From assembly GCF_010093225.1 (NCBI RefSeq), contig NZ_PDWM01000017.1, positions 1 through 59,534 on the forward strand: a stretch of DNA of 59,534 nt. Direction: 5' to 3'. This document shows, in pieces, positions 1-59,534 of the stretch. The translations under genes were made by a program, and so were the position numbers. This DNA comes from Pseudoxanthomonas koreensis. Its GTDB lineage: Bacteria; Pseudomonadota; Gammaproteobacteria; Xanthomonadales; Xanthomonadaceae. Every line of letters starts with the position of its first letter. Position 1 is the first letter of the stretch. Below the pieces are notes generated by a model, which ran no database searches, was not told the DNA's origin, and saw only the letters and a list, made by a program, of their open reading frames with translations.

Positions 1-134
1 GTATATGGCCCAAGTGGCACATGGATGTGCCACGGCCCTTCGTAAAGACAGGATGTCGTCCCGAAGGGTGGGCCATATACCCAAGGTGCGGCGGCCCCCG
101 CCGGAGCCGACGCTTTGAAGACTTCCAGACGCGG
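1..134. repeat. Left copy of terminal inverted palindromic repeat
   Basis: Bases 1-134 recur in inverted orientation at 59388-59521 with one mismatch (base 121). The first 80 bases fold as nested hairpins: GTATATGGCCCA (1-12) pairs with 69-80, GTGGCACAT (14-22) with 25-33, CCCTTCG (36-42) with 62-68, and GACA (47-50) with 54-57, giving a cloverleaf-like shape. Downstream, a 43-base unit (88-130) starts to repeat at 131. It looks like an interspersed non-coding element, and it starts exactly at the window edge. I see no gene in 1-263. Confidence 0.9.
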
Positions 135-263
135 CGGCCCCCGCCGGAGCCGGAGCTGTTGCTTTTCCGCGCCGCCGGCCCCGGCAAGCCGAAAGCCCAC
201 GGGGCAGACACACGCCGGCGTTTCGGCTAAAACGGTCGGCGACCCCACCCGCCCCCGACGTCG

Positions 264-764
264 ATGCAGACACCCACCGACGCGCAGCTGCGCGAACAGG
301 CCCACGCGCTGGGCGAGCGCCTGCGCACCCAGCGCGAATCCCTGGTCACCGCCGAAAGCTGCACCGGCGGCTGGATCGCCAAATGCCTGACCGACGTCGT
401 CGGCTCCTCGGACTGGTTCGACTGCGGCATGGTCGTGTACAGCTACGAGGCCAAGCAGGCGCTGCTGGGCGTGCACCCGCAGACCCTGGAACTGCACGGC
501 GCGGTGAGCCGCGAGACCGCGATCGAGATGGTTTCCGGCGCGCTGGTGAATTCCGGCGCCAGCGTCGCGGTCGCGGTGACCGGCATCGCCGGGCCCGGCG
601 GCGGCAGCGCCGACAAGCCGGTGGGCACGGTCTGGATCGCCTGGAAGCGACGCGGCGGTTACGCCCACGCCGAGGTGTTCCACTTCGACGGCGACCGCGA
701 GGCGGTGCGCCGGCAGACCGTGGATCGCGCGCTGCAGGGCATCGCCGGGTCGCTGCCGGCATGA
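264..764 (+). CDS. pncC: CinA C-terminal family protein, nicotinamide-nucleotide amidase (PncC type)
   Basis: This 166-residue protein is the stand-alone CinA C-terminal domain. That family deamidates nicotinamide mononucleotide to nicotinate mononucleotide in pyridine nucleotide recycling, in the cytoplasm. Visible family signatures are AESCTGG at residues 30-36 and the glycine-rich GIAGPGGG near residue 110. The length matches single-domain PncC; the N-terminal molybdopterin-binding-like domain of full CinA is absent. The gene lies 40 bp before the ABC1 kinase gene and upstream of lexA-recA; a cinA-like gene beside recA is a common arrangement. The start follows the first ATG of the conserved region. 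Family assignment is firm, the exact substrate is by family only. Confidence 0.88.
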   Translation: MQTPTDAQLREQAHALGERLRTQRESLVTAESCTGGWIAKCLTDVVGSSDWFDCGMVVYSYEAKQALLGVHPQTLELHGAVSRETAIEMVSGALVNSGASVAVAVTGIAGPGGGSADKPVGTVWIAWKRRGGYAHAEVFHFDGDREAVRRQTVDRALQGIAGSLPA

Positions 765-804
765 ACACGACCCGCGGCGCGATGCGGCGAAGGGAGCGGG
801 CCTG

Positions 805-2487
805 ATGTGGGAGACGCTCGGCACCGTCCGCGACCTGGGCAGGCTGCAGCAGATCGCCTCGGTGCTGGTCGGCTACGGTTTCGGCGACATGGTCCGACGC
901 ATCGGCCTGGCCGGTGCGCTGGAACGCGCCGGGCGCCTGCTGCACTGGCAGGACCCGGAGGCGATGGCGCACATGGCCCCTCCCGAACGCGTGCGCCGCG
1001 CGCTGGAGGACCTGGGCCCGACCTTCGTCAAGCTCGGCCAGGTGCTGGCCACGCGCGTGGACCTGTTCCCGCCGGAATGGATCGTCGAACTGGGCAAGCT
1101 GCAGAACGCGGTGCCGGCGCTGCCGTTCGCGCAGGTGCGGCCGCAGCTGGTCGAGGACCTGGGCGCCGAACCGGAAGAAGTGTTCGCGCAACTGGACGAA
1201 ACTCCGCTGGCCGCCGCCTCGCTGGCCCAGACCCACCGCGCCTGGCTGGCCGACGGCACCGCGGTGGTGCTGAAGATCCGCCGGCCCGGCATCCGCGACA
1301 CGGTCGAGGCCGACCTGCGCCTGCTGGCGCGGCTGGCCGAGATCGTCGAGGCGCAGGCGCCGGACCTGCAGCGCTACCGCCCGCGCGAGGTGGTGCAGCA
1401 GTTCGCGCAATCGCTGCGCCGCGAACTGGACTTCGCCGCCGAATGCCGCAACGCCGAGCGCATCGCCGCCAACTTCGCCGGCCACGACGGGATCGTGGTG
1501 CCGCGCGTGCACTGGCAATGGACCAGCGAGCGGCTCAACGTGCAGGACTTCGTCGCCGGCATCCCCGGGCCGGACCTGGCCGCGGTCGATGCGGCGGGAC
1601 TGGACCGTCGCCGGCTGGCCCGGGAAGGCGCGGGCATCGTGCTGAAGATGGTGCTGGAGGACGGCTTCTTCCACGCCGACCCGCACCCGGGGAACATCTT
1701 CTACCTGCCAGGTGACCGCATCGGCGTGATCGATTTCGGCATGGTCGGGCGGCTGTCCGAGCAGCGCCGCGTGCAGATCGTGCAGCTGCTGCACGGCCTG
1801 GTCGAGCGCGAGGCCGAGGCGGTCACCGACGTGCTGATGGAGTGGGGCGAGGGCGCGGGCGAAACCGACGAGACCCGCCTGCAGGCCGACATCGGCGCCT
1901 TCGTCGACCAGTACCGCGGGGTGCCGCTGAAGGACCTGCGGATGGGCGCGATGCTGCTGGACGTGACCACGATCCTGCGCGAGCACGGCCTGAGCCTGCC
2001 GCCGGACCTGGCGCTCATGATCAAGGCGTTCCTGACCCTGGAAGGGTTGGGCCGGCAGCTGGACCCGGATTTCGACATGGCCGGGGCCGCGCGCCCGTAC
2101 GTGGAGAAGGTGCTGCTGCAGCGCTATTCGCCGCGCGCGCTGCTGCGCCGTGGCCGCCGCGGCGCGATCGACGCGCTGGAACTGGCCGGCGACCTGCCGC
2201 GCGAACTGCGCCGCCTGCTGCGCGCGGCGCGGCGCGGGCGGCTGAACATGCAGATCGAGGTGACCTCGCTGAAGGCCTTCGGCGACCAGGTCGACCGCGC
2301 CGCCAACCGCCTGACCATGGGCGTGGTCACCGCCGCCCTGGTGATCGGCTCGTCGATCGTGATGAACAGCGCCGGCGGCGGCGTGCCCAGCCGCTGGCTG
2401 CTGGCGCTGGGGGCCCTGGGCTTCGTCGGCGCCGCCCTGATCGGCATGTGGATCCTGCTCTCGATCTGGCGCAGCGGCCGGCGCTGA
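805..2487 (+). CDS. ABC1/AarF/UbiB family atypical kinase with C-terminal membrane anchor
   Basis: A 560-residue protein of the UbiB/ADCK superfamily, linked to ubiquinone biosynthesis and quinone-lipid handling. It shows the family KLGQ motif (residues 76-79), an Ala-rich loop AAASLAQTH in place of a normal P-loop, the HADPHPGN catalytic segment around 290-297, and the DFG-like Asp at about 310. Two hydrophobic segments at roughly 508-530 and 535-555 would anchor it in the inner membrane. It follows the PncC gene in the same direction with a 40-bp gap and precedes a REP pair and lexA. It may be UbiB itself or a paralogue; the cluster has no other ubi genes, so I leave the symbol empty. Confidence 0.85.
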   Translation: MWETLGTVRDLGRLQQIASVLVGYGFGDMVRRIGLAGALERAGRLLHWQDPEAMAHMAPPERVRRALEDLGPTFVKLGQVLATRVDLFPPEWIVELGKLQNAVPALPFAQVRPQLVEDLGAEPEEVFAQLDETPLAAASLAQTHRAWLADGTAVVLKIRRPGIRDTVEADLRLLARLAEIVEAQAPDLQRYRPREVVQQFAQSLRRELDFAAECRNAERIAANFAGHDGIVVPRVHWQWTSERLNVQDFVAGIPGPDLAAVDAAGLDRRRLAREGAGIVLKMVLEDGFFHADPHPGNIFYLPGDRIGVIDFGMVGRLSEQRRVQIVQLLHGLVEREAEAVTDVLMEWGEGAGETDETRLQADIGAFVDQYRGVPLKDLRMGAMLLDVTTILREHGLSLPPDLALMIKAFLTLEGLGRQLDPDFDMAGAARPYVEKVLLQRYSPRALLRRGRRGAIDALELAGDLPRELRRLLRAARRGRLNMQIEVTSLKAFGDQVDRAANRLTMGVVTAALVIGSSIVMNSAGGGVPSRWLLALGALGFVGAALIGMWILLSIWRSGRR

Positions 2488-2516
2488 GGAAAGGCGCGAA
2501 CCGGAAGCAACGGTGT

Positions 2517-2607
2517 TGTAGGAGCGGGCATGACCGCGACCCGGTCGTCGGAACCATGACGCCGTCCCCTGTGCCGACGCCGGGTCGCGGCCATGTCCGC
2601 TCCTACA
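2517..2607. repeat. REP doublet (two facing palindromic units)
   Basis: The arms 2517-2544 and 2580-2607 are inverted copies over 28 bases with two mismatches. Each begins TGTAGGAGCGG and contains a short internal palindrome around CCGCGACC. This facing arrangement is typical of intergenic REP/BIME elements in Pseudomonas and xanthomonads. It lies between the ABC1 kinase stop and the lexA operator, where it may end or insulate the upstream transcript. No coding potential is seen in 2488-2665. Confidence 0.85.
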
Positions 2608-2644
2608 GGGGCAAACATGGCGCCCCCCTTGCGGCCCACCAGCG

Positions 2645-2663
2645 TTAGTAGTATTACTACTAA
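2645..2663. promoter_or_regulatory. LexA box (SOS operator)
   Basis: TTAGTAGTATTACTACTAA is a perfect 19-base palindrome ending 3 bases before the lexA start codon. It fits the xanthomonad LexA consensus TTAG-N6-TACTA. Its position, overlapping the start region, implies lexA autorepression. Confidence 0.95.
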
Positions 2664-2665
2664 CC

Positions 2666-3325
2666 ATGGACACGCTCACCGACACCCAGCAGGCCATCCT
2701 CGCCCTGATCGCCGAACGCATCGAGGCCGAGGGCATGCCGCCGTCGCAGGCCGAGATCGCCCGCGCTTTCGGCTTCAAGGGCGTGCGCGCGGCGCAGTAC
2801 CACCTGGAGGCGCTGGAAGCGGCCGGGGCGATCGAGCGGGTGCCGGGGCGGGCGCGCGGGATCCGGGTGAAGCAACTGCCGCCGGCGGTGCAGCCGGAGC
2901 TGGCGCTGCCGCCGGCGGTCAATGACGACGACGCGCTGCGCCTGCCGGTGCTTGGCCGGGTCGCTGCCGGCCTGCCGATCGGCGCCGACGCGCCGGCCGA
3001 CCTGGCCGAGAGCTTCGTGGTCCTGGACCGGGTGCTGTTCTCGCCCTCGCCGGACTACCTGCTCAAGGTCCAGGGCGACTCGATGCGCGACGAGGGGATC
3101 TTCGACGGCGACCTGATCGGCGTACACCGCACCCGCGACGCGCGCTCGGGCCAGATCGTGGTGGCGCGGGTGGACGAGGAGATCACGGTCAAGCTGCTGA
3201 AGATCGGCAAGGACCGCATCCGCCTGCTGCCGCGCAATCCGGACTACGCCCCGATCGAGGTGCTGCCGGACCAGGACTTCGCCATCGAGGGCCTGTATTG
3301 CGGCCTGGTCAGGCCGAACCGCTGA
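2666..3325 (+). CDS. lexA: LexA repressor, SOS regulator
   Basis: A 219-residue LexA. The N-terminal winged helix-turn-helix covers about residues 1-66. The autocleavage site is Ala101-Gly102 in RVAAGLPIG. The catalytic dyad is Ser139 (in QGDSM) and Lys176 (in ITVKLL). All residues needed for RecA-stimulated self-cleavage are present, so it should be a functional, inducible repressor. The palindromic operator lies directly over its translation start region. It is followed by recA and recX on the same strand, the usual xanthomonad lexA1-recA-recX order. Confidence 0.97.
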
Positions 3326-3339
3326 TGGGCGTTTTTCCT

Positions 3340-3370
3340 GCCGGCCGCGAGGTGTTTCCCCACGGCCGGC
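3340..3370 (+). other. Hairpin between lexA and recA
   Basis: GCCGGCCG (3340-3347) pairs perfectly with CGGCCGGC (3363-3370) across a 15-base loop. No T-run follows, so it is not a standard intrinsic terminator. It could slow read-through or stabilise a processed recA message. No second LexA palindrome was found in this 172-bp gap. Confidence 0.5.
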
Positions 3371-3497
3371 GGCGCGCCGCGGCGATGGGCCGGTCCCCCG
3401 GCGGCGACTAGTTTCGATTTCCCCGGCCAGGTCGCAGCCTGTGCGACCGGGCCTCCGCAGACTTCGCACCACACCACTGACACCCGAGGACTTCCAG

Positions 3498-4529
3498 ATG
3501 GACGAGAACAAGAAGCGCGCCCTTGCCGCGGCCCTGAGCCAGATCGACAAGCAGTTCGGCAAGGGTTCGGTGATGCGCATGGGCGACCGCGCGATCGAGG
3601 CGGTCGAGGTCGTCCCGACCGGCTCGCTGATGCTGGACATCGCCTTGGGCATCGGCGGCCTGCCGAAGGGCCGCGTGGTCGAGATCTACGGGCCGGAGTC
3701 CTCGGGCAAGACCACCCTGACCCTGCAGGCCATCGCCGAATGCCAGAAGCAGGGCGGCACCGCCGCCTTCATCGACGCCGAGCACGCGCTGGACCCGGTC
3801 TACGCGGCCAAGCTGGGCGTCAACGTCGACGACCTGCTGCTGTCGCAGCCGGACACCGGCGAGCAGGCGCTGGAGATCGCCGACATGCTGGTGCGCTCTG
3901 GCTCGATCGACATCCTGGTGGTCGACTCGGTCGCCGCGCTGACGCCGAAGGCGGAGATCGAGGGCGAGATGGGCGACCAGCTGCCCGGCCTGCAGGCGCG
4001 CCTGATGAGCCAGGCACTGCGCAAGCTGACCGGCAACATCAAGCGCTCCAACACCCTGGTGGTGTTCATCAACCAGCTGCGCATGAAGATCGGCGTGATG
4101 ATGCCGGGCCAGAGCCCGGAGGTGACCACGGGCGGCAATGCGCTGAAGTTCTACGCCTCGGTGCGCCTGGACATCCGTCGCATCGGCGCGATCAAGAAGG
4201 GCGACGAGATCATCGGCAACCAGACCAAGATCAAGGTGGTCAAGAACAAGCTGGCGCCCCCGTTCAAGCAGATCGTCACCGAGATCCTGTACGGCGAGGG
4301 CATCAGCCGCGAGGGCGAGCTGATCGACATGGGCGTGGACGCCAAGCTGGTCGACAAGTCCGGCGCCTGGTACGGCTACAACGGCGAGCGCATCGGCCAG
4401 GGCAAGGACAACTCGCGCCAGTATCTGCGCGAGAACCCGGCGGTGGCGGCGAAGCTCGAGGCCGAACTGCGCGAGAAGTTCCAGCCCGAGCAGGGCGCGC
4501 GCGAGGAAGGCGAGGGCGACGACGAGTAA
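3498..4529 (+). CDS. recA: RecA recombinase
   Basis: A 343-residue RecA, the usual length. It forms filaments on single-stranded DNA, drives homologous recombination and stimulates LexA cleavage. The Walker A motif GPESSGKTT is at residues 65-73 and the acidic C-terminal tail (EEGEGDDE) is intact. I chose the ATG giving MDENKKRAL, the conserved N terminus, preceded by a GAGGA ribosome binding site; an upstream in-frame ATG at 3441 would add 19 non-conserved residues. The gene follows lexA by 172 bp and precedes recX. With no obvious LexA palindrome of its own, SOS control may come mostly from the lexA promoter or from a degenerate site. Confidence 0.98.
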
Positions 4530-4661
4530 GCGGCGGCGCGCAGGCGCTGCCATCGGTTCCGTCTCCCCGCCGGAGCGCTGTCAGTGGCGTGATGGCGGGG
4601 AGCGGTCTCCGGAGGCCAGGAGGGCAGGCGCCACGGACGGCGCACATCTTGCAGTGGAGCG

Positions 4662-5237
4662 ATGAGCCAGGATCCGCACGGAAACGATCGCCTGCCGGGC
4701 GATGACGGGACGCAGGACGAGGTTCCGGAAGGGACGGGCGCGCCGGTTGCGGGTGACGCCGCCGTGCCGGGTCGCCGTCGCAGCCGGCGGCCGCCACCGA
4801 CGCCGGTGCAGCGTGCGCTGGGCCTGCTGGTGCGCCGCGAGCATTCGCGCAAGGAGCTGGCCCGCAAGCTGGCCGCGCGCGGGGTCGAGGCCGGAGAGGC
4901 CGCCGCGGCGGTCGAGCGCCTGGCCAGCGAGGGTTGGCAGGACGACACCCGTTTCGCCGAAGCGCTGGTCCGCGGCCGCGCCGGCGCCGGCTACGGCCCG
5001 CTCTACATCCGCGCCGAACTGGGGACCCATGGCCTGGGCGGGGAGGCCATCGCCGCCGCGCTGGAAGGCTACGGGGGCGATTGGACCGCCATCGCCCGCG
5101 ACCTGGTCCGGCGCCGCTTCGGCCCGGCCGGTCCGCTCGACCTGGCCCAGCGCCGCAAGGCCGCCGACCTGCTGGCGCGCCGCGGTTTCGACGGCGACAG
5201 CATCCGCGCCGCCAGCCGTTTCGATCCGGACGACTGA
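4662..5237 (+). CDS. recX: Regulatory protein RecX
   Basis: A 191-residue RecX, which binds the RecA filament and inhibits its extension. The first 45 residues or so are low-complexity and charged; the RecX three-helix repeats follow ([16 protein letters not shown] near 47-62, then W-D-D-x-R-F near 91). A GGAG ribosome binding site sits before the ATG. It lies 132 bp after recA on the same strand, as in most gamma-proteobacteria, and is probably made by read-through from recA. Confidence 0.93.
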
Positions 5238-5419
5238 CGCGCCGGTACCCGGGCCGGCCATCGCCGCCACGCCCGCGTTCATCCCGGCGTTCACCCCGCA
5301 CTCCCGGCATCCGTGGGCCACGCCCCACGCTCTGCTACCCTTTGCAGGTTGAATTTCCCGTCCCGCCGGGCGGCCCCAGGGCCATGTCCGGCCGCGACCC
5401 GTCCGCCAGCCGAAGCCAG

Positions 5420-8071
<2,652 letters not shown>

Positions 8072-8253
8072 GGCGCTGGCGCCCGGGCCACCAGTTCCGG
8101 TACGCCGCCTTGCGGGCCTTGCCCGGTTCGCGGCGGCAGCAGTACGATCCGGCACTTGTTGCGGTTTCGTGCGCGGCGGATGTGGACGCGCATGCCCCAG
8201 CCAGGGGCCATGCGCAGGCCGGCGAAGGGATGCCGGCGCAAAGGAGATAGACA

Positions 8254-8463
8254 ATGCTGATTCTTACCCGCCGCGTAGGCGAAACCCTGATGATCGGTGA
8301 TTCGATCAGCGTTACCGTGCTCGGGGTCAAGGGCAACCAGGTGCGGATCGGCATCACCGCGCCGAAGGACGTGGCCGTACACCGCGAGGAGATCTACCAG
8401 CGGATCCAGCGCGGCGAGGCGCCGGGCACCGCGGGCGAGGGCGAGGGCGATCCGGCCGCCTGA
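8254..8463 (+). CDS. csrA: Carbon storage regulator CsrA (RsmA)
   Basis: A 69-residue CsrA. The dimeric RNA-binding protein recognises GGA motifs near ribosome binding sites and controls metabolism, motility and, in xanthomonads, virulence. The N terminus [16 protein letters not shown] and the core [10 protein letters not shown] (with Arg44-type RNA-contacting residue region VHREE) are canonical. The C-terminal tail is Gly/Glu-rich and variable. A strong AAGGAG ribosome binding site is at 8241-8246. It is located between alaS and tRNA-Ser, as in Xanthomonas. Confidence 0.97.
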
Positions 8464-8473
8464 GCGGAAACGT

Positions 8474-8502
8474 TTGCCGCGAATGGGCCCAGACGGTATC
8501 CT
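8474..8502 (+). promoter_or_regulatory. Sigma-70 promoter of tRNA-Ser
   Basis: TTGCCG (8474-8479), a 17-base spacer and TATCCT (8497-8502) form a good promoter about 40 bases before the tRNA 5' end. The bases after the -10 are GC-rich, as in stable-RNA promoters. Confidence 0.65.
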
Positions 8503-8542
8503 TTGCGGCCCGCGGGCGCCCCAGGCGCTGCGCGGGTCGAAC

Positions 8543-8635
8543 GGAGTGATGCCCGAGAGGCCGAAGGGGCTCCCCTGCTAAGGGAGTATAGGGTCAAAAG
8601 CTCTATCGAGGGTTCGAATCCCTCTCACTCCGCCA
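8543..8635 (+). tRNA. tRNA-Ser (anticodon GCU)
   Basis: The 93-base gene folds as a class II tRNA. The acceptor arm GGAGTGA pairs with TCACTCC, with a following G and encoded CCA at 8633-8635. The anticodon GCT is at 8577-8579 in an AGGGG/CCCCT-type stem context. A long variable arm and the GGTTCGAATCC T-arm are present. It reads AGC/AGU serine codons. Confidence 0.97.
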
Positions 8636-8661
8636 GTTCGAAAAAGCAGGAAATTCCCGTC

Positions 8662-8694
8662 GAAGCCGCCTCCGCCAGGCGGCTTCTTCGTTTC
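8662..8694 (+). terminator. Intrinsic terminator after tRNA-Ser
   Basis: GAAGCCGCC (8662-8670) pairs perfectly with GGCGGCTTC (8678-8686) over a 7-base loop and is followed by a T-rich TTCGTTT. It also sits at the 3' end of the convergent minus-strand barrel gene and may serve both. Confidence 0.85.
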
Positions 8695-8699
8695 CGGCC

Positions 8700-9944
8700 T
8701 CAGCGCCAGGCGCTGCCGAACTGGACGATCGCAGTCCGGTCTTCCGGCCCCCAGGCGTAGTCCAGGCCCATGTACAGCCCCAGCCGGCGCGCGACCAGGT
8801 AGCGCACGCCCAGGCCCTTGCTGACCGCGGTCGATGCGTCGCCGAAGCCGGCGCGCTCGCCCCAGGCGCGGCCTGCGCCGGCGAAGCCGATCCCGGCCCA
8901 GCGCGGGGTGAGGTTCCAGCGCAGCTCGGTCTCCAGTACGGCGACGGTCTCGTCCTGGTAGCGCGCCGAGGCGATGCCGCGCAGGTCGATGAAGGGCAGG
9001 CGGTAGAACGGCACGTCGCCATCGGCATGGCGCAGGTCCGCGCGCCCGCCCAGCACCAGCTGCGTACCGAGCGGCCAGTAGCCGTAGCCGTGCGCACGGT
9101 AGTACTGGAAGGTCACGTCGCTGCCGAGCCGGGTCAGGTAGGCGTTGCCCTGGGCCATCGCCAGGTAGCCGCGCGATGGGGTGAAGGTGTTGTCGCGGCT
9201 GTCGTACTCCAGGGCCAGGCCCAGACCCGAATTGACCTGCGCGAAATCGACATCGTCGAACAGCGGGCGCTGCCCCTGGTCCTGCAGCCGCGGATCCAGG
9301 TCGGTGTAGATCCACTGCGCCGACAGGAACAGTTCCTGGTCGCCGATCCGACGCGAAACCTGCTGCATCGAACCCAGGCCGGTCAGGTTCACCGCCACCC
9401 GCGTCTCCGGCAACACGCCACCGCCGGTGAAGAAATCGATGTTGAAATCGGCGTCGGCCACGCCGCCCTTGTAGCGCCAGGTGTCCTCGCGGAAGTGCAG
9501 GATGCCGCCGCCGCCGTAGGCCTTGCTGCCGTTCTCGGTCTTCATCACCAGCGCGCCCATCAGGTTCGGCGCGATCATCTGCGTGCTGCCGTCCGACGCG
9601 GTGCGCGTGCTCGGCGCGCCCTTGGGCCGGTGGAAGAAGGCGAACACGATGCCGCCGCCGTAGCCCAGCGCCGGATCGGTGATGACGATCGGCACCGGCA
9701 GGAAACCGTGCCGCTCCAGCAGCCACTTCGACATGTCGAAGCCACCATCGTGCGGGTCGCGGAAGGTGGACGCGCCGTCCTTGCCGTCCGCGCCATCACC
9801 AGACGCGGCATCACCAGACGCGGCATCACCAGCCACAGCCACGGGCGGCCCGCCATGGCCGGTGGGCTCGCCCGCCTGCAGTCCCGGCGCCGCGGCGCAG
9901 GCCGCCAGCGCTATCCACGCCAGGCAGGCGGCACGGGGCGTCAT
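8700..9944 (-). CDS. Omp85/BamA-type outer membrane beta-barrel protein (surface antigen D15 family)
   Basis: A 414-residue exported protein. It has a Sec signal peptide (MTPRAACLAW through AAPGLQA, residues 1-24), a low-complexity Asp/Ala/Ser/Gly linker (about 30-55), and a domain beginning near residue 75 (VPIVITDPALGYGGG) typical of single-barrel Omp85-like proteins that lack POTRA repeats. Later segments such as LEYDSRDNTFTPSRGY and GKGLGVRYL-like strands fit a 16-strand barrel ending in Trp-Arg. It sits 58 bp downstream of the large Trp/Gly-rich secreted protein on the same strand, suggesting a shared transcript and a possible export or anchoring role. That link is inference; the substrate is unknown. 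Confidence 0.8.
   Translation of the reverse strand: MTPRAACLAWIALAACAAAPGLQAGEPTGHGGPPVAVAGDAASGDAASGDGADGKDGASTFRDPHDGGFDMSKWLLERHGFLPVPIVITDPALGYGGGIVFAFFHRPKGAPSTRTASDGSTQMIAPNLMGALVMKTENGSKAYGGGGILHFREDTWRYKGGVADADFNIDFFTGGGVLPETRVAVNLTGLGSMQQVSRRIGDQELFLSAQWIYTDLDPRLQDQGQRPLFDDVDFAQVNSGLGLALEYDSRDNTFTPSRGYLAMAQGNAYLTRLGSDVTFQYYRAHGYGYWPLGTQLVLGGRADLRHADGDVPFYRLPFIDLRGIASARYQDETVAVLETELRWNLTPRWAGIGFAGAGRAWGERAGFGDASTAVSKGLGVRYLVARRLGLYMGLDYAWGPEDRTAIVQFGSAWR
9795..9832 (-). repeat. 15-bp direct repeats inside the barrel gene
   Basis: ATCACCAGACGCGGC occurs twice in tandem (9795-9809, 9810-9824) plus a partial third copy. On the minus strand it encodes a Gly-Asp-Ala-Ala-Ser unit in the linker behind the signal peptide. 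Slippage here would change the linker in steps of five residues without shifting the frame. Confidence 0.85.
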
Positions 9945-10002
9945 CGCAGCCCGTGCCGCCGGCCGCCGCGAGCCGCCGGCTTCGGCGACCGCCGGCCAGC
10001 CC

Positions 10003-12474
10003 TCAACGCCGGCGACCACCGCCACCCATCGGCCTGGAGAACCCGCCTGCAGGGCGCGAGAATCCGCCCGCCGGACGCGAATAGCCACCGGCCGGCCGCT
10101 GCGTGGCGCCGCTGTTCGAGCGCTGGTAGCCGCCCTCGCGCGCAGCGCGGTCGCGGACCAGGTCGTTGCGGGTCTGGCTGTCGATGTCGCCGCGCTTGGG
10201 CTCGGGCCGGTTGACCTCCTGCCACTCGCCGTCCTGGTAGTGGTAGACGTTGCCGTCCTTGCCGGCGAAGACCTCGTCGTTGATCTTGGCCACGCCGCCG
10301 CGGTCGAACTCGCCGGTGTCGGTGTTGTAGCGGTAGCCGCCGGCACCGCTGATATCGACCCGCTGGCCGTCGCTGTTGATCGCGCCCGCGCCCGCTGCGC
10401 CTTCCGGGCCGGACACCTTGCCCGCCGCCATCTCGGTGGTGCGGCCGGTTTCGGTGTTGACCACCGTGCGCGTGCCGCCGGCAGCCTTCTGCCCGGTATA
10501 GGGGTTGTAGGCCGCGCCGCCGGTGCCGCCGACCACGCGCCCGGTCTCCGGGTTGTAGCGGATGCCCTGGGCGGCGGCGCTGGTGGTGCCGGTGTAGACG
10601 TTTGTGTTGACGTAGCCACGGCCGGCGCCGCGCCCGCCGGTGCGCTCGTTGTGGTAGCCGCCGCGGTAGCCGCGGCCGACGTTGCCGGTGTACGGGTTGG
10701 CCCAGGCCGCGCCGGTGCCGGCGACCACTGCATTGCCCCAGCGTCCGTAGAAGTTCCAGGCGCCGGCGCCGCCCCACCAGCCACCCGGATAACCCCACCA
10801 CGGGCCCCACCACGGGTACCAGGGGTAATAGCCCCAGCCGAAGCCGAAGCTCCAGCCCGCATACGAGCTCCAGCCGAAGTACACGCCCATGCCGTAGGTG
10901 GCCGGGCAGCCGTACCAGTAGTCGTAGATCCACGGGTCGCAGTAGTAGCCGGTGCCGTAGACGACCACGCCGTTGCTGGCCACCGTGCCGTAGTAGCCGG
11001 GGGTGTAGCCGACATACACATCGTCGCCCTCGCCGCCGTACACGCGCACGTAGGTGACGTAGTGCAGCGGCGAGCTGATCGGGATCGAATAGATTTCCGG
11101 CGGCACGCTGTCGGCCACGCGCCAGGGGCCGGTGGCGGCGGTTGCGGTGAACCAGACGCCCTTGTCCACCGCGTAGTACGCGCCGCCCGGCACCAGGATC
11201 ACCGGCACCGGCGTATTGGCCGCGTACTGCAGCCTGGTGCCGTCGATGGCCTCGAATTTCGGTTCGCCGTCGTACTTCACCTCCAGCCTGGCCTCGTTGC
11301 GGTCGACCGTGGCCGTCTGCGGGATGCTGTTGGCGATCAGCGACTCGAACGCCTCCGGGGTGCCGGCGATCGAGGCCAGCACGCTGCCCTTGGGGCTGTC
11401 CGGCGGGATCCTGGCGAAGTCCACCGGCAGCTTGTCGGAGGCGACGTGCTGCCACGGTCCGCGGCTGGACGCGGAGGTGAACCAGCGGCCCGACACCAGC
11501 ACGTACCAGGCGTTGCCCTTGGCGCCGTTGATGATCACGTCGGCGCGGGTGTTGGCGATGTAGCTCAGCGAGGTGCCCGGGATCGGCGCGAACTGCGGGT
11601 CGCCGTCGACCACGATCAGCTCGGCCGGGCCGGTGCGCACCAGGATGTCGGGGAAACCACCGGATGCGAGCAGCTTCTCCAGCGAGTCCGGCGGATCGTC
11701 CAGGGTGTCGACCAGGTGCTGGCCGGCGGCCTGGTCGGCCGCGGCCTGCAGCGATTTGTCGACCTTGTCGACCCGGCTCCACGGGCCTTCCAAGGCCGCC
11801 GCGCTGGCCCAGCGGCCGGCGATCCGGGTGTAGTAACGGCCGTCGCGCAACAGCAGCAGCGAGCGGCTGTTGATCACCCGCTGCACGCCGTCCATCGAGG
11901 TCTGCCGCAACGCCGGCTTGCCATCGACCAGCAGCAGCTGGGTGGGCTTGAACGCGATCACGATCTCCGGCGGCACGTTCTTCACCGGCAGCGAGGCCGG
12001 CTGCTTGTCCGCCTGGCTTACCGCCAGCGCGGACTCGAGCTGGTCCAGGTCGATGGTGAAGGTGGCGCCATCGCGGACCACGCTGCGGACCATGGCCAGG
12101 TACTTGTCCTGGTCGGGGATCGCGGTCGGGAAGCTGGCGCGGTCGAACGTGGCATTGCGCAGCACGACCTCGCGGGCCTCCTTGTCCACTTCGGTGAGCG
12201 CGCTGAACCAGACCACGCCGTAGTCGAGGTTGTCGACCGGCTTGCCGTCGGCGTCGGTGGCGGTGCCGCTCTTCACCGACACCGCGAAACGGCCCTTGAG
12301 CCGGTTGCCTTCCCAGCTTTCCATCTGCGGCTGGTAGACGGTGAAGGGCGTGTTGGAGGCGCTGTACTGGCGCGGGAAGGGGCGCGCGTCGATCGAGCTC
12401 GGCGCGGCGCACAATGCGGGCAGGGACAGCACCAGAAGCAGGAGGCCGGCGATCAGGGAAGATGTGCGTCGCAT
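10003..12474 (-). CDS. Large secreted Trp/Gly/Tyr-rich repeat protein of unknown function
   Basis: An 823-residue protein with a clear Sec signal (MRRTSSLIAG to CAAPSS, cleavage near residue 23) and a good ribosome binding site (GGAGGAA) before the ATG. The N-terminal half carries three diverged repeats ending in GPW (RWASAAALEGPWSRV, RWFTSASSRGPWQHV, VWFTATAATGPWRVA). The middle (about 545-620) is extremely rich in Tyr, Trp and Gly. The C-terminal third carries N-x-x-T-G repeats (NPYTG, NPETG, NPYTG, NTETG, NTDTG) and ends in RPAGGFSRP repeats. I do not recognise an enzyme domain. The composition suggests a surface or matrix-type protein. It is probably co-transcribed with the barrel gene. 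Confidence 0.75.
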   Translation of the reverse strand: MRRTSSLIAGLLLLVLSLPALCAAPSSIDARPFPRQYSASNTPFTVYQPQMESWEGNRLKGRFAVSVKSGTATDADGKPVDNLDYGVVWFSALTEVDKEAREVVLRNATFDRASFPTAIPDQDKYLAMVRSVVRDGATFTIDLDQLESALAVSQADKQPASLPVKNVPPEIVIAFKPTQLLLVDGKPALRQTSMDGVQRVINSRSLLLLRDGRYYTRIAGRWASAAALEGPWSRVDKVDKSLQAAADQAAGQHLVDTLDDPPDSLEKLLASGGFPDILVRTGPAELIVVDGDPQFAPIPGTSLSYIANTRADVIINGAKGNAWYVLVSGRWFTSASSRGPWQHVASDKLPVDFARIPPDSPKGSVLASIAGTPEAFESLIANSIPQTATVDRNEARLEVKYDGEPKFEAIDGTRLQYAANTPVPVILVPGGAYYAVDKGVWFTATAATGPWRVADSVPPEIYSIPISSPLHYVTYVRVYGGEGDDVYVGYTPGYYGTVASNGVVVYGTGYYCDPWIYDYWYGCPATYGMGVYFGWSSYAGWSFGFGWGYYPWYPWWGPWWGYPGGWWGGAGAWNFYGRWGNAVVAGTGAAWANPYTGNVGRGYRGGYHNERTGGRGAGRGYVNTNVYTGTTSAAAQGIRYNPETGRVVGGTGGAAYNPYTGQKAAGGTRTVVNTETGRTTEMAAGKVSGPEGAAGAGAINSDGQRVDISGAGGYRYNTDTGEFDRGGVAKINDEVFAGKDGNVYHYQDGEWQEVNRPEPKRGDIDSQTRNDLVRDRAAREGGYQRSNSGATQRPAGGYSRPAGGFSRPAGGFSRPMGGGGRRR

Positions 12475-12645
12475 GTGTTCCTCCGGCAGTGCCAGACAGG
12501 TGGTTGTAAAGGCCGCGTGAACCGGAGCGGCGGAACGCCTCCGTGCGGCTCGTTCCGTGCCTGCGCGTCCCGCGCGCCGGCCGGGCGATGCTCCATGCGC
12601 ATCATCGCTAGCCGCGGCGCCGGCTGCATTGGTCCTTGGGCCTAT

Positions 12646-12674
12646 TTGTCGCGCGACGGCCGCGGAATTACGAT
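12646..12674 (+). promoter_or_regulatory. Sigma-70 promoter of the DUF2092-like operon
   Basis: TTGTCG (12646-12651), a 17-base spacer and TACGAT (12669-12674), ending 32 bases before the start codon. It lies in the divergent gap with the Trp/Gly-rich gene. Confidence 0.55.
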
Positions 12675-12706
12675 CCGGGACGCCACCGTCCGTACCGGGA
12701 GTTGAG

Positions 12707-13516
12707 ATGACTCGGCCCAGTCGATACCTGCAGTTCATGGTCGCCGGTTGCATGGCACTGGCAGTGCCGGCCATCGCGCCCGCCGCCCGCGCCGCAGCTC
12801 CCGCAGCCCCCGCTGCAGCGGGGACGGAGGCGGCGGTCGATCCGGCCGCGGTCGCCGCGCTGGAGAAGATGGGGCGCGCCCTGCGCGGCCTGGGCCAGTT
12901 CGAGGTCGTGTCCGACGCCAGCATCGAGCTGGTGCTCGAGAACGGGCAGAAGATCGAGATCGACCAGGACATCCGCTACCGGGCGCGCACCCCCGACCGG
13001 CTGCGGGTCGACATGAGCAACGACAGCTACGACCGCCAGGTGTTTTTCGACGGCAGGCAGCTGACGGTGTGGGCGCCGCAGCTGAACTATTACGCCACCG
13101 TCGACACCGAGGCGCGCACGCTCGGCCAGCTGGTGACCAACGCCGCGAGCCGCTACGGGCTGGCGTTGCCGCTGACCGACCTGTTCCTGTGGGGCACCGA
13201 AGCGGCGCCGCTGGCGGCCATCACCACCGCGTTCCGGGTGGGCGACGGCATCGTCGACGGCGATCGCGTCGAGCACTGGGCCTTCCGCCAGGAAGGCGCG
13301 GACTGGCAGGTGTGGATCTCGAAGGATTCATCGCTGCCGCGCAAGCTGGTGATCGTCGGCCAGGACGATCCGGCGTTGCCGGAGTTCAGCGCCGTGCTGC
13401 ACTGGGACACGAAGACCCCGATCACCGATGCGACGTTCGCCTTCGCGCCGCCGGCCGATGCCAACCGGATCAGGCTGGTGCCGGTGCACGCGGCGCTGGA
13501 AGGCAAGGAGGACTGA
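12707..13516 (+). CDS. DUF2092-like periplasmic protein (LolA-like fold)
   Basis: A 269-residue exported protein with a signal peptide (residues 1 to about 29, ending AARAAA). The mature part resembles DUF2092 proteins, which have a LolA/LolB-like lipid-binding half-barrel: VSDASIELVLENGQKIEID, RYRARTPDRLRVDM and FDGRQLTVWAPQLNYYATV are typical strand segments. The function of the family is not established; the fold suggests binding of a hydrophobic ligand in the periplasm. It starts a three-gene plus-strand series and the next gene begins 1 base after its stop. The ATG at 12707 was chosen because the signal peptide follows it directly. Confidence 0.75.
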   Translation: MTRPSRYLQFMVAGCMALAVPAIAPAARAAAPAAPAAAGTEAAVDPAAVAALEKMGRALRGLGQFEVVSDASIELVLENGQKIEIDQDIRYRARTPDRLRVDMSNDSYDRQVFFDGRQLTVWAPQLNYYATVDTEARTLGQLVTNAASRYGLALPLTDLFLWGTEAAPLAAITTAFRVGDGIVDGDRVEHWAFRQEGADWQVWISKDSSLPRKLVIVGQDDPALPEFSAVLHWDTKTPITDATFAFAPPADANRIRLVPVHAALEGKED

Positions 13517-13517
13517 C

Positions 13518-14066
13518 ATGCACGCATGTTCCCGCGGAACCCTGGGCCTGGCCGTGTCGTTGCTGCTGGTGGCGGCCGGCGCGCTGGCGCCGGTCATGCA
13601 GGCCGAAGCCGCGCGCCCGGGCACCCGGGCCAGCGCCAGCGGCAACGTCAACCGGCCGGTGCAGGCACAGCGCGGGCACGCCGAGGCCGGCGCGCGCAGC
13701 ACCGCGCAGGGCGGCGGGCGCGCCGCCAGCGCCAATGCCAACCGCAATACCAGCACGAACCGCAACACCAGCGTCAGCCGCAGCAGCAACGTCAACATCG
13801 ACAGCAGTCGCGAGGTCCACATCGACGTCGACGACGGCTGCTGCCACGGCGACCACTGGGACGACCATCCGGTGGCGACCGCGGCCGCGGTGACCGGCGC
13901 GGTGGCGCTCACCTCGGCGGTGATCGGTTCGATCGTCAACACGGTACCGCCCGGCTGCGTGCCGGTCATGGTCAACGGCATGACCTACCAGCAGTGCGGT
14001 TCAACCTGGTACCAGCCGCAGTACGCCGGTACCGCCGTGCAATACGTGGTCGTACCCGCGCCCTGA
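13518..14066 (+). CDS. Small exported protein of unknown function with C-terminal Cys pair
   Basis: 182 residues: signal peptide (1 to about 33, ending QAEAA), a low-complexity Arg/Asn/Ser/Ala region (to about 93), a short acidic His/Cys segment (DVDDGCCHGDHWDDH), one hydrophobic helix (ATAAAVTGAVALTSAVIGSIV, about residues 118-138), and a C-terminal module GCVPVMVNGMTYQQCGSTWY. That last module is seen in several small exported proteobacterial proteins. Its DNA begins 1 base after the DUF2092-like stop codon, so the two are translationally close. The Cys/His cluster could bind metal, but that is a guess. Confidence 0.7.
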   Translation: MHACSRGTLGLAVSLLLVAAGALAPVMQAEAARPGTRASASGNVNRPVQAQRGHAEAGARSTAQGGGRAASANANRNTSTNRNTSVSRSSNVNIDSSREVHIDVDDGCCHGDHWDDHPVATAAAVTGAVALTSAVIGSIVNTVPPGCVPVMVNGMTYQQCGSTWYQPQYAGTAVQYVVVPAP

Positions 14067-14115
14067 GCGGCGCGGGACGATTCCAGGCCAGCATCAGACC
14101 CAATGGAGGAATGAC

Positions 14116-14670
14116 ATGAAGCGTTTCGTACTCGTCGCAGCCGCGATCCTGATGATGGCCGGCTGCGCCAGCACGCCGACCGTGCACACCGACGCGGACC
14201 CGTCGGCGAACTTCAGCAGCTACCGCACCTACACCTGGCTGAGCAAGCCCGAGCAGCAGGGCGTGTCGCCGCTGGCTTCGCAGCGGATCGTGGAGTACGT
14301 GAACGCGCAGCTGCACGCCAAGGGCTGGACCGAGGCGGCCAATGGCGACGTGGCCGTGGTCGCGCACGTGGCCACCAAGCAGCAGCAGAGCCTGGACACC
14401 ATGTATTCGGGCCCGATGTACGGCGGCTGGGGCTGGGGCCCGGGCTGGTACGGCGGCATGGGCATGGGCAGCTCCACCACCCACGTCCGCACCTATACGG
14501 TGGGCACGCTGATCATCGACCTGTTCGACACCCAGACCAAGCAGGCGATCTGGCGCGGTACCGCCAGCGACACGGTGCCGGACGATCCGGCCAAGGTGGA
14601 TGCGCTGGTGCGGGCCGGCATCGCCGACATGTTCGCCGGCTTCCCGCCGGGCAGCGCGCCGGCGAAGTAA
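14116..14670 (+). CDS. DUF4136-like outer membrane lipoprotein
   Basis: A 184-residue lipoprotein: signal MKRFVLVAAAILMMAGC with the lipobox MAGC (Cys17) and the DUF4136 pattern (the FSSYRTYTWL segment, later GTLIIDLFDTQTKQAIWRGTA). Near the middle is a Tyr/Gly/Trp-rich insert (GGWGWGPGWYGGMGMG) that recalls the composition of the divergently transcribed large protein. A GGAGGAATGAC ribosome binding region precedes the ATG. It is the last gene of the three-gene series and is followed by a terminator. Molecular function is unknown for the family. Confidence 0.82.
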   Translation: MKRFVLVAAAILMMAGCASTPTVHTDADPSANFSSYRTYTWLSKPEQQGVSPLASQRIVEYVNAQLHAKGWTEAANGDVAVVAHVATKQQQSLDTMYSGPMYGGWGWGPGWYGGMGMGSSTTHVRTYTVGTLIIDLFDTQTKQAIWRGTASDTVPDDPAKVDALVRAGIADMFAGFPPGSAPAK

Positions 14671-14693
14671 GGCGCCGCTGCGGAGGCAAAAAG

Positions 14694-14724
14694 AAGGGCC
14701 GGCGACATGAGTCACCGGCCCTTT
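14694..14724. terminator. Bidirectional intrinsic terminator
   Basis: AAGGGCCGG pairs with CCGGCCCTT, with an inner GAC/GTC extension around an ATGA loop. An A-rich run lies to the left and TTTGC to the right. It separates the convergent lipoprotein gene (plus) and tRNA-Arg (minus). Confidence 0.85.
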
Positions 14725-14729
14725 GCAAA

Positions 14730-14806
14730 TGGCGCGCCCGGAGAGATTCGAACTCCCGACCGCCTGGTTCGTAGCCAGGTACTCTATCCAGCTGAGCTAC
14801 GGGCGC
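14730..14806 (-). tRNA. tRNA-Arg (anticodon ACG)
   Basis: A 77-base tRNA on the minus strand. The acceptor GCGCCCG pairs with CGGGCGC, followed by G and an encoded CCA (plus-strand TGG at 14730-14732). The anticodon ACG lies at 14770-14772 within the loop CTACGAA; the T-arm is GGGAGTTCGAATCTCTC-like. After deamination to inosine it reads CGU/CGC/CGA. Confidence 0.97.
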
Positions 14807-14821
14807 GTTTCAAGGCGCGGA

Positions 14822-14850
14822 ATTATGCGTGAGCTTCCGGCGGCCGTCAA
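14822..14850 (-). promoter_or_regulatory. Strong sigma-70 promoter of tRNA-Arg
   Basis: On the minus strand, TTGACG (14850-14845), exactly 17 bases, then CATAAT (14827-14822), followed by a GC-rich discriminator typical of stringently controlled stable-RNA genes. The -35 contains the stop codon of the upstream hydrolase gene. Confidence 0.8.
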
Positions 14851-15713
14851 TCGTCCGCGCCGGTTCCGGCTCCGAGTCCTTCAGCCAGGGTCGTGGCGAC
14901 CGCGTCCGGGTGCCGCATCCAGCTGAAGTGATCGGCCGGCGCCTGCAGCGTTGCCGCATCCAGGTGCGTGATCCGCACCGGCGCATGCGGCAGCTTGGCC
15001 AGCAGCGCGTGCAGCGAGTCGCCCGGTGCCAGCCAGTCGTCGGCCAGCAGCACGCCATGGGCCGGCACGTGCAGCCGTGCGATGCCTGCCTCGAGGTCGC
15101 GGTCGAGGCCGGCGGCCGCGTAGCGGTTGCCCAGGCCGACCCGCGCCCAGTCGGCGATCAGGCTGCGCGCCTCGTTGCCGCCGAACCCCAGCCGCCGGCC
15201 CGGCAGCGTGCCGTGCCGCCGCGCCAGCCAGGGCAGGAAGCGGTACAGCGATGGCAGCAGCCAGCGCCGCGGCGGCGGGAAGCTGCGCCAGTACGGCGTG
15301 CCGCTGGCGACCAGCCACAGGCCGGCGAAGGCCTGCGGATGCTGGCCGGCGAAGCAGCAGGACAGCTGGCCGCCGAGGCTGTGGCCGCCGAGCAGCAGCG
15401 GGGTGCCGTCGTCGGGCAGTGCCGCGTGGCTGGCAGGAAGGTCCAGCGTGAGCAGTTCGCGATAGCCCCAGTCCTGTTCGCGCGACGGGCGCAGCGAACT
15501 GCTGCCGTTGCCGCGCCATTCGTGCAGGTGGGTGGCGATGCCTTGCCTGGCCAGTGCCTCGGCCAGCGGCAGGTAGTGGCGCGCAGCCACGCCCAGCGCC
15601 GGCAGCCACAGCAGTCGCGCGCGCGGCCGCGCCGGTGCATGCGCGAGCAGGGTCCAGCGGTGGCCGTCGGCGGCGGCTACGGTCGCCTCGGTGGCTCCGT
15701 TGGCCTCGATCAT
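14847..15713 (-). CDS. Alpha/beta hydrolase, serine type
   Basis: A 288-residue cytoplasmic alpha/beta hydrolase. The nucleophile elbow is GGHSLGGQ, the oxyanion region is WLPALGVAARHYLPLAEAL near residue 36, and a late His (ADHFSWMRH) fits the triad. It resembles the uncharacterised hydrolases often annotated as alpha/beta fold hydrolase next to thiD. The ATG overlaps the thiD stop codon as ATGA, so translation is coupled. Substrate cannot be told from sequence. Its stop codon lies inside the tRNA-Arg promoter. Confidence 0.82.
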   Translation of the reverse strand: MIEANGATEATVAAADGHRWTLLAHAPARPRARLLWLPALGVAARHYLPLAEALARQGIATHLHEWRGNGSSSLRPSREQDWGYRELLTLDLPASHAALPDDGTPLLLGGHSLGGQLSCCFAGQHPQAFAGLWLVASGTPYWRSFPPPRRWLLPSLYRFLPWLARRHGTLPGRRLGFGGNEARSLIADWARVGLGNRYAAAGLDRDLEAGIARLHVPAHGVLLADDWLAPGDSLHALLAKLPHAPVRITHLDAATLQAPADHFSWMRHPDAVATTLAEGLGAGTGADD

Positions 15714-16531
15714 CTGCACGGCATCGTCGCGAAGTGGTCGAGCACCACCACCTCGCCGCGGCCGGGGCGGTAGCCGCCGAGCAGCGCCGCATGCACGTAG
15801 CCGGTCGCCGCCGCGCAGGCTTCGCGCAGCGGCAGGCCGCGGGCGAGGTTGGCGGCGATCGCCGAGGCGAGGGTGCAGCCGGTGCCGTGTGCTTCCAGGC
15901 GCAGCCGCGGATGCGCGGTGCGCTGCTCGCCTTCGGCATCGGCAAGGATGTCGACCACCTCGCCCGGCCCGGCCAGGTGTCCGCCCTTGAGCAGCACCGC
16001 CGGTGCGCCGAGCGCGCGCAGCGCCGCGGCCGCGGCGGACATCGCGGCCAGGTCGTCGATCTTCCAGCCCAGCAGCAGTTCGGCTTCCGGCAGGTTCGGG
16101 GTGAGCACGGTGGCCAGCGGCAGCAGCCGCGTGCGCAGCGCGTGCAGGGCGTCTTCCTGCAGCAGGCGCGCGCCGCTGGTGGCGACCATCACCGGATCCA
16201 CCACCACGTGCGCGGGGCGGTGCCGTTCCAGCGCGCGGGCGACGGCCTCGATGACGTCGGCGCTGGCGAGCATGCCCAGCTTGACCGCGCCGATGCGGAA
16301 GTCGTCGAAGCATGCATCGATCTGCGCGTCGAGGAAATCCAGCGGCGGCACGTGCACCGCGGTCACCCCGCGGGTGTGCTGTGCGGTCAGTGCGGCCAGC
16401 GCCGACAGCCCGTGCACGCCGTGCGCGGCGAAGGTCTTCAGGTCGGCCTGGATGCCGGCACCGCCGCCGGAATCGGAGCCGGCGATGGTGAGGACGGAGA
16501 CGGGGCGGATATCGTTCGGGTCGGCGGCCAT
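15710..16531 (-). CDS. thiD: Hydroxymethylpyrimidine/phosphomethylpyrimidine kinase
   Basis: ThiD phosphorylates HMP and HMP-P in thiamine biosynthesis. The 273-residue protein shows the ribokinase-like signature VLTIAGSDSGGGAGIQADLK near the N terminus, VVDPVMVATSGA in the middle, and the GTGCTLASAIAANLA anion hole near residue 210. I use the ATG at 16531; a GTG five codons upstream would overlap the sulP stop. It lies 4 bp after sulP and overlaps the following hydrolase by ATGA, so the regulator-transporter-kinase-hydrolase run looks like one operon. No thiamine riboswitch was seen. Confidence 0.95.
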   Translation of the reverse strand: MAADPNDIRPVSVLTIAGSDSGGGAGIQADLKTFAAHGVHGLSALAALTAQHTRGVTAVHVPPLDFLDAQIDACFDDFRIGAVKLGMLASADVIEAVARALERHRPAHVVVDPVMVATSGARLLQEDALHALRTRLLPLATVLTPNLPEAELLLGWKIDDLAAMSAAAAALRALGAPAVLLKGGHLAGPGEVVDILADAEGEQRTAHPRLRLEAHGTGCTLASAIAANLARGLPLREACAAATGYVHAALLGGYRPGRGEVVVLDHFATMPCR

Positions 16532-16535
16532 GCCG

Positions 16536-18260
16536 CTATTCTGCACCGGCGCGCGTGGCCGGGGCGTGCCCGCCGTCCTCGAGCAGCGAAGCGGCCATCT
16601 GCAGGGCGCGGTCGAAGTTGGAGACGAAGTGCACCTGCGCGTGCATCGCGCCGAAGTCCATGTCGGCCAGGACCCGGTTCGGCTGCGGCTGCAGCCCGGA
16701 CACGACCAGCACGATGCCGCGCCGCGCGCAGCGCCGGGCCAGGTTCGCCAGCGCGTGCACGCCGCTGGCGTCGACGATCGGCACCAGGCGCATGCGCAGG
16801 ATGAACACCTTCGGCGGGTCGACGAACTGGTCGAGCAGGCTGTCGAGCCGGTTGGCCGCGCCGAAGAACAGCGGGCCGCTGATCTGGAAGGCCTCCACGC
16901 CCTTGGGCAGGCGCAGGCGCTGGCTTTCGTCGGCGGCGCGCTGCGGGTCGGCGTACAGGTCGTCGTCGGTGGCGCGCACGCCCGAGCTGATCTCCACGCT
17001 CTCGGCCATGCGGTACATGAAGATCAGCGTCGCGGTGACCAGGCCGGCCTGGATGGCGACGGTCAGGTCGAAGAACACGGTCAGGCCGAAGGTCAGCAGC
17101 AGCACCAGGCGATCGCCCCACGGCGCCGAGAGGGTGTGGCGGAAGTGCTGGTACTCGCTCATGTTCCAGGCCACCACCAGCAGCACCGCCGACAGCGCCG
17201 GCAGTGGCACGTAGCGCATCAGCGGAGCCAGGGCCAGCATGAACAGCAGCAGGAACCCGGCGTGCAGCATGCCGGCCATCGGCGAGCGTCCACCGGCGCG
17301 GATGTTGGTCGCGGTGCGCGCGATCGCGCCGGTCGCCGGCAGGCCGCCGAACAGCGCCGAGCCGACGTTGGCCACGCCCTGCGCGACCAGCTCGCCGTTG
17401 GAACGGTGGCGCCCGCCGGTCATGCCGTCGGCGACCACCGCCGACAGCAGCGACTCGACGCCGGCGAGGAAGGCGATGGTGAACGAACTGGGCAGCAGCT
17501 CCAGGGTGCGTTCGAAGGGGATGTGCGGGAAATCGAAGGCCGGCAGTGCCGACGGCAGCGCGCCGAAGCGGCTGCCGATGGTTTCGGCCGGCAGGGCGAA
17601 GGCCAGGCACGCGCCGGTGCAGGCCAGCAGCGCGATCAGGAAGCCGGGCCAGTTCGGCTTCCAGCGGCGCAGGCCGAAGATCACCACCAGCCCCAGCACG
17701 GTCAATGCGACCGCGGCCGGCTGGGTAGTGGCGATGTGCTGGGCGTAGGCGGTCCAGCGCGGAACGAACTCGGCCGGCACCGACTCCATCCGCAGGCCGA
17801 GCGCGTCCTTGACCTGGCTGGAGAAGATGCTGACCGCGATGCCGGCGGTGAAGCCGGGGGTCACCGGCTGCGGCATGTACTTCATCAGCGTGCCCAGCCG
17901 CAGCAGGCCGGCGGCGATGAGCATCAGCCCGGCCAGCAGCGTGCACAGCACCAGGCCGCCGAAGCCGAACCTCTCGATCACCACGAACACGACCGGGATG
18001 AACGCCGCGGTCGGCCCGCCGATCTGCACCCGCGAGCCGCCCAGCGCCGAGATCAGGAAGCCGGCGATGATCGCGGTGTACAGGCCCTTTTCCGGGCCGG
18101 TACCGCTGGCGATGGCCAGGGCCATGGCCAGCGGCAGGGCGACGATCGCCACGGTCAGGCCGGCGACGGCGTCGGCGCGCAGGTCGCCCCAGCCGTAGCC
18201 TTCGCGCAAGGTGGTCAGCAGCTTCGGTTCGAACTGGCGCAGGTAGCGTCGGGTGTCCAT
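16536..18260 (-). CDS. SulP family inorganic anion transporter with STAS domain
   Basis: A 574-residue inner membrane permease of the SLC26/SulP family, which moves sulfate, bicarbonate or related anions. The N-terminal transmembrane part (about residues 25-430) includes ADAVAGLTVAIVALPLAMAL, GPTAAFIPVV and ADGMTGGRHRSNGELVAQG, all typical. The C-terminal STAS domain follows from about 465 (VEAFQISGPLFFGAANRLD, then IVDASGVHALANL). Its ATG overlaps the TGA of the preceding XRE regulator by one base (TGATG). Ion specificity cannot be decided from sequence; bicarbonate or sulfate are the obvious options. Confidence 0.9.
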   Translation of the reverse strand: MDTRRYLRQFEPKLLTTLREGYGWGDLRADAVAGLTVAIVALPLAMALAIASGTGPEKGLYTAIIAGFLISALGGSRVQIGGPTAAFIPVVFVVIERFGFGGLVLCTLLAGLMLIAAGLLRLGTLMKYMPQPVTPGFTAGIAVSIFSSQVKDALGLRMESVPAEFVPRWTAYAQHIATTQPAAVALTVLGLVVIFGLRRWKPNWPGFLIALLACTGACLAFALPAETIGSRFGALPSALPAFDFPHIPFERTLELLPSSFTIAFLAGVESLLSAVVADGMTGGRHRSNGELVAQGVANVGSALFGGLPATGAIARTATNIRAGGRSPMAGMLHAGFLLLFMLALAPLMRYVPLPALSAVLLVVAWNMSEYQHFRHTLSAPWGDRLVLLLTFGLTVFFDLTVAIQAGLVTATLIFMYRMAESVEISSGVRATDDDLYADPQRAADESQRLRLPKGVEAFQISGPLFFGAANRLDSLLDQFVDPPKVFILRMRLVPIVDASGVHALANLARRCARRGIVLVVSGLQPQPNRVLADMDFGAMHAQVHFVSNFDRALQMAASLLEDGGHAPATRAGAE

Positions 18261-18511
18261 CAGGCTGGCTCCTTCAGGCGCACGCCGCGGCCCTGCGCCT
18301 GGCTGGGCTGGCCGGGGCCGATCAGTTCGACCCCGGAAGCATCGAGCGCGTCGATCACCTTCACCAGCGTGTCGACCACGCCGCGCACGGTGCCGTCGCT
18401 GGCTTCCATGCGCTGGATGGTGGGCAGGGAAACGCCGGCCATCGCGGCCAGGCTGCGCTGGTCGATGCCCAGCAGGGCGCGTGCGGCGCGCAGCTGCGCG
18501 GCGGTGATCAT
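18260..18511 (-). CDS. Small XRE-family helix-turn-helix regulator
   Basis: An 83-residue DNA-binding protein: HTH from about residue 3 to 60 (ITAAQLRAARALLGIDQRSL, AGVSLPTIQRMEAS). The chosen ATG begins at the conserved MITAAQLRAAR; an ATG ten codons upstream is also in frame. It is translationally coupled to the SulP gene by a one-base overlap. Small XRE proteins directly upstream of SulP transporters are common in proteobacteria, which suggests a dedicated regulator. The nearby inverted repeat at 18569-18590 is a plausible autoregulatory operator. Confidence 0.85.
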   Translation of the reverse strand: MITAAQLRAARALLGIDQRSLAAMAGVSLPTIQRMEASDGTVRGVVDTLVKVIDALDASGVELIGPGQPSQAQGRGVRLKEPA

Positions 18512-18568
18512 GGTGGCGGCCTCGGTGGGGACCTGCCGCATTCTGGAGCCATGGGGCGTGATGATGCA

Positions 18569-18590
18569 ATCACCATAAGTCTATGGTGAT
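18569..18590. promoter_or_regulatory. Candidate operator of the XRE-sulP operon
   Basis: ATCACCATA, a 4-base spacer AGTC, and TATGGTGAT form a perfect 9-bp inverted repeat. Adjacent is a second inverted repeat GATGT-N5-ACATC (18588-18602). The stretch is strikingly AT-rich for this genome and lies 58-79 bases upstream of the XRE start, where a promoter is expected. Confidence 0.6.
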
Positions 18591-18688
18591 GTATAAAACA
18601 TCATTCCAGTGGGCCGGATGGAGGCTGCCGGCACCGGTGGCACCCGCTTCCGCGCAGTGCCACCGGGAGCGTGCCGGCGGGGCCGCCG

Positions 18689-20089
18689 CTACAGCACTTC
18701 GGAGGCGAAATCGGCCAGCCGCGAGCGCTCGCCGCGGCGCAGGGTGATGTGCGCGCTGTGCGGCCAGTTCTTGAAGCGGTCCACCGCGTAGGTCAGGCCC
18801 GAGGTGGTCTCGGTCAGGTACGGGGTGTCGATCTGCTCGACGTTGCCCAGGCACACGATCTTGGTGCCGGGGCCGGCGCGGGTGATCAGGGTCTTCATCT
18901 GCTTGGGGGTGAGGTTCTGCGCCTCGTCCAGGATCAGGTAGCGCGAAAGGAAGGTGCGGCCGCGCATGAAGTTCATCGAGCGGATCTTGATCCGGCTGGC
19001 GAGCAGGTCGTTGGTCGCCGCGCGGCCCCAGGCGCCGCCTTCCTGGTTGTGGGTGAGCACTTCCAGGTTGTCGGTCAGCGCGCCCATCCACGGCGTCATC
19101 TTTTCCTCCTCGGTGCCGGGCAGGAAGCCGATGTCCTCGCCGACGCTGACCGTGGCGCGGGTCATGATGATCTCGCGGTAGCGCTGCTGGTCCATGGTCT
19201 GGGCCAGGCCGGCGGCCAGCGCCAGCAGGGTCTTGCCGGTGCCTGCGGTGCCGAGCAGGGTGACGAAGTCGATGTCCGGGTCCATCAGCGCGTTGAGCGC
19301 GAAGTTCTGCTCGCGGTTGCGCGCGGTGATGCCCCACACCGCGTGCTGGCCGCCGCGGAAGTCGTCGACCAGGGCCAGGGTGGCCTTGCCGCCGTCGATC
19401 TTCGCCACGCGCAGTTCGACTTCGTCCTCGCCGGGCAGGTACAGGTACTGGTTCGGGTGCCAGTCCTCGTCCTCGCGCGGGGCCACTTCGTAGGTCGTGC
19501 GTCCCTTGTCCGACCACGAGCGCAGGTCGTCGCGGTGCTTCTCCCAGAAATCGTCGGGCAGCTCGGTGGCGCCGGTGAACAGCAGGCTGAAGTCGTCCAG
19601 CGCGCGGTCGTTCTCGTAGTCCTCCGACGCGATCCCGGCGATCGCCGCCTTGATCCGCAGGTTGATGTCCTTGGAGACGAACACCACCGGGATCTCCGGC
19701 GGGGTGGTCTCCTTCAGCGCCAGGATCGCGCCGAGGATGGCGTTGTCGGGGATCACCGCGCCGAAGCTCTTGCCGGCCTCGAAGTGGCTGGTCTGGAAGC
19801 GCAGCAGGCCGGCGATCTGGCGCCCGCGCAGCTGCACGCCCTGCGGCTGCATCAGCGGGATGCCCTGGTCCAGCTTCTCCAGTCCCGAGGCCTCGACCAG
19901 TTCGTTGAGGAAGCGGCTGACCTGGCGCGCGTTGCGGCTGGCCTCGGAAGTGCCCTTCTTGGCGTTGTCCAGCTCCTCGATGACCTGCATCGGCAGGTAG
20001 ATGTCGTGCTCGTCGAACTTGAACAGCGCGGTGGGATCGTGCATCAGCACGTTGGTATCCAGCACGTAGATGCGCTTGCCTCGGGTCAT
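18689..20089 (-). CDS. PIN-PhoH family RNA nuclease/ATPase (PhoH2, YlaK-like)
   Basis: A 466-residue two-domain protein. The N-terminal PIN domain (about 1-150) starts with RIYVLDTNVLMHDP, carrying the first acidic metal ligands; the C-terminal PhoH ATPase domain has Walker A GTAGTGKT at 280-287 and Walker B YLILDEAQN. PhoH2-type proteins couple ATP-dependent unwinding to RNA cleavage. It is third in the minus-strand run gcvR-bcp-phoH, with a 145-bp gap after bcp, so it may also have its own promoter. The start is the first ATG of the PIN domain. Confidence 0.9.
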   Translation of the reverse strand: MTRGKRIYVLDTNVLMHDPTALFKFDEHDIYLPMQVIEELDNAKKGTSEASRNARQVSRFLNELVEASGLEKLDQGIPLMQPQGVQLRGRQIAGLLRFQTSHFEAGKSFGAVIPDNAILGAILALKETTPPEIPVVFVSKDINLRIKAAIAGIASEDYENDRALDDFSLLFTGATELPDDFWEKHRDDLRSWSDKGRTTYEVAPREDEDWHPNQYLYLPGEDEVELRVAKIDGGKATLALVDDFRGGQHAVWGITARNREQNFALNALMDPDIDFVTLLGTAGTGKTLLALAAGLAQTMDQQRYREIIMTRATVSVGEDIGFLPGTEEEKMTPWMGALTDNLEVLTHNQEGGAWGRAATNDLLASRIKIRSMNFMRGRTFLSRYLILDEAQNLTPKQMKTLITRAGPGTKIVCLGNVEQIDTPYLTETTSGLTYAVDRFKNWPHSAHITLRRGERSRLADFASEVL

Positions 20090-20234
20090 CGTGGCTTCCT
20101 GGTGGGCGGTGCGTGGCGGTGGGCCGGGATGGTGCGTGCGGCATCGGCGGCGGTCGCGCGCGCCGGTGCCGGACAGGGGCGAGCCGTCGCGGCCTGCGGG
20201 GCAGGGCGACGGCTCGGGAGGGAGGCGATGGCGG

Positions 20235-20711
20235 TCACTGCGAGGTTTCGGCCTTCAGTGCGTCGAGCACGGCCTGGGCATGGCCGGGCACCTTCACCCC
20301 GCGCCATTCGCGCGCGATGCGCGAGTCGGGGCTGATGAGGAAGGTGCTGCGGACCACGCCCAGCACCTTGCGCCCGTACATGTTCTTCTCGTGGATCACG
20401 TCGAAGGCGCGGCACAGCGCTTCGTCGGCGTCGCTGACCAGGGCGAAATCGAAGCCCTGCTTCGCGCAGAAATTGTCGTGCGACCTGACCGAGTCGCGCG
20501 ACACGCCGAGCACGTCGGCGCCGAGCCGGGCGAACTGCGGCAGCAGCGCGTTGAAGTCCAGGCCCTCGGTGGTGCAGCCGGGGGTGCTGTCCTTGGGATA
20601 GAAGTACAGGACCAGCCAGCGGCCGGCGTAGTCGGCGAGGGTGGCGCTGTTGCCGCCGGAAAGGGCCAGCGGCAGCTTGAGGGTGGCGCGGTCGAGCTTG
20701 GGCTGTTTCAT
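20235..20711 (-). CDS. bcp: Peroxiredoxin, bacterioferritin comigratory protein (BCP/PrxQ)
   Basis: A 158-residue thiol peroxidase that reduces hydrogen peroxide and organic peroxides in the cytoplasm. The peroxidatic Cys46 is in STPGCTTEG, and the usual catalytic Thr43 and a downstream Arg (VVRSTF) are present. The resolving cysteine five residues later, found in E. coli BCP, is absent (residue 51 is Leu, sequence GCTTEGLDF). Resolution may therefore use another cysteine (for example in NFCAKQG or ALCRAF) or an external thiol. It lies 22 bp after gcvR, likely in one operon. Confidence 0.93.
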   Translation of the reverse strand: MKQPKLDRATLKLPLALSGGNSATLADYAGRWLVLYFYPKDSTPGCTTEGLDFNALLPQFARLGADVLGVSRDSVRSHDNFCAKQGFDFALVSDADEALCRAFDVIHEKNMYGRKVLGVVRSTFLISPDSRIAREWRGVKVPGHAQAVLDALKAETSQ

Positions 20712-20733
20712 CGTGCCGGGGTCGCGCTCCTGC

Positions 20734-21309
20734 TCAGAACTTCATCGGATCCATGATCGCGTCGAGGTTCAGGTGGTCGCAGAACTCGAGGAAATCGTCG
20801 CGCAGCGCGGCGATGTGCATGTTGGAGGGAACGCCGATGGTGACCTGCGCCGAGACCATCTCCGCGCCGGTCTGCATCGCCCGGTAGCGGGTGCTCTGCA
20901 GGTTCTCGATGGTGATGCCCTGGCGGTCGAAGAAGTCGGCCAGCTGGAACAGGATGCCGGGCTTGTCGGCGGCCACCACCTCGACGATGTAGGGCAGCAG
21001 GTTGGACTGGCTCTGCTTGGCCGCGGTGCGGTACCAGTTGAGCTTGAGCCCTTCCTCGCGGTCCAGGCGGCCGAGCATGGCTTCGAGCTTGGCCACCGCG
21101 TCCCACGAACCGGTCGCCAGCGCGGTCATCGACACGTCGCGGCCGACCGTGGCCAGGCGTGCGTCGACCAGGTTGCAGCCGCTGTCGGCGATGCGGCGCG
21201 TGACCGGCAGCAGTGGCGACTCCGGATGCGTCGTATAGGCGTTGATCAGGAGGTGGTTTTCGGTCGGCGAAGGCCGCGGCGGGGTGTCGGTCAAGTCGGC
21301 TTCCGGCAT
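20734..21309 (-). CDS. gcvR: Glycine cleavage system regulator GcvR-like, tandem ACT domains
   Basis: A 191-residue protein with two ACT domains (about 20-95 and 104-185). The first begins [20 protein letters not shown] and the second [17 protein letters not shown]. In E. coli, GcvR binds GcvA and represses the glycine cleavage operon when glycine is scarce. The start is the ATG giving MPEADLTDT; upstream sequence holds the shared promoter with dapA. In xanthomonads gcvR-bcp-phoH commonly sits divergent from dapA. The precise target here is by family only. Confidence 0.85.
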
Positions 21310-21361
21310 TGCGTGCGTAAGGCTGAATGGCGGGCCGTCCAGGGCCCAGCCTCGCGGCCAG

Positions 21362-21396
21362 CATACTTGCCCGTGCTTTCGCGCCGCAAGTATGAT
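21362..21396. promoter_or_regulatory. Symmetric overlapping divergent promoters for gcvR and dapA
   Basis: CATACTTGC (21362-21370) and GCAAGTATG (21386-21394) form a perfect 9-bp inverted repeat. Because of the symmetry each strand carries a promoter: plus TTGCCC-N18-TATGAT (21367-21396), minus TTGCGG-N18-TATGCT. The two promoters use the same DNA, so only one can be occupied at a time, and the repeat may also bind a regulator. Confidence 0.65.
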
Positions 21397-21469
21397 CGGG
21401 CCTCCCTGGAAGCCGGCCGCGCCACGCGCGCAGACCGCCGGAACCCAGCAATCGCCCGAGTCGAACGCA

Positions 21470-22378
21470 TTGCATCCCACCGGCCTGATCACCGCGCTTG
21501 CGACCCCGTTCGACGAGGCCGGCGCACTGGACCTGGGCGCCTGGCGCAGGTTGCTGGAATGGCAGCTGGCCGCGGGCGTGGAAGGCGTGGTCGTCGCCGG
21601 TTCCACCGGCGAGGCCTCGATGCTCGCCGACGACGAATACGACACCCTGCTGCGCACCGCGGTGCAGGCCGTCGCCGGCCGCGTGCCGGTGCGGGCCGGC
21701 CCCGGCCAGCCGGGCACCGCGCGCACCATCGCCCAGACCCGCCGCGCCGCTGCGCTCGGCGCCGACGTGGCGCTGGTGGTGGTGCCGCCGTACGTGCGCC
21801 CCACCCAGTCCGGCATGCTGGCGCACTTCCGCGCCGTGGCCGACGAGGGCGGCCTGCCGGTGATGCTGTACAACGTGCCCGGCCGCAGCGGCGCCGACCT
21901 GCTGCCGGAAACGGTAGCCGCACTGGCCGCGCACGAACGCATCGTCGGCATCAAGGAAGCGGTTGCCGATGCGGCGCGCATCGACGCGCTGGTTGCGCTG
22001 CGCGCCCCCGGTTTCCGCGTGCTTGGTGGCGACGACGCCACCGCCGCGCGCGCGCTGCTGGCCGGCGCCGATGGCCTGGTCTCGGTCGGTTCCAACGCCG
22101 CTCCCGCCGCCTACCGTCGGCTGCTCGACCTTGCACGTGGCGGCGACGCGGCCGCGACTGCGCAGTGGGATGCGCGGCTGGCGCCGCTGCACGCCTTCTG
22201 CGGCGTCGAGCCCAACCCGATCCCGGTCAAGGCGCTGCTGCAGCGCCTTGGCCTCGGCCACGGCGTGCGCCTGCCGCTGCTGCCGCTGTCGGCGCGGCAC
22301 CACGATGAAGCCGCGCGCATGATCGCCCTGGCCCGCGCGCTCGAAGCCAGTTGTGGCCGCGAACCGCTCGCGGCCTGA
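21470..22378 (+). CDS. dapA: 4-hydroxy-tetrahydrodipicolinate synthase, probable TTG start
   Basis: DapA condenses pyruvate with aspartate semialdehyde, first committed step to lysine and diaminopimelate. Counting from the TTG, catalytic residues fall one position after E. coli numbering: Ser45-Thr46 (STGE), Tyr108, Tyr134 and Arg139 (YNVPGR), and Schiff-base Lys162 (GIKEA). The first threonine of the usual pair is Ser here. The only upstream ATG (21392) lies inside the -10 hexamer and would add 26 unconserved residues, so TTG at 21470 giving [14 protein letters not shown] is preferred. 302 residues. bamC follows after 38 bp, as in E. coli. Confidence 0.9.
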
Positions 22379-22416
22379 TCCCTTCCGAAACACCCGAACC
22401 TTCCGGAGCCTTGCCG

Positions 22417-22938
22417 ATGTCCCACACCTCCCGCCTCGCCCGCGCCTCCACGGCCGCGCTGCTGGCCTTCACCGCGACCGCGCTGCTCGGCGGCTGCTCC
22501 TGGTTCGGCGGCGGCTCCAAGGGCGATTACGCGCTCAGCCCCGAAGCGCGCCCGCTGGAAGTGCCGCCGGACCTGAACCTGCCCGACACCAGCGGCGCGA
22601 TGGCACTGCCGCCGGCCGCCGGCCAGGCGGCCGCCCCGCAGCCCGCCGCCGCACCGGCCGCATCGCCCAGCGGCTTCACCGTCGCCGGCAGTCGCGATGA
22701 AGTGTTCACCAGGGTCGGGCCGGCGCTGGAAGCCATCGACGGCCTGGAGATCGCCAGCCGCGCACAGCTGCTGGGCACCTACGACGTGAAGTACCAGGGC
22801 GTGGATTTCCTGGTGCGCGTGGTCGGGGTCGAAGGCGGCGCCTACGTCTCGGCGGTCGATCCGCGCGGCCTTCCGGCCACGGCGGGCGCGCCGCTGCAGG
22901 TGGTCGCCGCGCTGCAGGCGGCGCTGGCCAAGCACTGA
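22417..22938 (+). CDS. bamC: BamC-like outer membrane lipoprotein
   Basis: A 173-residue lipoprotein with lipobox LGGC (Cys27). The mature N terminus has the BamC/NlpB signature, with Tyr-Ala-Leu then PLEVPPDLNLP, the segment that contacts BamD in E. coli. A low-complexity Ala/Pro linker follows, then one small C-terminal domain (about 90-173). E. coli BamC is about twice as long with two helix-grip domains, so this is a short form with a single domain. The dapA-bamC order supports the assignment. It would act in the BAM complex at the inner face of the outer membrane. Confidence 0.82.
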   Translation: MSHTSRLARASTAALLAFTATALLGGCSWFGGGSKGDYALSPEARPLEVPPDLNLPDTSGAMALPPAAGQAAAPQPAAAPAASPSGFTVAGSRDEVFTRVGPALEAIDGLEIASRAQLLGTYDVKYQGVDFLVRVVGVEGGAYVSAVDPRGLPATAGAPLQVVAALQAALAKH

Positions 22939-22967
22939 TTTTCCGGAAGCCGCCATCGCCGGCACGT

Positions 22968-22994
22968 GGAAAGGCGCCCGAGGGCGCCTTTCCC
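22968..22994 (+). terminator. Intrinsic terminator after bamC
   Basis: GGAAAGGCGCCC pairs with GGGCGCCTTTCC around a tight loop. It lies between the convergent bamC and fdxA genes and, being symmetric with A and T tracts within the stem, can work in both directions. Confidence 0.8.
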
Positions 22995-23027
22995 ATTTGC
23001 GGCGGGGCAAGCCGCGCGGTGCGGCCC

Positions 23028-23351
23028 TCAGCGTTCCAGCAGCGGCAGCTTGTCCGGCTTGCCGTCCCCCTCGGCGGCGTCGGGCAGCGGCTCCTTGCGC
23101 ACGGTGATCACCGGCCAGGCCTGCGACAGCTCGGCGTTGAGCGCGACGTAGCTTTCCTGGCCGGCCGGCACGTCGTCTTCCGGGAAGATCGCGTTGGCGG
23201 GGCATTCCGGCTCGCACAGGGTGCAGTCGATGCACTCGTCCGGGTCGATCACCAGGAAGTTCGGGCCCTCGTGGAAACAGTCGACCGGGCACACCTCCAC
23301 GCAGTCGGTGTACTTGCACTTGATGCAGTTCTCGGTGACGACGAAGGGCAT
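23028..23351 (-). CDS. fdxA: 7Fe ferredoxin (FdxA)
   Basis: A 107-residue ferredoxin with one [3Fe-4S] and one [4Fe-4S] cluster. By analogy with Azotobacter ferredoxin I (shift +1), Cys9, Cys17 and Cys50 would bind the 3Fe cluster, and Cys21, Cys40, Cys43 and Cys46 the 4Fe cluster; Cys12 and Cys25 are the usual extra cysteines. The C-terminal extension ([18 protein letters not shown]) is typical. A TAGAAT -10-like element lies on the minus strand at 23391-23386. The electron partner is unknown. Confidence 0.96.
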
Positions 23352-23434
23352 GGCGAACGGCTGCGTGGCGGGAAGAGCGACCGATATTCTAAGCCAGCGC
23401 CCGTGCGCCGTCGCCCCGCGGGCCGCGGCGCGGT

Positions 23435-24331
23435 TCAGGCCAGGCCGCGCGCCCGGGCCAGGCGGAACATCCCGGCGGCCGCAAGCTCCTCCGGATGGCG
23501 GTGCACGGCGACGCCGCGCCGGCGCAGCGCGTGCGCGTAGCGCCCGACCAGGCCGTCGCCGCCGACCAGGTGCACCGGCGTGGACAGGCCGGCGAGCGCG
23601 AACTGCACCTCGTGCCCGATCAGCATGCCCGACAGGAAGGAGGGCAGGACCTGCGCCGGGAAGCGCCCGAACAGCGAGGCGGTGCGCACCGCGAACAGGT
23701 CGTGCAGCAGGCTGCCGCCGCCGTCGCTGCAGGCCAGTCCGGCGTCGAACGCAGGCTCGTCCAGTGGCGGTTCGCCTTCGGCCATGCCGCGGGCGAGGAT
23801 GCTGTGCGTGCGCAGCAGCGCGTACAGCTCGCCGGTCATCGCCGTGGCCAGCGAGGTGATCGTGCCGTCGCGCACCTGCACCCACTTGCTGTGCGTGCCG
23901 GGCAGGCAGACGGTGTGCGTGCCACCGCCCAGCGCATCGAGGAGGCCGGCGATCTGGGTTTCCTCCCCGCGCATCACGTCGCCGGTGGTGCTGGTGCGGT
24001 CGGCGATGCCCGGCACGCACCAGAACTGGCGGTAGCCGAAGCCCGGGGCCTCGCGCGAGGCGTCCAGCCGCAGCATGCCCGCGGCCAGCGCGTCGGCATC
24101 GGCCGGGCAGCGCACGTAGGGCACTTCGATCCAGCCGCCGCGTGCGCCGACCATGCCGGCCAGCACCACCAGCGGATCGTCCCAGCCGGCGATCATCGCC
24201 GCGAGCACCTTGCCGTAGCGGCCGGCGCAGGCCAGCGCGCCTTCCTCGCCGCGGCGGCGGTCCACCACCGCGCCGCCGGCATCCAGGCGGTACACGCGCA
24301 GGCTGCTGCCACCCCAGTCGACCGCGATCAT
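23435..24331 (-). CDS. dgoK: 2-dehydro-3-deoxygalactonokinase
   Basis: DgoK phosphorylates 2-dehydro-3-deoxy-D-galactonate to its 6-phosphate. The 298-residue protein has the DgoK family start ([17 protein letters not shown]), the GMVGARGGW and VPYVRCPAD segments, and the PGTHSKWV motif, all characteristic. It overlaps the upstream lactonase gene by 4 bp (ATGA) and is the last gene of the dgoA-dgoD-lactonase-dgoK minus-strand operon. The galactonate dehydratase two genes upstream makes the galacto rather than gluco substrate likely. Confidence 0.93.
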
Positions 24332-25245
24332 GGCAGTTCCACCCGGCTTTCCGGCAGGCCCAGCGCAGCGCCGAGCGGTATCCCGAACAGGCCGCCGGAG
24401 GCGGGCGCGGCGGCGCGCGCCGCCCCATCCAGCCCCTGCGGCGAAGTGATCACGTAGAGCATGTCCATCCCGGCGCCGCCGATCGCACAGCACGACGGCT
24501 GCGGCACCGGCACCGGCACGACCCGGTCGATGCGGCCATCGGGTGCGTAGCGGACCACGCGCGCGCCGCCCCACTGCGCGTTCCAGAGGAAGCCATCGGC
24601 GTCGATGCAGGAGCCGTCGGCGGCCACGCCGGGCAGGTCGACCGCGGCGAACACGCGCGAGTCGCCCACCCGCGCGGCCTCCGGGTCGTAGTCGCAGCAC
24701 TGGATCTGCGGCCGGGTGGAATCGCACCAGTACAGCGTGCGGCCGTCGGGCGAGAAGCAGATCGAATTGGGGATGGCCACGCCCGGCAGCGGCAGCGGGC
24801 GCAGGCCATGGGCGGCCGAGTACTGGAAGAACGCGCCGAGCGGCGACTTCACCGCCGATCCGTCCATGGTCCCGAACACGAAATTGCCGTGGCGGTCGGC
24901 GCGGCCGTCGTTGCTGTGCGTGCGCGGCTCGTGCGGCTGCACGTCGGCCAGGTGCCGCAGCGGCAGCGGCGCGTCGTCGCCGGCCAGCGCTGCGTCCAGG
25001 TCGGCGTGGGACAGCGCCCTGGCCAGCGCCAGCAGCAGTTCGCCGGAAGCGGCAAGGCCAAGGCAGCCGGGGCGGTCGGGCAACGCCCAGTGGTGCGAGC
25101 GACCGCTGGCAGGTTCGTGCATCCACAGCCGCGCGCCGTCGATGTCCACCCACAGCAGCGCCTGCCGGCGTTCGCACCAGAGCACGCCTTCGCCATGGGC
25201 GCAGCGCGCGTCGACGATCAGGTGGGCGGTCGGGCCGGGATCCAT
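24328..25245 (-). CDS. SMP-30/gluconolactonase family sugar lactonase
   Basis: A 305-residue six-bladed beta-propeller lactonase. Family marks are [20 protein letters not shown] at the N terminus (first metal Glu), [20 protein letters not shown] (Asn/Asp ligands), [19 protein letters not shown] and [20 protein letters not shown]. In this operon it most likely opens D-galactono-1,4-lactone to D-galactonate, between galactose dehydrogenase and galactonate dehydratase. I chose MDPGPTAHL; a start 13 codons upstream would run into the dgoD 3' end. Alternative substrates, such as L-arabinono- or fucono-lactone, cannot be excluded by sequence. Confidence 0.88.
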
Positions 25246-25255
25246 CGGCGCAGTT

Positions 25256-26407
25256 CTACCATTCGGCGACGCTCCCGTCCGCATGCCGCCAGAGGGGATT
25301 GCGCCAGTCGGGCGGGTTGGCGTGGGCGCGGCGCAGGCGCTCCTCGTCGATTTCCACGCCCAGGCCGGGCCGCGGCAGGGCGCGGATGTGGCCGCCCTCG
25401 TCGCAGGCGAAATCCTCCCGGTTGAGCACGTAGTCGAGCAGGTCGGCGCCCTGGTTGTAGTGGATGCCGATGCTCTGCTCCTGCAGCATCGCGTTGTGCG
25501 CGACGAAGTCCACCTGCAGGCAGGCGGCCAGCGCTACCGGGCCCAGCGGGCAGTGCGGCGCGAGGGCCACGTCGTGGGCCTCGGCCATCGCCGCGATCTT
25601 CACGCATTCGCTGATGCCACCGGCGTGCGACAGGTCCGGTTGCAGGATCGCCAGGCCGCCGGCCTGCAGCACCTGCTTGAATTCGAAGCGCGAGTACATG
25701 CGTTCGCCGGCCGCCAGCGGGATCGCGGTGGCCGCCGCCAGGCGCGGGTAATGCTCGGCCTGCTCGGGCAGCACGGGTTCTTCGACGAACAGCGGCTTGT
25801 AGGGCTCCAGCTCGCGCAGCAGCACCCGCGCCATCGGCGCGCCGACGCGACCGTGGAAATCGACGCCGAAGTCGACCGTGTCGCCGAACGCGTCGCGCAC
25901 CGCGGCCACCCGCGCCAGCGCCGCGTCGACCGCGCGCGGGCTGTCGACCAGGCGCAGCTCCGCGGTGGCGTTGAACTTGAAGGTGTCGAAGCCCAGCCCG
26001 CGGTAGCCGTCGATCTGTTCGACCAGGTCGTCCGGGCGGTCGCCGCCGACCCAGCGGTAGGTCTTCATCCGGTCGCGGACCAGGCCGCCGAGCAGCTGGT
26101 ACACCGGCACGCCCAGGGCCTTGCCCTTGATGTCCCACAGCGCCTGGTCGATGCCGGCGATCGCGCTCATGAACACCGCGCCGCCGCGGTAGAAGCCGCC
26201 GCGGTACAGCACCTGCCACAGGTCGTTGATCCGCGCCGGGTCCTGGCCGACCAGGTAATCGCCGAGTTCGTGCACGGCGGCTTCGACCGTGCGTGCGCGG
26301 CCTTCGACCACCGGCTCGCCCCAGCCGGTGACGCCTTCGTCGGTCTCGACCTTGAGGAACAGCCAGCGCGGTGCGGCGTGGTAGGTGGTGAGGCGGGTGA
26401 TCTTCAT
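25256..26407 (-). CDS. dgoD: D-galactonate dehydratase
   Basis: A 383-residue enolase-superfamily enzyme that converts D-galactonate to 2-dehydro-3-deoxygalactonate. Catalytic positions match E. coli DgoD numbering exactly: Asp183 and His185 (DFHG), Glu209 (VEEP), Glu235 (GERMYS) and His285 (APHCPLGP). The three acids bind Mg2+ and the histidines act as acid and base. It lies 13 bp after dgoA and 10 bp before the lactonase gene, in one operon. This is the residue evidence that anchors the galactonate assignment of the whole cluster. Confidence 0.95.
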
Positions 26408-26420
26408 CGACCGGCATCCC

Positions 26421-27062
26421 TCATCGGCGGTAGCCGGACTGGACCAGGCGGAACTCGCGCGCGTTGGTGCGGGTGCGTTCTAGCGGCTGGCCGGGGCGAT
26501 AGAGTTCCCCGCCGATGCCTGCGCCGTCGCTGCCGGCGGCCAGGTAATCGGTGAGGGTGAGCGGGGTGACGCCACCGACCACGAGCAGGGGTACCGCCGG
26601 CAGCACCGCGCGCAGCGCGCGCACGTGGCCGGGGCCGAAGCTGGCGGCGGGGAACAGCTTGAGCATCTGCGCGCCGGCGTCTAGCGCGGCGAAGGCTTCG
26701 CTGGGGGTGGCGAAGCCGGCCAGTACCTGCATCCCGGCCGCGACCGCGTGGCGGATCAGCGCCGGGTTTGTGTTCGGGGTGACGATGAAGCGCGCGCCGA
26801 GCTGCCGCAGGGTGTCGACCTCGGCCGGGCGCAGCACGGTGCCGCCGCCGATCCAGGCGTGCCCGCTGTGGTCGCGCACCGCGGTAGCAATACTCTGCGC
26901 CCAGTCCGGCGAATTCAGCGGCACCTCGATCGCGTCGTACCCTTCCTCGACCAGCGCGCCGACGTGCGCCGGCGCCTCGGCCGGGGTGATGCCGCGCAGG
27001 ATCGCCACCAGCGGCAGGCGGAACGGCAGTTGCGGCGCGCGCGCGCCCTCGGCGATGGTCAT
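26421..27062 (-). CDS. dgoA: 2-dehydro-3-deoxy-6-phosphogalactonate aldolase
   Basis: DgoA cleaves KDPGal into pyruvate and glyceraldehyde 3-phosphate, ending the De Ley-Doudoroff route. The 213-residue protein has the KDPG/KDPGal aldolase fold: [14 protein letters not shown] near residue 17, catalytic Glu46 (IEVPLNSP), and Schiff-base Lys135 ([10 protein letters not shown]). The IEVPLNSP and GHVRAL segments are closer to DgoA than to KDPG aldolase Eda. It is first in the minus-strand operon; its start is 251 bp from the divergent LysR gene. Confidence 0.92.
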
Positions 27063-27249
27063 GGTGCGGCCGCCCGTTCGACGCCGCCGTGGCTGCGGCA
27101 GGTCCTGCCCGCCGGACCGGCCCGCTGGGGACGGCCTGTTCTGTCGTGCGCCATGGGCCCTCCGCCCGGACGATGCCCGCGCGTGGCGCGGGCGTGCGCC
27201 TGCGCTTCACGGATGAATGGGCGGCGCTAGCCTCGCCCGGCAAGCTATG

Positions 27250-27278
27250 TTGGGCAAATGAAATTTTCGCCGTAATCT
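27250..27278 (+). promoter_or_regulatory. Promoter of the LysR regulator gene
   Basis: TTGGGC (27250-27255), 17 bases, TAATCT (27273-27278), about 35 bases before the start. The AT-rich patch GAAATTTTC between them and a weak TAGC-N12-GCTA dyad (27228-27247) are candidate LysR contact points shared with the divergent dgo operon. I could not identify a firm LysR box. Confidence 0.55.
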
Positions 27279-27313
27279 ATTCCCCACTCGCATAGATCGC
27301 CCTGGGAGGGGAG

Positions 27314-28291
27314 ATGGGCAAGCCCACCGGCAACGCGCACTGGTTCAACCCGTCGCGGCTGAAGACCCGGCACCTGCTGCTGCTGATGCACCTGGAAGAG
27401 CAGGGCTCGGTGCTGCGCGCCGCCGAGGCCGCGCGTATGACCCAGCCGGCCGCCTCCAAGTTGCTGGCGGAAATGGAGGGCCTGCTCGGGGTGCCGCTGT
27501 TCGAGCGGCATGCGCGCGGGGTGGAGCCGACCTGGTACGGCCAGGTGCTGATCCGGCGCGCGCGCACCGCGCTGCTGGAGATTAATCGCGCCCAGGAGGA
27601 GATCGCCGCGCTGCGCGAAGGGCGCATGGGCCAGGCCTCGATCGGGACCGTGGTCAATCCGGGCACCAACCTGGTGCCGCAGGCGGTGGCTGCGGTCAAG
27701 CGCGAGTACCCGGACATCCTGGTGCGGATCGAGATGGACTACAGCCGGCCGCTGGTGGCCGCGCTGCTGGACGGCCAGCTGGACCTGGTGGTCGGCCGGA
27801 TCATGGATCCGGCGGACAGCGTGGACCTGGAGTTCGAGTCGCTGGCCGACGAGCCACACTCGGTGATCGTGCGCGCCGGCCATCCGCTGGACGGCCGCGC
27901 CCTGGTCCGGCACGAGGAACTGGCGGACTACGGCTGGATCCTGCCGCCGCCGGACAGCGTGCTGCGCGCGCGGCTGGAGACCATGTTCCTGGAGAACGGC
28001 CTGGTCGGCGCGCGCAACGCGATCGAGACCGCGTCGCTGCCGGTGATGATCAACCTGCTGCGGGTCAGCGACCTGCTGGTGGCGCTGCCGGTGGAATCGG
28101 TCGCCTCCTACGTGCAGGCCCGGCAGCTGGCGGTGCTGCCGGTGGAGCTGGGGGTCGGCATGGAGTCGTTCGGGATTATCCGCCGCCGCGGCCACCTGCT
28201 GTCGCCGGCCGCCGAGCGGGTGCTGGAGGCGCTGCGGGCCACGGCGCAGCGGTTGTACGCGGGTCACGCCCGGCCGACCGGGGCCTCCTGA
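27314..28291 (+). CDS. LysR-family regulator, GbpR-like, probable galactonate-pathway regulator
   Basis: A 325-residue LysR protein. The HTH lies at about residues 17-76 (RLKTRHLLLLMHLEEQGSVL, MTQPAASKLLAEMEGLLGVP); the effector domain follows from about 105 (QASIGTVVNPGTNLVPQAV). The relatives I recognise are GbpR-type regulators of galactose genes in alpha-proteobacteria. Divergence from dgoA over 251 bp is the classical LysR layout, so control of the dgo operon by galactonate or a pathway intermediate is likely. It could also act on the xyloglucan locus immediately downstream, which I cannot test here. Confidence 0.88.
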   Translation: MGKPTGNAHWFNPSRLKTRHLLLLMHLEEQGSVLRAAEAARMTQPAASKLLAEMEGLLGVPLFERHARGVEPTWYGQVLIRRARTALLEINRAQEEIAALREGRMGQASIGTVVNPGTNLVPQAVAAVKREYPDILVRIEMDYSRPLVAALLDGQLDLVVGRIMDPADSVDLEFESLADEPHSVIVRAGHPLDGRALVRHEELADYGWILPPPDSVLRARLETMFLENGLVGARNAIETASLPVMINLLRVSDLLVALPVESVASYVQARQLAVLPVELGVGMESFGIIRRRGHLLSPAAERVLEALRATAQRLYAGHARPTGAS

Positions 28292-28304
28292 CCGCGGTTT
28301 TCCA

Positions 28305-28370
28305 ATTCCATTGAGGAATACCGCCTATCCCAAAACTTCATTGGTGTCCGACCCGCACCCCCTCCTATGG
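28305..28370 (+). promoter_or_regulatory. Shared xyloglucan-locus promoter module, site A (TonB receptor 1)
   Basis: Palindrome ATTCC-N5-GGAAT (28305-28319), 17 bases, TTCATTGGT (28337-28345) overlapping -35 TTGGTG (28341-28346), an 18-base spacer and -10 CTATGG (28365-28370). The same elements in the same order precede TonB receptor 2 and the GH74 gene. The leader to the start codon is about 135 bases. Confidence 0.75.
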
Positions 28371-28511
28371 TGCCTCCGGGGAAACCTTTGCGCCGCTGCG
28401 GTATCGTTATCTCGTCCGGGATGACAGCGCTTGCAGGGGGGCGGGACGCTCCAGGGGAAAAACAGAAAAACCAGTCCGTTCGATCCGTCAGTGTCCTGGG
28501 AGGGAACAGTG

Positions 28512-31500
28512 ATGTCGAAGCAACCGATTGGCACCGCCACGCGCGGTGCGACCTTGCGCCTGCCTGTCCACCTCGCCCGTTCCGCGCTCGCCCTGGGCAT
28601 CGCCCTGGCGCTGCCGGCCGGGGTGCTGCACGCCCAGGCCGCGGCCGACGTGGCGGAGGACCAGGCCGGGGAGGCCGCCGGAAAGACCGCCGAAGCCGCT
28701 GGCGGCGCCGAGGGGACCCAGGACTTCCAGTCCGTCGAGGTCAGGGGCATCCGCGGCAGCGTGATGCGCGCCCAGGACCTCAAGCGCGACGCCGATCAGA
28801 TCGTGGACTCGGTCACCGCGCAGGACATCGGCGCGCTGCCGGACCGCAGCGTGACCGAGACGCTCAAGCGCGTGAGCGGCGTGACCGTCACCAACTTCCT
28901 GGCGCGCGACGATCCCGACCACTTCTCGGCCGAGGGCAGCGGCGTGATGATCCGCGGCCTGACCCAGGTGCGCGGCGAACTCAACGGCCGCGACGTGTTC
29001 AGCGCCAACGGCGGCCGCGGCCTGAGCTTCGAGGAAGTGCCCTCCGAGCTGATGGCCGGCGTGGACGTGTACAAGAACCCGGCGGCGGACATCATCGAGG
29101 GCGGCCTGGGCGGCACGGTCAACCTGCGCACACGCATGCCGTTCGACGAGCCCGGGCGCAAGGTCGCCGCCAGCATCGACTACAACTACGGCGACTTCGT
29201 CGAGAAGGGCAATCCGTCGGGCTCGTTCCTGTTCAGCGACCGCTGGACCACCAGCGGTGGCGGCGAATTCGGCTTCCTGGCCAACGTCTCGTATTCGGAA
29301 CTGGCCACGCGTTCGGACGGCATCCAGGTCGAGGCCTACCAGCGCCGCAACGACGCCGCGCTGCTGGAAGGCACCAGTTTCGACTGGGTCTACATCCCCG
29401 GCGGCGTCAACTGGCGCACCCTGGACTTCGAACGCAAGCGGCAGGGCCTGGCCCTGGCGGCGCAATGGCGGCCGAACGAGAACACCGAGGTCTACGCCCA
29501 GTTCCTGCGCTCGAAGTACAACATGCAGTGGCGCGAGCACTCGATGACCTTCGGCGACCAGCTGCAGGGCGCCGATGGCGCGTGGCGCGACAACGACATC
29601 CTGCCGGCGCCCGGCACGACGTTCACCTACGACCGCAACGGCGTGTTCCAGACCGGTTACGCGACGCGCCAGCGCCAGGAAATCGACTGGGTGAACATCG
29701 ACTGGGGCAGCATCGACTGGAGCCAGCCCTGGGATCCGAGCATCACCGAGCTGTGCTGCGACCTGGAGCCCTACAGCCTGGCCTTCCGTACCACCAACCG
29801 CCTGGCCACCCAGGAGACGGTGACCAGCGACTGGTCGGCCGGCTTCCGCCACTACATCACCGACCGGCTGGTGATGCGCGGCGACCTGCAGTACGTGGAG
29901 TCCTCGAGCAAGCCGGTGGACTTCTCCGTCATCGCCAGCACCTTCCTCAGCGACGTCTACCTCGACCTGACCGGCAAGTATCCCTCGCTGCAGCTGGCCG
30001 CCGAGCACGAGCAACTGGGCGACCCGCGCTCGTACTCGTGGCTGGCGAACATGGACAACCTGCAGGACAACCATGGCGAGGAAGTCGCCGCGCGCCTGGA
30101 CTGGGAGTACGCCTTCGACGACAGCAACTGGCTGCGCTTCTTCCGTTTCGGCGTGCGCGCCACCTCGCGCGAGCAGGTCAACAGGGACAGCGGCTGGGAC
30201 AACTGGATGCCGGTCAGCGCCACCTGGGCCACGCTCGACCCCGGCGCCACCGGGCAGTACGGCTCCTGGGACGGCGGCAACGAGCTGGCGTGGCTGAGCG
30301 ACTACCTGCCGCAGTACTCCGAGCTGTACACGATGGGCAACTTCTTCCGCGGCAAGGTCCAGGTGCCGGGCAACCTGTGGTACCCGAACAACGCGATCGT
30401 CGATCTGGAGAACGCGGGCGCGGCGTTCCCGCCGCTGTATGCCGACCGCCTGGCCGCCGGCGGCCAGGGCTGGCTGCCGGCGGTGTTCAATCCGCAGGAC
30501 ACCAACCACCAGGAGGAACGCACCCAGGCGGTGTACGGCGCGCTGTACTTCGAGAACGACAGCCTGTTCGGCGGCCGCACCCTCGACGGCAACGTCGGCG
30601 TGCGCATCGTCCAGACCAGCACCTCGAGCGTCGGCTATGGCCAGATCCCCGACCTGAGCGGCCAGCTCCGGCTGACCCCTGAGGTACGCGCGGCGTTCGA
30701 CGGCAGCTACTTCAACATCGACAGCGCCGGCAGCTATACCGACGTGCTGCCCAGCCTCAACCTGCGCCTGCACCTGAACCCGCAGCTGCAGTGGCGCTTC
30801 GCCGCGTCCAAGGCGATCGCGCGCCCGGAGTTCCGGCAGATGACCTCGTGGCTGCCGCTGCGGGTGGGTGTGGACGAAAGCTGCCAGCCACAGCAGAACG
30901 GCGGCGCGCTGTGCGGCTTCGAGTACCTCGAGGGCTTCACCGGCTCGGCCGGCAACCCGAACCTTGAGCCGATGCGCGCCAACCAGTTCGACACCGCGCT
31001 GGAGTGGTACTTCGGGCCGGCGAACATGCTCTACGCGACCCTGTTCTACAAGGACGTGGAGGGCTACTTCGTCTCCGAGACCCGCGACGAGGAGATCGGC
31101 GGGATCAGCTGGGCGGTGACCCGCCCGCACAACCTCGATACCGGAAAAATCCAGGGCTTCGAGGTGGGCTGGAACCAGTTCTTCGACTTCCTGCCCGGCT
31201 GGATGAAGGGCTTCGGCGTGCAGGCGAACTACACCTACGTGGACAGCTCGGGCGGCAGCAACATGAACCCCGATCCGAACGATCCGGACGCGCGCCGGCC
31301 GCAGGTGGACAACCTGCCGCTGGAAGGGCTGTCCGAGCGTTCGTACAACGTGGTGGGCATCTACGAGCACGGCCCCTGGTCGTTCCGCCTGGCCTACAAC
31401 TGGCGTTCGCGCTACCTGCTGACGGCCAGCGAAACCAACCTGCAGCTGCCGATGTGGGCGGACGATTTCGGCCAGCTGGACGGCTCGTTCTTCTACAACA

Positions 31501-31673
31501 TCAACGACAACATCCAGGTCGGCATCCAGGCCAACAACCTCACCGACGCGGTCACCACCGTGCTGATGGGGCCGCGGCTCTACGACGACGGTTACCTGGA
31601 CGAGACGCTGTACCCGCGTTCGTACTTCATGAACGACCGGCGCTACTCGGCGGTGCTGCGCGCGCGCTGGTAG
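28512..31673 (+). CDS. TonB-dependent receptor 1 of the xyloglucan locus (Xanthomonas-Caulobacter type)
   Basis: A 1053-residue outer membrane transporter. The signal peptide ends near residue 37 (GVLHAQA); after a low-complexity linker the plug starts with SVEVRGIRGSVMRAQDLKR and continues IGALPDRSVTETLKRVSGV, typical of the Xanth-Caulo TBDR group that takes up oligosaccharides. The 22-strand barrel ends in Arg-Ala-Arg-Trp, a BAM-recognised aromatic C terminus. A vicinal Cys415-Cys416 pair lies in a probable extracellular loop. Given its neighbours it should import xyloglucan oligosaccharides. The ATG follows the GGGAGGGA ribosome binding site. Confidence 0.93.
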   Translation: MSKQPIGTATRGATLRLPVHLARSALALGIALALPAGVLHAQAAADVAEDQAGEAAGKTAEAAGGAEGTQDFQSVEVRGIRGSVMRAQDLKRDADQIVDSVTAQDIGALPDRSVTETLKRVSGVTVTNFLARDDPDHFSAEGSGVMIRGLTQVRGELNGRDVFSANGGRGLSFEEVPSELMAGVDVYKNPAADIIEGGLGGTVNLRTRMPFDEPGRKVAASIDYNYGDFVEKGNPSGSFLFSDRWTTSGGGEFGFLANVSYSELATRSDGIQVEAYQRRNDAALLEGTSFDWVYIPGGVNWRTLDFERKRQGLALAAQWRPNENTEVYAQFLRSKYNMQWREHSMTFGDQLQGADGAWRDNDILPAPGTTFTYDRNGVFQTGYATRQRQEIDWVNIDWGSIDWSQPWDPSITELCCDLEPYSLAFRTTNRLATQETVTSDWSAGFRHYITDRLVMRGDLQYVESSSKPVDFSVIASTFLSDVYLDLTGKYPSLQLAAEHEQLGDPRSYSWLANMDNLQDNHGEEVAARLDWEYAFDDSNWLRFFRFGVRATSREQVNRDSGWDNWMPVSATWATLDPGATGQYGSWDGGNELAWLSDYLPQYSELYTMGNFFRGKVQVPGNLWYPNNAIVDLENAGAAFPPLYADRLAAGGQGWLPAVFNPQDTNHQEERTQAVYGALYFENDSLFGGRTLDGNVGVRIVQTSTSSVGYGQIPDLSGQLRLTPEVRAAFDGSYFNIDSAGSYTDVLPSLNLRLHLNPQLQWRFAASKAIARPEFRQMTSWLPLRVGVDESCQPQQNGGALCGFEYLEGFTGSAGNPNLEPMRANQFDTALEWYFGPANMLYATLFYKDVEGYFVSETRDEEIGGISWAVTRPHNLDTGKIQGFEVGWNQFFDFLPGWMKGFGVQANYTYVDSSGGSNMNPDPNDPDARRPQVDNLPLEGLSERSYNVVGIYEHGPWSFRLAYNWRSRYLLTASETNLQLPMWADDFGQLDGSFFYNINDNIQVGIQANNLTDAVTTVLMGPRLYDDGYLDETLYPRSYFMNDRRYSAVLRARW

Positions 31674-31704
31674 CGCTGTTCCACCGCGACATGTTTCCTC
31701 CGTC

Positions 31705-31738
31705 GGCCCGCGCGGGCAACCGCGCGGGCCTTTTCTTT
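31705..31738 (+). terminator. Strong intrinsic terminator after TonB receptor 1
   Basis: GGCCCGCGCGG (31705-31715) pairs perfectly with CCGCGCGGGCC (31720-31730) over a GCAA tetraloop, then TTTTCTTT. It makes receptor 1 its own transcription unit. The rest of the 304-bp gap 31674-31977 holds only the site B promoter and the receptor 2 leader, which includes a run of nine A; no gene is seen. Confidence 0.95.
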
Positions 31739-31762
31739 GCTTCCTTGCGGGTGCCTTGATGT

Positions 31763-31826
31763 AGTCCAGTACGGAATAGGTGGGCCCGGATATTTCATTG
31801 GTCTGGAATTGGAGCGCCGCTTAGGC
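31763..31826 (+). promoter_or_regulatory. Shared xyloglucan-locus promoter module, site B (TonB receptor 2)
   Basis: AGTCC-N5-GGAAT (31763-31777, one mismatch from the palindrome), 16 bases, TTCATTGGT (31794-31802) overlapping -35 TTGGTC (31798-31803), a 17-base spacer and -10 TTAGGC (31821-31826). A second GGAAT (31805-31809) lies just downstream of the -35, as at site C. Confidence 0.72.
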
Positions 31827-31977
31827 TGCGGGAGTCGCCGGTTCATCGATCGACCGCTGCACGAATCAATCGGCCGTGCCCCTCCGCGGGACCGGCCGGC
31901 CGCGAAGGCCAAAAAAAAACCAGCCTGGGAGCGGCCGCCCCGTTCCCGCTTGCAACGCACGTCCTGGGAGGGATCGT

Positions 31978-34941
31978 ATGTCCAAGCTCCAGAACCGCCG
32001 TCCGTCCGGACGCGCGTCCACGCGCACCCAGTTCCGCCCCCTCAACCGCAGCACGCTGGCGATGAGCCTGGCGCTGCTGCTCGCCGCCCCGGCCTACGCG
32101 CAGGACGCGGCCACCCCCGCCAGCGGCGACGACCAGGCGGTCACCGAACTCGACCAGGTCACCGTCACCGGCATCCGCGGCTCGATCCAGCGCGCGCAGG
32201 ACATCAAGCGCGAAGCCGATACTTTCGTCGACTCGGTGACCGCGCTGGATATCGGCGCGCTGCCCGACCGCAGCGTCACCGAGACCCTGTCGCGCATCCC
32301 CGGCGTGACCATCGACCGCTTCCTCGCCGTGGGCGACCCGGAGCACTTCTCCGCCGAAGGCAATGGCGTGCAGGTGCGTGGCCTGACCCAGGTGCGTTCC
32401 GAGCTCAACGGCCGCGACAGCTTCTCCGCCTCCGGCGGCCGTGGCCTCAGCTTCCAGGACGTGCCGTCCGAGCTGATGGGCGGCGTGGACGTGTACAAGA
32501 ACCAGACCGCCGCGATGATCGAGGGTGGCCTGGGCGGCACCGTCAACCTGCGCACGCGGCTGCCGTTCGACTTCGAGGACCAGAAGCTGGCCGCCAGCTT
32601 CAGCATCAACCGCGGCGACTTCGCCGACAAGGTCGATCCGTCGGCCTCGGTGCTGTACAGCAACCGCTGGACCTACGGCGACGGCGGCGAGTTCGGCCTG
32701 CTGGTCGACGTGGCCCGCTCGGACCTGTCCACCCGCACCGACGGCCTGTTCGTGCGCCCGTTCTTCAAGAACAGCAACAGCGACCTCAACGGCGACGGCA
32801 CCGGCGACGAGCTGTGGATCCCGCGCGGTGCCGACTGGCGCACGCTGCAGTACGAGCGCGAGCGCTCCGGCGCCTACGTGGCGGCGCAGTGGCGCCCGAA
32901 CGACGACATCGAGGTCGTCGCCACCGCCTTCCAGAGCAAGTACAACGAGCTGTGGTTCGAGGACGCGATCTTCGTCTCGAACGACCCGACCCAGGTCATG
33001 GTCGACGCCAGCCAGCCCTACGAGTTCGAAGGCAACGTGTTCCGTTCCGGCCGCATCACCCAGAACGGTGGCGTGCCGATGGGCACCGACATCCGTGCCT
33101 CGGACCGCAAGTCGAAGACCGCCGACTACTCGATCGGGGTGAAGTGGCAGTTCAGCGACAACACCGAGTTCTCGACCGACCTGCAGTACGTCAAGGCCGA
33201 CACCCAGAAGCTCGATTCCACCGTGTCACTGGGCGTCAACGTGCCTTACATCGACGTCGCCCTGGGCGGCGTGCCCAGCATCGGCATCAACGAGGACTTC
33301 ACCACCAACCCGGCGAACTACTACTGGGGCTTCACCATGGAGAACCTGGTCGACAACGAAGCCGACCAGGTTGCGTGGCGCGCCGACATCCGGCACCGCC
33401 TGGACGGCGGGCTCTTCAAGGGCATCCGCGGCGGCGTGCGCCTGACCGACCGCGACGCCACCAGCCGCGACACCAGCTACAACTGGCAGCCGGTGTTCCA
33501 GACCTGGATGCAGTGGTGGGCGCTGCCGGGCGGCGTGCCGCTGCCGGGGCTGGACCTCAACGACACGGTCAATTCCAGCCTGGTCAACCTCAACAACTTC
33601 AACAACTTCTACCGTGGCGGCGCCAACACCCCCGGCAAGTTCTACGCGCCGATCCTGGCCACCGCGCTGGGTTTCCCGGACAGCTACAAGGCCATCCACG
33701 ACGCCGCCGCGCCGTTCTACAGTTGTTGCTACGGCCTGGGCCCGTTCGAGCCGCGCAGCCTGGACGAGCCGGCGTACACCAACATCCAGAGCGAGACCAC
33801 CCGCGCGGCCTACGCGATGGTCGACTTCGGCCTGGACGAGTTGCTGCTGGACGGCAACTTCGGCGTGCGCGTGGTGCGCACCGAGAACTCCGCCAACGGC
33901 TACCTGATCTTCCCGAACGTGGCCTACGCGCCGTTCCTGGGCGCCGGCGAGTCCGAGCCGATCGAGGCGAAGAACTCCTACACCGACGTCCTGCCGAGCG
34001 GGAACGTGCGCTGGGAGCCGGTCGACGACGTGATCGTGCGCTTCGCCGCGTCCCAGGCGATCGCGCGCCCTGACTTCGGCGACATGCAGGCCTACCAGGT
34101 GCTCAACGCCTCGGCGCGCGACGGGGTGACTCCGCCCACCGACGGCAGCCCGCTGCCAGTCACCGACCTCAACCTGACCGGCGACTCCTACGACAACCCG
34201 TACCTGGAGCCGATGAAGGCCAACCAGTACGACCTGTCGACGGAGTGGTACTTCGATCCGGACCACGGCGGCATGGCCTGGGTGAACCTGTTCCACAAGG
34301 ACATCAAGGACTACTTCCGCCGCCAGTCCGAGCTGGTCGCGTTCCCGGGCGCCGACGGCAACATGTACGACTACCTGGTCACCCGCCCGGTGAACATCGG
34401 CTCGGCGCGCATCACCGGCGCCGAACTGGGCTGGAACCAGTTCTTCACCTTCCTGCCGGCGCCGTTCGATGGCCTGGGCATGTCGGCGAACTTCACCTAC
34501 ATCGACAGTTCGACCAGCATCCCGAACGACCCGACGGTGATCCCGACCGACACCGACGGCACCCCGCTCGGCGACCTGCCGGCCGACGGCCTGTCCGAGC
34601 GCGCCTACAACATCGCCGCGTTCTACGAGAAGGGTCCGTGGCAGGTCCGCTTCGCCTACAACTGGCGCAGCGAGTTCCTGCTGTCGGTCGGCCCGAACGG
34701 CTACAACGGCGGCGACGGTGGCATCGCCTGGAAGCTGCCGGTGTACAGCGACGACTACGGCCAGCTGGACGGTTCGATCTTCTACCGCTTCAGCGACAAC
34801 GTGCAGCTCGGCCTGGAGATGAACAACCTCAACAACGCCGAGCAGCGCACGATCATGCAGCAGGCCGACGCCGGCCGGCACGTGACTTCGTGGTACGTGA
34901 ACGACCGCCGGTACGCGGCCACGCTCCGCATCACGTTCTGA
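31978..34941 (+). CDS. TonB-dependent receptor 2 of the xyloglucan locus
   Basis: A 987-residue paralogue of receptor 1. The signal peptide ends near residue 41 (LLAAPAYAQDA). The plug carries VTVTGIRGSIQRAQDIKREA and IGALPDRSVTETLSRIPGV, then GGVDVYKNQTAAMIEGGLGG; the barrel ends Leu-Arg-Ile-Thr-Phe. It has Cys583-Cys584 in a loop, at a different place from the Cys pair in receptor 1, so the two pairs arose separately or moved. Two TonB receptors side by side occur in the X. citri xyloglucan locus; they may prefer different oligosaccharide sizes or decorations, which is inference. Confidence 0.93.
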   Translation: MSKLQNRRPSGRASTRTQFRPLNRSTLAMSLALLLAAPAYAQDAATPASGDDQAVTELDQVTVTGIRGSIQRAQDIKREADTFVDSVTALDIGALPDRSVTETLSRIPGVTIDRFLAVGDPEHFSAEGNGVQVRGLTQVRSELNGRDSFSASGGRGLSFQDVPSELMGGVDVYKNQTAAMIEGGLGGTVNLRTRLPFDFEDQKLAASFSINRGDFADKVDPSASVLYSNRWTYGDGGEFGLLVDVARSDLSTRTDGLFVRPFFKNSNSDLNGDGTGDELWIPRGADWRTLQYERERSGAYVAAQWRPNDDIEVVATAFQSKYNELWFEDAIFVSNDPTQVMVDASQPYEFEGNVFRSGRITQNGGVPMGTDIRASDRKSKTADYSIGVKWQFSDNTEFSTDLQYVKADTQKLDSTVSLGVNVPYIDVALGGVPSIGINEDFTTNPANYYWGFTMENLVDNEADQVAWRADIRHRLDGGLFKGIRGGVRLTDRDATSRDTSYNWQPVFQTWMQWWALPGGVPLPGLDLNDTVNSSLVNLNNFNNFYRGGANTPGKFYAPILATALGFPDSYKAIHDAAAPFYSCCYGLGPFEPRSLDEPAYTNIQSETTRAAYAMVDFGLDELLLDGNFGVRVVRTENSANGYLIFPNVAYAPFLGAGESEPIEAKNSYTDVLPSGNVRWEPVDDVIVRFAASQAIARPDFGDMQAYQVLNASARDGVTPPTDGSPLPVTDLNLTGDSYDNPYLEPMKANQYDLSTEWYFDPDHGGMAWVNLFHKDIKDYFRRQSELVAFPGADGNMYDYLVTRPVNIGSARITGAELGWNQFFTFLPAPFDGLGMSANFTYIDSSTSIPNDPTVIPTDTDGTPLGDLPADGLSERAYNIAAFYEKGPWQVRFAYNWRSEFLLSVGPNGYNGGDGGIAWKLPVYSDDYGQLDGSIFYRFSDNVQLGLEMNNLNNAEQRTIMQQADAGRHVTSWYVNDRRYAATLRITF

Positions 34942-34962
34942 TCGAAGACCGGCAGTGAGGGG

Positions 34963-34995
34963 AAGGGGAGGTGGCTGCCTCCCCTTTCCTTTTTC
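34963..34995 (+). terminator. Intrinsic terminator after TonB receptor 2
   Basis: AAGGGGAGG (34963-34971) pairs with CCTCCCCTT (34978-34986), loop TGGCTG, followed by a T-rich tract ending TTTTT. Confidence 0.9.
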
Positions 34996-35042
34996 CGGGA
35001 CGCCCGATGCGCCTGGGGCGACCAGGCGCTTGCCGCGATGCA

Positions 35043-35106
35043 ATTCCCTCGCGGAATAGTTCGAGCCCCAGAATTCATTGGTCCGGAATGGCAGCCTCGC
35101 CTATTC
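35043..35106 (+). promoter_or_regulatory. Shared xyloglucan-locus promoter module, site C (GH74 operon)
   Basis: Perfect ATTCC-N5-GGAAT (35043-35057), 16 bases, TTCATTGGT (35074-35082) overlapping -35 TTGGTC (35078-35083), a 17-base spacer and -10 CTATTC (35101-35106), with an extra GGAAT (35085-35089). It should drive the GH74-CE20-GH35-GH31-GH95 operon. Confidence 0.75.
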
Positions 35107-35213
35107 TCGTCCCTGGCAGGACCGCACGCTGCATCGCGGCCGGCTCCGGCGGCACGGGCCAGTCCGGTGCCGCCGGTCCCCAACACGAGGTCTGTCCTGG
35201 GAGGGAACAGCGC

Positions 35214-37418
35214 GTGCGTCGCATCGCGATCCTGCTTGCCGTGCTCGCATGGCACGGCGGCACGGCCATAGCGGCCACGAAATCCGAGCCGTACGTCTGG
35301 CGCAACGTCGCCGTCGGTGGCGGCGGTTTCGTCACCGGCATCGAGTTCCATCCCTCCGAACGCGGGCTGGCCTATGCGCGCACCGACGTCGGTGGCGCCT
35401 ACCGTTGGGACGCGGCCGCGAGGCGCTGGATTCCGCTGACCGACTGGATTGGCCACGCCGACGCCAACCTCACCGGGATCGAGAGCGTGGCGCTGGATCC
35501 CTCCGATCCGCAGCGCGTGTACCTGGCCGCCGGCACCTATACCCACGAACGGGCCGGCAAAGGCGCGATCCTGCGCTCGGCCGACCGTGGCGCGACGTTC
35601 CAGCGCAGCGACCTGCCGTTCAAGCTGGGCGGCAACGAGCTGGCGCGCGGCAACGGCGAGCGCCTGGTGGTGGATCCGAACGATGGCCGCGTGCTGTTCC
35701 TCGGCTCGCGCGCCGACGGGCTGTGGCGCAGCGAGGACCATGGCGAGCGCTGGACGCGGGTAGACGGTTTCCCGGCGCTGGCCACTTCGGCGTCGGCCAG
35801 CGCGAGCAACTGGCGCACGCAGGCGATCGGCATCGTCTTCGTCGCCTTCGACCCGGCCAGCGGCACGCCGGGTGCGCCGACGCCGGTGGTGTACGCGGGC
35901 GTGTCCAGCCGCGACGGCGGGCTGTTCCGTTCCAGCGACGGCGGCCGCAGCTGGCAGGCGGTCGCGGGGCAGCCGCAGGGGCTGCGCCCGAACCACATGG
36001 TCCGCGACGCGCGCGGTGACTTCCTGCTCAGCTACGGCGACGAGCCGGGGCCGGACAGCATGAGCAATGGCGCGGTCTGGCGCTGGTCGCCGGCCAGTGG
36101 CGCCTGGACCGACGTCACCCCGGCGCCGCAGTCCACCGACCAGCAGGGCGACGGCTTCGGCTGGGGCGCGGTCGCGGTGGATGCATCCAATCCCGACGTG
36201 ATCATGGCCTCCACCTTCGCCCGCTGGGCGCCGGGCGACGACGTCTACCGCAGCACCGATGGCGGCCGCAGCTGGACGCCGGTGTTCGTGTGTTCGCAGT
36301 TCGACCATTCCGCATCGCCGTGGACGGCGCAGGCGAAGCCGCACTGGATGGCCGACATCGAGATCGACCCGCACGACCCGGACCGGGTGCTGTTCGTCAC
36401 CGGCTACGGGCTATGGGCCTCGCGCGACATGACTGCGTTCGACCGCGGCGACAGGGTGCACTGGAGCTTCGAGGTCGCCGGGCTGGAGGAAACGGTGCCG
36501 CTGGATCTACTCAGCCCGCCGCAGGGTGCACCGCTGGTCAGCGGCCTGGGCGACATCGATGGTTTCCGCCACGACGACCTGCAACGGGCGACCACGCAGT
36601 TCCCGGCGCCGCCGCGCTACAGCAATACCGAAAGCCTGGACTACGCCGGCCAGCAGCCGCAGTTGCTGGTGCGCAGCGGCCACCTGCACGATGCCGGCAC
36701 CGGCGTGGTGCGCGCGGCGTACTCGCGCGACGGCGGCAGCAGCTGGACCGCGTTCGCGAACGAGCCGCAGGGCGAGGGCGCCGGCAACGGCGCCGGACGG
36801 ATCGCGATCGCCGCCGATGGCGGCCGGGTGATCTGGCACACGCGCGATGGCGTGCAGTGGCTGAGCGACAACTTCGGCGGGCGCTGGCAGAAGGTGCGCG
36901 GCCTGCCGGCGACCGCGGTGGTCGCCGCCGACCGGGTCGCTGCGGCGCTGTGGTACGGCTTCGATCCGGTAAGTGGCGACCTGTACATCAGTGGCGACGG
37001 TGGCGTCGAATTCGAGAAGGCAAGCGGCGGCATCGGCGCGGTTGGCGACTGGTTTCGCGCCGAGCTGCTGCCGGCGCCGGTGGGCAGGGTGGTGTACTTT
37101 GCCGCGTCGTGGAAGGGCCTGCTGCGCTGGAGCGAAGGCAGGCTGGAGCGGCTGCCCGGGGTGGAGAATGCCTACGCCGCCGGGCTGGGCGCGCCGAAGC
37201 CCGGCAGCGACGCGCCGACCCTGTTCGTGTCCGGTGAAGTCGGTGGGGTGCAGGGCCTGTTCCGCTCCGACGACGATGGCAAGCGCTGGGTGCGGATCGA
37301 CGACGCCCGGCACCGCTTCGGCAGCGTGCGCATGCTCACCGGCGATGCGCGCGTGCCCGGCCGCGTCTACCTGGCCACCGGTGGCCGCGGCATCATCTAT
37401 GGGGAACCTGCACGATGA
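35214..37418 (+). CDS. Endo-xyloglucanase, glycoside hydrolase family 74
   Basis: A 734-residue secreted enzyme that cuts the beta-1,4-glucan backbone of xyloglucan. The GTG start gives a short Sec signal (VRRIAILLAVLAWHGGTAIA). The two seven-bladed propellers are marked by recurrent Asp-box-like SxDGGxxW repeats (SSDGGRSW, STDGGRSW, SRDGGSSW). Catalytic Asp58 lies in YARTDVGGAYRWD, and the second catalytic Asp is probably in SGLGDIDGF near residue 445. No carbohydrate-binding module is attached. The GTG follows the GGGAGGGA ribosome binding site. It opens the five-enzyme operon and overlaps the CE20 gene by ATGA. It probably acts at or outside the cell surface. Confidence 0.93.
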   Translation: MRRIAILLAVLAWHGGTAIAATKSEPYVWRNVAVGGGGFVTGIEFHPSERGLAYARTDVGGAYRWDAAARRWIPLTDWIGHADANLTGIESVALDPSDPQRVYLAAGTYTHERAGKGAILRSADRGATFQRSDLPFKLGGNELARGNGERLVVDPNDGRVLFLGSRADGLWRSEDHGERWTRVDGFPALATSASASASNWRTQAIGIVFVAFDPASGTPGAPTPVVYAGVSSRDGGLFRSSDGGRSWQAVAGQPQGLRPNHMVRDARGDFLLSYGDEPGPDSMSNGAVWRWSPASGAWTDVTPAPQSTDQQGDGFGWGAVAVDASNPDVIMASTFARWAPGDDVYRSTDGGRSWTPVFVCSQFDHSASPWTAQAKPHWMADIEIDPHDPDRVLFVTGYGLWASRDMTAFDRGDRVHWSFEVAGLEETVPLDLLSPPQGAPLVSGLGDIDGFRHDDLQRATTQFPAPPRYSNTESLDYAGQQPQLLVRSGHLHDAGTGVVRAAYSRDGGSSWTAFANEPQGEGAGNGAGRIAIAADGGRVIWHTRDGVQWLSDNFGGRWQKVRGLPATAVVAADRVAAALWYGFDPVSGDLYISGDGGVEFEKASGGIGAVGDWFRAELLPAPVGRVVYFAASWKGLLRWSEGRLERLPGVENAYAAGLGAPKPGSDAPTLFVSGEVGGVQGLFRSDDDGKRWVRIDDARHRFGSVRMLTGDARVPGRVYLATGGRGIIYGEPAR

Positions 37419-39358
37419 AACATCGCATCCTTCTTGCGGCACTGTCGTTGTTCGCACTGCCGATGACGGCGCTGGCGGCGCAGCTGGAACTGCCGCTGCT
37501 GTTCTCCGACGGCGCCGTGCTGCAGCGCGACCGCGCGTTGCCGGTGTGGGGCCAGGCCGCGCCCGGCGCGAAGGTGCAGGTGCAGTTCGACCGCAGCAGT
37601 GCGCAGGCCGTGGCCGGCGCCGACGGCCATTGGTCGCTGCAGCTGCCCGCGCACGCCGCCGGCGGTCCCTATGAGCTGGTGGTGCGAGCGGGCGGCGAAG
37701 AGCACCGCGTGCGCGACGTGCTGGTCGGCGAGGTGTGGCTGGCCTCGGGCCAGTCGAACATGGAGTGGCCGGTGGCGCAGACCCTGCACGCGCAGGAGGA
37801 CATCGCCGCGCCGGCCGATCCGTGGCTGCGCCAGTTCAAGGTCCCCAAGTCCTGGGCCGAAGCGCCGCAGGCGCAGTTGCAGGGCGGGCAGTGGAAGTCG
37901 GCCGCGCCGGATACGGTGGGGCAGTTTTCGGCGGTGGCGCATGCCTTCGCCCGCGAGCTGCGCCAGGTGCTCGGCGTGCCGGTCGGGGTGATCGACAGCA
38001 CCTGGGGCGGCAGTTCGATCGAGGCGTGGATGGACGCATCGATGCTCGGCCTGGATGCGGCAGCGCTGGAGGCGAAGATGCGCGAGCGCCGCGCCGCCGA
38101 CCTCCGGGTCGAGGAACAGGTGCGGGCGAAGCTGGCGGCATGGCCAGCGCTGGAGCCGGCGTCGGAGGCGTTCGCCGTCGCACAGATGGACGACAGCGCC
38201 TGGACCACCCTCCAGGTGCCGGGCATGTGGGAGCAGCAGGGTTATCCGGGCATGGATGGCGTGGCCTGGTACCGCACGGTCTTCGAACTGAGCGAGCGCG
38301 AGGCGAAGGCCGGGGTGGTGCTGGGCCTGGGCCAGGTCGACGATACCGACACCACCTGGGTCAACGGCGTGCGCGTGGGCGGCGTCAGCAACGGCTACAA
38401 CGTGCCGCGTGTCTACAAGGTGCCGGCGTCGGCGCTGCGCGCGGGCCTGAACACGATCGCGGTGCGGGTCGAGGACGGCGGCGGTGGCGGCGGCATTGGC
38501 GGCAGCGCCGGCGAGCTCTTCGTCGAACCGGTCGGCGGCACGCGCCGCGGCCTGGATGGAGGCTGGCGCTTCCGTACCGCGGCGGTCACGGTCTCCACCT
38601 CCGACGACAAGAACCAGGTCGATACCCTGCTGTACAACGCGATGATCCATCCGCTGCTGCCATATCCGCTGGCGGGAGTGATCTGGTACCAGGGCGAGAC
38701 CAACGCCAGCGAGTGGGGCGCGTACCGCTATCGCGAGCAGTTCAGGACCCTCATCGAGGGCTGGCGCGCGAAGTGGAACGCGCCGCAGATGCCGTTCCTG
38801 TGGGCACAGCTGGCCGCGTTCCATTCCGGCGGCGACCGCCTCGACGGGCGTGGCGTGGTCATCGACAGCCCGTGGGCGACCCTGCGCGAATCGCAGTCCG
38901 CGGTGCTGGCGCTCCCGGCCACCGGCCAGGCGGTGATCATCGACGTGGGCGCGGCCGACGACATCCATCCGCGCGACAAGCACACCGTTGGCCATCGCCT
39001 GGCGCTGCAGGCGCGGCACGTGGCCCATGGCGCGCAGGACCTGGTCCATCGCGGGCCGGAGTTCCGCGGGGTCGAGGCGAAGGGACGCGAGCTGGTCCTG
39101 CACTTCGACGCGATCGGCGGCGTGCTGGCCGCGCGGATGGGTGGCGGCGCCGCGCCGCGGGGTTTCGAGCTGGCCGGTGCCGACGGACGCTTCCACCCGG
39201 CGCAGGCGCGCATCGCCGGCGATACCGTGGTGCTGCGCAGCGACGCGGTCGCCACGCCGGAAACGGCGCGCTACGCGTGGAGCGACAACCCGGCGCAGGC
39301 CGACCTGGTCGGCGCCGATGGGCTGCCGGCTTCGCCGTTCCGCACGCGGGCCTGGTGA
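37415..39358 (+). CDS. CE20-type xyloglucan acetylesterase (annotated elsewhere as sialate O-acetylesterase)
   Basis: A 647-residue SGNH-type esterase with a Sec signal (MKHRILLAALSLFALPMTALAA). The catalytic Ser114 is in GQSNMEWP, and the Asp515-x-x-His518 dyad is in DDIHPRDKH. The SGNH domain is split by an insert of about 120 residues (near 255-380; AWYRTVFELSEREA, WVNGVRVGG) resembling a jelly-roll sugar-binding module, followed by VIWYQGETN. This split architecture is that of family CE20, founded on the acetylesterase of the X. citri xyloglucan locus. Context, translational coupling to GH74, argues for removal of acetyl groups from xyloglucan galactose rather than sialic acid. Confidence 0.85.
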   Translation: MKHRILLAALSLFALPMTALAAQLELPLLFSDGAVLQRDRALPVWGQAAPGAKVQVQFDRSSAQAVAGADGHWSLQLPAHAAGGPYELVVRAGGEEHRVRDVLVGEVWLASGQSNMEWPVAQTLHAQEDIAAPADPWLRQFKVPKSWAEAPQAQLQGGQWKSAAPDTVGQFSAVAHAFARELRQVLGVPVGVIDSTWGGSSIEAWMDASMLGLDAAALEAKMRERRAADLRVEEQVRAKLAAWPALEPASEAFAVAQMDDSAWTTLQVPGMWEQQGYPGMDGVAWYRTVFELSEREAKAGVVLGLGQVDDTDTTWVNGVRVGGVSNGYNVPRVYKVPASALRAGLNTIAVRVEDGGGGGGIGGSAGELFVEPVGGTRRGLDGGWRFRTAAVTVSTSDDKNQVDTLLYNAMIHPLLPYPLAGVIWYQGETNASEWGAYRYREQFRTLIEGWRAKWNAPQMPFLWAQLAAFHSGGDRLDGRGVVIDSPWATLRESQSAVLALPATGQAVIIDVGAADDIHPRDKHTVGHRLALQARHVAHGAQDLVHRGPEFRGVEAKGRELVLHFDAIGGVLAARMGGGAAPRGFELAGADGRFHPAQARIAGDTVVLRSDAVATPETARYAWSDNPAQADLVGADGLPASPFRTRAW

Positions 39359-39404
39359 GGCGGGCGTGCAGCGGGACCTGATTCGAATGGTGGAGGAGTG
39401 CGGG

Positions 39405-41147
39405 ATGCGGAACGTGTGGAGGTGGAGTGGTGGCGGATTCGCGCGCACGGCGGCGCTGGCGCTGCTGGCGTTGTCGCTGGCCGCATGCGGCGATCGCGAG
39501 GGGACGGACGCGTCAGGGCCGACGGCTGCAGTCACGCCCGCGTCCGGTGCGCCCGCCAGGCCCGGCGCGGCGGATGAGGCGCCGATCCCGCGGATCGTCA
39601 GCAAGGATGGCCGCCACGCCCTGCTGGTCGACGGCGAACCGTTCCTCATCCTCGGCGCGCAGGTCAACAATTCCAGCAACTGGCCCAGGGCGCTGGACAA
39701 CGTGTGGCCGGCGATCGAGGTGCTCAAGCCGAACACGGTGATGGTGCCGGTGGCCTGGGAGCAGATCGAGCCGGTGGAAGGCGAGTTCGACTTCTCCTTC
39801 GTCGACGAGCTGCTCAGGCAGGCGCGCGAGCGCGACAAGCGCCTGATCCTGCTGTGGTTCGCCACCTGGAAGAACAACGCACCGCATTACGCGCCGAAGT
39901 GGGTGAAGCTGGACACCCAGCGCTTCCCGCGGGTGATCACCGAAGACGGCCGCACCCTCAATTCGCTGTCGCCGCTCGGGCAGGAAACGCTGGAGGCCGA
40001 CCGCCGCGCCTTCGTCCAGCTGATGACCCACCTGCGCGACAACGATCCGCAGCGCACGGTGATCATGGTCCAGCCGCAGAACGAGCCGGGCACCTACGGC
40101 GGGGTGCGCGACTTCTCGCCGATGGCGCAGGAGGTGTTCGAAGGCCCGGTGCCTCAGGAACTGCTGGAGAAGCTCGGCAAGCCGCCGGGCAGCTGGCGCC
40201 AGGTGTTCGGCGCCGACGCCGACGAGTTCTTCCACGCCTGGCACATCGCCCACTTCATCGACCAGGTGGCGCAGGCCGGCAAGGCGGTCTATCCGCTGCC
40301 GATGTTCGTCAATGCGGCCCTGCGCGGGCCGTTCAATCCCGGCCAGCCCGGCCAGTACGCCAGCGGCGGCCCGACCGACAACGTGCTCGACATCTACAAG
40401 GCCGCCGCGCCGCATATCGACCTGCTGGCGCCGGACATCTACATGCCCGAGTACACGATGTACACGACGGTGCTGGACCGCTACGCGCGCCCGGACAACC
40501 CGCTGTTCGTGGCCGAGACCGGCAACCGCGTCGAGTACGCACGCTACTTCTTCTCCGCGCTGGGCCACCAGGCGATCGGCTGGTCGCCGTTCGGGATCGA
40601 CTACTCGAAGTATTCGAACTATCCGCTGGGCGCGAAATCCATGAACCCGGAGACGCTGGCGCCGTTCGCGCTCAACTACGCGCTGGTGTCCCCGGCCGCG
40701 CGGCTGATCGCCAAGGCCAGCTTCGAAGGCCGCGTGCACGGCACCGCCGAGCAACCCGGCCAGCCGGTGCAGATCCTGCCGATCGACGGGCGCTGGAAGG
40801 CGGTGGTCACCTACGGCGTGCCGCAGTTCTGGTTCCAGGGCGAGCCGCCGGGCAATCCCGAGCCGATCGGCGCCGCGCTGGTGGTGCAGCTGGGGCCAGA
40901 CGAATTCCTGGTCACCGGCCAGTACGCGCGGGTGAACCTGGTCGCGACCGACCCGGCCATCGCCGACCGCCAGATCTACGAGTACGTCGACGAAGGCACC
41001 TACGTCGACGGCGAATGGGTGTTCCACCGCCGCTGGAACGGCGACCAGACCGATTACGGACTCAACTTCTCCAGCGCCCCGCAGCTGCTGCGGGTGAAGC
41101 TGGCGACCTACGACACCACGAACACGGCGAACCACCAGGAGCCCTGA
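39405..41147 (+). CDS. GH35 beta-galactosidase, lipoprotein
   Basis: A 580-residue GH35 enzyme expected to remove beta-galactose from xyloglucan side chains. A GGAGGAG ribosome binding site (39392-39398) fixes the start MRNVWRWSGG; the signal ends in lipobox LAAC, so the enzyme is probably membrane-anchored, facing the periplasm. Acid/base Glu227 lies in QPQNEPGTYG and nucleophile Glu371 in VAETGNR, in the TIM barrel. The C-terminal part (about 420-560) fits the DUF5597 type found with bacterial GH35. It lies 46 bp after CE20 and 1 bp before GH31. Confidence 0.92.
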   Translation: MRNVWRWSGGGFARTAALALLALSLAACGDREGTDASGPTAAVTPASGAPARPGAADEAPIPRIVSKDGRHALLVDGEPFLILGAQVNNSSNWPRALDNVWPAIEVLKPNTVMVPVAWEQIEPVEGEFDFSFVDELLRQARERDKRLILLWFATWKNNAPHYAPKWVKLDTQRFPRVITEDGRTLNSLSPLGQETLEADRRAFVQLMTHLRDNDPQRTVIMVQPQNEPGTYGGVRDFSPMAQEVFEGPVPQELLEKLGKPPGSWRQVFGADADEFFHAWHIAHFIDQVAQAGKAVYPLPMFVNAALRGPFNPGQPGQYASGGPTDNVLDIYKAAAPHIDLLAPDIYMPEYTMYTTVLDRYARPDNPLFVAETGNRVEYARYFFSALGHQAIGWSPFGIDYSKYSNYPLGAKSMNPETLAPFALNYALVSPAARLIAKASFEGRVHGTAEQPGQPVQILPIDGRWKAVVTYGVPQFWFQGEPPGNPEPIGAALVVQLGPDEFLVTGQYARVNLVATDPAIADRQIYEYVDEGTYVDGEWVFHRRWNGDQTDYGLNFSSAPQLLRVKLATYDTTNTANHQEP

Positions 41148-41148
41148 C

Positions 41149-44004
41149 ATGACCCGACTCCACCGAATCGCAGGCCTGCTGGCCCTGCCACTGGCCATTT
41201 CGCTGGCCGGCTGCGGCACCAAGGCGGCCTCGAACTGGGAGCGCTCCGGCGACGATGTGCTCGTCCGCCCCAGCGCCGAAGGTGCCGCCGGCGTGCGCCT
41301 GCAGGTCGTGGCCGACAACATCATCCGCGTCACCGCCGATCCGGCCGGCAAGTTCGAGCGCGCCGAGAGCCTGATGCGGGTGCCGTCCGACGCGAAGGCT
41401 CCGGCGTTCGAGGTCAGCGAGGCCGATGGCCAGCTGCGCGTGGCCGCCGCCGGCGTGTCGGCGACGGTGTCGCTGGAGGATGGCCACGTCGCCTTCTTCG
41501 ATGCGGCCGGCAAGCCGCTGGTGTCGGAAGTGGCCGGCGGCCGCAGCTTCACCGCCACCGAGTTCGACGGCCGGCCGTACTACAGCATCCGCCAGCGCTT
41601 CGCCGGCAATGCCGACGAGAGCCTGCACGGTACCGGCCTGCACCAGCAGGGCTGGATGGACCTCAAGGGCCGTGATGTCGAGCTGCTCCAGCACAACATC
41701 GACAACGCCATTCCCTACCTGATGTCCAGCCGCCACTACGGCATCCTGTGGGACAACAACTCGATCACCCGCTACGGCGACCCGCGCGGCCTGCGCCAGG
41801 TCGGCGAGGTGGTGACGCTGTTCGACAAGGACGGCGTGGAGGGCGCGCTGACGGCGACCTATTCGATCGACGGCCAGGTGAAGCTGGCCCGCCGCGAGGA
41901 GAAGGTCGACTACCAGTTCATCTCCGGCCTGGAGGACTTCCCGGAGGAGGGCAAGAACCTCGCACCGGGCGGCCGCAGCGACGTGACCTGGGAAGGAAAG
42001 ATCGCCGCGCGGACCGACGGCCGCCACACCTTCTCGCTGTACAACAGCGAGTACGCGAAGCTCTATGTCGACGGCAAGCTGGTCCTCGACCGCTGGCGCC
42101 AGAACTGGAACCCGTGGCACCACGAGTTCGCGCTCGAGCTCAAGGCCGGCGAGAAGCACGACCTGAAGATCGAGTGGGACCGGATCGAGCCGGCCTACAT
42201 CGCCCTGCAGGGCCGCGACCCGTTGCCGGCCACGGAGGCGCAGGACCTGTCGATCTGGTCCGAGGCGGCGCAGGTGATCGACTACTACGTGGTCGCCGAT
42301 GACGATGCCGACGGCGTGATCGCCGGCTACCGCCAGCTCACCGGCAAGGCGGTGGTCCTGCCGAAGTGGTCCTACGGCTTCTGGCAGAGCCGCGAGCGCT
42401 ACAAGACCCAGGCCGAACTGACCGGCGCGCTCGACGAGTACCGCCGCCGCAAGCTGCCGATCGATGCGATCGTGCTCGACTGGTCGTACTGGCCGGAGGA
42501 CGCCTGGGGCTCGCACGAGTTCGACACGAAGAACTTCCCGGACCCCGACGGCATGGTCAGGCACGTGCACGACCAGCACGCGCAGATCATGATCTCGGTG
42601 TGGCCGAAGTTCTACCCGACCACCGCGCACTACAAGGAACTGGACGCGGCCGGCGCGATGTTCACGCGCAACGTCGAGGTCGGCGAGCTGGACTGGATCG
42701 GCAAGGGCTACCTCAACTCGTTCTACGACGCGCATTCGGAGCAGGGCCGTTCGATCTTCTGGCGCCAGGTCAACGAGACCCTCAACCGCCGCGGCATCGA
42801 TGCGTGGTGGCTGGATGCGTCCGAGCCGGACCTGCACAGCAACATCGACATCGGCGAGCGCAAGGCGCGGATGCTGCCCAATGCGCTGGGCTCGTCGGTG
42901 GAGTACTTCAATTCCTATCCGCTCAAGCACTCCGAGGGCGTGTACCAGGGTTCGCGCCAGGTCGATCCGGACAAGCGCGTGTTCATCCTCTCTCGCGCGT
43001 ATTTCGCCGGGCAGCAGCGCGCCGGCGCGGCGTTCTGGAGCGGCGACATCGTGCCGCGCTGGGACGACTTCCGCGAACAGATCTCCGGCCTGGTCAACGC
43101 CTCGATGGCCGGCGCGCCGAACGTGAGCTTCGACATCGGCGGCTTCGCCCCGGAGAACCGCTTCATCGAGCAGCAGCCGGCGCACGTGCCGGAGTGGCGC
43201 GAGCTCAACCTGCGCTGGTTCCAGTACGGCGCGTTCGTGCCGATCTTCCGCCTGCACGGCCAGTTCCCGTACCGCGAGATCTGGGAGATCGCCCCGGAGG
43301 GCACGCCGCACTACGACAGCTTCGTCCACTACCTGAAGCTGCGCTACTCGTTGCTGCCGTACATCTACACCCTGGCCGGCGACACGTACCATCGCGACGG
43401 CACCATCCTGCGCGCGCTGGCGATGGACTTCCCGTCCGATGCGAAGGCCCGCGAGGTCGCCGACCAGTACCTGTTCGGCCCGGCCTTCCTGGTCGCGCCG
43501 GTGGTGGAATTCAAGGCGACCAGCCGCGAGGTCTACCTGCCGGCGGGCACGTCGTGGATCGACTTCGAGACCGGCCAGCGCCACGAGGGCGGGCAGACCA
43601 TCACCGCCGCGGCACCGCTGCAGCGCATGCCGCTGTTCGTGCGCGCCGGCTCGATCGTGCCGCGCACCGTGGTCCAGCAGTACGTGGACGAGCAGCCCGA
43701 TGCTCCGTTGACCATCGAGGTCTACACCGGCGCCGACGGCAGCTTCTCGCTTTACGAGGACGACGGCCGCAACTACGGCTACGAGCGTGGTGAATCCAGC
43801 CGCATTCCGCTGGCCTGGAACGAGGCCAGCGGCGAGTTGACGATCGGTGCGCGTGAGGGCTCGTACCCGGGCATGCAGGCGGAGCGCGAGGTCCGCGTGC
43901 GCTTCATCGACGGCCCGCGCGACGACGCCGGCGAAGTGGAGCCGAAGGCCGACCGCACGCTGCAGTACACGGGGCAGGCGCTGACCGTGGGCCGCAACGG
44001 CTGA
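41149..44004 (+). CDS. GH31 alpha-xylosidase with PA14 insert, lipoprotein
   Basis: A 951-residue GH31 enzyme that should release xylose from the non-reducing end of xyloglucan oligosaccharides. The signal MTRLHRIAGLLALPLAISLA ends in lipobox LAGC. A PA14-type domain (about 277-365; DGRHTFSLYNSEYAKLYVDG) is inserted before the barrel, as in Cellvibrio Xyl31A-type enzymes specific for xyloglucan. The nucleophile is Asp556 (WWLDASEPD) and the acid/base Asp633 (WSGDIVPRWD). The PA14 insert and the gene context favour alpha-xylosidase over alpha-glucosidase. Its stop is followed by GH95 after 31 bp. Confidence 0.93.
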   Translation: MTRLHRIAGLLALPLAISLAGCGTKAASNWERSGDDVLVRPSAEGAAGVRLQVVADNIIRVTADPAGKFERAESLMRVPSDAKAPAFEVSEADGQLRVAAAGVSATVSLEDGHVAFFDAAGKPLVSEVAGGRSFTATEFDGRPYYSIRQRFAGNADESLHGTGLHQQGWMDLKGRDVELLQHNIDNAIPYLMSSRHYGILWDNNSITRYGDPRGLRQVGEVVTLFDKDGVEGALTATYSIDGQVKLARREEKVDYQFISGLEDFPEEGKNLAPGGRSDVTWEGKIAARTDGRHTFSLYNSEYAKLYVDGKLVLDRWRQNWNPWHHEFALELKAGEKHDLKIEWDRIEPAYIALQGRDPLPATEAQDLSIWSEAAQVIDYYVVADDDADGVIAGYRQLTGKAVVLPKWSYGFWQSRERYKTQAELTGALDEYRRRKLPIDAIVLDWSYWPEDAWGSHEFDTKNFPDPDGMVRHVHDQHAQIMISVWPKFYPTTAHYKELDAAGAMFTRNVEVGELDWIGKGYLNSFYDAHSEQGRSIFWRQVNETLNRRGIDAWWLDASEPDLHSNIDIGERKARMLPNALGSSVEYFNSYPLKHSEGVYQGSRQVDPDKRVFILSRAYFAGQQRAGAAFWSGDIVPRWDDFREQISGLVNASMAGAPNVSFDIGGFAPENRFIEQQPAHVPEWRELNLRWFQYGAFVPIFRLHGQFPYREIWEIAPEGTPHYDSFVHYLKLRYSLLPYIYTLAGDTYHRDGTILRALAMDFPSDAKAREVADQYLFGPAFLVAPVVEFKATSREVYLPAGTSWIDFETGQRHEGGQTITAAAPLQRMPLFVRAGSIVPRTVVQQYVDEQPDAPLTIEVYTGADGSFSLYEDDGRNYGYERGESSRIPLAWNEASGELTIGAREGSYPGMQAEREVRVRFIDGPRDDAGEVEPKADRTLQYTGQALTVGRNG

Positions 44005-44035
44005 GGTCGCAGGGCATGAGCAAGGAGCGCTGCAC

Positions 44036-46414
44036 GTGGACCTGACCCGGCGCGAACTGCTCAAGGCCACCGCTGCCGCCGTCGGCAGCGGTGCGCTCGG
44101 TGGCGTGGCCGGCGTGGCTGCGGTCACGGCCGCATCCGCACCCACGACCGCGCCCGAACCGCTGCGCCTGTGGTACCGGCGCCCCGCCACGCAATGGGTC
44201 GAGGCGCTGCCGCTGGGCAACGGCCGGCTCGGGGCGATGGTCTGGGGCGGCGGCAGGTACGAGCGCCTGCAACTCAACGAGGACACGCTGTACGCCGGCG
44301 GCCCGTACGACCCGACGCCGCCGGACGCACTGGCCGCATTGCCGGAGGTGCGCCGTCTGCTGTTCGCCGGCCGCTACGCCGAGGCCGAAGCGCTGGCCAA
44401 CGCGAAGATGATGGGCCGGCCGAAGAAGCAGATGCCCTACCAGCCGCTGGGCGACCTGCAGCTGGATTTCCTCGAGATCTCCGACGTCAACGGCTACCGC
44501 CGCGAACTGGACCTGGACCGTGCGCTGGCGACCAGTACGTTCGAGGCCCGCGGCATGCAGCACCTGCGCGAGGTGTTCGTCTCGCCGGTGGACCAGTGCA
44601 TCGCCGTGCGCCTTTCCGCCGACAAGGCCGGGCGCATCGGCCTGCGCATCGGCCTGGACAGCGACCACGCCGATACCGGAGTGCTCGCCGACGGTGACGA
44701 CGGCCTGCTGCTGCGTGGCCGCAACGGCGACGCCTTCGGCATCGAAGGCCGGCTGCGTTTCGCCCTGCGCCTGAAGGTGATGCCGAAGGGCGGCACCCTG
44801 CGCCGCCTCGGCGACCGCATCGAAGTGGCCAAGGCCGACGAAGTGGTGCTGCTGCTGACCGCCGCCACCAGCTTCATCGCCTTCGACGACACCAGCGGTG
44901 ATCCGGAAGGCATTACCCGGCGCCAGCTCGACGCCGCCGCGAAGAAACCGTGGGACGAGCTGCTCGCCGCGCACCAGGCCGAGCACCGGCGCCTGTTCCG
45001 CCGCGTCGACCTCGACCTGGGCCGCACACCCGAAGCCATTGCCGCGCTGCCGACCGACGAGCGCGTGGCCCGCTTCGCCGAGGGCGGCGACCCGGGACTG
45101 GCCGCGCTCTACCACCAGTTCGGCCGCTACCTGCTGGTCGGCTGCTCGCGGCCCGGCAGCCAGCCGGCCAACCTGCAGGGCATCTGGAACGACCTGCTCT
45201 CGCCGCCGTGGGAGAGCAAGTACACGATCAACATCAACACCGAGATGAACTACTGGCCGGCCGAGGCCAATGCGCTGGGCGAGTGCGTCGAGCCGCTGGA
45301 ACGGATGGTGGCCGAACTGGCCGCGGCCGGCGAAGAGACTGCGCGGCGCATGTACGGCGCCCCCGGTTGGGTGGTTCACCACAACACCGACCTGTGGCGG
45401 CGCACCGCGCCGATCGATGGCGCCGAATGGGGCCTGTGGCCGACCGGCGGCGCCTGGCTGCTGCAGCACCTGTGGGACCGCTGGGACTACGGCCGCGAGC
45501 CGGGCTACCTGGAAAAGGTGTGGCCGCTGTTCAAGGGCGCGGCCGAGTTCCATGCCGCCACCCTGGTCGAAGATCCCGACACGGGAGCGATGGTCACCGC
45601 GCCGTCGATCTCGCCGGAGAACGTGCATCCGTTCGGCGCGACGCTATGCGCCGGCCCGTCGATGGACGCGCAGCTGCTGCGCGACCTGTTCGGCCAGTGC
45701 ATCGAAATCGCCGGCGAACTGGGCGTGGACGCGGAGCTGGCGGCCAGGCTCGAAGCGCTGCGCCAGCGCCTGCCGCCGCACCGGATCGGCAAGGCCGGCC
45801 AGTTGCAGGAATGGCAGCAGGACTGGGACATGGACGTGCCGGAGATCCACCACCGCCACGTCTCCCACCTGTACGCGCTGCATCCGTCCAGCCAGGTCAA
45901 CGTGCGCGACACGCCGGAGCTGGCCGCCGCCGCTCGCCGCTCGCTGGAGATCCGCGGCGACGAGGCCACCGGCTGGGGCATCGGCTGGCGCCTGAACCTG
46001 TGGGCGCGGCTGCGCGACGCCGAGCGCGCGTACCAGGTGCTGGCGATGCTGGTCAGCCCCGCGCGCACCTACCCGAACCTGTTCGACGCCCATCCGCCGT
46101 TCCAGATCGACGGCAACTTCGGCGGCACCGCCGGCATCACCGAGATGCTGCTGCAGAGCTGGGGCGGTTCGGTGTTCCTGCTGCCGGCGCTGCCGCAGGC
46201 CTGGCCCGACGGCCGGGTGCGCGGGCTGCGTGTGCGCGGTGCGGCGGGCGTGGACCTGGAGTGGGCGGGCGGGCAGCTGCACCGCGCGCGCGTGGCCAGC
46301 GACCGCGGTGGCCGCTACCGCATCGAATACGGCGGCCAGGTGCTGGAACTGGAACTGGCCGCGGGCGAGTCGGCGGCACTGGCATGGCAGGGCGGCCGGC
46401 TGGTGCGGGCATGA
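44036..46414 (+). CDS. GH95 alpha-L-fucosidase, Tat-exported
   Basis: A 792-residue GH95 enzyme, which removes alpha-1,2-linked L-fucose from xyloglucan galactose (or L-galactose in some members). A GTG start with AAGGAG ribosome binding site gives a twin-arginine signal TRRELLKATAAAV, so it is exported folded; the others in the locus use Sec or lipoprotein signals. Conserved family segments are LPLGNGRLGAMVWGG, NTEMNYWPAEANALGE (Asn405 region), and QIDGNFGGTAGITEML (Asp692), which hold the catalytic Asn/Asp system. It is the last enzyme of the GH74 operon. Confidence 0.92.
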   Translation: MDLTRRELLKATAAAVGSGALGGVAGVAAVTAASAPTTAPEPLRLWYRRPATQWVEALPLGNGRLGAMVWGGGRYERLQLNEDTLYAGGPYDPTPPDALAALPEVRRLLFAGRYAEAEALANAKMMGRPKKQMPYQPLGDLQLDFLEISDVNGYRRELDLDRALATSTFEARGMQHLREVFVSPVDQCIAVRLSADKAGRIGLRIGLDSDHADTGVLADGDDGLLLRGRNGDAFGIEGRLRFALRLKVMPKGGTLRRLGDRIEVAKADEVVLLLTAATSFIAFDDTSGDPEGITRRQLDAAAKKPWDELLAAHQAEHRRLFRRVDLDLGRTPEAIAALPTDERVARFAEGGDPGLAALYHQFGRYLLVGCSRPGSQPANLQGIWNDLLSPPWESKYTININTEMNYWPAEANALGECVEPLERMVAELAAAGEETARRMYGAPGWVVHHNTDLWRRTAPIDGAEWGLWPTGGAWLLQHLWDRWDYGREPGYLEKVWPLFKGAAEFHAATLVEDPDTGAMVTAPSISPENVHPFGATLCAGPSMDAQLLRDLFGQCIEIAGELGVDAELAARLEALRQRLPPHRIGKAGQLQEWQQDWDMDVPEIHHRHVSHLYALHPSSQVNVRDTPELAAAARRSLEIRGDEATGWGIGWRLNLWARLRDAERAYQVLAMLVSPARTYPNLFDAHPPFQIDGNFGGTAGITEMLLQSWGGSVFLLPALPQAWPDGRVRGLRVRGAAGVDLEWAGGQLHRARVASDRGGRYRIEYGGQVLELELAAGESAALAWQGGRLVRA

Positions 46415-46504
46415 TCGGGAGCGTTGCAAACCCGCCGGTGAAGGCGCTGGCAGTACGGGTAAGCTGTGGCGCGGTCCGCTGTTCCTGCGGGCCGCGTGGT
46501 TGGA

Positions 46505-46555
46505 CGGTCCGCGTGCGGCGGACCGCGGGGGAGGGCGCACCGGCGTGCCGGTGCG
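46505..46555 (+). other. Two consecutive perfect hairpins between GH95 and the MFS gene
   Basis: CGGTCCGC (46505-46512) pairs with GCGGACCG (46518-46525); CGCACCGGC (46536-46544) pairs with GCCGGTGCG (46547-46555). Neither has a T-run. They lie in the 169-bp leader of the MFS gene and may protect the upstream operon transcript from 3' decay or reduce transporter expression relative to the enzymes. Confidence 0.55.
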
Positions 46556-46583
46556 GAAGACCAATACGACGACAAGGGTTGAA

Positions 46584-48014
46584 ATGAGCAGTCCATCCAT
46601 CGCCGGCCAGACGGCCGCGCAAGGCGGGGAAAACACCCGCTTCATAATCCTGATCAGCTGCGTGGCCACGATCGGTGGCTTCCTGTTCGGCTTCGACAGC
46701 GGCGTGATCAACGGCACCGTCGATGGCCTGCAGCAGGCGTTCGGTTCGAGCAAGGCCGCGCTCGGTTTCGAGGTCGCCTCGATGCTGCTGGGCTGCGCGA
46801 TCGGCGCGTTCTTCGCCGGCCGCCTGGCCGACCGCTGGGGCCGGCGCAGCGTGCTGATCATCTCGGCGGTCCTGTTCCTGCTGTCGGCCATCGGCGCCGG
46901 CGCGGCATCCAGCTCGCTGATGTTCATCGTCGCGCGCGTGCTCGGCGGCTTCGCCGTCGGCGCGGCCAGCGTGATGTCCCCGGCCTACATCGCCGAAGTG
47001 GCGCCGGCGCGTTACCGCGGCCGCCTGGCCACGGTGCAGCAGATCGCGATCATCTCCGGCCTGTTCGCCGCGTTCCTGAGCAACTACCTGCTGGCCAGGA
47101 CCGCCGGCGCGTCGACCGAGGCGCTGTGGGGTGGCTATCCGGCCTGGCGCTGGATGTTCTGGATGATGGCGTTCCCGTCGGCGCTGTTCCTGGTGCTGCT
47201 GCTGGTGATCCCGGAGAGTCCGCGCTACCTGGTGGTGAAGCGGCGCAAGGACGACGCGCTGGCCGTGCTCACGCGCCTGTTCGGCGCCGGTGAGGCGCAG
47301 GCCAAGCTGGCCGAGATCGATGCCTCGCTGTCGCAGGACCACCATCGCCCGAGCCTGTCGGACCTGGTCAACAGGGCGACCGGAAAGATCCGCCCGATCG
47401 TGTGGGTCGGTATCGGTCTTGCCACCTTCCAGCAGCTGGTCGGCATCAACGTGGTGTTCTACTACGGTGCGGTGCTGTGGCAGGCGGTGGGCTTCTCCGA
47501 ATCCGACGCGCTGCTGATCAACGTGCTGTCCGGCGCGTTGAGCATCGGTGCCTGCATCGTCACCGTGCTGCTGATCGACAAGGTCGGGCGCAAGCCGCTG
47601 CTGTGGGTCGGCTCGGTGGGCATGTCGGTCACCCTGGCGCTGGTGGTGTGGGCGTTCTCCAGCGGTTCGCTGGTGGACGGCCACCTGCAGTTGCCCGGCG
47701 GCATGGGCACGCTGGCGCTGGTCGCGGCCAATGCCTACGTGGTGTTCTTCAACATCTCCTGGGGTCCGGTGATGTGGGTGATGCTGGGCGAGATGTTCCC
47801 GAACCAGATCCGCGGCTCGGCGCTGGCGGTGGCCGGCGCGGCGCAGTGGACCTCCAACTTCGCCGTCACCATGACCTTCCCGATCCTGCTCGCCGGCATC
47901 GGCCTGGCGGCGACCTACAGCATCTACATGGTCGCGGCGGTGCTCTCCGTGTTCTTCGTCCTGCGCTACGTGAAGGAGACCAAGGGCAAGGAGCTGGAGC
48001 AGATGGAGGGCTGA
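46584..48014 (+). CDS. MFS sugar porter (sugar:H+ symporter)
   Basis: A 476-residue inner membrane transporter of the sugar porter family (XylE/GalP type) with 12 predicted membrane segments. Signatures: GGFLFGFDSGVINGT in helix 1, DRWGRRSVL after helix 2, PESPRYLV after helix 6, QQLVGINVVFYY in helix 7, DKVGRKPLL after helix 8, and the terminal KETKGKELEQ. Placement after the enzymes that release xylose, galactose and fucose suggests it brings one of these monosaccharides, or glucose, into the cytoplasm; which one cannot be told. It is followed by a strong terminator. Confidence 0.9.
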   Translation: MSSPSIAGQTAAQGGENTRFIILISCVATIGGFLFGFDSGVINGTVDGLQQAFGSSKAALGFEVASMLLGCAIGAFFAGRLADRWGRRSVLIISAVLFLLSAIGAGAASSSLMFIVARVLGGFAVGAASVMSPAYIAEVAPARYRGRLATVQQIAIISGLFAAFLSNYLLARTAGASTEALWGGYPAWRWMFWMMAFPSALFLVLLLVIPESPRYLVVKRRKDDALAVLTRLFGAGEAQAKLAEIDASLSQDHHRPSLSDLVNRATGKIRPIVWVGIGLATFQQLVGINVVFYYGAVLWQAVGFSESDALLINVLSGALSIGACIVTVLLIDKVGRKPLLWVGSVGMSVTLALVVWAFSSGSLVDGHLQLPGGMGTLALVAANAYVVFFNISWGPVMWVMLGEMFPNQIRGSALAVAGAAQWTSNFAVTMTFPILLAGIGLAATYSIYMVAAVLSVFFVLRYVKETKGKELEQMEG

Positions 48015-48154
48015 GCCCGGTGGTCCGGTCGTGGCGCGCGCCACGACCGGGCACGGGGGCAGGCCCGGCGCGGTCGCTGCCCGCCGGGCCGGTTTCCGGG
48101 GCGGGGCCGGGCGACCCGGCAAGGCAGGGGGGTGCCCCCGGGCCCGGAAACGAA

Positions 48155-48184
48155 AAAACCCCGCGGATGCGGGGTTTTCCTTTG
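48155..48184 (+). terminator. Intrinsic terminator ending the xyloglucan locus
   Basis: AAAACCCCGC (48155-48164) pairs with GCGGGGTTTT (48169-48178) over a GGAT loop with T-rich continuation. It is symmetric, so it also stops transcription of tRNA-Glu from the other side. The gap 48015-48199 is otherwise featureless. Confidence 0.95.
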
Positions 48185-48199
48185 CTCCGGCCGGCGGAG

Positions 48200-48274
48200 T
48201 GGCGCTCCCTAGGGGACTCGAACCCCTGTTTTAGCCTTGAGAGGGCCACGTCCTAACCACTAGACGAAGGGAGC
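48200..48274 (-). tRNA. tRNA-Glu (anticodon CUC)
   Basis: A 75-base tRNA on the minus strand. The acceptor GCTCCCT pairs with AGGGAGC, followed by G and encoded CCA (plus-strand TGG 48200-48202). The anticodon loop CTCTCAA gives anticodon CTC (48239-48241), specific for GAG codons, fitting a high-GC genome. The T-arm is CAGGGGTTCGAGTCCCCT-like. Confidence 0.95.
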
Positions 48275-48302
48275 GTCGGGGTGTCGCCGGCGAAGGCGCG
48301 CT

Positions 48303-48331
48303 AGTATATTCACGCGCCCGCCGGACGGCAA
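48303..48331 (-). promoter_or_regulatory. Strong sigma-70 promoter of tRNA-Glu
   Basis: On the minus strand, TTGCCG (48331-48326), 17 bases, TATACT (48308-48303), then a GC-rich discriminator. It lies in the short divergent gap with pcnB. Confidence 0.75.
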
Positions 48332-48367
48332 TCGGTCCGGCACGTTCCCGTTCACGGAAGCACGCCC

Positions 48368-49699
48368 ATCAATCCGCAAGCCCTCCCGCAGCCCATCCTG
48401 CGCCGCATTCCCCGCGACCAGCACATCCTCTCGCGCAAGGACGTCAGCCCCAATGCGCTGCGCGTGCTCTACCGCCTGCGCGAGGGCGGCTTCGGCGCCT
48501 ACCTGGTCGGCGGCGCGGTGCGCGACCTGCTGCTGGGCATGCATCCGAAGGATTTCGACGTGGCCACCGATGCCACGCCCGAGCAGGTCAAGCAGCTGTT
48601 CCGCAACTGCCGCCTGATCGGCCGCCGCTTCCGCCTGGCCCACGTGGTCTACGGTCGCGAGATCATCGAGGTCGCCACCTTCCGCGCCAACGTCGACGAC
48701 GGCAGCGGCGACCGCGAGGTCGAGGACGGGCGCCTGGTCCGCGACAACGTCTACGGCAGCATCGAGGACGATGCGGTCCGCCGCGACTTCACCTGCAATG
48801 CCCTGTACTACGCGATCGAGGACTTCTCGGTGCGCGACTACGTGGGCGGCTACGAGGACGTGCAGGCGCGGGTGATGCGCCTGATCGGCGACCCGGAAAC
48901 ACGCTACCGCGAAGACCCGGTGCGGATGCTGCGCGCGGTGCGGCTGGCGGCGAAGCTCGGCTTCAGCATCGAGCCGGCCACCGCCGCGCCGATCCCGCGG
49001 CTGGCGCCGCTGCTGGGCGAGGCTGCGCCGGCGCGGCTGTTCGAGGAAATGCTCAAGCTGTTCCTGTCCGGGCACGCGGTGGCCAGCTTCGAGGGCCTGG
49101 AAGCGCACGGCCTGCTCGGCGCGCTGCTGCCGGAAACCGCCGCCGCGCTGCGCTCCAACCGCAGCGGCGCGCTGCGGCGGATGCTGCTGCAGGGCCTGGC
49201 CAACACCGATGCGCGGGTGGCCGCCGACGAGCCGGTGTCGCCGGCGTTCCTGTTCGCGCTGCTGCTGTGGCCGGCCTACTGCCGTGCCCTGGCCGGGCTG
49301 CAGGCGCAGGGCATGCACGCCGAAGAAGCGCAGCGCCGCGCCGCCGACCGGGTCACCCTGCACCAGGTGCAGACAATTGCTTTGCCCAAGCGCTTCTCGC
49401 TGCCGATGCAGGAGATCTGGCTGCTGCAGTCGCGCTTCTCCAGCCGCCAGCGCAAGCGCGTGTTCCGCCTGCTGGCGCATCCGCGCTTCCGCGCCGCCTT
49501 CGACTTCCTGGTGCTGCGCCAGGTCGCGTCGGATTCGCACGCGGCCGACGTGGAATTCTGGAAGGAGGCGCAGCGCACTTCCGGCGACGAACTGTCGGCC
49601 AGCCTGGAGGCCGCCGGCGCGGCCGCCGAAGGGGACGACGATGCGCCCGGACGCCGCCGTCGCCGTCGCCGTCGTCGCGGGCCCGTCGCCGCCGAATGA
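48368..49699 (+). CDS. pcnB: Poly(A) polymerase I, apparent ATC start codon
   Basis: PcnB adds poly(A) tails that target RNA for decay. The class II nucleotidyltransferase motif is GGAVRDLLLGMHPKDFDVATDA, in two adjacent blocks (GGAVRDLLLG, then DFDVATDA with the two catalytic Asp). The C-terminal tail is Arg-rich. The conserved N terminus RRIPRDQHILSRKDVSPNAL lies upstream of the first GTG (48464), yet between the in-frame stop at 48302 and that GTG there is no ATG, GTG or TTG. GGAAG at 48356-48360 sits 7 bases before ATC at 48368, the best start. E. coli pcnB is known to use AUU. 443 residues; overlaps folK by ATGA. Confidence 0.9.
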   Translation: MNPQALPQPILRRIPRDQHILSRKDVSPNALRVLYRLREGGFGAYLVGGAVRDLLLGMHPKDFDVATDATPEQVKQLFRNCRLIGRRFRLAHVVYGREIIEVATFRANVDDGSGDREVEDGRLVRDNVYGSIEDDAVRRDFTCNALYYAIEDFSVRDYVGGYEDVQARVMRLIGDPETRYREDPVRMLRAVRLAAKLGFSIEPATAAPIPRLAPLLGEAAPARLFEEMLKLFLSGHAVASFEGLEAHGLLGALLPETAAALRSNRSGALRRMLLQGLANTDARVAADEPVSPAFLFALLLWPAYCRALAGLQAQGMHAEEAQRRAADRVTLHQVQTIALPKRFSLPMQEIWLLQSRFSSRQRKRVFRLLAHPRFRAAFDFLVLRQVASDSHAADVEFWKEAQRTSGDELSASLEAAGAAAEGDDDAPGRRRRRRRRRGPVAAE

Positions 49700-50232
49700 G
49701 CGCGGGCGCCCCGCCGGTCCACGCCTGCATCGGCCTGGGCGCAAACCTGGGCCGGCCGGTCGAAGGTCTGCGCGCCGCGGCCGCCGCGCTGGCGGCATTG
49801 CCGGACACCCGCCTGCTGGCGCTCTCGCGCTTTTATCGCACCCCGGCCTGGGGCCGGCTGGACCAGCCGGATTTCGTCAACGCCGCCGCACTGCTGCGGA
49901 CCCGGCTGGCGCCGCTGGCGCTGCTGGAGGCGTTGCTGCGGATCGAGCGCGAAGCGGGCCGCGAACGGGATGCCGATTCGCGCTGGGGGCCGCGCGTGCT
50001 TGACCTGGATCTGCTGCTGTACGGCGGCCGCGTGCTCGACCTGCCGGGCCTGCGCGTGCCGCACCCGCACCTGCACGAGCGTGCCTTTGCCATGGTGCCG
50101 CTGGCCGAGATCGCGCCCGCCGAGCCGTTCCCCGGCCATGGCACCGTCGCCGACGCCCTGCGCGGCCTGGATCCCGGGCAGTCCGGTGCAGGCGCGATCG
50201 AGCCGTTGGACGGGCCCGCGGGGATGGGTTGA
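49696..50232 (+). CDS. folK: 2-amino-4-hydroxy-6-hydroxymethyldihydropteridine pyrophosphokinase
   Basis: HPPK transfers pyrophosphate to the pterin in folate synthesis. The 178-residue protein has the N-terminal CIGLGANLGRPVEGL, SRFYRTPAWGRLDQPDFVNA, and the signature RWGPRVLDLDLLLYGG, which carries the two Mg-binding Asp. PHPHLHERAF and VPLAEIAP near the end are canonical. Translation is coupled to pcnB through an ATGA overlap. The pcnB-folK-pan order is typical of gamma-proteobacteria. Confidence 0.95.
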   Translation: MSAGAPPVHACIGLGANLGRPVEGLRAAAAALAALPDTRLLALSRFYRTPAWGRLDQPDFVNAAALLRTRLAPLALLEALLRIEREAGRERDADSRWGPRVLDLDLLLYGGRVLDLPGLRVPHPHLHERAFAMVPLAEIAPAEPFPGHGTVADALRGLDPGQSGAGAIEPLDGPAGMG

Positions 50233-50378
50233 TCCGCCGCCAGGGTCAGCCGGGCCACGGGTAGTTGCCGGAAAACGGGCCTGCGCGTCCGGCGCCCGCG
50301 GCGGGGAGAAGAGCGCTTCTTCGACCCTTCCGGGCCGCAGGGTGGGCATAATGCCCGCCTGCCGAACCGGATACCTTG

Positions 50379-51194
50379 ATGAGCGTACATGCCGAGCAGA
50401 AGCCGTGGACCGTGCCCGCGCTGGCCGAAGCCAAGCGCCAGGGCCGCCGGCTGGCGATGCTGACCGCCTACGACGCCGGCTTTGCCCGGGTCATGGACGG
50501 CAATGGCATCGACCTGGTCCTGGTCGGCGATTCGCTGGGCATGGTCGTGCAGGGCCACGCGTCGCCCTTGCCGGTGACGGTGGCCGACATGGCTTACCAC
50601 ACCGCCGCGGTGGCCCGGGTGCTCACGCAGGCACTGCTGGTGGCCGACCTGCCGTTCCAGGCCGACGCGACGCCGGCGCGTGCGCTGGATGCCTCGGTGG
50701 CACTGCTCCAGGCCGGTGCGCAGATGGTCAAGCTGGAAGGCGCCGGTCCCAAGCTCGAGGTGATCCGCTTCCTGGCCGCGCGCGACATCCCGGTCTGTTC
50801 GCACCTGGGCCTGACCCCGCAGTCGGTGCTCAAGCTCGGCGGTTACAAGGTGCAGGGCAGGGAGCAGGCCGCCGCGGCGCAGCTGCTCGCCGATGCGCGC
50901 GCGGTCGTCGAGGCCGGCGCCTCGCTGCTGGTGCTCGAATGCGTGCCGACTCCGCTGGCCAGGGAGATCACCGCCGCGGTGCCCGTGCCCACCATCGGGA
51001 TAGGCGCCGGCCCGCACTGCGATGGCCAGGTGCTGGTGCTGCACGACATGCTCGGCCTGGACAGCGGTCATCGCCGGCCGCGCTTCGTCAAGGATTTCCT
51101 CGCCGAAGGCGGCTCGGTCGCCGGCGCGTTCCGCGCCTATGCCGAGGCGGTGCGCGACGGAAGCTTCCCCGACGCCGGGCACGCCTACGCCTGA
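50379..51194 (+). CDS. panB: 3-methyl-2-oxobutanoate hydroxymethyltransferase
   Basis: PanB makes ketopantoate from ketoisovalerate, first step of the pantothenate branch. 271 residues, with metal-binding Asp in [14 protein letters not shown] and DMAYHT, KLEGAG for the catalytic Lys-Glu region, and [20 protein letters not shown] near the end. The ATG at 50379 is used; a TTG immediately upstream is equally in frame. The 146-bp gap after folK contains CATAAT at 50347-50352, a possible -10 box, but no convincing -35. Confidence 0.97.
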
Positions 51195-51242
51195 GCCGGC
51201 CTCCGGGCCGCCACTCCGCCACGCCACTCGAAGCACGGGAAC

Positions 51243-52085
51243 ATGATCGAAACCATCACCGGACTGGATGCCCTGCGCGAGCGCGTGCGCGGCTGGAAGC
51301 GCGAGGGCCTGCGGGTGGGCTTCGTCCCGACCATGGGCAACCTGCACGCCGGTCATTACTCGCTGGTGATGCTGGCCCGGCAGTATGCCGACCGCGTGGT
51401 CTCCAGCGTGTTCGTCAATCCGACCCAGTTCGGTCCGAACGAGGACTTCACCCGTTACCCGCGCACGCCCGACGCCGATACCGCCGGCCTGGAAGGCGCC
51501 GGCTGCGACGTGCTGTGGCTGCCGACGGTCGAGTCGATGTATCCGTTCGGGGTGGAGCTGGCCTCGCACGTGCACGTGCCGGGCGTGAGCGCAGTGCTGG
51601 AGGGCGAATGCCGCCCCGGCCACTTCGACGGCGTGTGCACCGTGGTCAGCCGCCTGTTCCACCAGGTGCTGCCGGACGTGGCCGCGTTCGGCAAGAAGGA
51701 CTACCAGCAGCTGGCGGTGATCCGGCAGCTGGTGGCCGACCTGCAGTTCCCGATCGAAATCGTCGGCGGCGGCATCGTCCGCGAGGCCGACGGCCTGGCG
51801 ATGAGTTCGCGCAACCAGTACCTGGGCGCGGAGGAGCGCCCGCGCGCGGCCACGATCCACCGCGTGCTGCTCGGCATGCGCACCGCGCACCAGGCCGGCG
51901 CGCCGCGTACGGTGGTCGAGGCGCAGGCGGGCGAGGAGCTGCGCCAGGCGGGTTTCGCGGTGGACTACGCCGCGCTGCGCCGGCCCGACCTGTCCGAGCC
52001 GCTGGACGGCGAGACCGGCCCGAAGGTGGCGCTGGTCGCCGCGCGGCTGGGCCGGACCCGGCTGATCGACAACATCGAATTCTGA
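51243..52085 (+). CDS. panC: Pantothenate synthetase
   Basis: PanC joins pantoate and beta-alanine using ATP. 280 residues, with the nucleotide-binding [15 protein letters not shown] (HIGH-like His pair), [30 protein letters not shown], and the MSSRN segment that corresponds to KMSKS. It lies 48 bp after panB and 22 bp before panD. All active-site blocks are intact. Confidence 0.97.
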
Positions 52086-52107
52086 AGCCCCGAGAGTTGA
52101 ACGACCG

Positions 52108-52488
52108 ATGCACCTGACCCTGCTCAAAGCCAAGATCCACCGCGCCACCGTCACCCATTCCGAGCTCAACTACGAAGGCTCGGTGGCGATCGACGGGCTG
52201 CTGCTCGATGCCACCGGCATCCGCGAGTTCGAGCAGGTGCACGTGTGGGACGTGACCAACGGCAGCCGCTTCACCACCTACGCGATCCGCGCCGACGAGG
52301 GCAGCGGCATCATCTCGCTCAATGGCGGCGCCGCGCGCCACGTGCAGGTGGGCGACCTGGTGATCATCGCCGCGTTCGCCCAGCTCGACGCCGCCGAAGC
52401 GGCCACGTTCAAGCCCGACCTGGTCTACGTGGACGCCGGCAACCGCATCACCCATACCAACCACAGCATCCCCAAGCAGGCCGCCTGA
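52108..52488 (+). CDS. panD: Aspartate 1-decarboxylase proenzyme
   Basis: PanD makes beta-alanine from aspartate. The 126-residue proenzyme self-cleaves between Gly24 and Ser25 (NYEGSVAID) to form the pyruvoyl group. Lys9, Tyr22 and Thr57-type residues ([12 protein letters not shown]) are present. Length equals the E. coli enzyme. Its TGA overlaps the pgi ATG by one base (TGATG). With panB and panC it completes pantothenate synthesis apart from ketopantoate reductase. Confidence 0.97.
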
Positions 52489-54002
52489 TGACCGCATCCG
52501 CCTCCGGTATCGACCTCCTCCAGTCCCACGCCGCGCGCCTGCAGGGCGCCAGCATCGCCGGGCTGCTGGAACGCGAACCGGGGCGGGTGCAGGCGCAGGC
52601 GCTGCAGGTCGGGCCGCTTTACGCCAGCTTCGCCCGCCAGCGTTACGACGCGCGGGCCTGGGAGGCGCTGCTGGCGCTGGGCCGGCAGCGCGACCTGGCC
52701 GGCGCGTTCCGGCGGCTGTTCGACGGCGAAAAGGTCAACGTCACCGAAGGTCGCGCCGCGCTGCACACCGCGCTGCGCGGCGACCTGTCGCCGGCGCCGG
52801 TGGCGCGCGAGGCGCATGCCACCGCCGCGGCGGTGCGGGTGCGGATGCGCGCGCTGGTCGAAGCGCTGGAGGCCCGCGAGGTCACCGACATCGTCAGCGT
52901 CGGCATCGGCGGCTCGGACCTGGGGCCGCGGCTGGTGGCCGACGCGCTGCGCGGTCCGCTGCCGGGCCGCTTCCGCGTGCACTTCATCTCCAACGTCGAC
53001 GGCGCCGCCGCGCAGCGCGTGCTGGCGCCGCTGGACCCGGAGCGTACCGCCGCGGTCCTGATCTCCAAGACCTTCGGCACCCAGGAAACCCTGCTCAACG
53101 GCGGCATCGTCCGCGACTGGCTCGGCGGCAGCGAGCGCATCCATGCGGTCAGCGCCAATCCCGAGCGCGCCGCGGCGGCGTTCGACATCGCCGGCGAGCG
53201 CGTGCTGCCGATGTGGGACTGGGTCGGCGGGCGCTATTCGCTGTGGTCGGCGGTGGGCTTCCCGATCGCGCTGGCGATCGGCTTCGAGCGCTTCGAACAG
53301 CTGCTCGAAGGCGCCGGCCGGGTCGACGCGCACGCGCTGGAAGCGCCGCTGGAATCCAACCTGGCCGTGCGCCACGGCCTGACCGCGGTATGGAACCGCA
53401 ACGCGCTGGGCCTGGCCTCGCACGCGGTGATGACCTACGACCAGCGCCTGGCGCTGCTGCCGGCCTACCTGCAGCAGCTGGTGATGGAGTCGCTGGGCAA
53501 GCGGGTGCAGCTGGACGGCGCCCCGGTCGCCGCCGACACCGTGCCGGTGTGGTGGGGCGGGGCGGGCACCGACGTGCAGCACAGCTTCTTCCAGGCGCTG
53601 CACCAGGGCACCGGCATTGTCCCGGCCGATTTCGTCGGCACCGTGCGCAACGACGATCCCTACGCCGAGAACCACGACGCGCTGCTGTCCAACCTGCTGG
53701 CGCAGACCGAGGCGCTGGCCAATGGCCAGCACAGCGACGACCCGCACAGGGTCTATCCGGGCAATCGCCCGAGCACCACGATCCTGCTCGACGCGCTGAC
53801 CCCGCAGTCGCTGGGCGCGCTGCTGGCCATGTACGAGCACAGCGTCTACGTGCAGTCGGTGGTCTGGGGCATCAACGCCTTCGACCAGTTCGGCGTGGAG
53901 CTGGGCAAGCAGGTGGCGAACGCTCTGCTGCCGGCGTTGCGCGGGGAGACCAAGGCCTCCGATCCGGTCACTGCGGAGCTGATCCGCCGCCTGCGCCCGT
54001 AG
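52488..54002 (+). CDS. pgi: Glucose-6-phosphate isomerase
   Basis: A 504-residue Pgi interconverting glucose 6-phosphate and fructose 6-phosphate. Visible are [46 protein letters not shown], the PROSITE-type [17 protein letters not shown] with catalytic His, and [13 protein letters not shown] with the Lys near the C terminus. It is translationally coupled to panD. The link to the pantothenate genes is positional and common in xanthomonads. Confidence 0.97.
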
Positions 54003-54035
54003 CAGGAACCCGCATGGGTGCGGCGTGGCCGCGTG

Positions 54036-54314
54036 TCAATCCGCTTCGCGCGGGCGGTCCAGGTATTCCTGCAGCAGGGCCAGCTGTTCAATCGCCTCCG
54101 GATGGCCGTCGGCGGCCGCGGCGCGCACCCGTTCCAGGTCCGGGTGCCGCACCACCAGCACGATGTCCTCGCACCGTGGGCACAGGTATTCGCTCAGGTC
54201 TTCGTGCGGCTGCAGCTGCATCGCGCGGCTGTCGCCGCGCCATTCGCAGGCCGCGCATTCGTGCGTGCGCGTGCGCCAGCCGGGCAGGAAGTAGTCGTCG
54301 ACCAGTTCGGGCAT
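54036..54314 (-). CDS. Small double-CxxC protein of unknown function
   Basis: A 92-residue protein beginning MPELVDDYFLPGW. Two CxxC pairs (CAAC near residue 20, CPRC near 45) could form a zinc ribbon. The acidic-amphipathic C-terminal half (AIEQLALLQEYL) suggests a short helix. I do not recognise a named family. It starts 10 bases after the stop of the esterase gene in the same direction, so the two are probably co-transcribed. It is convergent with pgi. Confidence 0.7.
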   Translation of the reverse strand: MPELVDDYFLPGWRTRTHECAACEWRGDSRAMQLQPHEDLSEYLCPRCEDIVLVVRHPDLERVRAAAADGHPEAIEQLALLQEYLDRPREAD

Positions 54315-54324
54315 CGCAGTGTCC

Positions 54325-55146
54325 TCAGGGCAGGCGCCGGGCGAACAGCCAGTCCCACATCGCCGGATCGGAATAGGTCGCGTCCCAGGCGTTGTGGTTG
54401 CCTTCGGGATACTCGGTATAGCGGAAGTCCGCGCCTGCTTCGCGCGCGGCCCGGTACACGCGGCGGTCGTCCGCCGGTGGGACCAGGTCGTCGAGGGCGC
54501 CATGGAACATCCAGGCCGGCACGTGGCCGAGCCTCTGCACCAGCGCCGCGTACGGATCGGCTTCGCCGGCCACCGCGCCGACCCGCAGCGTGGGGCGCTC
54601 CGCGCGCGGCGGCAGTACCCCGCCGCACACCGGCACCAGCGCGGCGAACCGGCCAGGCGCCAGCAGCGCCACTTCCCAGGTGCCGTACCCGCCCATCGAC
54701 ATCCCGGTGAGGTAGGTGCGCGAACGGTCGCCGCCGAACTCGGCGCTGGCCGCGTCGAGCGTGGCCAGCGCCATGCGCGCGTTGACCCCGCTCCATTCCT
54801 CGCCTTCGGGCACCTGCGGGAACACGGCCAGTGCCGGGAAGCTGCCCGCATCGGCGTCCAGCCAGGGGCCCAGGCCGGCGCGGGTCTGCGCAAGGCCGTC
54901 GCTGCCGCGCTCGCCCGAACCGTGCAGGAACAGCACCACCGGCAGCGGCCGTGGCTGCGCGCGTGAGGGCACGAACACCGCGTAGCGGTAGTGCCGCCCT
55001 TCGATTTCCAGTTCGCGCGCGAGGTAATGGCCGGAGGTGGTTGCCGTGGCTGGCTCGCCGGCATGGGTGCCGCCCGCGGGTGCGGAAGCACAGCCGGCCA
55101 GCAGCGGCATCGACAGCAGGACCAGGCAACCGAACTGGCGGAACAT
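54325..55146 (-). CDS. Lipoprotein alpha/beta hydrolase (feruloyl-esterase/phospholipase-like)
   Basis: A 273-residue exported esterase. The signal ends with lipobox LAGC (Cys19). The hydrolase core has PLPVVLFLHGSGERGSDG (oxyanion loop), nucleophile Ser in TGMSMGGYGTW, an acidic residue in FHGALDDLVPP, and His in EGNHNAWD. This matches the prolyl oligopeptidase-like group often called dienelactone hydrolase or PHB-depolymerase-like; several members deacylate plant wall polymers. Substrate cannot be assigned. It lies between mgtE and the small double-CxxC gene on the same strand. Confidence 0.82.
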   Translation of the reverse strand: MFRQFGCLVLLSMPLLAGCASAPAGGTHAGEPATATTSGHYLARELEIEGRHYRYAVFVPSRAQPRPLPVVLFLHGSGERGSDGLAQTRAGLGPWLDADAGSFPALAVFPQVPEGEEWSGVNARMALATLDAASAEFGGDRSRTYLTGMSMGGYGTWEVALLAPGRFAALVPVCGGVLPPRAERPTLRVGAVAGEADPYAALVQRLGHVPAWMFHGALDDLVPPADDRRVYRAAREAGADFRYTEYPEGNHNAWDATYSDPAMWDWLFARRLP

Positions 55147-55214
55147 GCGGGACTCCGGCGGGTGGCGGGGCGGTGCAGTATGGCCGGGCACGCGTGGCCG
55201 TGCCGTCGTCGGCG

Positions 55215-56576
55215 TCAGTGCAGCAGGATCAGCGTGGCCAGGCCGAGGAAGCAGAAGAAACCCATCACGTCGGTCACCGCGGTGACCACCACGGTGCCGG
55301 CCACGGCAGGATCGATGTTCATGCGCTTGAGCAGCAGCGGCAGCAGCACGCCGGCCGCGGCCGCGGCGCAGAAGTTCAGCACCAGCGCCAGCGCGATCAC
55401 CAGCGAGAGCAACGGGCTGTGGAACCAGAAGAAGGCGATCACGCCGACGATGCCGCCGATCAGCAGGCCGTTGATCAGCGCCACCCTGATCTCCTTCCAC
55501 AGCAGGATCTTCGCGTTGCTGGCGCCGACCTGGCCCAGGGCCAGGCCGCGCACCATCAGGGTCAGCACCTGCACCGCGGCATTGCCGCCGATGCCGGCCA
55601 CGATCGGCATCAGCACCGCCAGGGCGACGATCTTCTGCAGGGTCACCTCGAACTGGCCGATCACGCTGGCGGCCAGGAACGCGGTGAACAGGTTGATGCC
55701 CAGCCAGACCACGCGGCCGCGCACGGCGCGCTTGACCGGCGAGAACAGGTCCTCGTCCTCGTCCAGGCCGGCCGCGCCCAGGGCCTGGTGCTCGGCCTGC
55801 TCGCGGATGATGTCGACCACGTCGTCGACGGTGATGCGGCCGAGCAGGATGTTGTTCTCGTCCACTACCGGTGCCGAGACCCAGTCGTGGTCGGAGAACT
55901 GGCGCGCCACTTCCTGCGCGCTCTCGCCCACGTCGATCGCCGGCTGCTCGTCGTCGACCAGGCGGTTGATCGGGGTGGTGTCCTCGTGGGTGACCAGCGC
56001 CGCCAGCGGCACCCGGCCCAGGTACTGGTGGCGGCGGCTGACCACGTACAGGTGATCGGTGTGGTCGGGCAGTTCGCCGCGCAGGCGCAGGTAGCGCAGC
56101 ACGACGTCGACGTTGACGTCGGTGCGCACGGTGACCACGTCCGGGTTCATCAGGCGGCCGGCGCTGTCCTCCGGGTACGAGAGCACCTGCTCCAGGCGCT
56201 CGCGGTTCTCGCGGTCCATCGACTTGAGGACCTCGTCGATGACCGTGTCCGGCAGGTCCTCGACCAGGTCGGCCAGGTCGTCGATGTCCAGGTCTTCGAC
56301 CGCGGCGACCAGCTCGTCCGGATCCATGTCCGCGATCAGGCTCTCACGCACCTCGTCGCCAACGTGCAGCAGCACCTCGCCGTCGTCCTCGGCGTCGACC
56401 AGGCCCCACACCACCTCGCGCTTGCCGGGCGGCAGCGACTCGAGCAGGTTGCCGATCTCGGCCGGGGCCAGGGTATTGACCAGCCGCCGCACCGGGCCCA
56501 GGCGGCCGCTGTCCAGCGCATCGGACAGCAGGCGCAGCTGGCGCGCGGTCTTGTCGTGGCGGACGGCTTCGGCCAT
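55215..56576 (-). CDS. mgtE: Magnesium transporter MgtE
   Basis: A 453-residue Mg2+ channel of the inner membrane. The N-terminal superhelical domain (about 1-130; LVDAEDDGEVLLHVGD, DMDPDELVAAVEDLD) is rich in acidic Mg-sensing residues. Two CBS domains follow (about 140-260), then a plug helix and five membrane segments from about 290, with the pore motif VLMPIVAGIGGNAAVQ and AVTDVMGFFCFLG. It lies 228 bp downstream of ptsI; mgtE beside the PTS genes is the usual xanthomonad order. I did not find a magnesium-responsive leader. Confidence 0.95.
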   Translation of the reverse strand: MAEAVRHDKTARQLRLLSDALDSGRLGPVRRLVNTLAPAEIGNLLESLPPGKREVVWGLVDAEDDGEVLLHVGDEVRESLIADMDPDELVAAVEDLDIDDLADLVEDLPDTVIDEVLKSMDRENRERLEQVLSYPEDSAGRLMNPDVVTVRTDVNVDVVLRYLRLRGELPDHTDHLYVVSRRHQYLGRVPLAALVTHEDTTPINRLVDDEQPAIDVGESAQEVARQFSDHDWVSAPVVDENNILLGRITVDDVVDIIREQAEHQALGAAGLDEDEDLFSPVKRAVRGRVVWLGINLFTAFLAASVIGQFEVTLQKIVALAVLMPIVAGIGGNAAVQVLTLMVRGLALGQVGASNAKILLWKEIRVALINGLLIGGIVGVIAFFWFHSPLLSLVIALALVLNFCAAAAAGVLLPLLLKRMNIDPAVAGTVVVTAVTDVMGFFCFLGLATLILLH

Positions 56577-56804
56577 GCGCGTCTCCGGTGGCGGGCGGGG
56601 CCGCGGTGGAGGTGCGCGGCGGGTCAGGCGTTCATGCGCGGCATTATCACCGCTCACGCCGGCGATGGGTAGCCACGGTGCGGGGCAGGGAAGCCCGCCC
56701 TTGCGCGTGGCCATCGCGGTCGTGGGTGTGGTTGTGGGTCGCAGTGGTGATTGCGGTCATGGATCGCGACCGGATGCTGCCCGAGGCTGCGGCTGCACTC
56801 GTGC

Positions 56805-58520
56805 TCAGGAGGTCGCTGCGCTCAACCAGCGTTCGATCGCGTTGCGGTCGCGCGCCTGCAGCAGCCGGGCCGCGCGCGCGGTGAGGTCTTCCAGCCGGCA
56901 CTCGCGGATCGTGCGGCGCAGCTCCAGCAGCCCGGACGGGTGCAGGCTGAACTCGCGCAGGCCCAGCGCCAGCAGCAGCGGCGCCAGGCGGACGTCGCCG
57001 GCCATTTCGCCGCATACCGCCACCGGGATGCGAGACGCGCCGCCGGCGCCGATCACGTGCGCGAGCAGCCGCAGCACGCCCGGGTGCAGCGGCGAATACA
57101 GGTCGCCGAGGGCGTCGTTGTTGCGGTCCACCGCCAGCATGTACTGGACCAGGTCGTTGGTGCCGATCGACATGAAGTCGACCGCGTCGACCAGGCCGTA
57201 GACGCCGATCGCCGCGGCCGGCACCTCGATCATGGCGCCCAGCGGTGGCACCTCGACCTGCACGCCGTGGCGACGCACCGCGGCCACCGCACGGCGCAGG
57301 CGGCGCCGCACCAGCACCACTTCCTCGCGGCAGCTGACCATCGGCACCAGCACCCGCACCGGGCCGTAGGCGGCGGCGCGCGCGATCGCGCGCAGCTGGG
57401 TGTCGAACACGCGGTCGTACAGCAGCGACAGGCGCACGCCGCGCACGCCCAGCGCCGGGTTGTCCTCGTTGGCCAGGGTCAGGCCGGTGCGGTCGGCCTT
57501 GTCCGCACCCAGGTCCAGGGTGCGGAAGGTGACCGGGCGACCGCTCATGCCCAGCACCGCGTCGCGGTAGACGTGGAACTGCTCGTCCTCGTCCGGCAGC
57601 TCGGTGCGCTGCAGGAACAGGAACTCGGTGCGGAACAGGCCGACCCCGGCCGCGCCCAGCGCATGCGCACGGGCCACGTCCTCGCGCGATTCGGCGTTGG
57701 CGTGCAGGGCGATGTCGATGCCGTCCAGGGTGCGGCTGGGCTTGCGCCGCAGGCGTTCCAGGTCGCGGCGCTGGCGCGCGTCCTGCAGTTCGCGCTGGTG
57801 GTAGCGGCGCAGGTCGGCCGCGCCCGGGTCGACCACCACCTGGCCGGTCTCGCCGTCGACCATGACCACGTCGCCGTCGTTGATCCGGGCCAGCGCCTCG
57901 GTCGCGCCGACCACCAGCGGCAGGTGCAGGCTGCGCGCCAGGATCGCGCTGTGCGACAGCGGGCTGCCGCCGGCCGAGACGATCGCCACCACGCCCTGCG
58001 CCTGCAGCTGCGCCAGTTCGGACGGGGCGACGTTGTCGCAGACCAGGATCTCGCCGGCGGTGCCGCGCGGCAGCGGTTCGCGCCGCTGCAGGTGGGCGTT
58101 GATCCGGCCGATGATGTGGGCGAGGTCGTCGAGCCGGCTCTTCAGGTAGGCGTCGTCCATCGACTCGAACACCGCCGCCAGGCGGTCGCGCTGCGCGCGC
58201 AGGGCGTAGCCGGCCGAATAGCGTTCCTGGCGGATCAGCGCATCGAGTGCGTTGACCAGCTCCGGGTCGTCCAGCAGCAGCGCGTGCAGGTCGATGAACT
58301 CGACCGCTTCCCGCGACAGCGCGCCCTGGAGCTTCTCGCGCAGCGCGCGCATCTCCTCGCGGGCCGCTTCCAGCGCGGCCTGCAGGCGCGCCGCCTCGGC
58401 CTCGACCCGGGACGCGGGGACGCGCTGTTCGCCGATCTCGAGCACATGCGGAAGCCGGACCCGGGCGCGGCCCAGGGCCAGGCCGCGCGCGGCGCCATGC
58501 CCGGCGAAGGTGGTGCTCAT
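56805..58520 (-). CDS. ptsI: Phosphoenolpyruvate-protein phosphotransferase (PTS enzyme I)
   Basis: A 571-residue enzyme I, taking phosphate from PEP to HPr. The phospho-His region is GGSPLSHSAILARSL, followed by the PEP-binding domain with GIGLFRTEF-type AGVGLFRTEFLF, MSIGTNDLVQYMLAVDRNN, and catalytic Cys in AVCGEMAGD. There is no N-terminal GAF domain, so it is the carbohydrate-type PtsI rather than PtsP. It lies 82 bp after ptsH. No EIIB or EIIC genes are nearby. Confidence 0.95.
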   Translation of the reverse strand: MSTTFAGHGAARGLALGRARVRLPHVLEIGEQRVPASRVEAEAARLQAALEAAREEMRALREKLQGALSREAVEFIDLHALLLDDPELVNALDALIRQERYSAGYALRAQRDRLAAVFESMDDAYLKSRLDDLAHIIGRINAHLQRREPLPRGTAGEILVCDNVAPSELAQLQAQGVVAIVSAGGSPLSHSAILARSLHLPLVVGATEALARINDGDVVMVDGETGQVVVDPGAADLRRYHQRELQDARQRRDLERLRRKPSRTLDGIDIALHANAESREDVARAHALGAAGVGLFRTEFLFLQRTELPDEDEQFHVYRDAVLGMSGRPVTFRTLDLGADKADRTGLTLANEDNPALGVRGVRLSLLYDRVFDTQLRAIARAAAYGPVRVLVPMVSCREEVVLVRRRLRRAVAAVRRHGVQVEVPPLGAMIEVPAAAIGVYGLVDAVDFMSIGTNDLVQYMLAVDRNNDALGDLYSPLHPGVLRLLAHVIGAGGASRIPVAVCGEMAGDVRLAPLLLALGLREFSLHPSGLLELRRTIRECRLEDLTARAARLLQARDRNAIERWLSAATS

Positions 58521-58602
58521 GGCGGGCCGCCCGCCGCCGATGGCGACGCGGCCACGAAGCAGGGATGCGGCCGAGCGTGGTCACGGCCCGGCGCGCGCAT
58601 GC

Positions 58603-58872
58603 TCAGGCGTCCTCGTCGAAACGCCGTTCGAACAGGGAGACGATGGCGTCCATCGCCGCGGCCTCGTCGACGCCATCGGTGCGCACGGTCACCGGGGTGC
58701 CCTGGCCGGCGGCCAGCAGCATCACGCCCATGATGCTCTTGGCGTTGACCTCGCGCCCCTTCGCCTGCAGGGTCACGCCGCAGCGGAACGGCGCCAGTTC
58801 CTGCACCAGCTTGGCGGTGGCCCGGGCATGCAGGCCCAGGCGGTTGGAGACGGTGAGTTCACGTTCAAGCAT
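58603..58872 (-). CDS. ptsH: Phosphocarrier protein HPr
   Basis: An 89-residue HPr. His15, phosphorylated by enzyme I, is in LGLHARAT; Ser46, target of HPr kinase, is in NAKSIMGV. Its presence with the kinase-site Ser suggests HprK control, as in other xanthomonads, although hprK is outside the window. The start MLERELTVSN overlaps the EIIA gene end by 8 bp, indicating coupling. Confidence 0.96.
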   Translation of the reverse strand: MLERELTVSNRLGLHARATAKLVQELAPFRCGVTLQAKGREVNAKSIMGVMLLAAGQGTPVTVRTDGVDEAAAMDAIVSLFERRFDEDA

Positions 58873-59257
58873 CGTCGATGATCGCTCCATTGCGAGTACC
58901 CGCCGCCGCGGTGGCGGGCAGGTCGTCCAGTCCCTGTTCCGGATAGTTCATCACCCGCAGCAGCATCGGCAGGCTCAGTGCCGCCACCCGCCGTACCGGC
59001 GTGCCCAGCCTGGCCACTTTCGCGGCCAGGTTGCTGGGACTTGCGCCGTACAGGTCGGTCAGCACCAGTACGCCGTCCCCGTGGTCCACCCGGCGCAGTG
59101 CAGCCGAGGCGGCCGGCAGCAGCTGGTCCAGGTCGGCGTCGAAGGGTACTTCGAAGGCTTCCGCCCGCAGCGGCAGGTTGCGCAGCAGGGTGGTCGCCAC
59201 CGCCAGCAACGCGCTGCCGACGCCGGGATGGGTGATCAGGAGAATGCCACAGGCCAT
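58865..59257 (-). CDS. PTS EIIA component, mannose family (regulatory, permease-less)
   Basis: A 130-residue EIIA-Man-like protein. His10, the phosphorylation site, is in MACGILLITH; the middle has VLVLTDLYGASPSNLAAKVA, the family's second signature. No IIB, IIC or IID genes are seen, so it is likely a regulatory phosphate acceptor rather than part of a sugar permease. It is first of the EIIA-HPr-EI series. In related genomes rapZ and hprK lie upstream, but here a repeat region and the window edge follow within 277 bp. Confidence 0.9.
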   Translation of the reverse strand: MACGILLITHPGVGSALLAVATTLLRNLPLRAEAFEVPFDADLDQLLPAASAALRRVDHGDGVLVLTDLYGASPSNLAAKVARLGTPVRRVAALSLPMLLRVMNYPEQGLDDLPATAAAGTRNGAIIDDA

Positions 59258-59290
59258 GGCGGAAAGTTAACAGAGCGCTACACCCGGCGT

Positions 59291-59314
59291 GTAGAGCGGG
59301 GCTTGCCCCGCTGC
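59291..59314. repeat. GTAG-headed REP hairpin
   Basis: GTAG (59291-59294) followed by AGCGGGGC-TT-GCCCCGCT (59295-59312). This is the layout of xanthomonad/Stenotrophomonas REP elements mobilised by RAYT transposases. CTACAC-N5-GTGTAG (59278-59294) overlaps it. It sits directly upstream of the EIIA gene. Confidence 0.75.
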
Positions 59315-59387
59315 CCACGGCAGGAGGCGTCGGCCCGGATGGGGCCGCCAAATCGGAAGCCTTCAAGGCCTCGGCTCCAGGGAGGCA

Positions 59388-59521
59388 CCGCGTCTGGAAG
59401 CCTTCAAAGCGTCGGCTCCGGCGGGGGCCGCCGCACCTTGGGTATATGGCCCACCCTTCGGGACGACATCCTGTCTTTACGAAGGGCCGTGGCACATCCA
59501 TGTGCCACTTGGGCCATATAC
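59388..59521. repeat. Right copy of terminal inverted palindromic repeat
   Basis: Inverted copy of 1-134 with a single mismatch. Beyond it, bases 59522-59534 continue the palindrome outward: read from the right, CGCCGTACCTTGG mirrors CCAAGGTGCGGCG at 81-93, so the full element is a near-perfect palindrome of about 105 bases. Two diverged 43-base units lie on its inner side (59392-59434 and about 59349-59391). The region 59258-59534 holds only repeats. Confidence 0.9.
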
Positions 59522-59534
59522 CCAAGGTACGGCG

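Follow-up and report, generated by a model that had tools for sequence, protein, structure and literature searches.

The Xanthomonas locus for xyloglucan utilization (XyGUL), with gamR at XAC1767, combines a LysR gene with two TonB-dependent receptor (TBDT) genes and GH74-like, acetylesterase, GH35-like, GH31 and GH95 genes. Hairpins bound by CsrA/RsmA (glgC, hcnA and the RsmZ loops; ANGGAN hexaloop) present GGA in a six-nucleotide loop on a short stem at the Shine-Dalgarno; according to the available parts of PMC7652899, the A of ANGGAN is a conserved contact, ACA is invariant in SELEX, and L4 and R44 are critical in CsrA. The C-rich loops of the Xanthomonas small RNA sX13 act on G-rich motifs near start sites, as stated in the available passages of PMC3771888. 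The locus described here lies in a window of 59,534 nucleotides from Pseudoxanthomonas koreensis, to which all coordinates refer unless another contig is named (+ strand throughout). It shares the gene content of XyGUL, a GGA in a predicted six-nucleotide loop on a short stem at the Shine-Dalgarno, and a G-rich motif at the ribosome-binding site in genomes that encode sX13. In contrast to the Xanthomonas XyGUL, the nearest related loci found are those of Luteimonas and Pseudoxanthomonas, and its leader and operator are absent from the available passages of the published XyGUL account.

The xyloglucan locus and its putative operators

The LysR-type regulator gene (27314..28291; Pfam LysR_substrate and HTH_1) is followed by the genes of TBDT1 (28509..31673, starting at GTG 28509 or ATG 28512; Pfam TonB_dep_Rec_b-barrel and Plug), TBDT2 (31978..34941; Pfam) and a xyloglucanase-like protein (35214..37418; Pfam BNR/Sortilin repeats), which we presume, in part, to be of the GH74 type. 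The locus holds the xyloglucan-utilization gene set of two TBDTs, GH74, esterase, GH35, GH31 and GH95, in which GH74 and GH35 are named by synteny with the available part of PMC8245568; by synteny with the same source, the LysR gene probably holds the position of GamR beside xyloglucan loci.

The palindrome TATTCCCCACTCGCATA before the LysR gene (27278..27294) is likely an autoregulatory operator, as judged from the conservation of TATTC-N5..9-G[AC]ATA upstream of 29 of 33 LysR genes, our own included (shuffled mean 0.00). By motif, putative LysR-type operators also precede TBDT1 (28305..28344; ATTCC-N5-GGAATA ... TTCATTGG) and the GH74-like gene (35042..35081; ATTCC-N5-GGAATAG ... TTCATTGG), and one is assigned to TBDT2 by motif conservation and its arrangement in the window (31762..31801; GGAATAG ... 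TTCATTGG), TTCATTGG lying upstream of 25 of 44 TBDT2 genes including this one (shuffled mean 0.09). The first-pass annotation had proposed that the leader treated below could let csrA or a small RNA co-regulate translation of both receptors and the enzyme operon; this shared upstream putative operator accounts better for joint regulation of the three genes.

A recurrent 12-mer before start codons

The 12-mer TCCTGGGAGGGA occurs exactly at 28494..28505, 31962..31973 and 35195..35206 on the + strand, at the coordinates given by the first-pass annotation, before the two TBDT genes and the GH74-like gene. Its end lies 3 nt from GTG 28509 or 6 nt from ATG 28512 in the first copy, 4 nt from ATG 31978 in the second and 7 nt from GTG 35214 in the third. 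The close variant reported in the LysR leader was also recovered (CCCTGGGAGGGG, 27300-27311). K-mer models of the window predict about 0.0004-0.003 chance occurrences of the exact 12-mer on each strand, and the whole genome (3.05 Mb) has four against none of the reversed pattern. With up to two mismatches the window has nine matches against 4.55 expected, which is not unusual (8 of 100 shuffles reach nine). The 12-mer holds a GGAGG core at the usual Shine-Dalgarno spacing. GGGAGG pairs with the 16S tail, and by inspection the UCC and the 3' flank contribute nothing to this pairing.

A search for the 12-mer at other TonB receptor genes, as had been suggested, found the fourth genomic copy (C2:48929) 5 nt upstream of the start of another TBDT-like outer-membrane gene, in addition to near copies. 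Across 60 family genomes, this one included, there are 69 exact copies and none of the reversed control. A possible start codon follows 59 of the 69, and the genes downstream are of mixed kinds (TBDT, sugar transporter, glycosidase, SDR, Mpo1-like); among sampled proteins downstream of exact copies, only 4 of 23 matched our own TBDTs. Because the 12-mer, exact or nearly so, also stands ahead of further TBDT genes and of unrelated genes, here and elsewhere in the family, its role as a locus-specific device is not supported, and it is not specific to the xyloglucan locus.

The TBDT bias was assessed on 25 TBDT leaders of the P. koreensis genome, one of 26 TBDT places being omitted because the gene caller had missed it; Shine-Dalgarno strength helped to choose the start codons, in the same way for every gene, so that absolute Shine-Dalgarno scores are inflated. 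Matches at no fewer than 9 of 12 positions occur in 10/25 TBDT leaders against 11/340 others (p=7e-8), and exact copies in 3/25, so that the caveat that the 12-mer might simply be the usual ribosome-binding site of most TonB receptor genes holds in good part. Throughout the family the 12-mer is a strong ribosome-binding site, and the TBDT genes of this genome carry it in excess. It is a real possibility, though short of probable, that it is an ordinary one, the extended Shine-Dalgarno preferred by the family and spread partly with duplicated TBDT genes, without a dedicated regulator. The 59 copies at possible start codons of varied genes and the conservation of the leader in orthologues are in keeping with this explanation; however, the bias concerns GGGAGRG (10/25 TBDT leaders against 9/340 others, p=2e-8), not plain GGAGG (8/25 against 55/340, p=0.055).

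A covarying predicted hairpin around the Shine-Dalgarno

The ends of the 12-mer pair across the G-run, UCC[UGGGAG]GGA, and the same apical hairpin is predicted for all four leaders of the window. It lies around CCCTGGGAGGGG in the LysR leader (27296..27314; third pair in its C-G version), appears before TBDT1 with a loop carrying the Shine-Dalgarno and a stem that includes ATG 28512 (28486..28514; folds, z=-2.1), and takes the form ACG-UCC[UGGGAG]GGA-u-CGU before TBDT2 (31959..31977) and CUGU-CC..GG-a-ACAG before the GH74-like gene (35192..35210).

Covariation was scored on clustered rows from searches fixing CCTGGGAGGGR or less. A loose-pattern search was noisy with coding matches (TGGGAG read as Trp-Glu codons); from it 31 family rows with CCTGGGAGGG[AG] were picked by eye among the matches listed, and other families' rows were dropped; a second pattern search kept 48 distinct of 63 rows. 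L116 (broken frames) was removed from both alignments, and 13 TBDT2 rows of Rhodanobacter, Dyella, Rudaea and similar loci (L100, L103-L106, L108-L110, L112 twice, L113, L115 and L120) from A1 and A2. Ten exact-copy rows lacking a possible start were left out of the clustered covariation and of part of the extended-stem test.

Of 48 clustered rows from the matches listed, 17 pair the base before CC with the final R as T-A, 18 as C-G and 3 as T-G (Fisher p=3.2e-5), and the next pair outward forms in 31 of 51 clustered rows against 20.2 when permuted (p=0.0005); ordinary Shine-Dalgarno genes give no such signal. Covariation at a second flanking pair was sought and not found. The covariation score is 0.223 against 0.138, reached by 0/500 shuffles (slid registers at most 0.118), and in TBDT2 orthologues 0.228 against 0.152, reached by 2/500 (slid registers at most 0.148). 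Of the five covariation measures, two do not stand out from the shuffles (352/500 for pairs changed on both sides, 376/500 for pair types), and sliding the register by -1 leaves nearly as many cells paired (79.7 vs 80.7%; equal in TBDT2 orthologues, 98.0). The extended stem scores z=-3.1 in 51 leaders against z=+0.7 in 126 ordinary GGAG leaders. With reversed flanks as a control the effect persists in part (z=-1.3 and -1.8), and in the pooled set of clustered rows it weakens (z=-1.5, -2.2 and -2.6 at flanks of 4, 6 and 8 nt). In an open set of 150 GGGAGGGR leaders among the matches listed, CCT adjoins the motif in only 7 clusters out of 97, which is more than background (p=0.003), with weak cross-pairing (z=-1.8). 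The UA and CG variants could partly follow lineages.

Folds are not unusually stable on average, as an ordinary ribosome-binding site would predict, with minimum-energy z near zero against dinucleotide shuffles (TBDT2 -0.23, TBDT1 0.01, other genes of this genome 0.07), and RNAalifold found no conserved outer stem. The UCC and 3' flank, in contrast, are irrelevant to 16S pairing and yet covary across the G-run. In single folds of TBDT1 and TBDT2 from some close relatives an outer stem does appear.

Recurrence, covariation and, in this genome, TBDT enrichment can be read from the sequence itself. We consider it moderately probable that the leader is a strong Shine-Dalgarno in the loop of a small hairpin, recurrent family-wide and shaped for a trans-acting factor. 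What the first-pass annotation said of the leader stands in part: its flanking letters exceed the need of a Shine-Dalgarno, covarying as a hairpin with GGA in the loop, whereas its locus specificity is not supported.

CsrA/RsmA as a candidate reader

CsrA/RsmA would be the first candidate for such a factor. The csrA gene, correctly placed by the first-pass annotation, spans 8254..8463 and encodes an intact protein of 69 residues related to solved CsrA structures (phmmer E=4e-26), with L4 and R44 present in our reading of the sequence. CsrA/RsmA binding the loop GGA, and blocking the ribosome or opening the hairpin so as to co-regulate these genes, appears rather unlikely overall. Covariation and folds leave the GGA unpaired in the predicted loop, as in a CsrA/RsmA site, and the six-nucleotide loop with GGA at positions 3-5 on a short stem is the form favored in SELEX (PMC7652899, available parts). 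CsrA of X. citri acts at GGA sites in the 5' UTR, and a carbon-storage regulon could plausibly include some of the target classes (sugar uptake, glycosidases, SDR). However, the loop UGGGAG starts with U where the CsrA/RsmE consensus has A; of 55 orthologous leader matches, 32 have T before the G-run and 3 have A. Compared with known CsrA/RsmA hairpins, the leader is also stereotyped in sequence throughout the family, and its site is a predicted one. GGA in a compact four-nucleotide loop bound only weakly in one RsmN/RsmA study, and neither the RsmU nor the hrpG paper has the word 'TonB' in its main text. As a sign of CsrA, GGA density was rejected: TBDT genes do not differ from others (1.48 vs 1.34 per 60 nt). 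Each of the four leaders in the window has 3-5 GGA within its final 110 nt, a number that would allow two or more sites per leader, but GGA is about as frequent upstream of other genes.

The small RNA sX13

Second among the candidates would be the C-rich small RNA sX13, whose loops would kiss the G-rich leader loop and repress translation, a reading that we consider improbable. A gene for sX13 lies downstream of polA (97.5 bits). At E<=0.001 it is matched in 42 out of 43 related genomes, and 32 of these matches exceed the cut-off; one of 14 control genomes also matches, below the cut-off. Its loops CUCCCC complement GGGAG, and duplexes with the three window leaders reach -13.1 to -16.5 kcal/mol. 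These loop duplexes replaced cofold energies, which showed no TBDT excess (p=0.32), because cofolding cannot form loop-loop pairs.

Against this reading, unlike sX13-repressed mRNAs, the leaders have no complementarity excess beyond Shine-Dalgarno strength, that of TBDT leaders (raw p=0.02) being lost after correction for it (p=0.21), and their motif is GGGAGGG, embedded in a covarying predicted hairpin. Strict GGGG is missing from the three window leaders and not raised in TBDT leaders (6/25 vs 54/340, p=0.27). Cognate sX13-leader pairs are no better than swapped ones (z=-0.98, p=0.17), which leaves co-evolution of loops and leaders unsupported. In the available passages of PMC3771888, the TBDT gene XCV3572 is decreased, not increased, without sX13 in one of two media. 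The earlier option of a small RNA has a real candidate in the genome, but specific complementarity is unsupported.

A possible translation switch in the Xanthomonadaceae

The maintenance of the hairpin in relatives by matched base changes suggests a common translation switch with a putative controlling factor. TCCTGGGAGGGA would show a strong Shine-Dalgarno (GGGAGG) in the hairpin loop, Y-C-C-[U-GGGA-G]-G-G-R, with variable but pairing flanks that would lengthen the stem and, in some genes (TBDT1 here), include the start codon. Recurring before TBDT and other genes, of which several serve in nutrient uptake or carbon use, it would give high translation when open, and its shape would be read by a trans-acting factor gripping the GGA or the G-run. 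Its formation in the cell and the binding of some factor to it are inferred. Within the locus, the LysR-type operator may switch the three transcripts together while the hairpin sets their translation.

A bolder idea, which we think doubtful, is that CsrA and the C-rich loops of sX13 compete for the loop of the covarying hairpin in a family-wide nutrient-uptake regulon of the Xanthomonadaceae; if true, it would be a contest of protein and RNA at one standard ribosome-binding site. Among open PMC articles, screened by titles and the starts of abstracts, we found none on such a leader. TBDT genes are numerous in the family, with 25 barrel matches in this genome, and control of their translation seems little studied. 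With a recognizable hairpin leader, the genes of a possible post-transcriptional regulon could be listed from sequence, and short RNAs could be used to put the CsrA and sX13 models to the test.

Locus and gene content

Three exact copies of the 12-mer TCCTGGGAGGGA, which the first-pass annotation had placed at 28494, 31962 and 35195, are indeed present, where k-mer models predict well under 0.01 copies in the window. They lie in a xyloglucan-utilisation locus encoding a LysR-type regulator (27314..28291), two TonB-dependent receptors (TBDT1, 28509..31673; TBDT2, 31978..34941), a GH74-like protein (35214..37418) and, 3' of it at 37415-46414, an acetylesterase (SASA), a GH35-like protein with DUF5597, a GH31 with PA14 and a GH95, in that order, which matches the gene order of the Xanthomonas xyloglucan locus. 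The sections of PMC8245568 on the Xanthomonas XyGUL assign GamR to XAC1767, the number directly preceding the TBDTs XAC1768 and XAC1769, and by synteny we infer that the LysR-type regulator of the window is GamR. Among related loci (L078-L121), TBDT1 and TBDT2 can trade places, and a GH74 match was not found in some stretches, such as L084, L085 and L111. In the complete genome of Pseudoxanthomonas sp. NC8 (L116), the locus genes are broken across several frames, which may reflect sequencing error.

Distribution of the 12-mer

The P. koreensis genome (GCF_010093225.1) holds four exact copies and none of the reversed 12-mer; the fourth copy lies 5' of a gene whose TBDT-like product carries a carboxypeptidase-regulatory domain. 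The pattern TGGGAGGG-N1..10-RTG gave 24 hits, compared to 5 for the reversed control, representing 23 sites, as one site with two starts was counted twice. Apparent true starts behind this pattern belong to six TBDT genes, GH74, LysR and an MFS transporter, in addition to DUF1302-like, proton-pyrophosphatase-like and DUF962/Mpo1-like proteins, names without a Pfam call being assigned by reading the sequence. The alternative that the 12-mer is simply the usual TBDT ribosome-binding site holds in good part: in a ~516-kb portion of the genome, where crude calling gave 365 genes (25 TBDT, 340 others), at least 9 of 12 positions match in 10/25 TBDT leaders versus 11/340 others, and the exact 12-mer occurs in 3/25 versus 1/340.

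Across the family, 69 exact copies occur in 27 of 60 genomes (reversed control, 0), 59 of them with a possible start 1-11 nt downstream. Four of the 23 downstream proteins read from family loci matched the TBDTs of P. koreensis by BLAST. A Pfam scan of 16 of these proteins found the TBDT plug in three (L178, L182 and L188), SDR, alpha-amylase and Mpo1-like families in two each, and MFS, GH3, penicillin amidase, NMT1-like, DUF4785 and FMN-binding once each; the L168 protein had no Pfam family. This variety makes TBDTs one class of several outside the P. koreensis genome. In orthologue leaders drawn from 44 related loci, the exact 12-mer precedes TBDT2 in 19/43 rows, TBDT1 in 3/19, GH74 in 1/38 and LysR in 0/32. 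Altogether, the own-genome, family and orthologue counts point to the 12-mer as a general strong ribosome-binding site, TBDT-biased in P. koreensis.

Predicted hairpin across the Shine-Dalgarno sequence

Side-by-side reading of leaders first suggested pairing across the G-run, as a hairpin with UCC and GGA as stem and the Shine-Dalgarno sequence in a UGGGAG loop. By inspection, the UCC could bring no gain in pairing to the 16S tail. The bases immediately outside the exact 12-mers (the fourth pair) are paired in 34 cases versus 23.4 permuted (p=0.0015; 69 copies, 61 unique). Standard pairs gave p<0.05 in one of 11 other registers (-1/+2, a one-base bulge, p=0.024), and Watson-Crick pairs alone gave p=0.042 at -1/+3.

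The third pair, at the ends of the 12-mer, was left free in searches fixing CCTGGGAGGGR or less. Among the matches listed, 73 distinct rows carry T-A (30), C-G (25), T-G (3), C-A (5), A-G (8), A-A (1) and G-A (1); T/C is associated with A/G (Fisher p=1.3e-9; p=3.2e-5 after clustering, 48 rows). In clustered rows from the same matches, the fourth pair forms in 31/51 versus 20.2 expected (p=0.0005). The covariation score was 0.223 versus 0.138 (reached in 0/500 shuffles; slid registers at most 0.118), with two of five measures ordinary and the -1 register pairing nearly as many cells; TBDT2 orthologues gave 0.228 versus 0.152 (2/500).

Stem-extension energy across the core gave z=-3.1 with flanks permuted and z=-3.4 with letters shuffled inside the flank, compared to -1.3 and -1.8 for reversed flanks, +1.5 for the complement and +0.7 for ordinary GGAG genes; the pooled clustered set gave z=-1.5 to -2.6 among the matches listed. 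RNAalifold recovered the YCC..GGR pairing. The proposal that the 12-mer extends beyond Shine-Dalgarno needs is favoured by the UCC..GGR covariation. Against it speak the single-leader folding energies, which are on average not unusual, and the second flanking pair, where no covariation was found in exact copies or in clustered rows among the matches listed. Adjacent CCT, too, occurs in only 7/97 clusters of the open GGGAGGGR leader set among the matches listed, although this exceeds the background of 0.015 per position. The predicted hairpin therefore forms a sub-class of strong ribosome-binding sites. Another family genome (G409, C23:162519 and 162590) has two leaders 71 bp apart among the matches listed that, judged by eye, fold into an almost perfect hairpin, ATGCACGTC[GGGAGG]GACGTGCAT; its loop is the Shine-Dalgarno sequence, and the start codon lies where the stem begins.

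Candidate readers of the hairpin

CsrA is by a small margin the leading candidate: the predicted six-nucleotide loop, closed by a short stem, carries GGA at positions 3-5, a layout shared with CsrA sites, and 5' UTR GGA sites are CsrA targets in X. citri, according to excerpts of PMC7286519 and PMC3937308. However, the A of the ANGGAN consensus is conserved in CsrA sites (PMC7652899, in part), whereas this loop has U, and GGA in a four-nucleotide loop was weakly bound in the portion of an RsmN study at hand (PMC3791407). Close behind CsrA, the C-rich sRNA sX13 might read the hairpin. It is encoded downstream of polA (L122:1226-1340 on contig C10, minus strand) and present in 42/43 related genomes, 10 of the 42 under the family cut-off. 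Its loops are complementary to the leader G-run, but this match follows from Shine-Dalgarno strength, and an extract of PMC3771888 describes one TBDT gene going down upon sX13 deletion in Xanthomonas. The sX13 RNA also matches the alphaproteobacterial families Atu_C7 and ar14, below gathering scores.

Putative LysR-type operators

Putative LysR-type operators, each a GGAATA box followed by TTCATTGG, lie 5' of all three window genes, TBDT1 (28305-28344), TBDT2 (31762-31801) and the GH74-like gene (35042-35081), and a TATTC/GMATA palindrome precedes the LysR gene (27278-27294). Many of the related loci (44 in all) have them too. Counting the P. koreensis locus, TTCATTGG lies upstream of TBDT2 in 25/44, TBDT1 in 7/20 and GH74 in 5/39 (shuffled means 0.05-0.09), and of LysR in 0/33, GH31 in 0/28 and the esterase in 2/34; TATTC-N-G[AC]ATA precedes the LysR gene itself in 29/33. 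The strict GGAATA pattern recurs in 5/43 orthologous TBDT2 rows and in no TBDT1 or GH74 row, with looser half-sites seen by eye in more rows. For joint expression of both receptors and the enzyme gene, the putative operator shared by all three would be a simpler reason than the 12-mer leader.
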